DNA of 43,954 bases from a virus (IMGVR_UViG_3300046492_000329:1-43954), one strand, 5' to 3'. Counted from the first letter of the stretch, positions 1 to 43,954 are shown. The notes: generated from the sequence alone by a model not told the origin. Translations and numbers: made by a program.

Positions 1-45
1 CGGACCTAGGCCGGCTCTCCTGGCCCGCTGTCCCGACTTGACCAC

Positions 46-141
46 ATGAACGTTCCACGCGAAATCAATTCCGCCGCGGCAAAAGCCCTCGCGACCGCCG
101 ACAAGCACACTCCGATGATGCATAGGTCTTTTCCCCTATGA
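46..141 (+). pseudogene. mutS: Displaced 5' end of host mutS (25 native codons plus 6 phage codons)
   Basis: The ATG at 46 opens a 31-codon frame. Its codons 20-25 read K-H-T-P-M-M, the same residues that begin the MutS core at the right junction. After the core (112-122) the frame runs into phage DNA and stops at 139-141. This is the original N-terminus of the host mismatch repair protein, cut off by prophage insertion. The peptide has no MutS domain and is presumably non-functional. The native mutS promoter lies left of the window. Excision would rejoin this segment to 43867 onward and restore the native N-terminus. Confidence 0.9.
103..122 (+). other. attL (left attachment site)
   Basis: The 20-bp segment AAGCACACTCCGATGATGCA matches attR at 18 of 20 positions. 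The last 11 bases (112-122) are identical and are the likely crossover region. The two differences are synonymous in the mutS frame (His CAC/CAT and Thr ACT/ACC), so phage and host DNA encode the same peptide here. Confidence 0.9.
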
Positions 142-161
142 GGGAAAGGCGCTTTTTACAG

Positions 162-183
162 AAGTTACGCCAAAACCTACGCC
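162..183 (+). promoter_or_regulatory. Left-arm integrase binding sites (two copies)
   Basis: AAGTTACGCC (162-171) and AACCTACGCC (174-183) match a motif AA(G/C)(C/T)TACGCC that recurs four times in the right arm (43627-43706). Clusters of a short motif on both sides of the core are typical of arm-type sites bound by the N-terminal domain of tyrosine integrases. Assignment to this integrase is inferred from position and copy number. Confidence 0.6.
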
Positions 184-199
184 TGAGCTTCCTCGCCGG

Positions 200-499
200 T
201 TACGGGCGTAATTCCACCACCACCGACCACTCTTGCACGTACGCCGGCCCAGCTTCACCCTGCGGCCGCTCCTCACCCCTGAACAGCATCTTGTCGCCGT
301 GCATGGTGACGAGCCGGGCTTCGTACAGCCTGGGGAAGAGGCTGTCGCCGACTTGGGAGCTCGGGTCTTTGACGTCCAGCACGTAGGTACTGGCCAGGGC
401 GGCCAGGGTGAGTTCGCCTTGGACGAAGGAGGACTGGCTGATCTCGCGATCAGGGAGACGCATGCCCTGGTGGCGCAGCCGTTTGACTTTTCCGTACAT
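200..499 (-). CDS. Small hypothetical prophage-end protein
   Basis: The gene encodes 99 residues starting at the ATG at 499. No domain is recognised. The protein is mixed alpha/beta with no signal peptide or membrane segment; it begins MYGKVKRLRHQG and ends YVQEWSVVVELRP. The reading frame extends further upstream, but that part has shadow-like composition. The chosen start sits 6 bases after an extended -10 element and has no Shine-Dalgarno sequence, so the message may be leaderless. It stands alone next to attL on the strand opposite the effector/immunity genes, a usual place for a moron expressed in the lysogen. The function is unknown. Confidence 0.65.
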   Translation of the reverse strand: MYGKVKRLRHQGMRLPDREISQSSFVQGELTLAALASTYVLDVKDPSSQVGDSLFPRLYEARLVTMHGDKMLFRGEERPQGEAGPAYVQEWSVVVELRP

Positions 500-505
500 G
501 GGCCG

Positions 506-532
506 AGTGTAGCACTGTTGAGCAGGGTCAAC
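506..532 (-). promoter_or_regulatory. Candidate promoter with overlapping palindrome
   Basis: Read on the minus strand there is TTGACC (531-526) and an extended -10, TGCTACACT (-10 hexamer at 511-506), only 14 bases apart. The -35 lies inside a perfect palindrome, GTTGA-N6-TCAAC (517-532), whose spacer carries the CCCTGC motif found in the repeats near 28.6 kb. The short spacer and the palindrome suggest a regulated promoter for the gene at 200-499. Sequence reading only. Confidence 0.4.
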
Positions 533-556
533 CGGTGAGCCGCCGGCGGCGGCACC

Positions 557-784
557 ATGGCGGCCATGACTACCGACCGACCAAACACCGATCTCGCCGC
601 CGCCGTCGACCAGGCCGTGGTCATCCTCATCGAGGACGGACCGCGCGAGGCCACGAACTTCCTGGAAGCGCGCGGCGCTGGGTTCGCCCTCATTTGCCGC
701 GTGCTCGCCGACCCCGGCCGTCGGCGTCCAACTTGCCAAATTGGTCAAGTTGCCGAGTTGGGTCCGGCCTGCACGTGCCGTTGA
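557..784 (+). CDS. Small hypothetical protein upstream of the immunity/effector pair
   Basis: A frame of 75 residues starts at the ATG at 557, with a second in-frame ATG at 566. The N-terminal half reads as a soluble helical protein, with NFLEARGAGFALICRVL as the most protein-like stretch. The C-terminal part is Cys/Pro-rich and less convincing. I recall short phage proteins with a similar pattern but cannot name a family. It lies in the same direction as the immunity and amidase genes, with an 87-base gap, and may share a transcript with them. No function is assigned. Confidence 0.5.
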   Translation: MAAMTTDRPNTDLAAAVDQAVVILIEDGPREATNFLEARGAGFALICRVLADPGRRRPTCQIGQVAELGPACTCR

Positions 785-871
785 TCTGCCGCCCGCCGCC
801 CGTTGACCACTGCCAAGTTGTCGTAAACCCAACTCTGGGACGATTTCCCCATCACCACGATGGAGGAACCG

Positions 872-1222
872 ATGCGACAAACCTTGCTTCTCGCCCTGGT
901 GCTGCCGGCGATTGCGGCCGCGGCGCCATACCCCTACACGATGAGCGGCGACCAGTTCGTCAAGATGATGGCGCCGCTCGATCCGACGGGCTACGAATAC
1001 CTGCAGCGCGAGAAGGCTTACAGCTACCTCGATGGCGTACGGGATGGATCGGAAGGCACCGTATGGTGCGATGTCGACCAGTACAAGACCCCGGACCTGG
1101 CCTACGAGCTGGCCGGCGACATCGCCAAGATGCCAGCGGCCGAGCGCAAGAAGAACGCCGCGGTGCTGTTGCTCCAGCAGCTCAAGCGCCGGTACCCATG
1201 CCGGAGCGGAGGCCGGTCATGA
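872..1222 (+). CDS. Rap1a/Tai-type T6SS amidase immunity protein
   Basis: The protein has 116 residues starting at the ATG at 872, chosen over an in-frame ATG at 860 because GGAGG lies 6 bases upstream. Residues 1-18 form a Sec signal peptide (MRQTLLLALVLPAIAAAA). The mature part follows the Rap1a/Tai pattern: SGDQFVKMM, then SYLDGVRDG, a Cys at 66 and a terminal RRYPC (Cys110), likely a disulfide pair. Family members sit in the periplasm and block Tae4-family amidases. The stop overlaps the ATG of the amidase gene by 4 bases (ATGA), so the two are translationally coupled. The family call rests on motif recall, not a search. Confidence 0.75.
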   Translation: MRQTLLLALVLPAIAAAAPYPYTMSGDQFVKMMAPLDPTGYEYLQREKAYSYLDGVRDGSEGTVWCDVDQYKTPDLAYELAGDIAKMPAAERKKNAAVLLLQQLKRRYPCRSGGRS

Positions 1223-1680
1223 GGCCTTTCTTCTCGACCCTGTGGTCTAACTATCCCCGCAGCGAAAAGCGCGAGGCGCTATATGCAGAGCTCGGCTGGT
1301 CGGATATTGCCAACAATCCCGCGTACAAGGACACGTGCGCAATCCGGATGAGCGTGGGCTTGGCCCGCGCTGGCGTGCCCTTGCTGGGGGCGTCCATGCA
1401 AGCGAAGGCAGGCCGACTGAAGGGGCAAAAGCTCGAGCCGCGCCAGCATACGCTCTCCAAGATCCTCGATCACATGTGGGGGCGGCCCGAAATCTACGAC
1501 AGCGAGAGTGCAGCCAGGGCGGGAATCGGTCAGCGCTCGGGCGTCGTGTCATTCTTCCGCATTGCTGGTGGGCCCGGCGGCCATATCGACCTGGTGCACC
1601 CAGGCCCCTACGGATTCGCCGAGTGCGCTCGGAGCTGCTTCTTTGGCTGCTGGGAAATCTGGTTCTGGCCGCTAGACTGA
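1219..1680 (+). CDS. Tae4-type peptidoglycan amidase (T6SS effector)
   Basis: The protein has 153 residues, a normal Tae4 length. It begins MRPFFSTLWSNYP, then DTCAIRMS with the predicted nucleophile Cys40, GVVSFFRI, GGHIDLV with the catalytic His122, the CARSC cysteine pair (136/140) and a C-terminal WEIWFWPLD. Tae4 enzymes cleave the D-Glu-mDAP bond of peptidoglycan stem peptides and are delivered by type VI secretion. It has no signal peptide, as expected for the family. It is coupled to the upstream immunity gene. The phage already has its own endolysin (2284-2751), so this looks like a moron benefiting the lysogen rather than a lysis gene. A second lytic role cannot be excluded. Confidence 0.88.
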   Translation: MRPFFSTLWSNYPRSEKREALYAELGWSDIANNPAYKDTCAIRMSVGLARAGVPLLGASMQAKAGRLKGQKLEPRQHTLSKILDHMWGRPEIYDSESAARAGIGQRSGVVSFFRIAGGPGGHIDLVHPGPYGFAECARSCFFGCWEIWFWPLD

Positions 1681-1781
1681 TCCGTGGCGCCCGGCGCCGG
1701 CGGCACGATAAGCACTTGGCCGTCGACCACGCGCATCATCATCCCGGGCTCGCGGCCCGGGATGATGGCGTGGAAGTCCAT
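1608..1781 (-). CDS. Small protein translationally coupled to Rz
   Basis: The frame has 57 residues and its ATG overlaps the Rz stop (TGATG at 1783-1779). The first 34 residues (MDFHAIIPGREPGMMMRVVDG and on) look like a real protein; the last 20 lie antisense to the 3' end of the amidase gene. The segment encoding IIPGREPG also forms the hairpin at 1737-1767. No domain is recognised. It is kept because of the tight coupling, with modest confidence. Confidence 0.4.
   Translation of the reverse strand: MDFHAIIPGREPGMMMRVVDGQVLIVPPAPGATDQSSGQNQISQQPKKQLRAHSANP
1737..1767. terminator. Strong hairpin between convergent genes (no U-tract)
   Basis: The arms CATCATCCCGGGC (1737-1749) and GCCCGGGATGATG (1755-1767) are perfectly complementary over 13 bp around a 5-base loop. 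It lies 57 bases beyond the amidase stop on the plus strand and at the end of the leftward lysis operon. No T-run follows on either strand, so simple intrinsic termination is uncertain. It may act as a bidirectional block or mRNA 3'-end stabiliser. Confidence 0.45.
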
Positions 1782-2287
1782 CACTTTGCGTTCAGCGCGC
1801 GGCACTCTTCGAACCGCTGCTCGAGGCGGTCGTATCGCCGCACGAGTCCTGCAACGTCTGCTGCGACGCCGAGAAGATCAGCAGCACTCTCCGGCATAAG
1901 AGCCGGTCCTGCTGGCTCAACTTCAAGTCCGGCGGCAACGGGTCCATCTGCGGCCGTGGCGGCGGACTGTACGGGGCTGGCGGCAGGGCATTGCAGGCGG
2001 TCAGTGCCAGCGCGCACGCGGCGCTGAGCAGCTTCGAGGTTCGCAGCATAGGTTTGCTCCTTCTTGTTGGCGTCTGCGTCACGCTGGGCCAGCTGGTCGC
2101 GCAGGTCCGACTCGGTTTTACGGTTGTGGTCGGCTTCCGCCTGCCGCAGCTTTTCGCCCTCGACGCCCGCCGCGGCGTGGCCAGCCCGGTACTGCTCGGC
2201 ACCATAGTGGCGCAGCTCGAGCACGCCCGCCACCAGCGCCGCGGCGGCCAGAATGCAGCCGAGCAGCAGGCGATCGAGCGCGCTCAC
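1781..2287 (-). CDS. Rz-like inner-membrane spanin
   Basis: The protein has 168 residues with a GTG start at 2287 overlapping the endolysin stop (GTGA). Residues 6-24 form an N-terminal membrane anchor (LLLGCILAAAALVAGVLEL). A charged coiled-coil follows (about 45-95, rich in Glu, Arg, Gln, Asp), which is the i-spanin plan. The spanin complex fuses inner and outer membranes in the last step of lysis. The Rz1 gene lies inside this gene in another frame. The C-terminal extension past about residue 100, where the two genes overlap, is Ala/Pro-rich. Confidence 0.85.
   Translation of the reverse strand: MSALDRLLLGCILAAAALVAGVLELRHYGAEQYRAGHAAAGVEGEKLRQAEADHNRKTESDLRDQLAQRDADANKKEQTYAANLEAAQRRVRAGTDRLQCPAASPVQSAATAADGPVAAGLEVEPAGPALMPESAADLLGVAADVAGLVRRYDRLEQRFEECRALNAK
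1792..2049 (-). CDS. Rz1-like outer-membrane lipoprotein spanin, embedded in Rz
   Basis: The protein has 85 residues from the ATG at 2049, which is preceded by AAGGAG seven bases upstream. The signal peptide MLRTSKLLSAACALALTAC ends in a lipobox with Cys19 as the lipidated residue. A Pro-rich stretch follows (LPPAPYSPPPRP), the hallmark of Rz1. It is entirely nested in the Rz gene in a different frame, as in lambda. The tail beyond the Pro-rich part is longer than usual for Rz1. Confidence 0.85.
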   Translation of the reverse strand: MLRTSKLLSAACALALTACNALPPAPYSPPPRPQMDPLPPDLKLSQQDRLLCRRVLLIFSASQQTLQDSCGDTTASSSGSKSAAR

Positions 2288-2751
2288 GCCGGCACCTCGC
2301 TCGCCTGGGCATCAAACCGCGCCAAGTTCCGGCCGCGCATGATCGCGATCAGCTTGTCGGCGTAGCCCGGGTCGGTGGCGTAGCCGGCGGCGGCCACGGC
2401 CCGGGCCCAGCCTTCGCCGGTCTTCTCGAGGAAGCACTTCCGGTAGCGCGGGTTCGCCAGGAAGAAGTCGGCATGGTCCTTCATGCAGTGCAGCCAGCTG
2501 CCGTAGGCCCGGAATGGGCACTTGACCGGGGTGCGCACGCCCTTGATGTACTCGTGGGTGTCGACCAGCACGGTGTCGCCCTTCCAGGCCGGGCCCGGCT
2601 TCACGCCGAACAGGTTGAACCCGGGCGCGCGGGCGCCCCAACTGGACTCCAGCGCGGCCTGGGCCAGGGTGAATGAGGCCGGGATGCCGCTCGTGCGATG
2701 GCACGTGAGTGCTGCCGGCAGCAGCTGGTCGAGGAATTCGTCAGGGCGCAT
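2284..2751 (-). CDS. Endolysin, FlgJ-type glucosaminidase domain
   Basis: The protein has 155 residues with the glucosaminidase (GH73-like) signature: IPASFTLAQAALESSWG with the predicted catalytic Glu35, then GFNLFGVKPGPAWKGDTV and TDPGYADKLIAIMR. These enzymes cut the glycan strands of peptidoglycan. No signal peptide or signal anchor is visible, so it should depend on the holin for release. It overlaps the holin stop (TGATG) and the Rz start (GTGA), forming a holin-endolysin-Rz/Rz1 cassette. Confidence 0.9.
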   Translation of the reverse strand: MRPDEFLDQLLPAALTCHRTSGIPASFTLAQAALESSWGARAPGFNLFGVKPGPAWKGDTVLVDTHEYIKGVRTPVKCPFRAYGSWLHCMKDHADFFLANPRYRKCFLEKTGEGWARAVAAAGYATDPGYADKLIAIMRGRNLARFDAQASEVPA

Positions 2752-3176
2752 CAGATCGCCTCCCGGACATCCTTGACCACGGCTGCGGCGTCATGGACGA
2801 TCTCGCCGAGATCCTTCCCGCGCCGGCGCTCGAGCCACAGGACCAGGCCGCCGAGGATCCACCAGGCCGGCAGGCCTGCAATGACCAGGAAGGGCGCGGC
2901 GACGAACAGCGCGCCCAGCTCGGCGGGCAGGCCGTACACGCCGGCCACCTGCCCGGCCGACGCGAACACGCTGGGCCACCAGCTGTGCACGGCGATCACC
3001 AGGAACGGCCCGGCCAGCGCGGACGCGATCAGGGTGCATACGAAGCGGACAGCCGCTTCCTTGAGGGTCTTCGGCCACATGAACAGGAACGCGAGGCCGG
3101 TAGCAGCTGCGCCGGCCAGGACCGGCACGCCGAAGATTTTGATGAGGGTACCGCCAGCGGTAGCTTCGATTGACAT
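2751..3176 (-). CDS. Putative holin (three membrane segments)
   Basis: The protein has 141 residues from the ATG at 3176; an ATG at 3188 would add four residues. Hydrophobic helices lie at about 14-33, 44-66 and 88-113, followed by a charged cytoplasmic tail (LERRRGKDLGEIVHDAAAV). Size, topology and position directly before the endolysin gene fit a class I-like holin that makes lethal membrane holes. No family is firmly recognised. The 89 bases upstream to 3265 hold no gene and no clear promoter. Confidence 0.75.
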   Translation of the reverse strand: MSIEATAGGTLIKIFGVPVLAGAAATGLAFLFMWPKTLKEAAVRFVCTLIASALAGPFLVIAVHSWWPSVFASAGQVAGVYGLPAELGALFVAAPFLVIAGLPAWWILGGLVLWLERRRGKDLGEIVHDAAAVVKDVREAI

Positions 3177-3265
3177 GGTCTCTTTCATTGTTTGTGGGAA
3201 CATCTGCACTTCTATTTTTGGGATGGGGTGGTAGTTTTGGCTGTTGGCGGACGAGACCAGGCACG

Positions 3266-4096
3266 TCACATGCTCTCCCATTCCAACGAGGTCATATGGG
3301 ATGCGAAGCTGGGCCGGCGCATCGCTGGCAGCTGCACCAGCACGCCATACATCCGATGGTCCCGCGCACGCTCTGCCGATGCATCGCCTGGGTAGAGATC
3401 GATGATGGCAGGCTCCTCGAGGCCGTTGGCTACGAGCATGTCCCAAAAGAAGACCCGGTCACGCTCCGTCATGTGGCCCAGCTCGATCTCCAGCTTCGAA
3501 CCCTTCGTGCCGCGCACGACCCGCCGATCGCCGGCGTCCGTGCGGAACGGGGCGCTCGTGCTGGTCGGCGCCAGGCCCAGGCCGTAGGACATGTTCTTGT
3601 CCGGGGAGAATTGCTCCCCCACGTAGAGGCGCGATACCTCGAGGTAGCCCTGCCGGTTGCCAGGATCCTTGAGGCGGATAACCAGGCGCTTGACGTCCAC
3701 GTTGTCGAACCAGGTAAAGGCGTGTGTGCCGCCGCCGTAGGCATAGGCGCTGGCGGCGCTGACGGGCGTCCACGGCGCGCGCAGCACGCGCTCGCGCGCC
3801 GGGCAGGCCAGCTGCACGCCTGTGTCCAGCCTTTGGGTGGCGCCGGCCTTGTCGGCATAGCACAGCACCTGCATCGTGGTCAGCGGCGAGCCATTGCACC
3901 AGGGGAGATGGACGCCGCCGATTCGCTCGATCTCGTCCCAGGTCAGGACGATCTCGATCTCGGTACCGGTCGCGCGGCAAACGTTGGACTTGATGTCGTT
4001 CAGCGCTGCGGCGATCGACATCCCGGGCGCGACCGGCAAAGCCGTAACGGTTGCCCGAGCAGCGGCGTTGTTGATCATGACTTTCATATTGGGCAT
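3266..4096 (-). CDS. Putative tail-tip or receptor-binding accessory protein
   Basis: The protein has 276 residues from the ATG at 4096, 4 bases after the stop of the upstream gene; an internal ATG at 4087 is possible. No catalytic motif is recognised. The pattern (FTWFDNVDVKRLVIRL, YLEVSRLYVGEQFSP, LEIELGHMTERDRVFFWDML) suggests a beta-rich sandwich, possibly a carbohydrate-binding fold. It is the last gene of the tail module before lysis, where lambdoid phages place host-range proteins. The role is inferred from position. Confidence 0.7.
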   Translation of the reverse strand: MPNMKVMINNAAARATVTALPVAPGMSIAAALNDIKSNVCRATGTEIEIVLTWDEIERIGGVHLPWCNGSPLTTMQVLCYADKAGATQRLDTGVQLACPARERVLRAPWTPVSAASAYAYGGGTHAFTWFDNVDVKRLVIRLKDPGNRQGYLEVSRLYVGEQFSPDKNMSYGLGLAPTSTSAPFRTDAGDRRVVRGTKGSKLEIELGHMTERDRVFFWDMLVANGLEEPAIIDLYPGDASAERARDHRMYGVLVQLPAMRRPSFASHMTSLEWESM

Positions 4097-4100
4097 CAGG

Positions 4101-4694
4101 TCACCAGGTGATGGATTCAAGTTGTTCGGCGCTGGCCGTGGCGATCTGCCGCTGCAGCGCTTCGTTCTTTTGCAAGGCGGCGACGATCGTGGCCTTGCCT
4201 TCCCGCCCAACACGCTGGATCTCGGCGGCGGTGTGCGGCCGGTATTCCCAGACACCAGCCTGATCCGCGCACCAGAATGGAGTTGTCCATTCCGGCTCAT
4301 CGGCCACGAGCAGTGAATCGGTGACGGAAGCCACGAGATTGGCCTGGTCCTGTGCTTTTGCCGGGTACAGGTACGACTCCCCCAGCGCGGTGCACTCGAA
4401 CCCGCGTTCGATGTGCGCGCGGCAGGCGTCGCTGATGGCCGTCGCCTTGAGTTCTCGATACTGATCGAGGGTGCCGGTGAACACCCACTGCGGCGAACCA
4501 TCGACCCACTTATATTCATGCCAGGGGGAAGGCGCATCGCTCAGTGCCAGTCTCCCCTGCCAGGGCCGATGAACGATGCCGGCACGCGGCATCGGCTGCC
4601 AAGTGAGAGGGCCCGTATAACCCTCTGGATCACGGCGACCAACCCCGCTAAGAACCCGCTCTGTGTCCACCTCAATAACTGCGAATTGAGTCAT
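4101..4694 (-). CDS. DUF4376-containing tail fibre-associated protein
   Basis: The protein has 197 residues. The C-terminal half (about 85-180, with AHIERGFECTALGESYLYP and GVWEYRPHTAAEIQRV) fits the DUF4376 domain seen in tail fibre and fibre-assembly proteins. The N-terminal half is a short domain with PLTWQPMPRAG. The start overlaps the stop of the large fibre gene (ATGA). It probably assists or caps the fibre; no enzymatic role is evident. Confidence 0.75.
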   Translation of the reverse strand: MTQFAVIEVDTERVLSGVGRRDPEGYTGPLTWQPMPRAGIVHRPWQGRLALSDAPSPWHEYKWVDGSPQWVFTGTLDQYRELKATAISDACRAHIERGFECTALGESYLYPAKAQDQANLVASVTDSLLVADEPEWTTPFWCADQAGVWEYRPHTAAEIQRVGREGKATIVAALQKNEALQRQIATASAEQLESITW

Positions 4695-7174
4695 ACAAAT
4701 CCTATGGTCATCAGCCGCGTGATGGTGCGGGCCGTGTTGGTGCCAGTGTCTGTCACGACGCAGGTCACATAAAAATCAAAGTCCGCAGGCGACCCGTCTT
4801 CGGTCCGGATACCGTGACCAAATACCGCGAGTGAGGCTTGCTGGCCTGTGGCTGAGCCATTAATCCAGCCCTCAGCAATTCCCGCGCTGCTGACGCTCCA
4901 GTTGTAGGTGTACGGCCCAACACCATTGGCTGTGGTTGCGATAAAAGTGCCGCCAAACGCGCCGTTGACGTTTCTGCCAACTGTGCGGTAATCGATGCCG
5001 TCTTGAATAGTGATCCCGGCCGCGAACGATGTTGCCTGTGGGACATTCACAAGTTGCAGCGGCTGCGGCTGGGTTGGATCGAACAACAGCTTTGCGCCGT
5101 TGGGAGCCACGATGCTGAACTTGGGCACGCCGTTCACGAGCCCCTGCCAAATCCCGACGTCGTTGTTGTAGCTGATCGCCTTGACCCCGAGCGAACCATT
5201 AATCCTGAGATTTCCCAGCGTGCCCGATGGCCCCATCAGCGTGCCGCTGAAGCCGATCACCGTTTGGCCGTTGACGGTCCCGCCGGTGAACATCACCTGG
5301 GGTGAGGCGCCAGGTGTCACGAAGGCGAAGTTGGCGGCGTTCACGATGAAGCTCGACGTCGGCTGTCCGTCGATGATTTCGCTGGCCAGGCCCACGCCGA
5401 CGACATAGCCATTGCTGTCGATCACCACCGCGGCCAGACCTCGCAGATCACCGATGCTGTCCGCCTGTGCGCTGAGCGTCTGCTCGACAGTCACACCCGT
5501 CCCGCCAGCGTTATTTAGACGCGCGTTCACTGCTGAAACGTCCTGTGCAGCAGCGGTGGCGTGCCCTGCCGCATCAACGGCACTTTGCGCTGCGCTGTTG
5601 CGATATGCCAGCGCATCCGCTGCGCTAGTGCTGGCCGTGTTCGCGCTCTGGCTCGCGGAATTTGCGTACGACCCAGCGTCATTAACTGCTGTGCTCGCTG
5701 TCGACGCTGAAGTCGCGGCTGCGTTGGCGGATCCGGCCGCCGCATCTCTAGCGCTCTCGGCCGCCACCTTGGCCGCGTTTGCTGCAGTTGCACTGTTGCC
5801 CGCGCTGTCAGCATAAGTAGCCGCGGAGGAAGCCGATCCCGCCGCCGCCTGGGCGCTACCGCCGACCTGATTTGCCGAGGTGGCAGCGTTGGAGGCACTG
5901 GTCGATGCGCTGCTGGCCGAGCTGGCTGCGTTGCTCTCCGAGGTGGCGGCACGCGTCGCAGCAGAGGACGCCTCGCCGGCTTTCGTAGACGCTGTGTTCG
6001 CGCTACTCGAGGCCGAGGCGGCATATTCCCCGGCATCATTTGCTCTGGCCACCGCCGTATCGCGCGCCGAGACAGCAGCCGATGCGGCAGCGACAGCGTC
6101 ACCCCGTGCCGCCTGGGCCTCAAGCTTGGCCTGGCTCGAGGCCGAGGCGGCAGACCCGGCATCCTCTGCATACGACGCCGCGCTTTGGGCCGAGCTGGAA
6201 GCCGCCGACGCCGAGGTGCCCGCAGCCTGATTTGATACTTCGGCAGCGATCCGTGACGAATCTGCATCTACCGCAGCGCTCTCACTGGCGCCGGCCGCAA
6301 GGAGCGCTTCCGCACGGGCCGCAATAGCATCGGCAGCCGCTTGAGCAGCAGCCATGGCGGATTCGGCTGACGACGAGGTATCACCATAAATCTCGACCAG
6401 CGCATCAACACGATCGACCAGGCCTGTCCCCTCGGCGTCGATCAAGTCGATGCGTCCACGGAGGGCGTCAAACAGCTGCGACTCCGTGATCTTGTCGGTC
6501 AGCAGGTCGAGCAGGTAGTCCGAATCGGTGCCGGTCGCGCCGCGCGTACCGCCTTCGGCATTGAACGGGCCCGGAATGTTGGCCTTCGAGATGTAGCGAA
6601 TCCAGTAGTAGAACTCCCCCTCCGCGCCGATGTTGTCCGCGAAGTTGCGAGCCAGGCCCGCAGTCTCGCCCACCGGCGCCGCCTCGGCGCGATCGTTGAC
6701 CAGCGCGCGCCACACTTCGACCTTGCCGATATTCGTGTTGTTGGTCGGGTCCCACGTCAGCTGGATGCTGGCCAGCGTGCCGGACGCCTTCAGGCCGCTC
6801 GGCGCCGGCGGCGTCGACGCGTCAAATGCCAGCGTCTTGAGTACCGTCCTGCGATCGACATATTCCTGACCCTGCCACGTCTGGGTGACTGTCACGGTGC
6901 AGGACGGGCCCACCATGTCGGTCGGCAGCAGCGTGGCCACGTCGCCGTCAATCGCCAGCGGGACACCGGTGTCCGTCGTGAACACGACCGGGCCGGCGCC
7001 AATGCCGACACGGGAGACGATGAACACGATCGCCGATGGGCTGACCGTGGCGTCGAGAGCCACCGTGAATGCCGGCGCGCTGGCGGTGAGTCGAAGATCG
7101 AGGTCGTAGGCCTCGCCGTAGCGCGACGGCGCAGCCCGCAGCAGCCGATCGATGTCGTTGATGACCGGGATCAT
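4691..7174 (-). CDS. Large tail-tip/fibre protein (FN3, Ala/Ser coiled repeats, DUF1983-like)
   Basis: The protein has 827 residues; the ATG at 7174 overlaps the previous stop. Residues 1-120 are a beta-rich head, and about 122-215 are a fibronectin type III domain (PPAPSGLKASG, IQLTWDP). About 300-560 is a low-complexity Ala/Ser/Thr rod with repeating SAASSASSAST-like heptads. About 565-690 resembles DUF1983 (TLSAQADSIGDLRGLAAVVID, ANFAFVT). The end is a beta-rich tip. The plan matches the C-terminal part of lambda gpJ-type tip proteins that contact the receptor. The rod is the most likely trimeric coiled region. Confidence 0.85.
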   Translation of the reverse strand: MIPVINDIDRLLRAAPSRYGEAYDLDLRLTASAPAFTVALDATVSPSAIVFIVSRVGIGAGPVVFTTDTGVPLAIDGDVATLLPTDMVGPSCTVTVTQTWQGQEYVDRRTVLKTLAFDASTPPAPSGLKASGTLASIQLTWDPTNNTNIGKVEVWRALVNDRAEAAPVGETAGLARNFADNIGAEGEFYYWIRYISKANIPGPFNAEGGTRGATGTDSDYLLDLLTDKITESQLFDALRGRIDLIDAEGTGLVDRVDALVEIYGDTSSSAESAMAAAQAAADAIAARAEALLAAGASESAAVDADSSRIAAEVSNQAAGTSASAASSSAQSAASYAEDAGSAASASSQAKLEAQAARGDAVAAASAAVSARDTAVARANDAGEYAASASSSANTASTKAGEASSAATRAATSESNAASSASSASTSASNAATSANQVGGSAQAAAGSASSAATYADSAGNSATAANAAKVAAESARDAAAGSANAAATSASTASTAVNDAGSYANSASQSANTASTSAADALAYRNSAAQSAVDAAGHATAAAQDVSAVNARLNNAGGTGVTVEQTLSAQADSIGDLRGLAAVVIDSNGYVVGVGLASEIIDGQPTSSFIVNAANFAFVTPGASPQVMFTGGTVNGQTVIGFSGTLMGPSGTLGNLRINGSLGVKAISYNNDVGIWQGLVNGVPKFSIVAPNGAKLLFDPTQPQPLQLVNVPQATSFAAGITIQDGIDYRTVGRNVNGAFGGTFIATTANGVGPYTYNWSVSSAGIAEGWINGSATGQQASLAVFGHGIRTEDGSPADFDFYVTCVVTDTGTNTARTITRLMTIGFV

Positions 7175-8745
7175 TTCAGGAACCTCACTTTCACTTTTCT
7201 CGTCCACCAGTCCCGCGTGATCGTCAGCACCTGGGCCTCGACGCCAGCGGCCATGCCGTCCTGGTCGTGGTAGACGATCAGCCGCGCGCCCTTCTTGAGC
7301 ATCAGCAGGTCGGGCACGCCGTCGAACTCGTAGATGTCGCGGCCTGGCCCCCACAGGTTGGCTTCACGCTCGGCTTCCGCAGCCGCGTCAACGCCGTGCA
7401 GCAGCGCGGTACCGCGCATCTCGACGTCGGTGGGGAGCTTGTCACGGGCCGCAGTCGGACTCGGCCTGGTGACCGTCAACGGCCACTCGACCTCAAACAA
7501 CTTCGCATGCCCTGCCGCCAGGTTCGTCTGCAGGCCTGGCTGCGGCGTCCAGTTGCGGCAATAGCCAAGCTTCACCGCACCGATAGGATCAATGTGCTCG
7601 ACGTGCGTGAGCGTCCCGCCGATCATGTGCTCAGCCCGGATCTCGGTCGCCGGCCCGGCTGCCGGCAGAGCGATCTGGATCAGCTGCAGCGTGCCGTCGA
7701 GCGAGGGCGCGAGCTGCGCGCCGACGCTGCTCGCCAGCTGCTGGCAGGCGTCGATGACGTTGAGGCTTTGCCGCACGTGCAGCCCCACGTCCTGCTGGTG
7801 CGCGGCATCGAATTCCTGGAAGTTGCGGGCATCAATGTTGGCTAGGCTGTAGCGGTCGACGTACTTGCCGTAGCCGGTGATGAAGCGCGCCACGAGCGGC
7901 GCGATCGTCCGGCGGAATACGCCGCAGGCCTTGTCTCCCTGGACCGTGGCGGTGACGACGGCGTTACCGTTGTCGGCGGTCAGCACCGACTTGCCAGTCG
8001 CTTCGGACACGATCACCTGCTCGGTGATCGGCAGACCGTTGGCGCGCGTCTCCGGAATGCCCTCGATCGGACCGTCGTGCCATTGCCGCTCGAGTGCTGT
8101 CGCGTTGCTCCATTCGCCGCCGGCGTTGAACGCCTCGCCGAACGTGAGCGGGATCAGGGTGTCGGCGTTCGGGCCGGTGCCGCCGAACTTCTTCTCGGAC
8201 AGCGGGTAGTTCAGCCCTTCCATCATGTCGCGCAGGCGCAGCGCGAAGGCGCGCGTGCCCTTCCGCACCAGGCCGGCGGTGTGGCCGACGAAAATCTTCC
8301 GGTAGTCGGCGCGCGACCAGGTCATGTCGCCCACCAGGGCAAACAGCTCGTCCGCCCAGATGTAGCTGGCAAGGACCTCGTTCACGCCGTTGGTGTTGTC
8401 GATCTCGATGTCCCCAGCCGAGAGCTCGGCGCGCCCGGTCAGTGACAGCGACAACGCCTCGGTGAAGGGGATGCTGGCGCCGACGATCGGCGCGTAGAAG
8501 ATGGGGTGGTCCGTCCCCTCGGTGGTGTAGCCGTTGGTCGACCAGTAGAACGGCGTGCGCACGCCGTTGACCAGAGCGTAGGTCTCGACCAAGAGGTTCG
8601 CGATCGCGTCGTCGCTCGCCAGCCAGGCGGCGAAGTCTTCGTCGCTGATCGTGCGCACCGGCGGCACGAAATCCGGCGCGGCCTTGGTGTCGAAGACCAG
8701 GCCACCGCTCGGCGCCTGCACGGTGTCGAAGATGAGCGCGGCCAT
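7171..8745 (-). CDS. Tail-tip/baseplate hub-like protein
   Basis: The protein has 524 residues. It opens MAALIFDTVQAPSGGLVFD and continues with mixed beta structure through the middle (FGEAFNAGGEW, YVDRYSLANIDARNFQEFDAAHQ) to a C-terminal part rich in short strands (ARLIVYHDQDGMAAGVEAQVLTIT is a typical stretch). Similar proteins occupy the tip between tape-measure-linked proteins and fibres in siphoviruses. It overlaps the fibre gene by 4 bases. No enzymatic motif is seen. The structural call is from context. Confidence 0.75.
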   Translation of the reverse strand: MAALIFDTVQAPSGGLVFDTKAAPDFVPPVRTISDEDFAAWLASDDAIANLLVETYALVNGVRTPFYWSTNGYTTEGTDHPIFYAPIVGASIPFTEALSLSLTGRAELSAGDIEIDNTNGVNEVLASYIWADELFALVGDMTWSRADYRKIFVGHTAGLVRKGTRAFALRLRDMMEGLNYPLSEKKFGGTGPNADTLIPLTFGEAFNAGGEWSNATALERQWHDGPIEGIPETRANGLPITEQVIVSEATGKSVLTADNGNAVVTATVQGDKACGVFRRTIAPLVARFITGYGKYVDRYSLANIDARNFQEFDAAHQQDVGLHVRQSLNVIDACQQLASSVGAQLAPSLDGTLQLIQIALPAAGPATEIRAEHMIGGTLTHVEHIDPIGAVKLGYCRNWTPQPGLQTNLAAGHAKLFEVEWPLTVTRPSPTAARDKLPTDVEMRGTALLHGVDAAAEAEREANLWGPGRDIYEFDGVPDLLMLKKGARLIVYHDQDGMAAGVEAQVLTITRDWWTRKVKVRFLK

Positions 8746-9117
8746 CTATACCACCTGCACCGGGCAGGCCAGCGTCGTCGTGCCGTCCGCATCGGCCAGG
8801 ACCAGGAAGTACCAGCCCGCCGGCACGGTGGCCGCCGGGACCGCGATCTCGAGCAGCGGCGACCCTACGGCCATGGCGTGGGTGCCCTGCGCGACCGGCG
8901 CGCCGAAGGTCGCCGGCGACAGCTGCGCGAACAGGGCCCAGGTGACCGCGGCCAGGTACAGGTGCGGTACGTCGCCCTTGGTGACCAGGGTGTAGCGGAT
9001 GTGGTTGAAGCCGTCGCCGCCGGCCGGCGGATCCGGCGGGTCGACGGGTGGGACCGAAGTCCTCGACACCGTAGCGGCTCCATTCGGCGCCGCGCCGTTC
9101 GGGCAGAGTCCGTTCAT
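8746..9117 (-). CDS. Small tail-associated hypothetical protein
   Basis: The protein has 123 residues. The first 36 are Pro/Gly-rich (PPVDPPDPPAGG), a flexible linker. The rest is a compact beta-rich domain ending in WYFLVLADADGTTTLACPVQVV. Its ATG overlaps the stop of the esterase gene (TGATG), and its stop abuts the next gene. It is probably a minor tail-tip subunit or an adaptor for the neighbouring esterase. No family is recognised. Confidence 0.7.
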   Translation of the reverse strand: MNGLCPNGAAPNGAATVSRTSVPPVDPPDPPAGGDGFNHIRYTLVTKGDVPHLYLAAVTWALFAQLSPATFGAPVAQGTHAMAVGSPLLEIAVPAATVPAGWYFLVLADADGTTTLACPVQVV

Positions 9118-9914
9118 CAGTTCACCATCAGAGGTTTGCCTCCCACGATCGACGGCATGCCGCCGACCGTCAGCATGGCGTTTTTACGGCTCACTGGCGG
9201 CGCGGGCGGCGCGTCCGGCGCGGCCGGTGCGACATCGGGAATGGCCGGCAACAGGTCGGCCAGGTACTGCGCCACCACGCCGTTAGCGACTGCATTCCAA
9301 TGAACGTCGTCCTTGTAGTAGCCGCTCTGGTTGATGTACGGGTAGGTGTAGGGCGCTTGGTATGGCAGCACGCCGCCAGGACGGCGGGTTTCGACATAGC
9401 CTTCGACGCCCATACTCGCGTAGTTGGCGCGGATATAGGCGTTGTAACCGTCAATGGCAGCATTGCCCACCGATGGTACGGTGTCGTCCTTGTACGGTGG
9501 TGCGAGCACAATGTAGATGCGCCAGTCCGCATGCCCAGCCTTGACGGCGGCGAGATAGTCCTTGCAGTCCTGAATGATGTCAGCAGCTGTCGCAGCCGAT
9601 CCGTCAGGGCGTGCTGTCAGCGCCGTGTTGACACCTTCCAGAACAAACAGAATGTTCTGCTTCCCAGCTTCGTAGGCAGCTTGCAGGTCGGCGATACCGC
9701 TGTTGCCGTTCTGCCCCGCCACCATCGTCTTGAACGTGGCTCCTCCAAGAGCCTTGTTCTTGTAGGTCATCGCCCCGCTGATCGGGGGCAGCGCCATCAG
9801 CTTTTCACCAATCCGGTTGTCGTTGCTGTACACGCCGTTAGCGTCCACCTGGTTCGCAAACAGGGAGTTGCCGTCAAAGACGAAGTTGGTGTGCGCGTTG
9901 TCGAAGGTCAGCAT
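9117..9914 (-). CDS. Tail-associated SGNH/GDSL-type hydrolase
   Basis: The protein has 265 residues with all four SGNH blocks in order: FDGNS (Ser17, replacing GDS), KALGG (Gly58), EGVNTAL (Asn96) and DDVHW (Asp202-x-x-His205). SGNH enzymes are esterases that often remove acetyl groups from polysaccharides. In a tail operon the likely substrate is host capsule, O-antigen or peptidoglycan decoration. The last 55 residues are Pro/Ala-rich followed by a short beta segment that may anchor it in the virion. No signal peptide is present. Substrate and virion location are inferred. Confidence 0.8.
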   Translation of the reverse strand: MLTFDNAHTNFVFDGNSLFANQVDANGVYSNDNRIGEKLMALPPISGAMTYKNKALGGATFKTMVAGQNGNSGIADLQAAYEAGKQNILFVLEGVNTALTARPDGSAATAADIIQDCKDYLAAVKAGHADWRIYIVLAPPYKDDTVPSVGNAAIDGYNAYIRANYASMGVEGYVETRRPGGVLPYQAPYTYPYINQSGYYKDDVHWNAVANGVVAQYLADLLPAIPDVAPAAPDAPPAPPVSRKNAMLTVGGMPSIVGGKPLMVN

Positions 9915-11512
9915 CAGAAGGCCACCAAGCCAGACGACTGCATCTGCGAAATGGACGGCGTGCCGCCATTCACGTACCAGCGGATGCCCAGCTCCCCGTT
10001 CGAGACCCCGGTGAACCGGTACAGTTCCGTGAATACGGTCGGCGTTGCCGCGCGCGCCACGGAGACGATAAGCGTCGTGCTGCCATCCGTTTTGTCCGAG
10101 TTGATGCGGTCAAACTTGAGTTTGTCGCTGCCCACCGGCTTGACGCCAGCCGTGGTCGTGGTCGCGGCGCCGCCGAAGTTCGCCGCCTTGCTGAAGATGT
10201 TGTAAGGGTAGTCGGTGCCAAAGACGTTGGAAACACCGACCATCGCGTACGCCTGCGGTGCCAGCACCGTCGAGTTGGCGATCGAGGCCACGGCCAGGGT
10301 GTAGTTTCCGCCGTTGTTCGGGATAACGCAGGTGAACGAACCGTCGGTCTTGTCTGCGAATTTTTTCGCGAACACTGCTCCCATCGCCTGGTTCTCGCTG
10401 TTGGCGGAGCCGTCACCAGTGTAGACGGTCGGGTTGCCTGCCGCCGTCACGCCGCGCATATCGGGGTTGAAGGTCTCGTAGGCGATAGGCGCCGAGGTCG
10501 TCACGGTCGCCGACAGAACGTTCGATGTACGGCCAGCAGCGTCACGGGCGCGCACGCGCAGCGGGTAGGTCGTGCTGGCGGTGGCGTCGTTCTTGGTGTA
10601 GGTCAGTACGTTGCCGAGCTGAATCCAGTTGGTGCCGCCGTCGTAACTGAAGTCGTAGCCGACCACGCCGACGTTGTCGCTACCAGCCTGCCAGTTAGCG
10701 ATGAAGCTGGTGGCCGTACTGGTGGCGGTCAGGCTGCCAGCCATGGACGGATCGGTGGTGTCGGCCGAGGCGGTGGTGGTCACTGGCAGAGTGCGGACCG
10801 CGGAGGGGTTGCCGGACGGGTCGACGGCGCGAGCGCGCATGGTGTAGGTGGTACCGGCGGTGCGCCCGGTAATATCGACGAACAGGTTGGTGCCGGCCGA
10901 GGTCCAGGTGCTGCCGTCGTAGCTGTATTCGTACTTGGCGATGCCGTTGGCGTCGGTAGCCGCCTGCCAGGACAGGCGGAAGCTGTTCTGGGTTACGTTC
11001 GACGACGAGAGAGCGTCAGGGAAGGTCGGGCCGGTGGTGTCAGCCGGCGCGCTGCCGCCGAGCAGCGGCGCCAAGGCGGCAGCCAGGGCCGTTAGCGTCA
11101 GGCCGCCGATGCCGGCACTTTTCACCAGCGGAATCAGGTCGGTATTCGCCGGCGATGCAGCCGGGTTTGCGGCCAGGTAGTCCGCCAGCGACATGCCGTT
11201 CAGGTAGGACGCCGCCGCCGCGCTGTACACCTCGACGGCCGCGCCGCCGAAGTCCACCGGGTTGCCGTTGTTCGAGCTGCTGGTGATCGACTGGCGCGTC
11301 AGCTGTGTAGGGCTGTCGATCCGGTGCGGACCCGACTCGAATGCGCCTGTGACCGGATTGCGCCTGAACATGCCGACGATATCGCCGACGGCGACTTCGC
11401 CGGCGTTGATCGCTTGCGCCACGGTGCGGCAATTATCCAGGGCCGCCCCGAGTGTGATCGTCGCGCTGCTGGTGATGTTGGCTGCCTGTTTTTGCAGGTC
11501 AATTATTCTCAT
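9914..11512 (-). CDS. Tail fibre/tip protein with two FN3 domains
   Basis: The protein has 532 residues. Residues 1-155 include a segment common to phage fibres (GDIVGMFRRNPVTGAFESGP). Two fibronectin type III domains follow at about 157-250 and 250-345, each with the pattern SFxxxWQA...YxxSYDG and a conserved Tyr/Trp core. The last 185 residues form a separate beta-rich domain. FN3 domains in virions are thought to aid weak carbohydrate binding. It overlaps the esterase gene start by one base. Confidence 0.8.
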   Translation of the reverse strand: MRIIDLQKQAANITSSATITLGAALDNCRTVAQAINAGEVAVGDIVGMFRRNPVTGAFESGPHRIDSPTQLTRQSITSSSNNGNPVDFGGAAVEVYSAAAASYLNGMSLADYLAANPAASPANTDLIPLVKSAGIGGLTLTALAAALAPLLGGSAPADTTGPTFPDALSSSNVTQNSFRLSWQAATDANGIAKYEYSYDGSTWTSAGTNLFVDITGRTAGTTYTMRARAVDPSGNPSAVRTLPVTTTASADTTDPSMAGSLTATSTATSFIANWQAGSDNVGVVGYDFSYDGGTNWIQLGNVLTYTKNDATASTTYPLRVRARDAAGRTSNVLSATVTTSAPIAYETFNPDMRGVTAAGNPTVYTGDGSANSENQAMGAVFAKKFADKTDGSFTCVIPNNGGNYTLAVASIANSTVLAPQAYAMVGVSNVFGTDYPYNIFSKAANFGGAATTTTAGVKPVGSDKLKFDRINSDKTDGSTTLIVSVARAATPTVFTELYRFTGVSNGELGIRWYVNGGTPSISQMQSSGLVAF

Positions 11513-11557
11513 GCTGAGCTATCCCTGGTTAGGTCGAATAAAAATTGTTTGGCAAAC

Positions 11558-14500
11558 TCATCGCGCCGGCACCCTGGTCGGATTCCGCACCAGGTAGGCG
11601 GCCTGCTCCATCGCCCCGCCGACCGCCTCAGCGACGGCCTCCCCTGCCTCTTCGGTGGCGTCGAGCTGCTTGTCCGCATTGCGGTTCGCATCGGCGCGCA
11701 GCTTCTTCAACTCGTCCAGCGCCGCAGCGAGCACCTCCCGGGCCGCGGCGTTCTCCTCGCGCAGCGCTTTCACCTCGCCGGCCAGCACCTCGGTGCCCGC
11801 GCCCGAGCCGGCGGCGTAGCGCTGCACGTCGAACGCCGGCGCTGTGGCCTGGGCCGATGAGTCCTGGGCGACGATGGCCGCCTGGATCGCCGCGGCCGTG
11901 TCGTTGAGCTGGGCGATGCCGGCCACCTGCTTGTCGAGCGCCGCCAGCTGCTTCTGGGCGTCCGTCATCTGGGCGGTGGCGATCGTGGCCAGCTCGTTCA
12001 TGTCGCTCAGCACCTTCGACTTGTCGCCCAGGTAGGCGCTGCTCGATGCATTCACGGTCTGGCTGGCGGTGAGGAACGCGGTGGCCGCGGCCTGGGCGGC
12101 GGAGACCGCTGCCGAATCGGACGGATCCAGACTGGCCTTGTCGATGGCGGCGCTGTACTGCCGCTGCGTCTCCAGGTACTTCTGCATGGGCGTGAGCGTC
12201 GACAGCGTGCCCAGCAGCAGCGAATTGTTGTAGGCCTGGGCGCTGTCCTTCGTCGCGCTCAGGCGCTCGACGGTGCTCTTGAGCGCGTCGGACGCCGCGG
12301 TGGTCGACGCCTTGAGGTCGCGTTGCAGGGCGACCTGCTGGGCCAGCGCCCGGTTGCTCGGGTCGTAGGCCTGCAGGGCCTTCTCCTGCAGCTGGGCCTG
12401 CGTCATCGTCAGCTCGTCCAGCTGGTCCTGCAGGTCCTTGCGCTCGTCGGCGATCTCTTGCGCGGACTTCGTCGTGTCGACGATGGCCGGATAGACGGCC
12501 GCGAAGGCGTCCTTCAGGTTCATCAGGGCGGCAAAGTTCTGCCGTCCCGCGTCGGTGTTCAGGTCCAGGCCCAGGGTCACCTGGGCGAACTCCTCTCGCG
12601 AATCCACCCAGGCCAGGTTCATGGCCGCCAGCTGCTCGGTCACGAACTTCTGCATCGGGACCAGCTGCTGGGACTTTGTGAGAAAGTCCGAGGCAAAGCC
12701 GGAGACCTTCGACTGGAACTCGTCCACGCCACCCATGAGGCCCAACAGGGCCTCGCGCGCTGCGACGGACTGCAGGCCGATGCTGCCGAACTCGCGCCCC
12801 ATCGACTGCAGCGAAGCATCGATCTTGGCGTAGTCGGTGGCCACGCGGGCCAGGGTTTCCAGCGGACCCTCGCCGGCCTTCGCGAAATCGGTGATCGCGC
12901 CGACAGCCCATGAGGTCATCTGGTCGCCCACCTTCGAGAACACCTCCTCGAGCTTCGACTGGATCTCGTCCGAGGACATGCCCTTGAGGCTAATCATCCC
13001 GATGTCCACGACGAAGCTATTCAGCCTGTTGGTGAAGGCCGATCCAGAGACGCCGAGGATGGCCGCCTCCTGGGTGATGGTATCGGCCATCCCCTTCAAG
13101 GTCAGTGTGAGCTGCTGGTTGGCGTCGGCACCCAGCGTCTGCTGCTTGATGTCGTGGCTGCTGTGGCTGAAGTAGCCGCCGCTGGTCTTGATGTCGTAGT
13201 AGGCGTTGGCGTTGGCGCCCTGCGCCAGGATGGCTGCCAGGTTGGCCTTGCTCATCGTGAAGCCCGAGTCATCGACGCTCTTCTCGCCACCGAACAGGGC
13301 TGTACTCACGCTGCCCATCAGCGGCAGTTTGCTGGAGAGGTAAGCCGTGGTCCCGGTGATAAAGCCCCCCAGGATCGGACCGCCGAAGGTGTTACCGATC
13401 GACCTGCCCATCGCTTCCATGGATGCCGACCTCTGGGCATTGATGACGTTCGCCCCCGGATCGAACTGAGGGTTGGTCAGGTCGGTGCCGCGGACGATCA
13501 CCGAAGCGAACGCACCGATGTTGCTCTCGATACCGCGCAGAGACGTGAGCATCCCCGACAGGTAGTTGATCTGGGTCGAGCTGTTGGAGGCGGTGAGCTC
13601 GACAGCCCGGCTGATGGATTGGGACTTGGCGGTCGAATTACCCAGCACCGTCCCGGCGCCCTGCGCGGCCTGGCGTTGCTCCGACGTGCTGACGTTGCTG
13701 GTGCCGCCAGCCACCGCGAACCCAAGGCCGGCCATCACGGCGGCCATCGCGGCCATGCGCGCCCAGGCGGAGTACGGGTCGCCCTGCGCCTGGTTGGCGA
13801 CGCCGGCGGCCGCCGCGGCCTGGCCCTTCATCATGGACGCGGCGACATCGGGCGCGACGCTCGCCTGCGTGGTCGCGATCTGGGTGGCGGTGGCCGCCGC
13901 GTGCGCAGCGGTGTACGTCGTGAGCAAGCCGGCCTTCTGGGCCATGTTGGTGATGGCCATCGCCATCTCGAAGGCGCGGAAGGTTTTCTCGGCGGCTTGC
14001 ATGGCCCTGTATCCGCCCGTGTTTTCCTTGAAAAAGCCCTTGGCCGCGCTCGCCATGTCGCTGTACGACCGGACCTGCGCCTGGGCGGACTGCTGCGCCG
14101 CCATGGCGTTCGCGCGCTGGATCTTCGTCTGGTCGCCGCCGGCATCCTTGGTGGCCGCAGCCAACTGGGCCGCGATCGCGGCCTGGGTGCGCTCGTAGCC
14201 GCTGAGGGCGGTCGTCAGGCTGCCGATCGCGGAGCCGACCTTGCCGAAGCTATCGGCCATGCCCTGCGCGGCCGATTGCGCCGCCTGGTCGAGCGCGGAC
14301 ATCACGTCCACCATCGCATTCAGGTCGGTGAGGGTCTTGTCGTAGAGCTCCTGCTTGTCCCCGCCGGCCACCAGCGCCGCGGCGCGCTTTCGCTTTTCGT
14401 CGGCCTCGGCGCGCAGGCGCTCGGCGCGCTCGCCGGTCAGGTCCAGGCCTTCGGCGATGTCGGCTTCGATTTCCTTGCGCACAGCCTCGTCCTCGAGGCG

Positions 14501-16864
14501 CGCCGCCGTGATGGCCGCGATCTGCTTCGGGGTCAGGCCGATCTGGTCGTTGTAGTCGATCTGGGCCTGGGTCTGCTGTTTCAGGTTCGCCAGCTCGGCC
14601 ATGTCCTTCTCGATCAGGTCGGCGGAGTTGGCGACGGCCGCACGGTACTGCTTCTGCTCGAGCTCGAAGAGGTCCTCCCCTTCTTTTTTCTTGCGGCCGG
14701 CGATCTTTCTTTCCATCGCGTCGATCTGGCCGGTCAGGTCCGCCTGTTCCTTCTGGCTGTCCTTCTTGCTCTTGGCGAGCGTCAGCTGGTCCGCAAGGGC
14801 TTGCTTTTGGTCATTGAGGGCCTTCAGGTCAAGGTCCGCATTCTTGGCGAGCGCGGTTTCCTCGTTGATCTGGCCGGTGCGCTGCAGGAAGGCCAGGTGC
14901 TCTTTGTCGCGCTCGTTCAGAACGGACTGCACGTCGGCGCGGCGCTTGATCGCGGCGCTCTGCGCATCGATGCTCTCGGTGAGGGCCTTGCCGGCAGTCG
15001 AGCTGTTGAAGGTATCGGTTGCCAGCTTGGTCAGGGCGGCCTGGTATTCGGCCTGCTTGATCTCGCCCTTGTCGTATGCAGCCTGCAACTTTTGCAGGGT
15101 ATCGATGTAATCCTGGTTGACGCCGGTTAGGCGCTGGCGGACGGCGATCATGGCTTCCGTGCTGCCGGATGCGGCCTGGGCTGCCTTCTCGTCGTTCTTC
15201 CGCATTTTCTCGGTGAGCTCGGCGATGTTGTTCAGGACCTTTACGCGATCGGTGGCGACGTCGTAGCTGTTCTTACCATGGCCGAGGGCGTAGTCGCCGG
15301 TCAGGTTGTTGATGTCGTTCAGGCGCTTCGACGCGGCTTCCAGCTGGGCGAGCACGCCCTGGTTGCGGTCGATCTCCGGCTTCTTCATCCCCAGGTTCTG
15401 GAGCTGGATGAGCTTTTCGTTTTTCTCGATCTGTTCGTCGAGGCCCTTCACGATGCGCTTGTGCGCATCTTCGTAGCTCTCGACAGCCTGCTTGCTACCG
15501 TCTTCGGCCGAGTGGCCCCAAATGCTCCAGGCGGTGGCGGCAAGGCCGAGCACGGTGATGATGGCGCCGACCGGGCCGCCCAGCAGGCCAAGAGCGCGGC
15601 CGGCGACGCCGGCGGCAAGCGAGCCCCCGGCCGTGCTGGCGTTGAGCGCATCCTGCGCGGCCTTCTCGGCCCGGCGCGCGGCAACGAGCTGGGCCGACAC
15701 GCCAACCTGCTGGCGGCCCAGCACCGCCAACTCGGCCAGCATGGCAGCCCGCTCGGCCTCGGCTACCGCGAGTTCGGCGGTGGCGAGGCGCAGGGTGCGC
15801 AGCGCGAAACTTTGTGCGCCGGCCGCGGTCGACGCGGCAATGGCGGCCTCGGCCGAAGCGATGTTCGCGTTGGCGGACGAGAGCCTGGCCACGGCTTCCT
15901 GGCGCGCGACCACGATCATGGCCTCGGTGGTGCCGAGCTGGCCGACCTTGGCGGTAGCGCTGGCCGCTTCCGCTTCCGCGGTCGCCACCGTCGCCGCACG
16001 CAAGGCCATGCTGGCCGACACTTGCTTGTAGGTATCAACCGTCCAGGCGGCGAAGGTGGAACCGAGCTTGGCCGCCACGACGGTGGCGACCGAACCGGCC
16101 AGAAGATCCAGGTTGTTGGCGAGCAGGAGCACGCCACTTTTGGCGGCATCGCCGGCGCCGGACTGGGAGAGCGACAGCATGAACTGGTCCCATGCGTCGC
16201 CGAGGTTGCTGATCGCACCGTCCAGCGTCTCGGCCCTGAGGGCCATGGCGCCAGCGAAGTCGGTCTCGCCGAGGTTCTGCAGGTAGCCCTGGATTTCCTC
16301 GGCATTGTTGCCGATGACCTGGGTCATGCCCTTGAAGGTCATCGCGACCTTGTCGCCATTCTGCTTGGCCTTGATGCCGAACTCCGTTAATCGCTCGAAG
16401 TCGCCGGTGACGGCATCGGCCACGGCCTCGACCATCTGTCCCAGGTCCTTGTTCAATGCCGTGGCTGTGTTCCCATAGGCACGCATCGCCTTTTCGGACG
16501 GGTCGAGCCCAAAATTTCGCAGCAGGACGAAGGCTTCGGTGACCTCCGCCAAGCTATACGGAGTGGCGGTGGCGAACGTCTGGAGCGACTTGAATGCCTG
16601 CGCCGCGGCGGTGCTGGAGCCGGTCGCGGTGATGAGTCCTGGATTGAGCTTGTCAAAGGAGCGCTGCGCACCCAACACCTGCTCTGCCAGGGAACCCAGA
16701 CCGAGCCCGACGCCAGCGAAAGCGGCCAGTTCCTTGAGGGACGACTTGGCGGCGGTCGACAGCCCGCTCATCGAGTCGCCGATGCCCTCGATCTGACGCT
16801 GGGCGCCCGACGCACCTTCAACGGTAAAACTGATTACTGCGCCAGTCCCAGGGGTGAATGCCAT
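11558..16864 (-). CDS. Tape measure protein
   Basis: The protein has 1768 residues, the longest in the window. Residues 1-230 match the tape measure N-terminal domain (AAKSSLKELAAFAGVG, ATATPYSLAEVTEAFVLLRN). Long Ala/Glu/Lys/Gln-rich coiled-coils follow (about 300-1000), with Ala-rich hydrophobic stretches near 430-470 and 990-1080, and a coiled C-terminus. The protein sets tail length and is threaded through the tube. At about 0.15 nm per residue it predicts a tail near 265 nm. It sits directly downstream of the tail assembly chaperones, as expected. Confidence 0.95.
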   Translation of the reverse strand: MAFTPGTGAVISFTVEGASGAQRQIEGIGDSMSGLSTAAKSSLKELAAFAGVGLGLGSLAEQVLGAQRSFDKLNPGLITATGSSTAAAQAFKSLQTFATATPYSLAEVTEAFVLLRNFGLDPSEKAMRAYGNTATALNKDLGQMVEAVADAVTGDFERLTEFGIKAKQNGDKVAMTFKGMTQVIGNNAEEIQGYLQNLGETDFAGAMALRAETLDGAISNLGDAWDQFMLSLSQSGAGDAAKSGVLLLANNLDLLAGSVATVVAAKLGSTFAAWTVDTYKQVSASMALRAATVATAEAEAASATAKVGQLGTTEAMIVVARQEAVARLSSANANIASAEAAIAASTAAGAQSFALRTLRLATAELAVAEAERAAMLAELAVLGRQQVGVSAQLVAARRAEKAAQDALNASTAGGSLAAGVAGRALGLLGGPVGAIITVLGLAATAWSIWGHSAEDGSKQAVESYEDAHKRIVKGLDEQIEKNEKLIQLQNLGMKKPEIDRNQGVLAQLEAASKRLNDINNLTGDYALGHGKNSYDVATDRVKVLNNIAELTEKMRKNDEKAAQAASGSTEAMIAVRQRLTGVNQDYIDTLQKLQAAYDKGEIKQAEYQAALTKLATDTFNSSTAGKALTESIDAQSAAIKRRADVQSVLNERDKEHLAFLQRTGQINEETALAKNADLDLKALNDQKQALADQLTLAKSKKDSQKEQADLTGQIDAMERKIAGRKKKEGEDLFELEQKQYRAAVANSADLIEKDMAELANLKQQTQAQIDYNDQIGLTPKQIAAITAARLEDEAVRKEIEADIAEGLDLTGERAERLRAEADEKRKRAAALVAGGDKQELYDKTLTDLNAMVDVMSALDQAAQSAAQGMADSFGKVGSAIGSLTTALSGYERTQAAIAAQLAAATKDAGGDQTKIQRANAMAAQQSAQAQVRSYSDMASAAKGFFKENTGGYRAMQAAEKTFRAFEMAMAITNMAQKAGLLTTYTAAHAAATATQIATTQASVAPDVAASMMKGQAAAAAGVANQAQGDPYSAWARMAAMAAVMAGLGFAVAGGTSNVSTSEQRQAAQGAGTVLGNSTAKSQSISRAVELTASNSSTQINYLSGMLTSLRGIESNIGAFASVIVRGTDLTNPQFDPGANVINAQRSASMEAMGRSIGNTFGGPILGGFITGTTAYLSSKLPLMGSVSTALFGGEKSVDDSGFTMSKANLAAILAQGANANAYYDIKTSGGYFSHSSHDIKQQTLGADANQQLTLTLKGMADTITQEAAILGVSGSAFTNRLNSFVVDIGMISLKGMSSDEIQSKLEEVFSKVGDQMTSWAVGAITDFAKAGEGPLETLARVATDYAKIDASLQSMGREFGSIGLQSVAAREALLGLMGGVDEFQSKVSGFASDFLTKSQQLVPMQKFVTEQLAAMNLAWVDSREEFAQVTLGLDLNTDAGRQNFAALMNLKDAFAAVYPAIVDTTKSAQEIADERKDLQDQLDELTMTQAQLQEKALQAYDPSNRALAQQVALQRDLKASTTAASDALKSTVERLSATKDSAQAYNNSLLLGTLSTLTPMQKYLETQRQYSAAIDKASLDPSDSAAVSAAQAAATAFLTASQTVNASSSAYLGDKSKVLSDMNELATIATAQMTDAQKQLAALDKQVAGIAQLNDTAAAIQAAIVAQDSSAQATAPAFDVQRYAAGSGAGTEVLAGEVKALREENAAAREVLAAALDELKKLRADANRNADKQLDATEEAGEAVAEAVGGAMEQAAYLVRNPTRVPAR

Positions 16865-16871
16865 CTCTCGC

Positions 16872-17216
16872 CTATCTATCTCGTGTCGCCCACTCGTCGA
16901 GGGCGGCGTGTTCCATCGCCTGAATCAATCGGTACAGCCGGGGCCGGTCCTTCGCGCGGATGCCGCTCATGCGCATGCCGGCCTCGACGCCGGCGTAATT
17001 CAGGCCGACACGGCGCTCCATACCTACTTGCCACTGCGTCTGGATGGAGACCCAGAACCAGAACGCATCCTCGTTTTCCGGCCAGAGCCAGTACTCGTCT
17101 TCCTCGACGAGGACCGGTTCTTCGCAGCACAGGCCGAAGGCCGCGAGCGCCTCGTCCACCGTGTCGCTCGGTTCGGGCTCGGCGTTCCCGTGCAGCTGCA
17201 ACTGGCCGCGCGCCAT
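16872..17216 (-). CDS. DUF1799 tail assembly protein (gpT-like frameshift partner)
   Basis: The frame is open from 17237 and has an internal ATG at 17216 (114 residues). It shows the DUF1799 pattern LWPENEDAFWFWVSIQTQWQVG, then RVGLNYAGVEAGMRM. It is in the -1 frame relative to the gene at 17234-17569. A slippery heptamer just before that gene's stop would fuse the two, adding LTEAARL before this Met and giving a 232-residue G-T type product. It lies between the chaperone and tape measure genes, the standard place. Confidence 0.85.
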   Translation of the reverse strand: MARGQLQLHGNAEPEPSDTVDEALAAFGLCCEEPVLVEEDEYWLWPENEDAFWFWVSIQTQWQVGMERRVGLNYAGVEAGMRMSGIRAKDRPRLYRLIQAMEHAALDEWATRDR

Positions 17217-17233
17217 CAGGCGCGCAGCCTCGG

Positions 17234-17569
17234 TCAGTTTTTTACGACCGCGCCGATCTCTTTGAGGTAGGTCTGGTAGCAGACGACCGGCATGCCCGCG
17301 ATCTGGAGCACTTCGTTCTTCAGGTTGTCGGCGCTGAACGACATCGGCTGGCCGCTCTCGTCCAGGACGTCTTCCCAGCCGGTGGTGACGCGCTGGACGA
17401 AGTCCTTCACGGACTCTTCCTTGTCCTTGATCGCTTCATCGATCTCTTCCTGGGTCAGCCGGTCGCAGAGGAGAACGAAGTCGAAATTGACGGGCTTGCC
17501 GTCTTCGCCCTTGAGGGTGCCCTTGACGGGAACGCGCAGCTTGTTGCGCTTGACGAGTCTGAGTGCCAT
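17234..17569 (-). CDS. Tail assembly chaperone (gpG-like)
   Basis: The protein has 111 acidic residues (LTQEEIDEAIKDKEESVKDF) ending EIGAVVKN. Tail assembly chaperones bind the tape measure protein and recruit tube subunits; they are not in the final virion. The last two sense codons are AAA AAC followed by TGA, and with the preceding A they form the slippery sequence A-AAA-AAC in register. It follows the tail tube gene. Function comes from position, size and the frameshift. Confidence 0.85.
   Translation of the reverse strand: MALRLVKRNKLRVPVKGTLKGEDGKPVNFDFVLLCDRLTQEEIDEAIKDKEESVKDFVQRVTTGWEDVLDESGQPMSFSADNLKNEVLQIAGMPVVCYQTYLKEIGAVVKN
17237..17243 (-). promoter_or_regulatory. Programmed -1 frameshift site A-AAA-AAC
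   Basis: On the minus strand codons GTA AAA AAC precede TGA (17236-17234). The heptamer A AAA AAC has the X-XXY-YYZ register required for -1 slippage. After slippage the reading continues CTG ACC GAG in the DUF1799 frame without a stop for 121 codons. This is the same device lambda and most siphoviruses use to make gpGT. Confidence 0.85.
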
Positions 17570-17601
17570 TGTTGGAATCGCTTTCTATATGATGAGGTGG
17601 G

Positions 17602-18564
17602 TTACAGCACGACGACGCGCCATTCGATGCCGTCGGCGCCCGGAATGAAGCGCAGGTCGAAGCCCACCAAGCGCTTGCCGTTGCGCTCGACTTTCTTCCA
17701 GCCCAGCAACTGAACATCCGAGGCGACGAAAATAATTTTGTTGCCGGAGACCAGGCCGATCGTGAATGCCAGACTGGTGGTTTCGTTCTTCTTGACCTTT
17801 TCCGCCAGGGCGACTTCCTGGGCAGCGGAAAGCTGGAGCTCGATCGACCCGGTCGATTCGCGATCCACGACGTCCGTCGTTTCCTGGCTCGCCAGCGCAT
17901 CGAACTGCACCTGGTTACCTGCCTTCATGTCCAGGCCGGTGCTGGGGTACACGGTGCCGCCCGTGAGCGCGCCGTCGGCGTAGGCCGCGCCCAGCGTGAT
18001 GTCGATGACGTTGGCCTTGGTGATCGGGACCGGCTTCTTCCACGCGCCATAGTTACCGATCGTGCTGGCCTCGGAAACACCGCCATCCAGGCCGGTCCAG
18101 TCGAAGGTCAGCTTCGGGATCTCTCCCGCCTTGGCCGACAGGGAGAACTCGCCTACCGCGCCGAGCACCTTGTGCAGCACCCCATCGTCGAAGTAGTCCT
18201 TGGTGACCGACTCCTGATCTTCCGAAACCGGGGTGTACTCGACACGGTCCGGGCTTTCGAGGATCTCCTCCTTCACGGAACAGGCCCGCAGCAGCTTGCC
18301 CCAGGCCGGCGGTGTGCCGGGCGTGCCGGAGCCGGCCAGCTCGACCGTATAGTTGATCTTGACGCTGGCCGGGCCCACCAGCTGCTCGGACGCACCGAAG
18401 CCGCCGCGCACGACCTTGCGGTCGATGTTCTGCGCATCCAGCGGCGTGATGCTCATGTCGGTCACCAGGATCGCATTCTCGGCGCCCGTCGGCTCCGCGT
18501 CGGTACCATAGGTCGTCTCGAGCGCCGCGGCGATCACGGTCTTCTTGATGTAACGGGATTTCAT
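17602..18564 (-). CDS. Major tail (tube) protein
   Basis: The protein has 320 residues from the ATG at 18564, which has GGAG 7 bases upstream. The opening KKTVIAAALETTYGTDAEPTG and the beta-rich body (KLTFDWTGLDGG, SIELQLSAAQEVALAEKV) fit phage tail tube proteins. It polymerises around the tape measure protein. Upstream frame extension to 18792 overlaps the terminator protein gene and is not used. Confidence 0.88.
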   Translation of the reverse strand: MKSRYIKKTVIAAALETTYGTDAEPTGAENAILVTDMSITPLDAQNIDRKVVRGGFGASEQLVGPASVKINYTVELAGSGTPGTPPAWGKLLRACSVKEEILESPDRVEYTPVSEDQESVTKDYFDDGVLHKVLGAVGEFSLSAKAGEIPKLTFDWTGLDGGVSEASTIGNYGAWKKPVPITKANVIDITLGAAYADGALTGGTVYPSTGLDMKAGNQVQFDALASQETTDVVDRESTGSIELQLSAAQEVALAEKVKKNETTSLAFTIGLVSGNKIIFVASDVQLLGWKKVERNGKRLVGFDLRFIPGADGIEWRVVVL

Positions 18565-18566
18565 GC

Positions 18567-19004
18567 TTACTCCAGGGTTGATTGTTCGGTTCGATGTTCG
18601 ATCGGGTACGTCATGCGGACCCAGCCGGTGCGCTCGCCGTCGGCCGAGTACTCGGCCTCGATCCGTGGCTCGCCAACGTTGTCCACCAAGCCACCGAGCG
18701 TGGTGTCCGCTGCGACGCGGCTGTAGACGGCCATCAGCAGCGGATCCACGGCCTCGTCGTTGTTCTCGCTGGTGGCAGCGCGGGCGAAGCACTCGACGCT
18801 GAACGTTGACGTCCAGTCGACTGGGGCACCGTCGATCACGCCAGGCGACGGCATGCTGCCGTCGAACTGCACGTTGATCGCCCGGCTGATGCTCTGCGGC
18901 ACCACGCGGCTGCGCGCCCGGTAGACGGCGTCGGCAATCGGCGGCTCCGCCTCCAGCAGCTGGACCAGGGCGCCGGTGATCTTGGAAAAGGCGCTCGGAT
19001 TCAT
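18567..19004 (-). CDS. Tail terminator/completion protein (gpU-like)
   Basis: The protein has 145 residues beginning MNPSAFSKITGALVQLLEAEPPIADAV, with a central beta region (TSTFSVECFARA, VDPLLMAVYSRV). Small alpha/beta proteins of this size between the connector and tube genes are tail terminators in lambda-like phages. It stops 2 bases before the tube gene start and overlaps the upstream gene by one base. Confidence 0.75.
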   Translation of the reverse strand: MNPSAFSKITGALVQLLEAEPPIADAVYRARSRVVPQSISRAINVQFDGSMPSPGVIDGAPVDWTSTFSVECFARAATSENNDEAVDPLLMAVYSRVAADTTLGGLVDNVGEPRIEAEYSADGERTGWVRMTYPIEHRTEQSTLE

Positions 19005-19291
19005 CAGGCTTTCTCTAGGATCAGCACGGTAAGGCCGGTGCCGTCAGGCTCCTGCGTGGCCACGACGAACCGCTCGCCGGACTTGGCGACCACGAGGACC
19101 AGGCCCTCGGGCGCCGCCGGCGCCGCGGCTGCGGGCAGGAGGTAGGCCGGACGGCTCGATGCCATCCCGATCCCATCGTTCGTGCTCACGTACGCAGCGT
19201 CGAAGATGCCCACGACGGGCTGGCCGTCGAGGGTGTCTTCCCCGGCAAACTCTCCCGGGACGAAAAACGGGGTCAGGTCGTCACCGATCAT
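19004..19291 (-). CDS. Head-tail connector protein (gpFII-like)
   Basis: The protein has 95 residues beginning MIGDDLTPFFVPGEFAG, with GQPVVGIFDAAYV and a C-terminal strand set (VLVVAKSGERFVVATQEP). The short beta-rich build and the place between capsid and tail terminator genes match lambda gpFII, which forms the interface joined by the tail. Lambda-style gene order supports the call. Confidence 0.75.
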   Translation of the reverse strand: MIGDDLTPFFVPGEFAGEDTLDGQPVVGIFDAAYVSTNDGIGMASSRPAYLLPAAAAPAAPEGLVLVVAKSGERFVVATQEPDGTGLTVLILEKA

Positions 19292-19294
19292 GGC

Positions 19295-19507
19295 TTACTG
19301 GGCGGCGCCGCCGTTGTCACCGGTACCGGCCGGTGCCTGGCCGCCGTCCGGCGCCGGGATACTGTCGGCGGCCTTGTCGGTGCCGACCAGTTCGGCCGCG
19401 CCAGCGTCGACCAGCTGCTTCGCAGCCTTGGCCGACAGGTTGAGCGTCGCGCCCAGTTCGACGTCCTTGCCGTCGTGCTGGACAGGTCCAATGGTTTTGA
19501 CTTTCAT
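19295..19507 (-). CDS. Small head protein (hypothetical)
   Basis: The protein has 70 residues: a compact N-terminal domain (VKTIGPVQHDGKDVELG, LSAKAAKQLVDAGAAELV), then a Pro/Gly/Ala tail. Similar short proteins follow the capsid gene in many siphoviruses and may take part in head completion. It lies 3 bases from the connector gene. No function is assigned. Confidence 0.7.
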   Translation of the reverse strand: MKVKTIGPVQHDGKDVELGATLNLSAKAAKQLVDAGAAELVGTDKAADSIPAPDGGQAPAGTGDNGGAAQ

Positions 19508-19539
19508 GAGGACTCCGTCGAGTTAATGGACCAGGCGCT

Positions 19540-20475
19540 TTAGGCGACCGCGTTCTGGATCAGGTAACCGGCCGCAGAGCCTGCAACCACCGGGGCAACT
19601 TCATCAGTCACCGGGAAGACCCAGCTCTTGGCGTTTCGCTCGAAGTACGGGACCTCGACGATCGGGTAGCCGCCCAGCTGGTAGGTGTAGCCGTACGACG
19701 GCTTGCCCTGCTCGGCGACGGTGCCGACTTCCACGTAGGCCAGGACGACGTCCTTGCCCCACACATCGTTGAAGGCGCCATCGTCGGTAGCGAAAACTGC
19801 ATCGCCGACCTTCACCTGGGACAGGCCGAACAGGGAGGCCAGCAGCTCCGGCGTCGCGACGTCGCGGCCGGTGTACTTCAGGCGATCCAGGACCTTCGGG
19901 TGCACCTTCAGTGCCGAGAACACGGTGGCGCCGATGACGGCGACGTTCGGGCGCTTGCCGATCTTTGCGCGGACGGCTTCCTTGCCGGCCTCGATCGCCG
20001 CGATCGGATCGCTGTTCGGGTCGTTCCACTGCGAGCTGCCCGACAGGGTCACCTTGTTGCCGGCGCCGTAGTTGCTCGGATTGCGCGCGGCATCGGCCTG
20101 AGCTTTTTCCAGGCGCAGGGCGATGATGTTCTGGGTACCGTTGATCGTGACCATGCTCATGTCGATGCCGGGTACGGCGTTGGCTTCTTGCAGCGTCTCG
20201 ATCGGCAGCAGGCCTTCCAGGCTGTGGCTCTCCAGAGCATACGGAGCGCCCTGGTAGCCGAAGGTCACGCGCTTGGTGTTCTGCCCCGGGGAGCGACCGG
20301 TGGCGTACAGCATGAAGTCTTCTTTGCCGAAGGTCAGGATCTTGCCGCCACGCTGGGTGACCGGGACCTTGGGAAACAGCACGGCGCCGACGAATTCATT
20401 GTTTTTGTAACCCTGCGCGGCCGAGGTCAGGACCGGGTCCACCACGCGCGCCTGGGCATTGTTCATCTGGGGCAT
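19540..20475 (-). CDS. Major capsid protein
   Basis: The protein has 311 residues with phage capsid features: an N-terminal arm (ARVVDPVLTSAAQGYKNNEFVGAVLFP), then NVAVIGATVFSALKVHPKVLDRLKYTG and WGKDVVLAYV near the C-terminus. The position after the decoration gene and before the connector genes fits gpE. The fold is presumably HK97-like. It makes the icosahedral shell with the scaffold and protease encoded upstream. Confidence 0.92.
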   Translation of the reverse strand: MPQMNNAQARVVDPVLTSAAQGYKNNEFVGAVLFPKVPVTQRGGKILTFGKEDFMLYATGRSPGQNTKRVTFGYQGAPYALESHSLEGLLPIETLQEANAVPGIDMSMVTINGTQNIIALRLEKAQADAARNPSNYGAGNKVTLSGSSQWNDPNSDPIAAIEAGKEAVRAKIGKRPNVAVIGATVFSALKVHPKVLDRLKYTGRDVATPELLASLFGLSQVKVGDAVFATDDGAFNDVWGKDVVLAYVEVGTVAEQGKPSYGYTYQLGGYPIVEVPYFERNAKSWVFPVTDEVAPVVAGSAAGYLIQNAVA

Positions 20476-20511
20476 AACGATTCCTTAATGATGAGGATTG
20501 ATGAAGCTGGA

Positions 20512-20850
20512 TCAGTTCGGGATCAGCAGGATCTCGACCAGCTGGCCGGCGGCGGTGGCGGCGGTCAGCGCGCGGCCGACTGCGACACCAGCGTTCTTGG
20601 GGACGACGCGGCCCTGCGCGTCGACCTCGACCAGGGCGTCCACCGCGATCGCGGCGCCGGCCTCGGCCGCGGCCGTGCCGAGCGTGTTGATCGACACGCG
20701 TTCGCCGACGGCGGCGTTGACGTCGGCGAAGCCCAGGCAGCGGGTGCCGGCAGCCGGAATGGCACCGGTGCCGGTGACGGCACGGTTTTGCACCAGGGCA
20801 GCAGTCGCCACCACGGACAGGGTCAGAATCTTGTATGCGGCTACTGCCAT
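20512..20850 (-). CDS. DUF2190-type head decoration protein
   Basis: The protein has 112 residues, Ala/Val/Gly-rich and beta-structured (TRCLGFADVNAAVGERVSI, AAIAVDALVEVDAQGRVVP, GRALTAATAAGQLVEILL). This is the DUF2190 pattern, also found in phage head fibre or decoration proteins. It lies in the slot of lambda gpD between scaffold and capsid genes. Confidence 0.82.
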   Translation of the reverse strand: MAVAAYKILTLSVVATAALVQNRAVTGTGAIPAAGTRCLGFADVNAAVGERVSINTLGTAAAEAGAAIAVDALVEVDAQGRVVPKNAGVAVGRALTAATAAGQLVEILLIPN

Positions 20851-20887
20851 GACAATTCCTTTCGGGTTCAGTTAAACGGGACGGCGA

Positions 20888-21295
20888 TTACTGGCCGCCG
20901 ACTGCCTTGTAGGCGGCGATGTACGAGGTGCCCGGGTTGGACGCCATGTATTCCTTCGCTTCCTTATCCAGCTGCTCGCGCGACTTCTCGTCCTTGCTCG
21001 CGGCCGCCGGGACGCCACCGTTTGCCGGAGGGGTGACCACGACCGGTTTCGGCGCGTCTTTGGCGGTCGCCTTGGCGTGAGCAGCGCGCGCGGTCTTCTC
21101 GGCGGCCAGGACGGCTAGGGCGGCATCGCCGGCGGTCGACTTGCCGTCGAACTTCAAGCTGGTGATCAGGGCTTCGTGGCCGGCGATGGTCTGGTCTTCG
21201 ATCGCCTTGATGCGCTCGCGCTCGGCCTTGGCGCCGTCGGCGCGCAGCTCGGCCGCCAGGGCCGGGTGTTGCGCCTCGAGTTCTTCCTTGTTCAT
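20888..21295 (-). CDS. Nested scaffolding protein (Nu3-like internal start)
   Basis: An in-frame ATG at 21295 is preceded by AAGGAAG with 7-base spacing, giving a 135-residue protein identical to the C-terminus of the protease gene (from MNKEELEAQHPALAAELRAD). It is helical, rich in Ala, Glu and Lys, with a Pro linker near residue 82-95, like phage scaffolds. Lambda makes Nu3 in this way from gene C. Confidence 0.75.
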   Translation of the reverse strand: MNKEELEAQHPALAAELRADGAKAERERIKAIEDQTIAGHEALITSLKFDGKSTAGDAALAVLAAEKTARAAHAKATAKDAPKPVVVTPPANGGVPAAASKDEKSREQLDKEAKEYMASNPGTSYIAAYKAVGGQ

Positions 21296-22219
21296 GAGAC
21301 TTCCTTGTGTGGTGGTAGAAGTGGTCCGCGCATGGCCAGCGCGGGTCGGGGTCGGGGAACGGCCGGAGATGCCGCGTTCCCGGTTCAGCTGCTCGACCAG
21401 CGCGTCGAGGGTGATGATTCCGTCAACCAGGCCGGCATCGATCGCCTGCTGGCCGATGAACACGCGGCCGTCGGCCATATCGCTCAGCACGACGTCGGTG
21501 TTCACGCCGCGGTTCTTGGCCACGGCGCCGACGAACAACGAATACATGTAGTCGAGCTGATCCTGGATCGACTGGCGCCCGTCCTCGGACAGAGGCGCAT
21601 ATTGGCTGGCGATGCGTTTGTACTTGCCGGCCGTGATTTCGGTGGTCTTGATGCCGCGCGCTGCCTCCTGGGCGCTGACGTCCACGTGAGCGCCGACGAT
21701 GCCAATGGATCCGGCGCTGGTGGTCGTGTCGGCCAGGTAGACCTTCGATGCGGCGCTGCCGAACCAGTACGCCGCGCTGGCGATCGTGCCGCTGGCCAGG
21801 GTGACGATCGGCTTGTCGGTCCGGGCGTCGAAGACGGTATCGGCCAGCATCTGGGTGCCGTCGACCGTGCCACCCGGGCTGTCGATCGACAGGATGACGC
21901 TGTGCACAGCCGGGTCGTCGACGGCGTCCAGCAGGCTGCGGCGGGCGAGCTGGCTGCTCGCGCCGCCAGAGATCTGGCTGAACATGTTCATCTTCTTGGC
22001 GATCACGCCTTCGATCGGCAGGACCGCCACGCCATCGACGACATCGTAGCCGCGCTGCTCGTTCGCCAGCGGGCGCCCGAGGCGCTTCTCGACGGCCTCG
22101 ATGTCGATGGCCTCACCGCGCACGTGGGCCTGGTAGATCGCGTGCAACTCGATGAGCTTGCTCGGTTCGATGGCCCAGGGCGCGGTCAGAATGTCGGAGA
22201 TTTTCATGCTCGGCATCAA
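20888..22219 (-). CDS. Head maturation protease (S49 family) fused to scaffold
   Basis: The protein has up to 443 residues. Candidate starts are TTG 22219, ATG 22216 and ATG 22207; none has a good Shine-Dalgarno sequence. Residues about 60-290 are an S49 (SppA/gpC-like) protease: SIDSPGGTVDG, the Ser nucleophile in TIASAAYWFGSAA, and the Lys in ITAGKYKRIASQYAPLSEDG. Residues about 309-443 are a helical, charged scaffold domain. The protease digests scaffold during capsid maturation. The first start codons lie within a 9-bp hairpin (22211-22232). Confidence 0.9.
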   Translation of the reverse strand: MMPSMKISDILTAPWAIEPSKLIELHAIYQAHVRGEAIDIEAVEKRLGRPLANEQRGYDVVDGVAVLPIEGVIAKKMNMFSQISGGASSQLARRSLLDAVDDPAVHSVILSIDSPGGTVDGTQMLADTVFDARTDKPIVTLASGTIASAAYWFGSAASKVYLADTTTSAGSIGIVGAHVDVSAQEAARGIKTTEITAGKYKRIASQYAPLSEDGRQSIQDQLDYMYSLFVGAVAKNRGVNTDVVLSDMADGRVFIGQQAIDAGLVDGIITLDALVEQLNRERGISGRSPTPTRAGHARTTSTTTQGSLMNKEELEAQHPALAAELRADGAKAERERIKAIEDQTIAGHEALITSLKFDGKSTAGDAALAVLAAEKTARAAHAKATAKDAPKPVVVTPPANGGVPAAASKDEKSREQLDKEAKEYMASNPGTSYIAAYKAVGGQ

Positions 22220-22232
22220 TGTGTTGATGCCG
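22211..22232 (-). promoter_or_regulatory. Hairpin covering the protease start codons
   Basis: CGGCATCAA (22211-22219) and TTGATGCCG (22224-22232) pair perfectly around four bases. In the leftward mRNA the start codons TTG 22219 and ATG 22216 lie inside the 3' arm, and ATG 22207 lies just after it. The structure could limit translation of the protease relative to the nested scaffold. Confidence 0.5.
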
Positions 22233-22251
22233 AAACTTTACTGATGAGCTT

Positions 22252-22279
22252 GTCTCAAAAACAGGGCAAATTGAGACGA
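22252..22279. repeat. Inverted repeat overlapping copy 1 of a 22-bp repeat
   Basis: GTCTCAA (22252-22258) pairs with TTGAGAC (22271-22277) across 12 bases. Bases 22258-22279 recur exactly at 24172-24193. It lies between the portal stop and the protease start. No T-run follows, so it is not an obvious terminator. Confidence 0.6.
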
Positions 22280-22288
22280 CTTCGCAGA

Positions 22289-23896
22289 CTACTTTTCTTC
22301 GACCGGCGCCGGCGCGGGCTTGGCGCCGGGCACGGCCGCTGCTGGCGTTCCCGGCGGCGGGATATAAATGCCGGCTTCCTTCTCGGCATTGATTTCCTTG
22401 ACCCGCTGGTCGTGCTTTGCCCGCCACGACACGCCATCGTGCGCGATGCTCTCGGCCTCCTTCGTGCTGATGCCGAGGTCGATCCGCTTCTGCGCGGCGT
22501 TGACCTCCTTCTCCGGATCAATGCTGCCCGGGCCGTCGCCGGTCCACACCGCGGCGCACCACGCCGAGCGCACCAGGTCATTGGCGAAGAAGCCCGGCGC
22601 GTGGATGCGGCCTTCGGCCACCTCGTCGGCCAGCCACAGTTCGAATACCGGCTGGCACAGATAGGTGGCCAGCATGTCGCGCCGGCTGCGGAACGCCTTC
22701 CAGGCCATCAGCAGCGCGGCGCGCGCGGCGCTGTAACTGCTCTGGAAGTGCATGGTCAGGACCTCGACCGGCATCTCCAGGGCCATGCCGATCTGGCGCA
22801 CGATGGCAGCCCAGAACGGATCGAAGGCGGGATTCGGGCGCCCCGGCGAGCTGGTCTCTACGCTCTCCCCGGGCAACAGGTTGATGGCCTTCCCCGATTC
22901 CATTTCGCCCGACCAGTCGCTGGCCTTGTTGATGACGGCCTCCTTTGACTTGTCGTCGAACATGTCTTCGAAGGCATCGGGGTCCATCTTGATGAACACG
23001 CTGAACATGCTGCTGACCACCGCGGCGTTGAGTTCGGCGTCGGTCCACCGATTCAGCTGCTTGAGCGGTTCCAGGATCGGGGCGATCATCGGCACGCCAC
23101 GCACCTGGCCCGGGCGCAGCATCTTGAACATGTGCAGGACGTTGCGGCGGCCGGTGCTGGCCCCGCGCATGGCCACGCGCGTCCAGGTGTTGCCCGCGGT
23201 GCCGGCCGGGTCGCCCGGGTGCTTGCGGGCGATGTAGCAGGCGACGGCCTCCCCGGTGTCCGGGTCGATCTCCATGCCGTCGATCATGGTCTCGGTGTCG
23301 GCGGTCCCTTTCTCGTTGCACACACGATCAGCTTCGATCAGCTGCAGGGCCAGGCGCGCGGCACCGCCGGCGCGCGCCACGCGCGGCGTGACGACGAAGA
23401 TGTCGCCGCTCTCCAGCTGCGAGCGCACGGCCAAGTCCTGGATTCCGTAGAAGTTCAGCTTCCGGGCGACGTCGCAGTCCAGCGAGTTGGCCCAGGCGTC
23501 GAAGCGGCGCTTGGTGTCGGCGGACCATGCGTCCGCGTCCTCTGCCGTCATACCCAGGAAGGCGGCGTCGATTGCCGGGGTGTAGGCCAGGCCGGTACCG
23601 ACCACGTGACTGACGGTCGTGTTCAGCGCGCCGAGGGCGACAGGGGCGTTGCGCATCTGGTCGCGGCTGCGCGCGCGCAGCATGGGCAGGTCGCGGATCG
23701 TGTCGGCGTTCGCTGAGCCGGCGGTCGGCATCCAGCGGTTCATGCTGGCCGTATCGACCCGGGCGCCAGTGTAGCTGCCGCTGAGGGCCAGCTGGGCGCG
23801 GGCGGCCTGGCGGCGGGCTGCGATGTGCGGCGCGACGTAGGCGATCGCTTTGTCCAGCAGGTTCTGTTGGTTGAAAATGTTGGGATTGCCTGCCAT
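22289..23896 (-). CDS. Portal protein (lambda gpB family)
   Basis: The protein has 535 residues. Recognisable parts include MLRARSRDQMRNAPVALGAL, TTVSHVVGTGLAYTP, DIFVVTPRV, LQLIEADRVCNEKGT and the C-terminal MHFQSSYSAARAALLMAWK, all typical of lambda-family portals. The dodecameric portal forms the DNA gate at one capsid vertex and docks terminase and connector proteins. It starts 2 bases after the stop of the gpW-like gene. The Pro/Ala-rich C-terminus may be exposed. Confidence 0.93.
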   Translation of the reverse strand: MAGNPNIFNQQNLLDKAIAYVAPHIAARRQAARAQLALSGSYTGARVDTASMNRWMPTAGSANADTIRDLPMLRARSRDQMRNAPVALGALNTTVSHVVGTGLAYTPAIDAAFLGMTAEDADAWSADTKRRFDAWANSLDCDVARKLNFYGIQDLAVRSQLESGDIFVVTPRVARAGGAARLALQLIEADRVCNEKGTADTETMIDGMEIDPDTGEAVACYIARKHPGDPAGTAGNTWTRVAMRGASTGRRNVLHMFKMLRPGQVRGVPMIAPILEPLKQLNRWTDAELNAAVVSSMFSVFIKMDPDAFEDMFDDKSKEAVINKASDWSGEMESGKAINLLPGESVETSSPGRPNPAFDPFWAAIVRQIGMALEMPVEVLTMHFQSSYSAARAALLMAWKAFRSRRDMLATYLCQPVFELWLADEVAEGRIHAPGFFANDLVRSAWCAAVWTGDGPGSIDPEKEVNAAQKRIDLGISTKEAESIAHDGVSWRAKHDQRVKEINAEKEAGIYIPPPGTPAAAVPGAKPAPAPVEEK

Positions 23897-23897
23897 G

Positions 23898-24125
23898 TTA
23901 GCCCCTCACGATGATGGTGCGGGCCCGGGTGCTGCCACGGGCGCGACGGTCGAGTTTCTTGACGCGCTCGTCCCACGTGGCGATCCCCGTCTGGATCTCG
24001 GACAGGTTGGCGCGGGTGAGTTTGCGGCCGGCGATCTCGTATGACTGGCTGGCCAGGACGGCGGTCTCTGCCGCCAGGTAGACGGCGAGCTGCGCCTGTG
24101 CTTGTTCTAGGGTGATTCCGGACAT
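23898..24125 (-). CDS. gpW-like head-tail joining protein (DUF6148-like)
   Basis: The protein has 75 residues from the ATG at 24125, which has AGGAGA 7 bases upstream; an upstream frame extension is not used. The pattern TLEQAQAQLAVYLAAETAVLASQSYEIAGRKLTRANLSEIQTGIATW matches small gpW-type connectors. Lambda gpW is 68 residues and occupies the same place between terminase and portal genes. Confidence 0.82.
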   Translation of the reverse strand: MSGITLEQAQAQLAVYLAAETAVLASQSYEIAGRKLTRANLSEIQTGIATWDERVKKLDRRARGSTRARTIIVRG

Positions 24126-24171
24126 GCTTTTCTCCTGGAGAAAAGCGCAGTGTAGGGAACTCAACAGTTGC

Positions 24172-24193
24172 AAAACAGGGCAAATTGAGACGA
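24172..24193. repeat. Copy 2 of the 22-bp repeat
   Basis: This is identical over 22 bases to 22258-22279 (it contains ACAGGGCAAATTGAGACG). It ends 4 bases from the stop of the Mor-like gene and lies 47 bases upstream of the gpW-like start. This copy lacks the left arm of the inverted repeat seen at copy 1. Confidence 0.65.
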
Positions 24194-24196
24194 TGC

Positions 24197-24490
24197 CTAC
24201 CCGTTATTGCCGGAGGTGCCGCGCTTCATCATCCGGTACAGGGTTGCCCGGCTGATGCCGTGCTTGCCCATGATCTCCTCGTTGCTCATGTTCGTGACGC
24301 CGTCGGCGACGACGAGCGCCCGCTCCTGGCGCGTCGGGTGCTTCTTCCGCTTCGGGATGCGCACGCGCATGCCGCCGTACTGGGCGCGGATCCGCAGCTC
24401 GATCTCGTGCGCGGCCGCGGCGTCAAGCCCGACCTCGCGGCACGCCAGCATGATCACCTGGACGATGTCCGGATCCTCTTCGGTGCTCAA
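24197..24490 (-). CDS. Mor-like transcription activator within the head operon
   Basis: The protein has 97 residues. The start is TTG at 24490, overlapping the terminase stop (TTGA), with GAGGGG about 6 bases upstream. Residues 40-92 carry the Mor/C pattern: GGMRVRIPKRKKHPTRQE, then a helix-turn-helix NMSNEEIMGKHGISRATLYRMM. Mu Mor activates middle transcription as a dimer. Here it could act on late genes or on other promoters of this phage. A small-terminase-like role is less likely because a Nu1-like gene is present. Confidence 0.7.
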   Translation of the reverse strand: MSTEEDPDIVQVIMLACREVGLDAAAAHEIELRIRAQYGGMRVRIPKRKKHPTRQERALVVADGVTNMSNEEIMGKHGISRATLYRMMKRGTSGNNG

Positions 24491-26520
24491 GCCGCGCCCC
24501 TCTTGGTGCCGGCGATCGAGATCTTGCCGCGCACTACGGTCGGCGCCCGGGCTTCGGCGGCCGGTTCAGGCGGGGCAGGCTCGGCCGGCGCGGGGCTGCC
24601 GAACAGGTCGGCGATCGCCGGCTGCACCTGCGCCTCGAGCTGGTCCCAGTAGCGCCCGGTCTTCTTCACCAGGTCGAGGTGCGTCTCCAGCCACACGGCG
24701 TACACCGTGCAGTCCCAGGCCTCGACGCGCTTACGCAGCGCGGTCCAGCGGGATTCCTTGCCACCGGCCACAGCGCGCTCGACGCGGGCCTCGCCGGCCA
24801 TCTGTGCGAAGTACTCGTCCGTGGCGTCCTTGGAAAAGTGCATGTAGCCTGGGCCAGGTCTGGTAGTCTGCAGGCGCCCGTATATCAAGTCCTTCGCCAG
24901 GTTTGTACCGACGTGCCAGAGGATCAGGCCACGGCGCCGCTTCTTGCCGCGCCAGTCGATATCAACCTTGGCCGCGCCGTCCTTGATGTGCTTCTCACGG
25001 CCGGGTTTTCCCCTCACCGCAAAGATACGATGCCCCATCGCGGCGTAGGTGTAGACGAAGTTATAGACCGCCTGGGTGAAGTGGCCGCCAGTATCGATGG
25101 CCGAGGCGTAGATGCGCAGCTTCTGCCCACTATCGTGCGGGAAGTCGTTCTCGAAGAGGTATTCAGCGACGTCCTGCCACACCTGGTCCTCGCCCGGGTT
25201 GCCGTAGAAGATCCGGTGGTCGATGTGCCAGGTCTCGCAACCGCGACCATAGCCACGGACGGTCACCTCGATCCGGTTGTCCTGGGTGTCGCAGCCGGCC
25301 AGCAACAGTACGCAGCCCTTCGGCACCGTGGCCAGCTTGTACGGCTCGGCGCGCTCCTTCAGCTGGTCGACGTCGGTCTTCTCCTGTTCAACCGCCCACA
25401 CCTCTCCGAGGGTAGTGTTGGTGAAGGTCTTCATCAGCGTGATGTCGCCGGACTGGGCCTTCTCGTAGGCTTCTAGAAACTCTTCTACGAGAGTCTGCCA
25501 CGATACCATCGGACTGTAGGCGGTCCAGACGTGGAAGGCGATGTGCGCCAGCGCCTGGATCTCCTGGCCGGCGCCGTTGCGGAACTCTCCCGCCGCATCG
25601 ATCGTGATGCTGCCGTCGGCGTTCTGCCACCGCCCCTGCTCCGCCACCGCCAGGTACTGGCCCTGGTCGATCAGGCACTGGCAGTGCGGGCACACGTGTC
25701 GCACGCTAGCCGGGTCACCGTTGACCCACTTCATTCCGGTGCTGTCGTCCTTCTTCCCCCACACGAGTGGGTGGAAGCCGCCGCACTCGGGGCAAGGGAT
25801 CATGTACTTGAAGCGCTCATCGGCCGCGTTGTAGCGGTCATCGATCAGGCAGAAACCTTGCTCCTTAGGCGTGGATCCAGTGATGAGCTTTGGGAAGGTG
25901 GCTCCCTCAACCCGCTTGCCGGCCAGCTTGTCGGGCGAGCCCTCTTTCTCGATGTCACGGTCGAATGCGCTCAGTTCGTCCAGGTAGGCCACGTCGACCG
26001 AGATCCGTCGGTAGGCACGCGCTGCGGTACCGCCGCGCGTGTGGAGCAGGCACCCGATGAACTTCTTCTGGGCCAGCGTGTTGTCCTTGTGGCGCGAAAT
26101 ATGCGCCGGCATGGCCTTGGCCATCACCTTCACGTCGCGCAGCATGGTGTCGAGCTCGGTCTTGACGAACTCGTCGCTGTCGCCGTCGGTGGGCTGCCAC
26201 AGCACCTGGTTGCGGCGCTTATGCTCGGCGAAGTAGCCGATCGAGGCCAGCATGATTTTCGTATTGCCGACCCGGGCTGACTTCTTCCAGTCGATAAAGC
26301 GGATGTCGTCGTTGCTGATGCAGGCCAGAAGCGCGCGCTGGAACGGCCACGGGACCCAGGCCTGTTCCACGTACGAGGACTCCTTCGATAGGTAGAAGTG
26401 CTTGCGCGCCCATTCCTCGAGGGACATCGGCTCTGGCACGCCGAACGTGGCCAGGCCGCGGCTCACCATCTTTCCCAGCTCTGGCGAATGCCAGCCGACG
26501 ACCTCGTACATGTCGCTCAT
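24487..26520 (-). CDS. Terminase large subunit (gpA family)
   Basis: The protein has 677 residues. It has the gpA-type Walker A variant KKSARVGNTK and Walker B VDVAYLDEL with the DE pair. A zinc site follows (CPECGGFHPL and CPHCQC), then the C-terminal nuclease half with ASAIDTGGHFTQAVYNFVY. It cuts concatemeric DNA at cos and drives ATP-dependent packaging. It overlaps both the small subunit gene (ATGA) and the Mor-like gene. Confidence 0.95.
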   Translation of the reverse strand: MSDMYEVVGWHSPELGKMVSRGLATFGVPEPMSLEEWARKHFYLSKESSYVEQAWVPWPFQRALLACISNDDIRFIDWKKSARVGNTKIMLASIGYFAEHKRRNQVLWQPTDGDSDEFVKTELDTMLRDVKVMAKAMPAHISRHKDNTLAQKKFIGCLLHTRGGTAARAYRRISVDVAYLDELSAFDRDIEKEGSPDKLAGKRVEGATFPKLITGSTPKEQGFCLIDDRYNAADERFKYMIPCPECGGFHPLVWGKKDDSTGMKWVNGDPASVRHVCPHCQCLIDQGQYLAVAEQGRWQNADGSITIDAAGEFRNGAGQEIQALAHIAFHVWTAYSPMVSWQTLVEEFLEAYEKAQSGDITLMKTFTNTTLGEVWAVEQEKTDVDQLKERAEPYKLATVPKGCVLLLAGCDTQDNRIEVTVRGYGRGCETWHIDHRIFYGNPGEDQVWQDVAEYLFENDFPHDSGQKLRIYASAIDTGGHFTQAVYNFVYTYAAMGHRIFAVRGKPGREKHIKDGAAKVDIDWRGKKRRRGLILWHVGTNLAKDLIYGRLQTTRPGPGYMHFSKDATDEYFAQMAGEARVERAVAGGKESRWTALRKRVEAWDCTVYAVWLETHLDLVKKTGRYWDQLEAQVQPAIADLFGSPAPAEPAPPEPAAEARAPTVVRGKISIAGTKRGAA

Positions 26521-27038
26521 ACGTCGATTTCCTCGGCGTCGGTTTCGTCATCCTCTTCCCCATTCCCCTCGCGCAGATCAGCGAGCGACATGCCGGCCAC
26601 GATGTTGCGTACGCGCGCGATCTCGGTGGCGATGTTCTTGATCTCGTCCGACGACAGCGCCGGTACGCGGCGCTTCACGGCGCCTGGGATCGCCTCGAGC
26701 ATGCCGGCGATCCTGGCGCCGGCCTTGGACAGCACCTCCTCAATCAGGGCGACCGGCGCGAGCTCGCCGCGCGTCACCGCGTTCTGCATCGCGATCTTTT
26801 CCCGCTGCTCCTTGGCCAGGCCAGCACGCTCGGTGGCCAGGTCCAGGTCCCCGCTGGCGGCGCGCCCGGCGGCCTGCTCCCGGAGGTGCGAGCAGTAGGC
26901 CTGCAGCAGCTGCAGCCCGGGCACGCTCGTGTCCAAAATGCCCCGACTGACCAGGTTGCCGATTGCCTGCTGGCTCACGCCGACCAGGGCGCCGAAAGCG
27001 GCCTGTGTCATGGGCTTGGTCAAATCAAAATCCAACAA
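26517..27038 (-). CDS. Terminase small subunit (Nu1-like)
   Basis: The protein has 173 residues. The predicted start is TTG at 27038, with AAGGGGG 5 bases upstream. The N-terminus is a helix-turn-helix (MTQAAFGALVGVSQQAIGNLVSRGIL) followed by a helical region (LATERAGLAKEQREKIAMQNAVTRGELAP). Nu1 family proteins bind cosB repeats and recruit gpA. Periodic repeats lie directly upstream at 27146-27240, as expected for its target. The tail is acidic. Confidence 0.88.
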   Translation of the reverse strand: MLDFDLTKPMTQAAFGALVGVSQQAIGNLVSRGILDTSVPGLQLLQAYCSHLREQAAGRAASGDLDLATERAGLAKEQREKIAMQNAVTRGELAPVALIEEVLSKAGARIAGMLEAIPGAVKRRVPALSSDEIKNIATEIARVRNIVAGMSLADLREGNGEEDDETDAEEIDV

Positions 27039-27260
27039 TACAACCCCCTTAGCAGTGGTCGATAACTAGAGAAAAGACGGGGTCCGAATTACCCTTGCCT
27101 GCCTGTTTCCCGGGAGGAACCTAACCCGGGGAGGGTTGCACTGGAGAAACGTTGTGTTTACGCAACATCGCGTCATTGCACCCCGGAAACGTTGCGTTAT
27201 CGCAACAAAAGCGCATTGCCATCGCAAAATGTTGCTTTACATCATCTTCATCGCGACTCA
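27039..27260. other. Candidate cos region with 40-bp-spaced repeats
   Basis: A 222-base gene-free region lies directly upstream of the small terminase gene, the position of cos in lambda. GAAACGTTGTGTT at 27146 and GAAACGTTGCGTT at 27186 begin 40 bp apart and share a further CGCAAC and CATTGC in register. A weaker third copy (AAATGTTGCTTT) starts at 27227, again 40 bp on. These would be terminase-binding sites. Closer to the gene, CCCGGGAGG and CCCGGGGAGG (27110-27134) are a possible nicking region, though in lambda cosN is on the far side of cosB. Confidence 0.55.
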
Positions 27261-27761
27261 TCAGGCTTCATCTGCCTTGGCCAGCCGGTTCAGCCACGCC
27301 GCGATCGACACCCCGGCCGCCTTCGGGATCTCGGCCACCGTCTCGCCGTCGCGCTGGATCTCTAGAACGCCGTCCGACCAAAACCCGCAGCGGTAGACGC
27401 CAGGTGCAGCCTCGGTGCTGGGCAGCTTTGGCGCCGGCCCATCCGTCAAGAACTTGGGTACAACGATCGGCGCGGCTTCATCCGCCGCCGGCGCCACGTC
27501 GGGCGCTGCCTGGCCTCCGGGGGCAGGCGTGACGGCTGGTTGGCTGGGTAGAGAGAGCTTGTGGCCCTTCCTCAGGCGGTACAGCTTGCACGGGACACCA
27601 GCGGGTGATGTGCCGTCACTGGCAACCACGTCGCCCACAGCGACTAGGCCGTCGAGCGCGGCCTGGACGTCCTCCAAGGCTTCGTCCAGGCGGTCGGCCA
27701 GCTGCACGGCGCGAGATTCGGGATGGCGAGCGAGTTGCTCGAGGATCTGTTGGTCATTCAT
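27261..27761 (-). CDS. Winged-helix-like DNA-binding protein, hypothetical
   Basis: The protein has 166 residues from the ATG at 27761, with GGAG 8 bases upstream. Residues 1-65 look like a winged helix (MNDQQILEQLARHPESRAVQLADRL, then VAVGDVVASDG and KLYRLRKG). A Pro/Ala linker follows, and residues about 120-165 form a second small domain (VYRCGFWSDGVLEIQRDGE). It precedes the cos region in the leftward transcript. It may be a regulator or packaging accessory; no function is known. Confidence 0.7.
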   Translation of the reverse strand: MNDQQILEQLARHPESRAVQLADRLDEALEDVQAALDGLVAVGDVVASDGTSPAGVPCKLYRLRKGHKLSLPSQPAVTPAPGGQAAPDVAPAADEAAPIVVPKFLTDGPAPKLPSTEAAPGVYRCGFWSDGVLEIQRDGETVAEIPKAAGVSIAAWLNRLAKADEA

Positions 27762-27815
27762 TCTTGGCTCCAAGTAGGCCACCCTCATCGCCGGGCGGCA
27801 TGGCGTTGTTGGTGG

Positions 27816-28571
27816 TCAGCGCAGGCGTGCGTCCTGCACTGCCCTGGCCCACTCGGTCTCGAAGTGGCGTGGGAACTGGGCGTTGACCGTCGCCTCACCG
27901 ACCTCGTGGAAGCGCAGGCGCGGCCGGTAGTTCACGGCGCTAACGAAAATGAACACCGGCTTCACCGCCGCACCATGCGCGAACTTCCGCTTGAGGTAGA
28001 TGCCGGGCTCCAGGCCGCGACGCTTGGCAGGCAGCGCGAAGTAGGTCACGCCCTGGCGCGCGAGTGTCCGGTTCGAGCGGGCACTGCCGGTGGCGCGAGA
28101 CTCGTAGCCGGCGCCGCGCTGCAGCTTCAGCTGCGACAGGATCTGGACGATCTGGCTGCGCTTAACGTTGCCGTTGCCGTCGAGCTGGGCACCCGCAGCC
28201 GGCACAGCGAACCAACCGGCCGGCATCAGGTTCGAGCGCTGCAGCAGGCGCTCCATGCCCTTCAGGCCGCGCGGGCCGCCGTAGATCTGAGGCAGCAGGA
28301 AGCGGTCCGCCGGCGTGCCCTTGCTGCCGACGTTGTCCTTGACCCAGACGCGTGCCTCCAGGCGCTGCTTCGTGGCAGGCTTGAGGAACGTGCCGTTCAA
28401 GGCGTAGGTGGTCGGGCGATCGAAAACGGTCTGCATCTCGCCCTTGATGGCGGCCTGAGCGTCCTGCATCGAACGCGTCAGCGTGACGGCCGCGACGTAC
28501 GGCGCCTGGCGGCCAAGGGCCTGCAGACGGCTTGCCACCTCGGGGAAATTGTTCTGTACGCTGATCCGCAT
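27816..28571 (-). CDS. Putative minor tail/virion morphogenesis protein
   Basis: The protein has 251 residues from the ATG at 28571 (AGGAG 8 bases upstream). The opening MRISVQNNFPEVASRLQALG and a basic, Gly-rich body resemble phage minor tail or completion proteins such as gpZ, but the match is loose. The position is odd: upstream of cos and terminase rather than among tail genes. It could instead be an early protein. The longer upstream frame runs into the inverted-repeat region and is not used. Confidence 0.6.
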   Translation of the reverse strand: MRISVQNNFPEVASRLQALGRQAPYVAAVTLTRSMQDAQAAIKGEMQTVFDRPTTYALNGTFLKPATKQRLEARVWVKDNVGSKGTPADRFLLPQIYGGPRGLKGMERLLQRSNLMPAGWFAVPAAGAQLDGNGNVKRSQIVQILSQLKLQRGAGYESRATGSARSNRTLARQGVTYFALPAKRRGLEPGIYLKRKFAHGAAVKPVFIFVSAVNYRPRLRFHEVGEATVNAQFPRHFETEWARAVQDARLR

Positions 28572-28612
28572 CGCTGCTCCTGTCGCTGTTGCCGGGTTTT
28601 CCGGCTTGTTTT

Positions 28613-28840
28613 CAAACCCTGCAACGCTGAGAGCCGCATGAACACTAGCTCTCAGCAGGGTATGCATGGTTGCAGGGTCGTTTATATAGTCCCGGCAAAA
28701 AAATACAGACCCATCAGTCCAAATAAAAAATCGCGCCTACGTGCGCTACACCCGTCAAACCCTGCATACCCTGCTGAGAGCCACTATCCATGCGGGTTTC
28801 AGCGTTGCAGGGTTTGGCCGCAACCCTGCTCAACCCTGCA
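28613..28840. repeat. Large inverted repeat with eight ACCCTGC iterons (candidate origin)
   Basis: The arms at about 28613-28666 and 28763-28816 are inverted copies matching at 48 of 54 positions, around a 96-base centre with A-rich tracts (28699-28703 and 28725-28730 areas). ACCCTGC occurs eight times in both orientations: plus near 28616, 28759, 28768, 28823 and 28833; minus near 28655, 28672 and 28807. The region overlaps the last codons of the primase-helicase gene. Iterons plus an AT-rich segment beside a primase-helicase gene suggest a replication origin. A terminator or small mobile element is the alternative. Confidence 0.55.
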
Positions 28841-31562
28841 ATGCACCGTCCGCACGAATGTCCGCGAGGTCCCGGAACGTCTTGATCTGCTCGTCCAGCG
28901 TGCCCGGATAGTCCGGGTTCTCGATGACGAATACCATCCTGGTGGCCTTCGGCTTCTTGCCGACCACCACCGGCTTCTTGCTCTTGGTCTCCCGGCTGGC
29001 GATCAGGCCGGCGAACTTGCACAGCGTCAGCGGCTTCTCGCCGCTTCGATCGCACCAGCGCTTGTACATGATGTAGAGGTCCTCCGAGAGGCAGGAGCTG
29101 TACGGCGCATCCAGGAAGCCGTCCTTCCAGGCACGGTGAAAACTCATCCAGCTGTTCAGGCCGAACTCGATCACCCTCTCCTTGGCCAGCGTCATCGGCG
29201 GTTTGGTGTGCTCGTTGAAGTCGTCCAGCGGCAGGTTCAGCAGGAAGTGGTAGAAGGCCTCGCAGCCGCCCGCCGTGATCGCCGCCTGGACGCCGTCGTA
29301 GAACTCCTTCTCCTGCTTCCGGCGGGCCTCGATCACCATGAAGCGCCGGTCCTCGAGCTCGATCGGGATCGGCTGCGGCTCGTTGGAGAGGAACGCACTG
29401 TTCATGTGGTTCTTCTCGTCGCGCTCCGGCAGGTTCTTCTGGTTGATGCTCATGCTCTTGCCGGTGATCATGTACTTGAGCGTGCCGTTGTGGCTGTAGC
29501 GGTCGTCGCGCGACAGCACCTCCTCGAACAGCATGAACAGCTTGCGGCTGCGCCAGGCCGTGAAGGTCGATTCCAGCTGGTGTTGGCTGGCCACGCCGCC
29601 GTACTCGCCGTAGATCGGCAGCAGCACATCCTGGAAGAAGAGCGACTTACCGGTGCCCTGCTTCTCGCCGAACACCAGGAGCGCCGTCTGCATCTTGGCC
29701 CCCGGGTGCTGCAGCGGGTAAGCCAGCCAGCGCAGGATCCACTCGACGCACTCGGCCGCCCTGTCTTCGGCGTCGCACAGCGAAGCCAGGAGCGCGAGGA
29801 TCGGCGCGACCAGATCAGGCCGGTCCTTCGGGGTCAGCGGCCAGCCGCCGAAAATGTTGACGTGGGTAACCGGGTCGGCCTGCTGGGTGGGATCGAACAC
29901 CAGGTTCCTGGCCTCGATGGTCTTGCGCTGGACGTGCTCCTGCCACTTCGACGTGAGCTCCGCGGTGTAGTCGGCGCGCACGGCGCCGAGTGACATCACC
30001 TGCTGGCCGATCGCGTCCCACACCGTCTCGGTGCCGCGCAGCAGCGTCAGGTTGTCCAGCATCTCGCCGAGCTTGCCACCCCCCGCACCCCCTTCGACGG
30101 CGCGGCCGCCGACGAGGGTCGGCAGCGACTCGCGCAGGATGGTTCGGCGCTTCGGGTCCTTCTCCCACTGCGACGCCAGCTCTTTACCCACCCAGGCCGT
30201 GAAGGCCGAGCGCTTCAGGCGCTGCTTGCGCAGGCTGTCCCAGACGTCGGTGGTAGGGTAGATCAGGCAGAAGTGCGACAGCAGCACCTCCAGCGTGGGC
30301 ACGCGCATCGCGCTCGCCTCTTCCGCTGGGGGCGGCGCGGCCGGCGGCGGCGCGTCGTCGAAGTGTGCCGGGATCTCGGCCTCGCCGTTCGGCGCGCTCT
30401 CCTTCGAGAGGGCGCGGGAGACCGCCGCCTGCACCTGGATGCGCACGGCGTCGAGTGACTCGGCCAGGTACAGGTCGTTGAAGTCGGAGTCCTTGCTGTC
30501 GGCGGCCCGGTCGGCAAACTGCGGCCACACGACCGAAGCGTTGCCGACGGCGCGTGCCGCGGCGCGGGCGCGCGAGATGCCGGCGTTTTCGAACCTGCGG
30601 ATCTGGACCCTGCGGCCGGCGCGGATGTCCGCCTCGATGTATTCGGTACCGTTGGCGTCACGGCGCCAGGTAGCGCGCACGCACACGATATCGCCGCCCT
30701 TGACCTCGATCTCGTGGTCGGCGCCGTCGACCAGCGGCTCCCACTCGACGTCGTAGTCCTTCAGCAGAGCTTCGCGCAGCCGGGCCACAACACGCATGTC
30801 GTCGTCGGCCAGGAACAGCAGGTGGGCATTCGGGAAGTCGTGGCGCAGCTGCTGCGCCACGGCCAACAGGTTGCCGGCGTTGAAGGCCACCATCGCTGGA
30901 ACCTCGAAGCCGGTGGCCATGCGCACCGTCTCGCAGGTGGCATAGCCCTCGCCGATCTCGATCAGTGGCGTCTCCTGGTTGGCCCGGCCGAGCAGGCAGC
31001 AGGCGCCGATCATGTCCATGCCCGAGCTGAAGCGCTTGCTGCCGTCTGGGGCGATCTTCTGCAGGCCGGCCAGCACCGCACCGCTCGTGCTGTACTTGCG
31101 CGCCGGGATCAGCAGCAGGCCCTTGGAATCGATCCGCGTGCCCTCGCAGCCGACGCGCTTGCGCTCCAGGTAGGGGTGTTGCTCGACATCGGATGCATTG
31201 TCCGCGTCGGCCCAGGCCATCCTGGCCCGGTTCGCGGCCATCTCGGCGTCGCGCTGCTTCTGCTCGGCCTCGGCGCGCTGGTATTCGGCCTGCTTGCGCT
31301 CGGCCTCGGCGCGATCCTCTGCGGTGACGCCTTCCCAGTCGATCGTGACCGGGACCGCGTTGTTGTCCGTGCCTTGCCAGATGCCAAATCTGCCGGTGAC
31401 GACGCGGCGGCCGCTGCGCAGATCGAGCTCCCGCAGCACGTACCACGCCTTCTTCTCGGGGCCAAAACGATGGATCTTACCGTCCAGCAGCGGGTGGTCA
31501 GCCGGGAGGGCCGGGAGGCCGGCCGCGCGCATCTGGTCGGTGACCTGGTCACGCGTCGCCAT
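28830..31562 (-). CDS. TOPRIM primase / SF3 helicase (DUF5906) replication protein
   Basis: The protein has 910 residues. Residues about 75-125 are a Glu/Ala/Arg coiled segment. About 195-275 is a TOPRIM domain with Glu205 (IEIGEGYATCE) and D253-D255 (LFLADDD). About 590-745 is the SF3-like ATPase: Walker A GEKQGTGKS (632-640), Walker B KLFMLFEE (674-681), sensor Asn727 (FLSNEP) and Arg739/740. The C-terminus (YIMYKRWCDRSGEKPLTLCKFAGLI) resembles the winged helix of D5/P4-type primases. It primes and unwinds phage DNA and may recognise the adjacent iterons. Confidence 0.92.
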   Translation of the reverse strand: MATRDQVTDQMRAAGLPALPADHPLLDGKIHRFGPEKKAWYVLRELDLRSGRRVVTGRFGIWQGTDNNAVPVTIDWEGVTAEDRAEAERKQAEYQRAEAEQKQRDAEMAANRARMAWADADNASDVEQHPYLERKRVGCEGTRIDSKGLLLIPARKYSTSGAVLAGLQKIAPDGSKRFSSGMDMIGACCLLGRANQETPLIEIGEGYATCETVRMATGFEVPAMVAFNAGNLLAVAQQLRHDFPNAHLLFLADDDMRVVARLREALLKDYDVEWEPLVDGADHEIEVKGGDIVCVRATWRRDANGTEYIEADIRAGRRVQIRRFENAGISRARAAARAVGNASVVWPQFADRAADSKDSDFNDLYLAESLDAVRIQVQAAVSRALSKESAPNGEAEIPAHFDDAPPPAAPPPAEEASAMRVPTLEVLLSHFCLIYPTTDVWDSLRKQRLKRSAFTAWVGKELASQWEKDPKRRTILRESLPTLVGGRAVEGGAGGGKLGEMLDNLTLLRGTETVWDAIGQQVMSLGAVRADYTAELTSKWQEHVQRKTIEARNLVFDPTQQADPVTHVNIFGGWPLTPKDRPDLVAPILALLASLCDAEDRAAECVEWILRWLAYPLQHPGAKMQTALLVFGEKQGTGKSLFFQDVLLPIYGEYGGVASQHQLESTFTAWRSRKLFMLFEEVLSRDDRYSHNGTLKYMITGKSMSINQKNLPERDEKNHMNSAFLSNEPQPIPIELEDRRFMVIEARRKQEKEFYDGVQAAITAGGCEAFYHFLLNLPLDDFNEHTKPPMTLAKERVIEFGLNSWMSFHRAWKDGFLDAPYSSCLSEDLYIMYKRWCDRSGEKPLTLCKFAGLIASRETKSKKPVVVGKKPKATRMVFVIENPDYPGTLDEQIKTFRDLADIRADGALQG

Positions 31563-31788
31563 GGCGCACCTCCTGCTCCGCGCTCAGCATCGCCAACTGG
31601 ATCGTCAAGTGGGCCAGGACTGCGGCCTTTTCGCGCGGGGTATTGATGCGGTCGGTACCGCTCGAGCACGACTGCTGAGCTTGCCCAATGGTACCGTGTG
31701 GACGCGCCGCTAAAATTGTTTCAAGATTGGGAAGGCGCATGCCCGAACTTTGTAAAGAAAAATCTGCGGGGATGGTTTGGCAGTCCAT
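31549..31788 (-). CDS. Small early protein coupled to the CII-like gene
   Basis: The protein has 79 residues. Its ATG at 31788 overlaps the CII-like stop (TGATG), and its end overlaps the primase start by 14 bases, so it belongs to the leftward early operon. A second in-frame ATG at 31740 would give 63 residues. The C-terminal part is helical (TPREKAAVLAHLTIQLAMLSAEQEV). No family is recognised; the place suggests a role in replication or regulation. Confidence 0.7.
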   Translation of the reverse strand: MDCQTIPADFSLQSSGMRLPNLETILAARPHGTIGQAQQSCSSGTDRINTPREKAAVLAHLTIQLAMLSAEQEVRHGDA

Positions 31789-32234
31789 CAGCGCGGCTCG
31801 GCCATGCCTGCGACGCGCGCCGACAGCTGCTCCAGGGCGCACTCGGCCTCCTTCACTGCTTTCTGGACGCGCGCAAGCTCGGCCTGCGTGATGCGGCCAT
31901 CCGCCAGCGCGTCGTACATTTCCTTCCCCACGTCACCCTGGGTGCGCATGACCTTCACGACCAGCTCGAGCACGGCGACGTCCGATGCGTTTTCGACTTC
32001 ATCCATCTTGATGCAGACATAGCCGTGGTTGCGCGCCAGGGACTGCAGTATCCGGTGGTCGCCGGTCAGGCCCATCAGGCGGTCCGCCTCTTCCAGCGTC
32101 GGCTTGTTGGTGGCGATGTTCGGGTTGGCCTTGTTGCGCAGCACGCCGGGGTTCATCCCCAGGCGCAGGGCCACGACTTCGCAGCCGCCATCGGCGTCGT
32201 GCACGGTTGCATGGAACGCGTCAAGGATGTTCAT
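31788..32234 (-). CDS. CII-like phage regulatory protein (CP76 family)
   Basis: The protein has 148 residues with the CP76/CII pattern: FHATVHDADGGCEVVALRLGM, LRNKANPNIATNKPTLEEADRLM and TGDHRILQSLARNHGYV. The N-terminal helix-turn-helix is followed by a helical multimerisation tail. Members are described as regulators of the lysis-lysogeny decision. It follows cro in the leftward early operon, as cII follows cro in lambda. The upstream Shine-Dalgarno (AAGG) is weak and sits in an AAGGCCTT palindrome. Confidence 0.85.
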   Translation of the reverse strand: MNILDAFHATVHDADGGCEVVALRLGMNPGVLRNKANPNIATNKPTLEEADRLMGLTGDHRILQSLARNHGYVCIKMDEVENASDVAVLELVVKVMRTQGDVGKEMYDALADGRITQAELARVQKAVKEAECALEQLSARVAGMAEPR

Positions 32235-32347
32235 GTAAAAAGGCCTTAAAAAAATGAATCGGGAAACCGCGCTTCTAAATAAACTTCCAGCAACTATTTC
32301 TTGAGGAGAATTCGATGGTCGCTGGAATGCCTGCTCGCACTCAGCCG

Positions 32348-32650
32348 CTACGCGTGGCCACCACCCTGGTCCGGCTGGGGAGAGGCCGTATCGTCCTGGT
32401 CATCCTTGCGACGACGCGCCGCCGGACCCGCGCCGCGCAGCTCCGGCCAGATTCGTGGCCAGTCGTCCGGACGAAGGTCCTGACGCGTCACCTCACCGTC
32501 TGTCTCGCGCTCGATGTCGACACACCGCTCCGGCGAAATAGCCGAGGTGCCGCTGGCCAGCTGCGACAAGTAGGAGCGGGAAATCCCGAGCTTCTCCGCC
32601 AGCCGGGAGGCGCGGCCGCGGTCGGCCTGGATGAAGGATTTGAGGTTCAT
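32348..32650 (-). CDS. Cro/YdaS-like repressor
   Basis: The protein has 100 residues with the YdaS-type helix-turn-helix: MNLKSFIQADRGRASRLAEKLGISRSYLSQLASG, then ISPERCVDIERETDGEVTRQDLRPD. It is divergent from the CI-like gene across an operator-filled 108-base gap. The ATG at 32650 is only 6 bases beyond a -10 element, so the message is probably leaderless. By analogy with Cro it shuts down repressor synthesis and turns down early leftward transcription. The Arg/Asp/Pro-rich C-terminus is disordered. Confidence 0.88.
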   Translation of the reverse strand: MNLKSFIQADRGRASRLAEKLGISRSYLSQLASGTSAISPERCVDIERETDGEVTRQDLRPDDWPRIWPELRGAGPAARRRKDDQDDTASPQPDQGGGHA

Positions 32651-32656
32651 CGCGCC

Positions 32657-32698
32657 AGTTTAGTGTTTGCTAAACCTGACGTCAAGCAAACACTTATC
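32657..32698 (-). promoter_or_regulatory. Leftward early promoter (PR-like) with operators
   Basis: Minus-strand TTGACG (32685-32680), a 17-base spacer and TAAACT (32662-32657) make a strong sigma-70 promoter for cro. A perfect operator GTTTAG-N6-CTAAAC (32658-32675) covers the -10 and spacer. An imperfect GTCAAG-N6-CTTATC (32681-32698) covers the -35. The two are 23 bp apart, the same spacing as at the xis promoter. Confidence 0.85.
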
Positions 32699-32722
32699 AA
32701 GTAATTGCTAAACAGTTGTCGA

Positions 32723-32751
32723 GTGAACACTAGTTTAGAAAACGCTAAACT
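32723..32751 (+). promoter_or_regulatory. Repressor promoter (PRM-like) with operator
   Basis: GTGAAC (32723-32728), 17 bases and TAAACT (32746-32751) precede the cI ATG at 32759 by 7 bases, giving a leaderless transcript. A perfect operator GTTTAG-N6-CTAAAC (32733-32750) lies over the -10. The -35 is weak, as in lambda PRM, so activation or autorepression by the repressor is plausible. Confidence 0.7.
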
Positions 32752-32758
32752 TCGGCCC

Positions 32759-33154
32759 ATGAACATGGACATCAAAGAAACCAGGCGCGAGAACCTCAGG
32801 AAGTGGCTGGAAACACACAAGACCCCGCCAGCGGAGCGCAGTTACTTTTCGCAACTGCTATTGGGGACCAGCACGATGGGCGAACGAGCGGCACGACGCA
32901 TCGAGGCGGAGTACAACATGGGTGCGGGTTATCTGGACACGCCCCTAGAGAAAGTCGGCGCCGACCGCGAGGCCAAAGCGGGGCCGGAACCGGAACGTAT
33001 GGATCTGGTATGGGTGACGCCGCGGGAAATGCAGATCCTTACCGCCTTCCGGGCCTCGAGCGAGCGCGGCAAGGCCAGTATGGAAGTGTCGGCGGAAGTC
33101 AGCGAAAAAGAAAGGTCACCGCTTCGCAGTGTCGGAGGCAACCAGGCGCAATAA
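32759..33154 (+). CDS. CI-like repressor without a peptidase domain
   Basis: The protein has 131 residues from the ATG at 32759, which has no Shine-Dalgarno sequence. Residues 5-65 are an XRE-type helix-turn-helix domain (IKETRRENLRKWLETHKT, YFSQLLLGTSTMGERAARRIE, GAGYLDTPLEK). The C-terminal half has a short helical segment (VTPREMQILTAFRASSERGK) and a disordered tail, with no LexA/S24 Ala-Gly cleavage site or Ser-Lys dyad. It should maintain lysogeny by binding the GTTTAG-type operators. Induction by RecA-stimulated self-cleavage is not expected. Confidence 0.85.
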   Translation: MNMDIKETRRENLRKWLETHKTPPAERSYFSQLLLGTSTMGERAARRIEAEYNMGAGYLDTPLEKVGADREAKAGPEPERMDLVWVTPREMQILTAFRASSERGKASMEVSAEVSEKERSPLRSVGGNQAQ

Positions 33155-33277
33155 CGGTGCATGCGGTGTTTTACGCGGCCACTTCGCCGCGTACAACTTT
33201 GCCAGCTCAGCGAATTCTTTCTGCGCCTGGTCGTCCATTTCCTTATAAAAGGCGATCATTTTTGCTAACGTTTCCAT
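33116..33277 (-). CDS. Small protein convergent with and overlapping cI
   Basis: The frame has 53 residues from the ATG at 33277. It begins METLAKMIAFYKEMDDQAQK, continues FAELAKLYAAKWPRKTPHAP and ends AKR. The sequence is a plausible helical protein, unlike the surrounding shadow frames. The last 13 codons are antisense to the 3' end of cI. The Shine-Dalgarno is weak (GAAAG). Transcription toward cI could oppose repressor synthesis. It is short, so confidence is moderate. Confidence 0.45.
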   Translation of the reverse strand: METLAKMIAFYKEMDDQAQKEFAELAKLYAAKWPRKTPHAPLLRLVASDTAKR

Positions 33278-33327
33278 GACTTTCAGTACATCCGTTTTGT
33301 ATTGATGAGCTATGCAAACTGTATGAG

Positions 33328-33343
33328 GTAGGATGATTCCTAC
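33328..33343. promoter_or_regulatory. Palindrome upstream of the small antisense gene
   Basis: GTAGGA-TGAT-TCCTAC is a perfect 6-4-6 palindrome about 50 bases upstream of the ATG at 33277 and 180 bases before the Arc-like gene. It is a candidate operator. The rest of the 33278-33521 intergenic stretch holds only this site and the palindrome at 33462. Confidence 0.4.
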
Positions 33344-33461
33344 ATCCTTGGATTAGCGACTTAAATACCCTCTAATTCTCAAACGAACAATCACACATTC
33401 TCACCCTCCCCTATGACAATGCATGATCGGCCCTAATGCAGCGGAAACACCCGGTTACAAC

Positions 33462-33482
33462 GTGGCTTCAAATTGAAGCCAC
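33462..33482. promoter_or_regulatory. 21-bp palindrome upstream of the Arc-like gene
   Basis: GTGGCTTCAA and TTGAAGCCAC form 10-bp arms around a single central base, ending 39 bases before the Arc-like ATG. Ribbon-helix-helix proteins commonly repress their own gene through such sites, so this is a likely autoregulatory operator. No clear -35/-10 pair is seen beside it. Confidence 0.55.
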
Positions 33483-33521
33483 CAGCAACAATAAAACGGC
33501 AGTTCGCGCAAGAATCGCGCG

Positions 33522-33767
33522 ATGCCGGTAGAAAAGAAAAAGAAACCCACAACGACTGTTCGATTGCCACCCGACCTGCACGCCGAGGTCAAAGAGGCTG
33601 CAGCGCGCGCCGGGCATTCCATGAACGACGAGATCATTGAACGCCTGCGCAGCCTCTCGAATGCAAATCTGGGTGGACCGACGCTGCGCGACGTCGTGCG
33701 CCAGAATGAGAAGACACAATTGATGGTGCAGCAGATCATTGACGCCATCAGCCCAAAGCGCCGGTAA
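33522..33767 (+). CDS. Arc-like ribbon-helix-helix DNA-binding protein
   Basis: The protein has 81 residues. The core KKPTTTVRLPPDLHAEVKEAAARAGHSMNDEIIERLRS is a classic Arc/MetJ-type RHH fold: one beta strand then two helices. The C-terminal 35 residues are helical and may extend the dimer. Arc-like proteins in phages repress genes of the immunity region. It lies downstream of cI in the same direction and has a 21-bp palindrome just upstream. Confidence 0.88.
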   Translation: MPVEKKKKPTTTVRLPPDLHAEVKEAAARAGHSMNDEIIERLRSLSNANLGGPTLRDVVRQNEKTQLMVQQIIDAISPKRR

Positions 33768-33816
33768 GGCCGGCAAGGCGCCCCGGCACGCCGACCTGCC
33801 GCCAAAGTAGAAGACC

Positions 33817-34296
33817 ATGACGGTTCAATGCCCTGGCTGTAGTGCACACATCTCGATCGCCAGCGCGGTGTCCTGCCCGCGCTGCTCCACCGCCCTGCCG
33901 CGGCCTGGCGCGGCCGCCTTGACCACAAATCGTCACACGGGCACCGGCAATACGTTCGGGCTGGCCGCCCTGGTCTGCTGCGTACCGTTGTTGGGATACA
34001 TCATCTACCAGGTAGCCGCGCCATCGCCGGGCCAGCTGGAAGAGCGCCAGGTGCAGCAGGCGCTGGCGACGTGCCAGCGCGCGATCAGGACGCAGGCTCT
34101 GTACGATGGCGCGGACCGTCCGCCCTACGTTCCGAACCGCGGCGGCGCCGGCGAGTTCCAGTTCGTCTGGCCGTCCGGCAGCTTCCACTTCACCAACGCC
34201 TTCGGCGCGCGCCTGAAGATGTCCGCCAGCTGCAGCGGCGACCTGAGGACCGGCACCATCACCGGGCTCACCGTCAACGGCCAGACCATCCGCTAA
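33817..34296 (+). CDS. Zinc-ribbon membrane protein, possible superinfection-exclusion moron
   Basis: The protein has 159 residues. Residues 5-23 are a zinc ribbon (CPGC and CPRC). About 47-68 is one membrane helix (FGLAALVCCVPLLGYIIYQV). The C-terminal 90 residues form a beta-rich domain with two Cys (ATCQRAI and SASCSGDL), probably periplasmic. It is followed at once by an intrinsic terminator and lies in the lysogenically expressed region, where phages keep exclusion genes. That role is inferred from place and topology; no family is recognised. Confidence 0.75.
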   Translation: MTVQCPGCSAHISIASAVSCPRCSTALPRPGAAALTTNRHTGTGNTFGLAALVCCVPLLGYIIYQVAAPSPGQLEERQVQQALATCQRAIRTQALYDGADRPPYVPNRGGAGEFQFVWPSGSFHFTNAFGARLKMSASCSGDLRTGTITGLTVNGQTIR

Positions 34297-34315
34297 TTCC
34301 CCTCCCCGACAAACT

Positions 34316-34339
34316 GCCCGCCGCGTGCGGGCTTTTTTT
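34316..34339 (+). terminator. Intrinsic terminator ending the immunity region
   Basis: GCCCGC (34316-34321) pairs with GCGGGC (34327-34332) around CGCGT and is followed by seven T. It lies 20 bases after the stop of the membrane protein gene and just before the rightward early promoter, separating lysogenic from lytic transcription. Confidence 0.9.
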
Positions 34340-34349
34340 GCGCCTTCAT

Positions 34350-34391
34350 GTCAAGTAAATGCTTGACACTTGTTTAGTAATTACTTAATCT
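34350..34391 (+). promoter_or_regulatory. Rightward early promoter with operators
   Basis: TTGACA (34363-34368), 17 bases and TAATCT (34386-34391) form a near-consensus sigma-70 promoter. A perfect operator GTCAAG-N6-CTTGAC (34350-34367) overlaps the -35. A degenerate GTTTAG-N6-CTTAAT (34372-34389) overlaps the -10. The first gene starts 28 bases on, with GGGAG as its Shine-Dalgarno. This should be the main promoter of the 34419-42060 operon. Confidence 0.85.
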
Positions 34392-34418
34392 GCTCCTACC
34401 TCACTACGGGAGCACCCC

Positions 34419-34748
34419 ATGAGCACCTCCAACCAAGACCCGAAGCCTCTTTCACCTGGCGTCGCAGCGCTGGCCAGACTGCTGAACATCACACGCGGTC
34501 ATTCTGGCCAGTGCCGCATCGTCGCCGAGTTCCTGTTGAGCCTCTACAACGGGAACCGCTTCAAGTTCGACCTGACCGACTTCCGCTGCCTCGACCACAA
34601 AATCTTCGTCGACTGCCTGGAAGTGCTGAAGCTCGACTATTGCCCTGTGCAAGAGGTGCACCTCTACTTCAAGGGCGGCAGCCGCATCTGGGAACAGCTG
34701 GCCAAGGACTGGGGTATTCGCGACTACACGAAGCCGAAGGCAGCGTGA
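34419..34748 (+). CDS. DUF7673-like early phage protein
   Basis: The protein has 109 residues, first gene of the rightward early operon. The pattern ALARLLNITRGHSGQCRIVAEFLLSLYNG, then FKFDLTDFRCLD and a C-terminal IWEQLAKDWG fits a small family seen in Burkholderiales phages and plasmids that I recall as DUF7673. Members have no known function. It ends just before the next gene (TGACATGG). Confidence 0.8.
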   Translation: MSTSNQDPKPLSPGVAALARLLNITRGHSGQCRIVAEFLLSLYNGNRFKFDLTDFRCLDHKIFVDCLEVLKLDYCPVQEVHLYFKGGSRIWEQLAKDWGIRDYTKPKAA

Positions 34749-34749
34749 C

Positions 34750-34962
34750 ATGGCGACCGCTAAAGAGTTTCGGGCCAGGATCGTCGAGATCGCCCACGAG
34801 GTCATCCAGGCCGAGCCGACCAACGTCGACGCGCGCGCACGCAGCTTCATCGCGCGCCTCTCCGGCTCGATGGTGTTCCACGGCGAAAAGGCTGCGGAAA
34901 TCGCACTGCGGAAGGTGTTGGGCATGGACATACCGCCCAATGGCCCTGCCGACGGAGCCTGA
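34750..34962 (+). CDS. Small early protein, hypothetical
   Basis: The protein has 70 residues: ATAKEFRARIVEIAHEVIQAEP and FIARLSGSMVFHGEKAAEIALRKVLG. It looks mainly helical. It starts one base after the previous stop and ends one base before the next gene, so it is a tight operon member. No domain or function is recognised. Confidence 0.75.
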   Translation: MATAKEFRARIVEIAHEVIQAEPTNVDARARSFIARLSGSMVFHGEKAAEIALRKVLGMDIPPNGPADGA

Positions 34963-34963
34963 C

Positions 34964-35152
34964 ATGGACCGCATTTCGCCGGACCGCGCCGCGCTGGAGG
35001 TAGCCCACCGGATGCTCCGCGTCACCACGCCCATCGACGATCTGCTGAACAACGCCACCCTGCGAATCGTTTTGACGACCGTCGCCCGCCGGCACATGCA
35101 GCGCCGCAGCCGGCCGGACGTAAAGAAGCTGCAAGCCAACGACCACGATTAA
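34964..35152 (+). CDS. Small early protein, hypothetical
   Basis: The protein has 62 residues from the ATG at 34964: SPDRAALEVAHRMLRVTTPIDDLLNN, then VARRHMQRRSRPDVKKL. It is helical and basic at the C-terminus, consistent with nucleic acid binding, but no family is known. The longer upstream frame is a shadow of the two preceding genes. Confidence 0.7.
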   Translation: MDRISPDRAALEVAHRMLRVTTPIDDLLNNATLRIVLTTVARRHMQRRSRPDVKKLQANDHD

Positions 35153-35176
35153 CAACAACCAGGAGCCAACTCCAAT

Positions 35177-35521
35177 ATGACTACCCAAGCATTTGCCGTG
35201 CTTTTGCAGGACCTGCGCGACGGCCGCGCCCACTCCGAGCTGTCGGCTGGCATGGCCGACCTGCTCGCAGCGGTGAAAGACACGGGCAAGGGCGGCACCC
35301 TGACCCTCTCACTGAAGGTCAAGCCGGGCGCCCGCGGCAAGGACGTCGACAAGGTGATCATCACCGACAACGTCAAGGTCGACCTGCCCAAGCCCGAACG
35401 CGGCGAGGACTTCTTCTGGGTTACCGACAGCAATGAGCTCTCCCGCAAGCACCCCCGCCAGCAATCGCTCGAACTGCGCGAAGCGCCGGCACCTCAACCC
35501 ACCAAACTGAAGGAAGCGTAA
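35177..35521 (+). CDS. Conserved early protein paired with DUF2303
   Basis: The protein has 114 residues: a helical N-terminus (FAVLLQDLRDGRAHSELSAGMADL), then a beta-rich middle (GGTLTLSLKVKPGARG, KVIITDNVKVDLP) and a Pro-rich tail. Its stop overlaps the start of the DUF2303 gene by one base. This pairing is common in phages of Gram-negative bacteria. No function is established. Confidence 0.8.
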   Translation: MTTQAFAVLLQDLRDGRAHSELSAGMADLLAAVKDTGKGGTLTLSLKVKPGARGKDVDKVIITDNVKVDLPKPERGEDFFWVTDSNELSRKHPRQQSLELREAPAPQPTKLKEA

Positions 35522-36417
35522 TGAACGAAAGCCATAACACGGCCGCATCCGGCGCCATCGCCGGCCAGCTGGCCACCGCAGCTGCCCCAGCCCAAGAGCA
35601 CCTGGAGATCAGCAAATCCTCCATCGAACAGATCGGCGCCCTGACCGTGGCCGCGGCCAACATCCGCTCGGTCGCCGACGCGCACTTCCTGATCTTGCCG
35701 CCCGAATACAAGCACGTCGACGTCACCAAGGCGATCGAGCAGACGCTGACGGAGCCGCACCGCAAGAGCGGTCACGTCGCGCTGTCGGACCTGCCGAGCT
35801 TCCTCCAGTTCGTCGCCGACCAGGCGACGCCGGACAACTGCTACATCTACGCACACCCGGACACGCGCACCCTGGTCGCCGTGCTGAACGACCACGGCCA
35901 GGACCATGGCGGCCTGCCGGGCTGGCGCGATTTCCGCGTGAGCTACACCGCCGAGCTCAGCCGCGAGTTCGCGGGCTGGTACAAGAATGACCGGGAGGTG
36001 ATGGAGCAGGAACAGTTCGCCGTCTTCCTCGAGGACAACTTCGCCGATATCGCCGATCCGACTGGCGAAACCATGTTGCAGGTCGCGCTGACGCTGCAGG
36101 CCAAGACCGAGGTCGCGTTCAGCTCGCAGCGCCGCCTCGACAACGGCCAGGTGCAACTGACCTACACCGAGACCATTGACGCCCGGGCCGGCTCCGGCGA
36201 CATCATGATCCCGCGCGAATTCGCGCTGGGCCTGCGCCTGTTCAAGAACGGCGACGGCTACAAGGTGCGCGCGCGGCTGAAGTACCGCCTGAGCGCCGGC
36301 AAGGTCAAGTTCTGGTACGAGCTGGACCGCGTGGAGAACGCGATCGAGGATGCGTTCAAGGCCTACGTCGAGCAGGCGCGCCAGAGCGGCTTCACGGTCC
36401 TCATCGGCAAGCCTTAA
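35521..36417 (+). CDS. DUF2303 family protein (YfdQ-like)
   Basis: The protein has 298 residues. Characteristic segments are VADAHFLILPPEYKHVDVT, SDLPSFLQFVADQATPDNCYIYAHPDTRTLVAVLNDH, WRDFRVSYTAELSREFAGWY, MEQEQFAVFLEDNFADI and the C-terminal FKNGDGYKVRARLKYRL. The family is widespread in prophages and of unknown function. Its place in the early operon suggests a role before structural genes are made. Confidence 0.9.
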   Translation: MNESHNTAASGAIAGQLATAAAPAQEHLEISKSSIEQIGALTVAAANIRSVADAHFLILPPEYKHVDVTKAIEQTLTEPHRKSGHVALSDLPSFLQFVADQATPDNCYIYAHPDTRTLVAVLNDHGQDHGGLPGWRDFRVSYTAELSREFAGWYKNDREVMEQEQFAVFLEDNFADIADPTGETMLQVALTLQAKTEVAFSSQRRLDNGQVQLTYTETIDARAGSGDIMIPREFALGLRLFKNGDGYKVRARLKYRLSAGKVKFWYELDRVENAIEDAFKAYVEQARQSGFTVLIGKP

Positions 36418-36433
36418 GCCAGGAGCGCTCGCC

Positions 36434-36847
36434 ATGCCCCGTTTTCATCGCCGCCCGCAGTTCCAGGCCAAGGCCAAGGTCCCGATGACGACCGAGAGCC
36501 GCGACCGGCTTGCGATCGAGATCCGCATGGCCGGCGAGACCCTGATCGCGCAGCCCTCGATCGACGCCTATAACACCGTCTCGAAGATGTTCGCCATGCT
36601 GGTTCGCGCCGGCATGGCCGGTGAGATCGTCGACCCGGGCTCTCGCATCATGGGCGCGATCTGTGACCGGTACGAACAGGTCCGCACCATTACCGTGGAG
36701 CCCGAGGAGGCCGCAGCCCTGCGCCAAGTGATCGCGAACATCGACGGCGCGCTGCCGCGGATCCCGCTGAACCGCTTTGACCGCGCCGTGGCCGAGGTGG
36801 AAGCGTTCTTCGCGCTGACCAACATGAACCAATCTGACGAAAGCTAA
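36434..36847 (+). CDS. Conserved early protein, hypothetical
   Basis: The protein has 137 residues from the ATG at 36434, with AGGAG 8 bases upstream. The N-terminus is basic (MPRFHRRPQFQAKAK), and the rest is helical (RDRLAIEIRMAGETLIAQPSI, VSKMFAMLVRAGMAGEIVD). It resembles small helical proteins seen in early regions of related prophages. No function is assigned. Confidence 0.78.
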   Translation: MPRFHRRPQFQAKAKVPMTTESRDRLAIEIRMAGETLIAQPSIDAYNTVSKMFAMLVRAGMAGEIVDPGSRIMGAICDRYEQVRTITVEPEEAAALRQVIANIDGALPRIPLNRFDRAVAEVEAFFALTNMNQSDES

Positions 36848-36851
36848 CGAT

Positions 36852-37040
36852 ATGACGATGGGCTTCGCCAATCCGAGCACCACTGCTCTGTATCGCGCAC
36901 AAACCGCCGCCAGCATACCGCTCACCCTCCGCAGGAAGCACTGCGCGTGCGGCAAGGTGGTGACGGCCAAGCAGCTGCACCAGTACGGCGCCTGTGATCC
37001 GTGCGCCCGCGCTGCTGCGGCAGCGAAAAGGGCGGCCTGA
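36852..37040 (+). CDS. Small Cys-rich protein, possible zinc finger
   Basis: The protein has 62 residues. HCACGKVVTAKQLHQYGACDPCA holds a C-x-C ... C-x-x-C set typical of a treble-clef or zinc-ribbon fold. It lies directly before the methyltransferase gene (3 bases apart) and probably shares its transcript. The function is unknown. Confidence 0.7.
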   Translation: MTMGFANPSTTALYRAQTAASIPLTLRRKHCACGKVVTAKQLHQYGACDPCARAAAAAKRAA

Positions 37041-37043
37041 CCC

Positions 37044-38834
37044 ATGAAGCGCGACGACTTCACCCTCTCGCTGGGCTTCGGCCCCGAGCGCATCGCCGAC
37101 AACTTCGCCGGCGGCGGCGGTGCCAGCGAGGCGATCCGCCAGGCGTTCGGGCGCGACCCGGACATCGCCGTCAACCACTGCGGCGAGGCGCTGGCGATGC
37201 ACGCGGCGAACCATCCGACCACGCGCCACCTCCGCGAGGATGTGTTCCTGATCGATCCGCGGCGCGAGATCGGCGACGGCCCGTTGGGCGCGGCCTGGTT
37301 CTCGCCGACGTGCACGCACTTCTCGAAGGCCAAGGGCTTCAACATCCTCGACCAGAAGACGCGCGGCCTGGCCTGGGTCGCGCTGAAGTGGGGCGTGCAG
37401 CTGGCGCCGCGCATCATGTTCCTCGAGAACGTCGAGGAGTTCCTGACCTGGTGCCCGCTGGACAGCCACGGCCGCCCGATCAAGGCCCTGCGTGGCCGGA
37501 CCTTCCAAGCGTTCGTGCTGGCCCTGTCCACCGGACTGCCGAAGGACCACCCGGACCTGCCGGAGATCGTCGCAACGCTGGGCCAGGACTTCCCGATCGA
37601 GCGCATCATCGCCGGCCTGGGCTACAAGGTCGAGTGGCGCGTGCTGCGCGCGTGCGACTACGGCGCCGGGACCATCCGCAAGCGCCTGTTCATGGTGATG
37701 CGCCGCGACGGCCTGGCGATCCGCTGGCCGGAACCGACCCACGGCGACCCGAACTCGCCCGCAGTGAAGTCGGGCAAGCTGCTGCCGTTCGTCACCGCGG
37801 CGGACTGCATCGACTGGTCGATTCCGTGCCGCTCGATCTTCGATCGCAAGAAGCCTCTGGCGACGGCCACGCTGCGCCGGGTCGGCGTCGGCTTCGAGCG
37901 CTATACCCTAAAGGCGGCGCGGCCGTACATCGTCGACACGGCCCACGGTGAGGCATCGCCTGGCGGCGCCAAGCGGTGGGGCAGCGGCGTGCACTCGACC
38001 GATGCCCCGATGGGCACCATCACCGCCGGTGGCCAGAGCGCTGCGGTTGTCACTGCGTCCCTGGTTCAGTACTACAAGAGCGGCAGCCAGAACGTGGCGA
38101 TCGACAGGCCGGCACCGACCATCGTGACGAAGGACCGCGTGGGCGTCACCTGCGCCTACCTGGCCAAGCACTACACCGGCGTGGTCGGCGCCAGCGTCGA
38201 GCAGCCGATGCCGACCGTCACCACGCAGGACCACAACTCGGTGGTCACGGCGCACCTGGTTGGCATCGACAACAAGAGCAACGGCGTCCGCGACGTGTGG
38301 GACGTCGAGCGGCCTCTCAACACGATCGTGACCGAGAACCGCCATGCGGTCGTTACCAGCAACCTGGTCAAGCTGCGCGGCACCAGCACGGCCACCGCGG
38401 CCAACGAGCCGCTGGGCACAGTCAGCGCCGGCGGCCAACACCATGCCGAGATGCGCACCACGCTGGCCCACCCGGGCCAGTCCGCCGCGCGCCGCGAGCA
38501 GGTCCGCGCCTTCCTGCGCGAGTACTGCCCCAGCCTGAAGGACGCCGAGTTCCCGGAGCTGGTGGAGATCAACGGCGAGCTGATGGAAGTGGTCGACATC
38601 GGCCTGCGCATGCTGGTGCCGCGCGAGCTGGCCAACGCCCAGGGCTTCCCGCCAGGCTACATCCTGAATCCGTTCCACACGAAGACCGACAAGCGTGGCC
38701 GGACGGTCACGAAGCGCCTGTCCGGATCCGCCCAGGTCCGAATGATCGGCAACAGCGTTTCGCCACCACCAGCCGTCGCCGTAATCAGGGTCAACATCGC
38801 GCACGAGACCGAACTGGCCCGCCTCGCAGCCTGA
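37044..38834 (+). CDS. Phage DNA cytosine-C5 methyltransferase
   Basis: The protein has 596 residues. Motif I is NFAGGGGAS (20-28). The catalytic motif IV is SPTCTHFSKAKG with Cys90 (PTC instead of the usual PC). Motif VI is ENV (128-130), motif VIII TIRKRLF and motif X GNSVSPPPAVAV near the end. The enzyme transfers methyl from SAM to cytosine C5, presumably protecting phage DNA from restriction. No partner nuclease gene is nearby. Between VIII and X (about 310-480) there are five degenerate repeats of the form PxxTIxTxxxxxxVxxxLxK, in the place of the target recognition domain. Confidence 0.93.
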   Translation: MKRDDFTLSLGFGPERIADNFAGGGGASEAIRQAFGRDPDIAVNHCGEALAMHAANHPTTRHLREDVFLIDPRREIGDGPLGAAWFSPTCTHFSKAKGFNILDQKTRGLAWVALKWGVQLAPRIMFLENVEEFLTWCPLDSHGRPIKALRGRTFQAFVLALSTGLPKDHPDLPEIVATLGQDFPIERIIAGLGYKVEWRVLRACDYGAGTIRKRLFMVMRRDGLAIRWPEPTHGDPNSPAVKSGKLLPFVTAADCIDWSIPCRSIFDRKKPLATATLRRVGVGFERYTLKAARPYIVDTAHGEASPGGAKRWGSGVHSTDAPMGTITAGGQSAAVVTASLVQYYKSGSQNVAIDRPAPTIVTKDRVGVTCAYLAKHYTGVVGASVEQPMPTVTTQDHNSVVTAHLVGIDNKSNGVRDVWDVERPLNTIVTENRHAVVTSNLVKLRGTSTATAANEPLGTVSAGGQHHAEMRTTLAHPGQSAARREQVRAFLREYCPSLKDAEFPELVEINGELMEVVDIGLRMLVPRELANAQGFPPGYILNPFHTKTDKRGRTVTKRLSGSAQVRMIGNSVSPPPAVAVIRVNIAHETELARLAA

Positions 38835-38861
38835 CACACCCATCCACAACCAGGAGAGACC

Positions 38862-39566
38862 ATGAAAAAAATTCTCATGTACGTCCAGCAGCTGTTCGGC
38901 GCCCTGCGCCATCGCGTCACCGACCGCAGCCACCACCAGCCGGTCAACTACGCCAACATCAAGGCCCTGCTGCTGCACCTGTGCGACTTCGACGAGGACA
39001 AGTGCCTGTGGGTGATGCGCTGGCTGGCTTACCCGCTGCGCAACCCCGGCGCAAAGATGTCGCGCGCCCTGCTCGTCGCCGGCCCGGAAGGGACCGGGAA
39101 GCACATGTTCTTCGAGCGCATCGTGATGGAGCTATACGCCGACGGCGCGCACAAGTTCCGTCACCCGGTCGACACGACCACCATCTGGCCCACGGGCACG
39201 CGCCTGGCGATCCTCGACGGCGTGCTCTCGAAGGGGTACCAAGATCGCCTGAAGCACCTGGTCACCGCTACCGACCTCCCTCAGCGCAACAGGGGCGCCA
39301 CCACGGTCCGCCGGCCCAACAGGATGAACTTCATCATGATCTCCGGTATGCCGGGCGCCCTGCAGGTGGACCCAGACCAGCGCCGGTTCTGCGTGATCGA
39401 CGCCCCGGCGCCGATGCCGCCGGCGTTCTACCGCTCCGTCGAATACGAGATCCAGAGCGACGGCATCGAGGCCTTCCTCGACTTCCTGATGCGCGACCTC
39501 GACATGAGCGACTTCGACGCGCTGACGCCGCCTCCGATGAGCCGGGCGCCAGCGATGGCCGCGTGA
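38862..39566 (+). CDS. Stand-alone degenerate SF3 helicase-like domain
   Basis: The protein has 234 residues. Residues 28-180 align by eye with the ATPase domain of the prophage primase-helicase: RWLAYPLRNPGAKM matches RWLAYPLQHPGAKM, and RRFCVIDA matches RRFMVIEA. Key residues differ: Walker A GPEGTGKH ends in His81 instead of Ser, the Walker B acidic pair is DG (119-120), and the sensor Asn is replaced in ISGMP. It lacks TOPRIM and C-terminal domains. It may be a catalytically weak paralogue that forms mixed rings or binds DNA. AGGAGAG precedes the ATG. Confidence 0.82.
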   Translation: MKKILMYVQQLFGALRHRVTDRSHHQPVNYANIKALLLHLCDFDEDKCLWVMRWLAYPLRNPGAKMSRALLVAGPEGTGKHMFFERIVMELYADGAHKFRHPVDTTTIWPTGTRLAILDGVLSKGYQDRLKHLVTATDLPQRNRGATTVRRPNRMNFIMISGMPGALQVDPDQRRFCVIDAPAPMPPAFYRSVEYEIQSDGIEAFLDFLMRDLDMSDFDALTPPPMSRAPAMAA

Positions 39567-39583
39567 GGGACCGGAGACGCATC

Positions 39584-40102
39584 GTGAGCAGGCATCATCC
39601 CCAGCCGCGCGCCGCCGGCCGCCGCAAGAGCCGGCGCTGGCGCATCTTCTTCCGCGAGCGCCGCAGCGGTTTTGACCGGCGCTCCCGGGCTGTGGATCTG
39701 CCCAGCTCGAGCGCGCGCTACGTATACGCAACCCAACCCTTGCCGGCCGCGCCGGCACCCTACCTGGAGACCACGATGAAGAATATCTTCGCCCCTGCTG
39801 CCGAGATCGTGCTGGCCGCGCTGCTGCTCGCGGCGGCGGTCTACCTGGCCCTGCTCACGCCCGGCATCCGAATCGCGCCGTTCGACCTGCCGGGCGAGAT
39901 GTCCGTCCTCCAGTGGCCGCGCCAGATGCTCGCGTTGGCTTGCGGATTCTTCGGCTTGCGGTTCGCGTTCGGATCGTGGGGCGGCTATCCGGAGCTGCGG
40001 CCGGCGCTGGTCGGCGTGATCGTGCTGGTGCAGGCGCCGGTGTGGTGGACGGTCGGCGAGGAAGCGGCGAAAGCTATCGAGAAAGCATGGATGTGGCTAT
40101 GA
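39584..40102 (+). CDS. Membrane protein with a basic N-terminal motif
   Basis: The protein has 172 residues if GTG 39584 is used (GGAG 9 bases upstream); ATG 39776, also with GGAG, would give 108. The first part is Arg-rich with WRIFFRERRSGFDRR. I recall this kind of motif from other small proteobacterial proteins, which favours the longer form. Membrane helices lie at about 71-90, 112-128 and 139-152 of the long form. It may be an early membrane-acting or exclusion protein; the function is unknown. Confidence 0.6.
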   Translation: MSRHHPQPRAAGRRKSRRWRIFFRERRSGFDRRSRAVDLPSSSARYVYATQPLPAAPAPYLETTMKNIFAPAAEIVLAALLLAAAVYLALLTPGIRIAPFDLPGEMSVLQWPRQMLALACGFFGLRFAFGSWGGYPELRPALVGVIVLVQAPVWWTVGEEAAKAIEKAWMWL

Positions 40103-40350
40103 CCGGCCCAGTCCCCAATGCCCAGGACGAGCCGCTCGATCCTGAATCATTCAAACACCAGTACCGGCTACTGAAGTCCGCGCACTGCTGCAGGCCTGTG
40201 ATCTACCACGGGCTCAACCAGTTCATCCACAGCCTGACGCTGCACCAGGACGGCGGCCGGGTCGCGATGACGGTCTACCTGGCCGGCATCACCGGCGGGA
40301 TCGAAAGCAGCGAAGTTCAAATCAAGGGCACCACTTCAAATGAGGAATGA
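40099..40350 (+). CDS. Small early protein, hypothetical
   Basis: The protein has 83 residues from the ATG at 40099, which overlaps the previous stop (ATGA); an ATG at 40087 would add four residues. QYRLLKSAHCCRPVIYHGLN and RVAMTVYLAGITGGIESSE are the most ordered parts. No domain is recognised. It is a typical accessory gene of the rightward operon. Confidence 0.68.
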   Translation: MTGPVPNAQDEPLDPESFKHQYRLLKSAHCCRPVIYHGLNQFIHSLTLHQDGGRVAMTVYLAGITGGIESSEVQIKGTTSNEE

Positions 40351-40354
40351 CACC

Positions 40355-41035
40355 ATGAGCACTACCACCACAACTGTCGCGACCGAGGTACCGAAGTGTG
40401 CGGAATGCGACGGCCACGGCACATTGGGACTGCAGCTCCTGCCGTGCTTCGACTGCAAGGGGACCGGGCGCGCTACCCTTCCCCAGCAGCCGACCGACTT
40501 CGCCGCCTGGCTGGCCCGGGTCCCTGAGCTGGGTGGCTTCTCCATTGGCGCCAAGGGGTGGCTGGTGTGGAGCGCGGCCCAGCAAGCCGCTGCCCACCCT
40601 GCACCGACAGCGCAAGCCGCCCCGAGCGCGCCGGTCGGCAGCTACGTGCTGATGCCTACGGGTCTAACCGCCGAGAACGGCGCAAAGGCCGAGCTGTCGG
40701 GCGAGTTTTCTGAATCGCTGACGGTCAAGCGCCATGAGTGCGAGGGCGTGGGTGAAGTCGATGACGGCTACGAGTGCGCCGAATGCAAGGGCGAAGGAAC
40801 AGTTGAGCAGCCAGTAATGGTCGAGTGGGACACCATCAAGCGCATCTATGCTCGCGCCGTTGCGCTTCTCGGCGCCCCTACTAGCACAGACAGCGCCGCA
40901 CCGACCCGCGAAGCCGTGAGCGAAATGCTGCACCGCGCGCTGGACCGGGCTGGTATTCACGTCGCGCGCACGCTGGTCGACGAGTACTTCACAGACGAGT
41001 GGAACAAGGGCGCCAAGGAAGGTGGTGTAGCGTGA
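40355..41035 (+). CDS. DnaJ-like zinc-finger phage protein
   Basis: The protein has 226 residues. The N-terminus has paired CxxCxGxG-type motifs (CAECDGHG and CFDCKGTG), and a second set follows near 125-145 (CEGVGEV and CAECKGEG), like half of a DnaJ cysteine-rich domain. The C-terminus is helical (REAVSEMLHRALDRAGIHVARTLVDEYF). No J domain is present. It may bind unfolded protein or nucleic acid. Start 40355 is favoured over the in-frame ATG at 40340. Confidence 0.75.
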   Translation: MSTTTTTVATEVPKCAECDGHGTLGLQLLPCFDCKGTGRATLPQQPTDFAAWLARVPELGGFSIGAKGWLVWSAAQQAAAHPAPTAQAAPSAPVGSYVLMPTGLTAENGAKAELSGEFSESLTVKRHECEGVGEVDDGYECAECKGEGTVEQPVMVEWDTIKRIYARAVALLGAPTSTDSAAPTREAVSEMLHRALDRAGIHVARTLVDEYFTDEWNKGAKEGGVA

Positions 41036-41331
41036 TCCCGCAAATGACAGACCCGTTGGGCCGTCACTGGCGCCAGCCTGCCGACATCCGCGAAGCGCCG
41101 ATGGATGAGACCCATGTTCTGCTGACTCCGCGCCAGGTCGCCGGCTTGCCCGAGCACTCCAGCAGCTACCCATCCGGCACGTACGACGGCAAGTGCTGGA
41201 AGCGCGAAGGCGAGGACTGCTGGTATCTGTGCTGGTATCAGCCGCACCCGACGCCGGGAAAAATCGGCATCGGACACCGCATCATCCTGGAGGTCGAGGC
41301 ACCCCAAGCAGAGAAGGAGAGCGACAAGTGA
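41032..41331 (+). CDS. Conserved small phage protein
   Basis: The protein has 99 residues. The GTG start at 41032 overlaps the previous stop (GTGA). The text TDPLGRHWRQPADIREAPMDE, VLLTPRQVAGLPEHSSSYPSG and GKCWKREGEDCWYLCWY is a pattern I associate with small accessory proteins of Burkholderiales phages. It is Trp/Cys-rich. No function is known. Confidence 0.75.
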   Translation: MIPQMTDPLGRHWRQPADIREAPMDETHVLLTPRQVAGLPEHSSSYPSGTYDGKCWKREGEDCWYLCWYQPHPTPGKIGIGHRIILEVEAPQAEKESDK

Positions 41332-41852
41332 GCATCTTATCTAAACTTCTGGCGCGGCCTGCTGTCGCCGACTGGCTGATCCGACGGGCGCAGCGGACGC
41401 CCTACTTCCACCTGGTCGGCGCCGACGGCACGGTCTACATGGAGCGCTACTGGCTGTTCAATCCGTACCCGCCGAAGAACGATGGGGCCGGTCGCCGCTG
41501 GGGCGACTGGCTGCCGTCCGTACGCCTGCACAAGATCATGCGCGAAGACCTGGACCCGCACATGCACGACCACCCGTGGAACGCGCGCACGTTCATCCTG
41601 CGCGGGTGGTACGAGGAACTGCGCCGCGAGGTCATTGAAGGCGAACGGCTCGACCACGTCATCGATGTGCTGCGCGTGCGACGCCCAAGCGACACGGCGC
41701 GCCTGCGCTTCGGCGAGTACCACCGCATCACCGAGGTGTCGCCTGGGGGCGTGTGGACGTTGTTCATCACCTGGCGCAAGCGCGGCACGTGGGGGTTCCT
41801 GGTCAACGGCCGCAAGGTGCCGTGGCGCGAGTACCTGGGAGTCGACAATTGA
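41328..41852 (+). CDS. Cupin-like metal-binding phage protein
   Basis: The protein has 174 residues. The GTG start at 41328 (AAGGAGA upstream) overlaps the previous stop. The central motif DPHMHDHPWNARTFILRGWYEE carries the H-x-H-x-W set of a small cupin metal site, followed by GEYHRITEVSPGGVWTLFITW with a third His. Such proteins occur in phage accessory regions with unknown substrates. The 157 bases after it (41853-42009) hold no gene I can support. Confidence 0.72.
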   Translation: MSILSKLLARPAVADWLIRRAQRTPYFHLVGADGTVYMERYWLFNPYPPKNDGAGRRWGDWLPSVRLHKIMREDLDPHMHDHPWNARTFILRGWYEELRREVIEGERLDHVIDVLRVRRPSDTARLRFGEYHRITEVSPGGVWTLFITWRKRGTWGFLVNGRKVPWREYLGVDN

Positions 41853-42009
41853 GCCCCCTGGCCTCCGCGCAGATCCTGCTGCGCCCTGAGATGCTGCCCA
41901 ACCCGGCAATGCTCCTGCACTTTTGGCTGACGCCCTGGTGGTGGCTGCTGCCGCCGGCCTCCGATCGCCGCGAACCGTCGGGCCGCGGCGACGCGCGATC
42001 CCGACGCGC

Positions 42010-42051
42010 GTCAAGTATTCACTTGACGATATGTTTAGTGGATACTAAACT
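42010..42051 (+). promoter_or_regulatory. Excisionase promoter with both operator types
   Basis: TTGACG (42023-42028), 17 bases and TAAACT (42046-42051) form the promoter. Perfect GTCAAG-N6-CTTGAC (42010-42027) covers the -35 and perfect GTTTAG-N6-CTAAAC (42033-42050) covers the -10. This is the cleanest copy of the paired operator arrangement and puts xis under the same repressor as the lytic operons. Confidence 0.87.
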
Positions 42052-42084
42052 GAATGCATCTGATCGAGTGCCCTGGGGCTGTGC

Positions 42085-42324
42085 ATGACCAAGCTGTTTC
42101 TAGACCTGAAAGAAGTTGCTGACACGACCACGCTGGGCGAAGCGACCGTCCAGCGCCTGGTGCGCGAGCACGCCTTCCCGCAGCCGCGGCAGATTTCCGG
42201 AAAACGGGTCGGCTGGCTGTTCAGGGAGGTGCAGGAGTGGTGCGAGACCCGCCCAGTGTCGAACCAGTTGCCGCCTCCGAACACATCGCGCCGCGCCCCG
42301 AAGCAGCCGGCCACCGGCCTATGA
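42085..42324 (+). CDS. xis: AlpA-like excisionase/regulator
   Basis: The protein has 79 residues with a MerR-like helix-turn-helix of the AlpA family: LFLDLKEVADTTTLGEATVQRLVREHAFPQPRQISGKRVGWLFREVQEWCETR. AlpA-like proteins act as excisionases or activate integrase genes of P4-type elements. It is convergent with the integrase gene, overlapping it by 6 bases at their 3' ends. Its promoter carries the repressor operators, so excision should start only on induction. Confidence 0.88.
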   Translation: MTKLFLDLKEVADTTTLGEATVQRLVREHAFPQPRQISGKRVGWLFREVQEWCETRPVSNQLPPPNTSRRAPKQPATGL

Positions 42325-43605
42325 GGACCGCACCAGGTTCTCGTAGTGCTCGCTGAGCTTGCCCAGCCATTCCCGCCGCTCCTTGTCGTAGCGGTGCAAG
42401 TTGTAGACCCCCGCTATGCCCTTCGGCATGTGCCCCAGCACTGCCTCCGCAACTTCCTCACCACACCCCAGCGCCGCCAGCTGCGTACGCCCCGTTCGCC
42501 GCAGGTCGTGTGGCGCCCAGTGCGTCACCGGCAAGCGCGGCCGGACCATGTGTGGCCTGGTCTTGGCATACGGCTGGTGGAACCAGACTGCGACCCCGAC
42601 CGTCTTCTGCTCGACGTACCCGACCTTCCCCGGGGAGGGGAAGATGTAGCCCTGGCCGAACTGCTCACGCCGGCACAGCACCACCTCGCGTGCGCGGCCG
42701 ATCAGCGGCACCCGCAGGTCGGTGGCCTCTTCGAAGCGCGCGTTCTTGGTCTTGCTCTTCGGGATCACCCACCACAGGCCATCTGCTTCTTCGAATATCT
42801 CCGAGCCCTTCATTGCCATGATCTCGCTGCCGCGCGTGCACGTCCACAGGTACAGGGTCAGCGCATCCTTAATGGTGCGCGAGAAGTTCGGCAGCCAGCG
42901 GATAAGCTGGCCGATCTCGTCCGGCGTCAGCACGCGCTTGGCGGTGCCGATCGCGATGCCATCGCGGATATGTCCTTTGCTGCGCAGCTTGCCCCTCATG
43001 ATCTGGCGCCACCAGTTCGGGACGTCGGCGTCCAGCTTGCCTGAATCATGTCCATGGTCCCAGACAGCACCGAGCTCCCTCTTCAGCTTGGCCGCCTGGA
43101 CGGGGATATGGGCAAACGACTGGATGAGATCGTACGCCTGCACCCGGGTTACCTCGTGCGGCTCCAGCTCGGCGAACTCGCCCAACATGGTCGAAAACAT
43201 CCGCCGCACCTCCGCCGCTCCCTTTGGCGCACGGTTGCGGTCGACGTGGTCCCGCAGGTAGAGGTCACACAGGGAGCCGACGGTAAAGCGGTTCGCCGCC
43301 CGGGCGCGCGCCTGCTCCCTGGCCTCGCGCGCCTGCGTGCGTTCCGCGCGCTTCTCGTCGGCGGGATCACGGCCGTCCGCGCGCTGGGCGCGCAGCTGCT
43401 CCCACTCGACCGTGGCGGCCGCCAAGGACTTCTCCGGCCACTCGCCGATCTTCACCTGGCGCATCTTGCCGGTGGCCGGGCTCTTGTACCGGTAGATCCA
43501 CGACTTTGACGTCGTCGATGCCTCCAATCGAAGCCCGGGGCACTCGGAAATGATAAAGTGTCGCCCTGGCTCCAGTTGCTTTGCAGCTCTCGCATCAAAT
43601 TGCAT
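42319..43605 (-). CDS. int: P4-type tyrosine integrase
   Basis: The protein has 428 residues from the ATG at 43605. The frame runs to 43767 but the extra 54 residues are low quality and overlap arm sites. Residues 1-75 are the DUF4102-like N-terminal arm-binding domain, about 105-200 the core-binding domain, and 225-420 the catalytic domain with Arg258 (CTRGSE), His366-x-x-Arg369 (HDLRRTG), His392 (LGHMP) and Tyr401 (VYNLH). It recombines attP with the mutS site. Unlike most P4-type integrases it uses a protein-coding gene rather than a tRNA gene. Confidence 0.95.
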   Translation of the reverse strand: MQFDARAAKQLEPGRHFIISECPGLRLEASTTSKSWIYRYKSPATGKMRQVKIGEWPEKSLAAATVEWEQLRAQRADGRDPADEKRAERTQAREAREQARARAANRFTVGSLCDLYLRDHVDRNRAPKGAAEVRRMFSTMLGEFAELEPHEVTRVQAYDLIQSFAHIPVQAAKLKRELGAVWDHGHDSGKLDADVPNWWRQIMRGKLRSKGHIRDGIAIGTAKRVLTPDEIGQLIRWLPNFSRTIKDALTLYLWTCTRGSEIMAMKGSEIFEEADGLWWVIPKSKTKNARFEEATDLRVPLIGRAREVVLCRREQFGQGYIFPSPGKVGYVEQKTVGVAVWFHQPYAKTRPHMVRPRLPVTHWAPHDLRRTGRTQLAALGCGEEVAEAVLGHMPKGIAGVYNLHRYDKERREWLGKLSEHYENLVRSS

Positions 43606-43626
43606 AGTCCCTCGCAGCGTAACCTT

Positions 43627-43706
43627 GGCGTAGCTTTTCAGGTCGAACCTACGCCGGCAGGGAATTGTAGCGTAACTTTTTTCAGCGGCAATCAAAAAGC
43701 TACGCC
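43627..43706. promoter_or_regulatory. Right-arm integrase binding sites (four copies)
   Basis: AAGCTACGCC occurs on the minus strand at 43627-43636 and on the plus strand at 43697-43706. AACCTACGCC is at 43646-43655, and AAGTTACGCT on the minus strand at 43669-43678. With the two left-arm copies this gives six. The sites also cover the region where the integrase promoter must lie, so autoregulation is likely. Confidence 0.65.
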
Positions 43707-43723
43707 ATTTAGTGAAGTGTGGT

Positions 43724-43750
43724 GATGCGATATGATGCGATATGATGCCG
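43724..43750 (+). promoter_or_regulatory. Tandem 10-bp repeats with possible -10 boxes for mutS
   Basis: GATGCGATAT is repeated at 43724-43733 and 43734-43743, followed by a partial copy. Each repeat junction makes TATGAT (43731-43736 and 43741-43746), a good -10 hexamer, 47 and 37 bases before the new mutS ATG. No clear -35 is seen. This is the only promoter-like feature I see between the integrase and mutS. Confidence 0.4.
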
Positions 43751-43783
43751 ATCAGCGAGCACAGCAAAAGCGTGAAAACATAG

Positions 43784-43954
43784 ATGAATCAAGGCGTTAG
43801 GCAAAATATGCCGTTAGATCAAGAGCTTACAGGAAGCGAAAAAAGCAAGCATACCCCGATGATGCAACAATATTTGCGCATCAAAGGGGAGTACCCGACG
43901 ATGCTCGTTTTCTACCGGATGGGCGACTTCTACGAGCTGTTCTTCGAGGACGCC
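43784..43954 (+). CDS. mutS: mutS with phage-supplied 5' end (partial, runs off window)
   Basis: 57 codons are visible. The ATG at 43784 opens [20 protein letters not shown] from phage DNA, then joins in frame to [19 protein letters not shown] and the MutS domain I motif [11 protein letters not shown]. Phe49-Tyr50-Glu51 is the conserved mismatch-wedging F-x-E. MutS recognises mispairs and starts methyl-directed repair. A second in-frame ATG (43808), with TAGG upstream, would give a 19-residue leader before the core junction. The phage-derived leader is AT-rich compared with the host codons. Confidence 0.93.
43847..43866 (+). other. attR (right attachment site)
   Basis: AAGCATACCCCGATGATGCA matches attL at 18 of 20 bases; 43856-43866 is the identical 11-bp core. 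The bases to its left are phage DNA and code for the new MutS N-terminus; those to its right are host mutS. The frame is continuous across the site. Confidence 0.9.

What the first reader, a model, noticed from the sequence alone, without database searches (positions are those of the whole stretch)
32657..42051. Two-motif operator regulon linking cro, cI, early and xis promoters
GTTTAG-N6-CTAAAC lies on the -10 region at 32658, 32733 and 42033 (weak at 34372). GTCAAG-N6-CTTGAC lies on the -35 at 34350 and 42010 (weak at 32681). The pairs are spaced 22-23 bp, about two helical turns. Motif quality differs by promoter, so two proteins (CI-like and Cro-like) or one protein with two modes could set the order in which the promoters open. 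It places the excisionase 9 kb away in the same circuit.
Basis: seen in the sequence. Interest (0 to 1): 0.65.

Follow-up and report, generated by a model that had tools for sequence, protein, structure and literature searches.

The report
Prophage repressor operators extended to excisionase
This prophage uses one repeated repressor-binding sequence, of a type already known from an E. coli prophage, at its main switch and its early-gene promoter, and an extra copy pair at the excisionase promoter 9 kb away probably shuts and opens the gene for cutting itself out of the chromosome together with the rest.

Summary
The sites are real and far beyond chance. They are not two motifs. They are one 18-bp operator, GTYWAG-N6-CTWRAC. 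The CTTGAC half carries the -35 (TTGAC), the CTAAAC half carries the -10 (TAAACT), and the 22-23 bp spacing is promoter geometry. A matrix built only from relatives, excluding the window and its nearest relative, ranks the window's nine sites first to ninth of about 43,900 positions, all at the claimed promoters. Of 50 non-redundant relatives of the CI-like protein, 43 carry the operator upstream of that gene (0.2 expected), and 41 of 51 carry a pair at an early promoter. This is the PaaR2/YdaS immunity type of E. coli prophage CP-933P, where both proteins were footprinted on 18-bp GTTTAGTAA palindromes and repress PL (PMC8630535). The extra pair on the excisionase promoter is the less usual part: only this phage and its closest relative have it. 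There the promoter is 36/42 identical while flanks are poorly conserved. Best reading: the CI-like protein, probably shared with the Cro-like one, holds PR, PL and Pxis shut together, so excisionase is released at induction while int has its own promoter. The proposed two-protein ordering is unsupported. Binding was not tested.

The parts
32759..33154 (+). CI-like repressor, 131 aa; PaaR2-type N-terminal DNA-binding domain, no peptidase domain found
   Evidence: phmmer to PDB 7nkv/8c3k 'Phage repressor protein CI' E=1e-13; phrog_5736 transcriptional regulator; no Pfam or NCBIfam hit, so no S24 peptidase
32348..32650 (-). Cro-like repressor of the YdaS family, 100 aa
   Evidence: Pfam YdaS_toxin 4e-16, HTH_3; PDB 8c7k/8co2 'antirepressor protein Cro' 5e-19
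31788..32234 (-). CII-like regulator (Phage_CP76)
   Evidence: Pfam PF06892 2.5e-41; phrog_101 CII-like activator
32658..32675 (.). Operator site, exact; carries the -10 of PR (cro)
   Evidence: score 28.4
32681..32698 (.). Operator site, 1 mismatch to joint consensus; carries the -35 of PR
   Evidence: 19.5
32696..32713 (.).
   Evidence: 24.9; aligns with the relatives' -63 site
32718..32735 (.).
   Evidence: 11.9, ninth best position in the window; aligns with the relatives' -40 site
32733..32750 (.). Operator site, exact; carries the probable -10 of PRM (cI), 8 nt before the ATG (probably leaderless)
   Evidence: 26.5; leaderless reading inferred from geometry and from paaR2 (PMC8630535)
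32657..32685 (-). PR promoter of cro: TTGACG-17-TAAACT
34350..34367 (.). Operator site, exact; carries the -35 of PL (early operon)
   Evidence: 21.1
34372..34389 (.). Operator site over the -10 of PL; best-scoring site under the family matrix
   Evidence: 30.1
34363..34391 (+). PL promoter TTGACA-17-TAATCT, read by eye
   Evidence: sequence; same layout in 41 of 51 non-redundant relatives
34419..34748 (+). First gene of the early operon (DUF7673)
   Evidence: E=5e-30
42010..42027 (.). Operator site, exact; carries the -35 of Pxis
   Evidence: 21.9; conserved in G001
42033..42050 (.). Operator site, exact; carries the -10 of Pxis
   Evidence: 27.9; conserved in G001
42023..42051 (+). Pxis promoter TTGACG-17-TAAACT
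42085..42324 (+). Probable excisionase (AlpA family), convergent with int and overlapping its 3' end by 6 bp
   Evidence: Pfam PF05930 1.8e-11; phrog_2790 and phrog_66 excisionase; 52% identical to the G001 homologue
42319..43605 (-). Tyrosine integrase with a separate promoter-like site (43691-43664) that bears no operator

Best explanation
A single operator class (18 bp, GTYWAG-N6-CTWRAC) defines the immunity regulon of a PaaR2/YdaS-type lambdoid prophage. A CI-like dimer (32759-33154) binds pairs of sites that cover the -35 and -10 of PR (cro, CII, replication), PL (early operon) and Pxis, and a site over its own promoter PRM. The Cro-like YdaS protein probably uses the same sites. In the lysogen all three lytic promoters are shut together. 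When the repressor is lost, xis is switched on from its own promoter along with PR and PL, while int, transcribed convergently from its own promoter without an operator, is already available. Excision is thus tied directly to loss of immunity. Shown here: the sites, promoter-like sequences, gene identities by homology, conservation across relatives, and the xis operator in two phages. Inferred: which protein binds, repression, and the effect on excision.
For: Nine window sites are the top nine positions under a matrix trained on other phages. There are 5 exact sites against 0.003 expected and 3 close pairs against none in 300 shuffles. 43 of 50 non-redundant CI relatives have a site with at most 1 mismatch upstream of CI (0.2 expected), and 41 of 51 have the PL pair. 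The operator goes with the CI DNA-binding domain: relatives with that domain but different C-terminal halves keep it, while YdaS relatives with unlike CI N-termini (L023, L031-L036) lack it. The CP-933P homologue PaaR2 was footprinted on the same 18-bp palindromes and, with YdaS, represses PL about 100-fold (PMC8630535). Phage Evi's regulator matches the solved domain that begins MQKKE, the start reported for PaaR2, and Evi carries the same operators. The G001 xis promoter keeps the pair, 36/42 identical within poorly conserved flanks.
Against: No binding data exist for this phage. The xis pair occurs in only two phages; four other xis homologues lack it, though none of those four records has a convincing PaaR2-type CI and two are fragments. 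xis may also be read from PL by transcription through the early operon. Excisionase identity rests on AlpA-family homology and position beside int. In CP-933P the paper notes the exact binding sequences of the two proteins remain to be determined.
Confidence: 0.82

Rival explanations
1. Two proteins read two motifs: GTTTAG sites are for one repressor and GTCAAG sites for the other, and the mix at each promoter sets the order of opening.
For: The window has fully symmetric GTCAAG-N6-CTTGAC sites at 34350 and 42010, which relatives rarely have. CI-like and Cro-like proteins do rank sites differently in CP-933P: YdaS binds PRM first (PMC8630535).
Against: Hybrid sites are the rule in relatives, and CTTGAC sits where the -35 falls. 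One matrix captures all sites. Pair scores are nearly equal at the three promoters. In CP-933P the footprints of both proteins overlap.
Confidence: 0.07
2. The xis-proximal pair is mainly an architectural anchor: an octameric CI bound at OR, OL and Oxis loops 8-9 kb of prophage DNA, and control of xis itself is secondary because xis is read from PL.
For: PaaR2 and RacR octamerise in solution (PMC8630535, PMC11014345), and lambda CI loops OL to OR. In E. coli Rac, lowering RacR raises xisR and intR about 100-fold although they lie far from racR (PMC11014345).
Against: The pair sits exactly on a sigma-70 promoter directed at xis, in the same layout as PR and PL. Upstream sequence differs in G001 while the pair and xis persist, which fits promoter control.
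Confidence: 0.08
3. Chance or promoter-like similarity only: AT-rich promoters in a GC-rich phage look alike.
For: The -35 and -10 hexamers are part of the motif.
Against: Palindromic outer halves are not needed for a promoter, yet shuffles never reach the observed pairs. The matrix from other phages picks only these promoters. Conservation spans dozens of divergent phages.
Confidence: 0.01

Closest known systems
PaaR2/YdaS/YdaT immunity region of cryptic prophage CP-933P, E. coli O157:H7 (PMC8630535)
   Same: Homologous CI-like DNA-binding domain and YdaS-family Cro; 18-bp palindromes with half-site GTTTAGTAA over PRM, PR and PL; no peptidase in the repressor; cI start placed for leaderless translation.
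   Different: The window has five sites in OR (CP-933P: four palindromes), a CP76-type CII instead of YdaT, no paaA2-parE2 found beside cI, and an operator pair at xis. The text of that paper does not mention xis or int.
RacR/YdaS of the E. coli Rac prophage (PMC5700373, PMC11014345)
   Same: Short CI-like repressor, YdaS Cro, lambdoid layout; loss of RacR raises xisR and intR about 100-fold.
   Different: The RacR operator is a GCCTAA/TTAGGC repeat. No window-type operator stands out in the Rac stretch read (best score 14.6, not at racR/ydaS).
Lambda OR/OL with CI and Cro (own knowledge)
   Same: Divergent cI/cro, shared operators for both proteins, PR, PRM and PL, tight early repression.
   Different: Unrelated operator sequence, CI without a cleavable S24 domain, five OR sites; in lambda xis lies under PL and not under a separate CI operator.
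Repressor-controlled excisionases: Pf4r/xisF4 (PMC7379572) and SaPIbov1 Stl/xis (PMC4936726)
   Same: The master repressor directly represses the excisionase gene.
   Different: In Pf4 xis is divergent from and adjacent to the repressor gene; here it lies 9 kb away with its own copy of the operator pair.

Membership tests
PaaR2/YdaS-type immunity (CP-933P) | CI-like protein with PaaR2-type DNA-binding domain | tested here: met
   phmmer E=1e-13 to 7nkv/8c3k; Evi's regulator matches the same PDB chain
PaaR2/YdaS-type immunity (CP-933P) | YdaS-family Cro, divergent | tested here: met
   PF15943 4e-16; PDB 8c7k 5e-19
PaaR2/YdaS-type immunity (CP-933P) | 18-bp palindromes GTTTAGTAA-type at PR, PRM and PL | tested here: met
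PaaR2/YdaS-type immunity (CP-933P) | Repressor without S24 peptidase | tested here: met
   no Pfam or NCBIfam domain
PaaR2/YdaS-type immunity (CP-933P) | CII role filled by YdaT | tested here: not met
   CII-like gene is Phage_CP76; a variable slot, not treated as defining for repressor and operator
PaaR2/YdaS-type immunity (CP-933P) | Both proteins bind the operators | not testable with these tools
   needs EMSA or footprinting
RacR-type immunity | GCCTAA/TTAGGC operators | tested here: not met
   window sites are GTYWAG-N6-CTWRAC; the Rac stretch lacks strong sites of this type
Lambda CI family (S24 repressor) | Autocleavable C-terminal domain | tested here: not met
   no S24 match
AlpA-type excisionase | AlpA profile match and position beside int | tested here: met
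   PF05930 1.8e-11; 3' end overlaps int; same arrangement in G001
AlpA-type excisionase | Promotes excision | not testable with these tools
   needs an excision assay
Mycobacteriophage stoperator systems | Asymmetric repressor sites scattered across the genome | tested here: not met
   sites are palindromic and the nine best in the window are confined to the four promoters

The most novel reading that the evidence does not exclude
A third, distant operator pair recruits the same octameric repressor, so that OR, OL and Oxis form one looped complex; loss of repressor opens replication, early genes and excision as one cooperative event, and the lineage acquired this by placing the operator pair on xis (and by extending OR from three sites to five).
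Probability: 0.12. Interest if true: 0.55.

Novelty: new variant of a known kind. Interest (0 to 1): 0.36.

Why it matters
It shows that a lambdoid-type immunity repressor can plausibly take direct control of excision through a separate operator pair near int, instead of leaving xis at the end of the early operon. It gives a simple explanation of the two apparent motifs (operator halves overlaid on -35 and -10). It extends the experimentally characterised PaaR2/YdaS operator to dozens of phages, which allows immunity groups and operators to be predicted from sequence.

Tried and rejected
Two separate motifs or proteins: rejected on hybrid sites, half-site tables and one matrix. Graded promoter order from motif quality: pair scores nearly equal. 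RacR membership: operator differs. General xis regulation in the family: rejected; among about 70 records searched for the pair, only G001 has a third one, on xis, and four xis homologues lack it. A direct xis scan with the single protein found nothing; an alignment query worked. The genome-contig scan for the strict paired promoter hit only two genomes, none at xis. A search for direct repeats gave no clear att pair. A literature search for repressor operators at a distant xis promoter found no exact precedent in the held library, which does not prove there is none. Structure prediction was not run because a solved homologue of the DNA-binding domain exists.

Full report
OBSERVATION. Under the joint consensus GTYWAG-N6-CTWRAC the window has five exact sites (dinucleotide-shuffle mean 0.003) and three pairs 22-23 bp apart with at most two mismatches in total (none in 300 shuffles). 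Two sites were missed: 32696-32713, whose left half is of one 'motif' and right half of the other, and the weaker 32718-32735. The cI/cro region therefore holds five sites with centres 23, 15, 22 and 15 bp apart.

ONE OPERATOR, NOT TWO. Read on the transcribed strand, PR (minus strand), PL and Pxis have the same build: an upstream site ending in CTTGAC that supplies the -35 (TTGAC), then a 17-bp spacer, and a downstream site whose right half supplies the -10 (TAAACT at PR and Pxis, TAATCT at PL). Independent promoter scans find PR and Pxis. In non-redundant relatives the CTTGAC half lies where the -35 falls (42 of 43 PR pairs; 31 of 41 PL pairs, 8 more being CTTTAC), and the outer half of that site is GTTTAG in 30 of 41 PL pairs. 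The difference between the 'motifs' is therefore the promoter showing through the operator. The symmetric GTCAAG-N6-CTTGAC form in the window is a minor variant. The 22-23 bp spacing follows from the same geometry.

WHO BINDS. The rightward gene 32759-33154 encodes a 131-residue protein whose N-terminal 60 residues match the solved 'Phage repressor protein CI' 7nkv/8c3k at E=1e-13. That PDB chain begins MQKKE, the start reported for PaaR2 of CP-933P, and matches the regulator of phage Evi; I infer that it is PaaR2. The leftward gene 32348-32650 is a YdaS-family Cro, followed by a CP76-type CII. Jurenas et al. 2021 (PMC8630535) footprinted both PaaR2 and YdaS on 18-bp palindromes with half-site GTTTAGTAA over PRM and PR and showed about 100-fold repression of a PL with like operators. 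The window operator is of this type. A position matrix built from 208 sites of other phages, with the window and G001 left out, puts the nine window sites in ranks one to nine of about 43,900 positions (scores 30.1 to 11.9; next 8.8), and picks the Evi OR and OL as well; the E. coli Rac stretch gives nothing strong, in keeping with RacR's different GCCTAA/TTAGGC sites (PMC5700373).

CONSERVATION AND COVARIATION. Eighty viral contigs with the same CI DNA-binding domain were read. In 51 clusters at 85% identity, 43 of the 50 with enough upstream sequence have a site with at most one mismatch upstream of CI (0.2 expected) and 41 of 51 have the PL pair 0.5-3 kb beyond. The C-terminal halves vary, some with longer peptidase-like C-termini and others short as here, and the operator stays (C-termini judged by eye). 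YdaS relatives whose CI N-terminus differs (L023, L031-L036) have no such operator. This points to the CI DNA-binding domain as the reader of the motif, with Cro sharing it. Most relatives have three OR sites at about -63, -40 and -25 from CI; the window and G001 have those plus two more that carry the present PR.

THE XIS LINK. In G001 (IMGVR_UViG_3300046500_000147) the promoter of the homologous xis (52% identical protein) carries GTTAAG-N6-CTTGAC-N5-ATTTAG-N6-CTAAAC. The 42-bp promoter is 36/42 identical by my count, within poorly conserved flanks. xis and int converge with overlapping or nearly touching ends in both phages. Among about 70 records searched no other third pair was found, and four other xis homologues (L073, L074, L075, L077) have none upstream; none of those four records has a convincing PaaR2-type CI, although two are fragments. 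The xis operator is thus a local addition in a lineage with this repressor, conserved across substantial divergence.

MECHANISM. Most likely the CI-like protein holds PR, PL and Pxis shut in the lysogen and manages its own PRM, whose -10 lies 8 nt before the ATG, as in the leaderless paaR2. Loss of repressor opens all three; int has its own promoter-like site (43691-43664) without an operator, so xis would be the switch for excision. Sites, promoter-like sequences, conservation and gene identities by homology are shown here. Binding, repression and excision are inferred from the homologous system. In Rac, lowering RacR raises xisR and intR about 100-fold (PMC11014345), which is a functional parallel though not a demonstration of an operator at xis. 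The proposed order of opening is not supported: summed pair scores are PR 47.9, PL 51.2 and Pxis 49.8.

NOVELTY. The operator and switch are a new member of the PaaR2/YdaS type. The paired operator on a separate xis promoter 9 kb away, with five OR sites, is a modest new variant. Repressor control of xis as such is known (Pf4r/xisF4 PMC7379572; Stl/xis PMC4936726). I found no exact precedent in the held library, which is incomplete.

Noticed in passing
window 38862-39566: A 234-aa stand-alone helicase-like domain (DUF5906/VapE-like) in the early operon resembles, by eye, the C-terminal part of the phage's own 910-aa primase-helicase (28830-31562): a possible partial paralogue.
   Followed up: no
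L070 and L071 (Advenella mandrilli NZ_JAENGP010000011.1): The same paired operator promoter precedes a DUF7673-like gene (resembling the window's first early gene) with a ParA-like gene, and a small YdaS-like gene with a Rep-like gene: the operator module may also run a plasmid-like element.
   Followed up: partly
window 32658-32735 compared with L078-L157: OR seems to have grown from three to five sites in the window and G001: the old PR position (relatives' -63/-40) has decayed and a new PR lies 38 bp further out.
   Followed up: partly
window 22258-22279 and 24172-24193: Exact 22-nt direct repeat AAAACAGGGCAAATTGAGACGA between late genes, origin unknown.
   Followed up: no
window 43784-43954: Start of a mutS-like gene just beyond int (judged by eye), so the prophage probably sits upstream of host mutS; att sites were not resolved.
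   Followed up: no
L087, L124, L136: Three loci encode the CI DNA-binding domain but lack the operator upstream of it; L124 and L136 appear to lie directly after another gene rather than in a divergent cI/cro region.
   Followed up: partly
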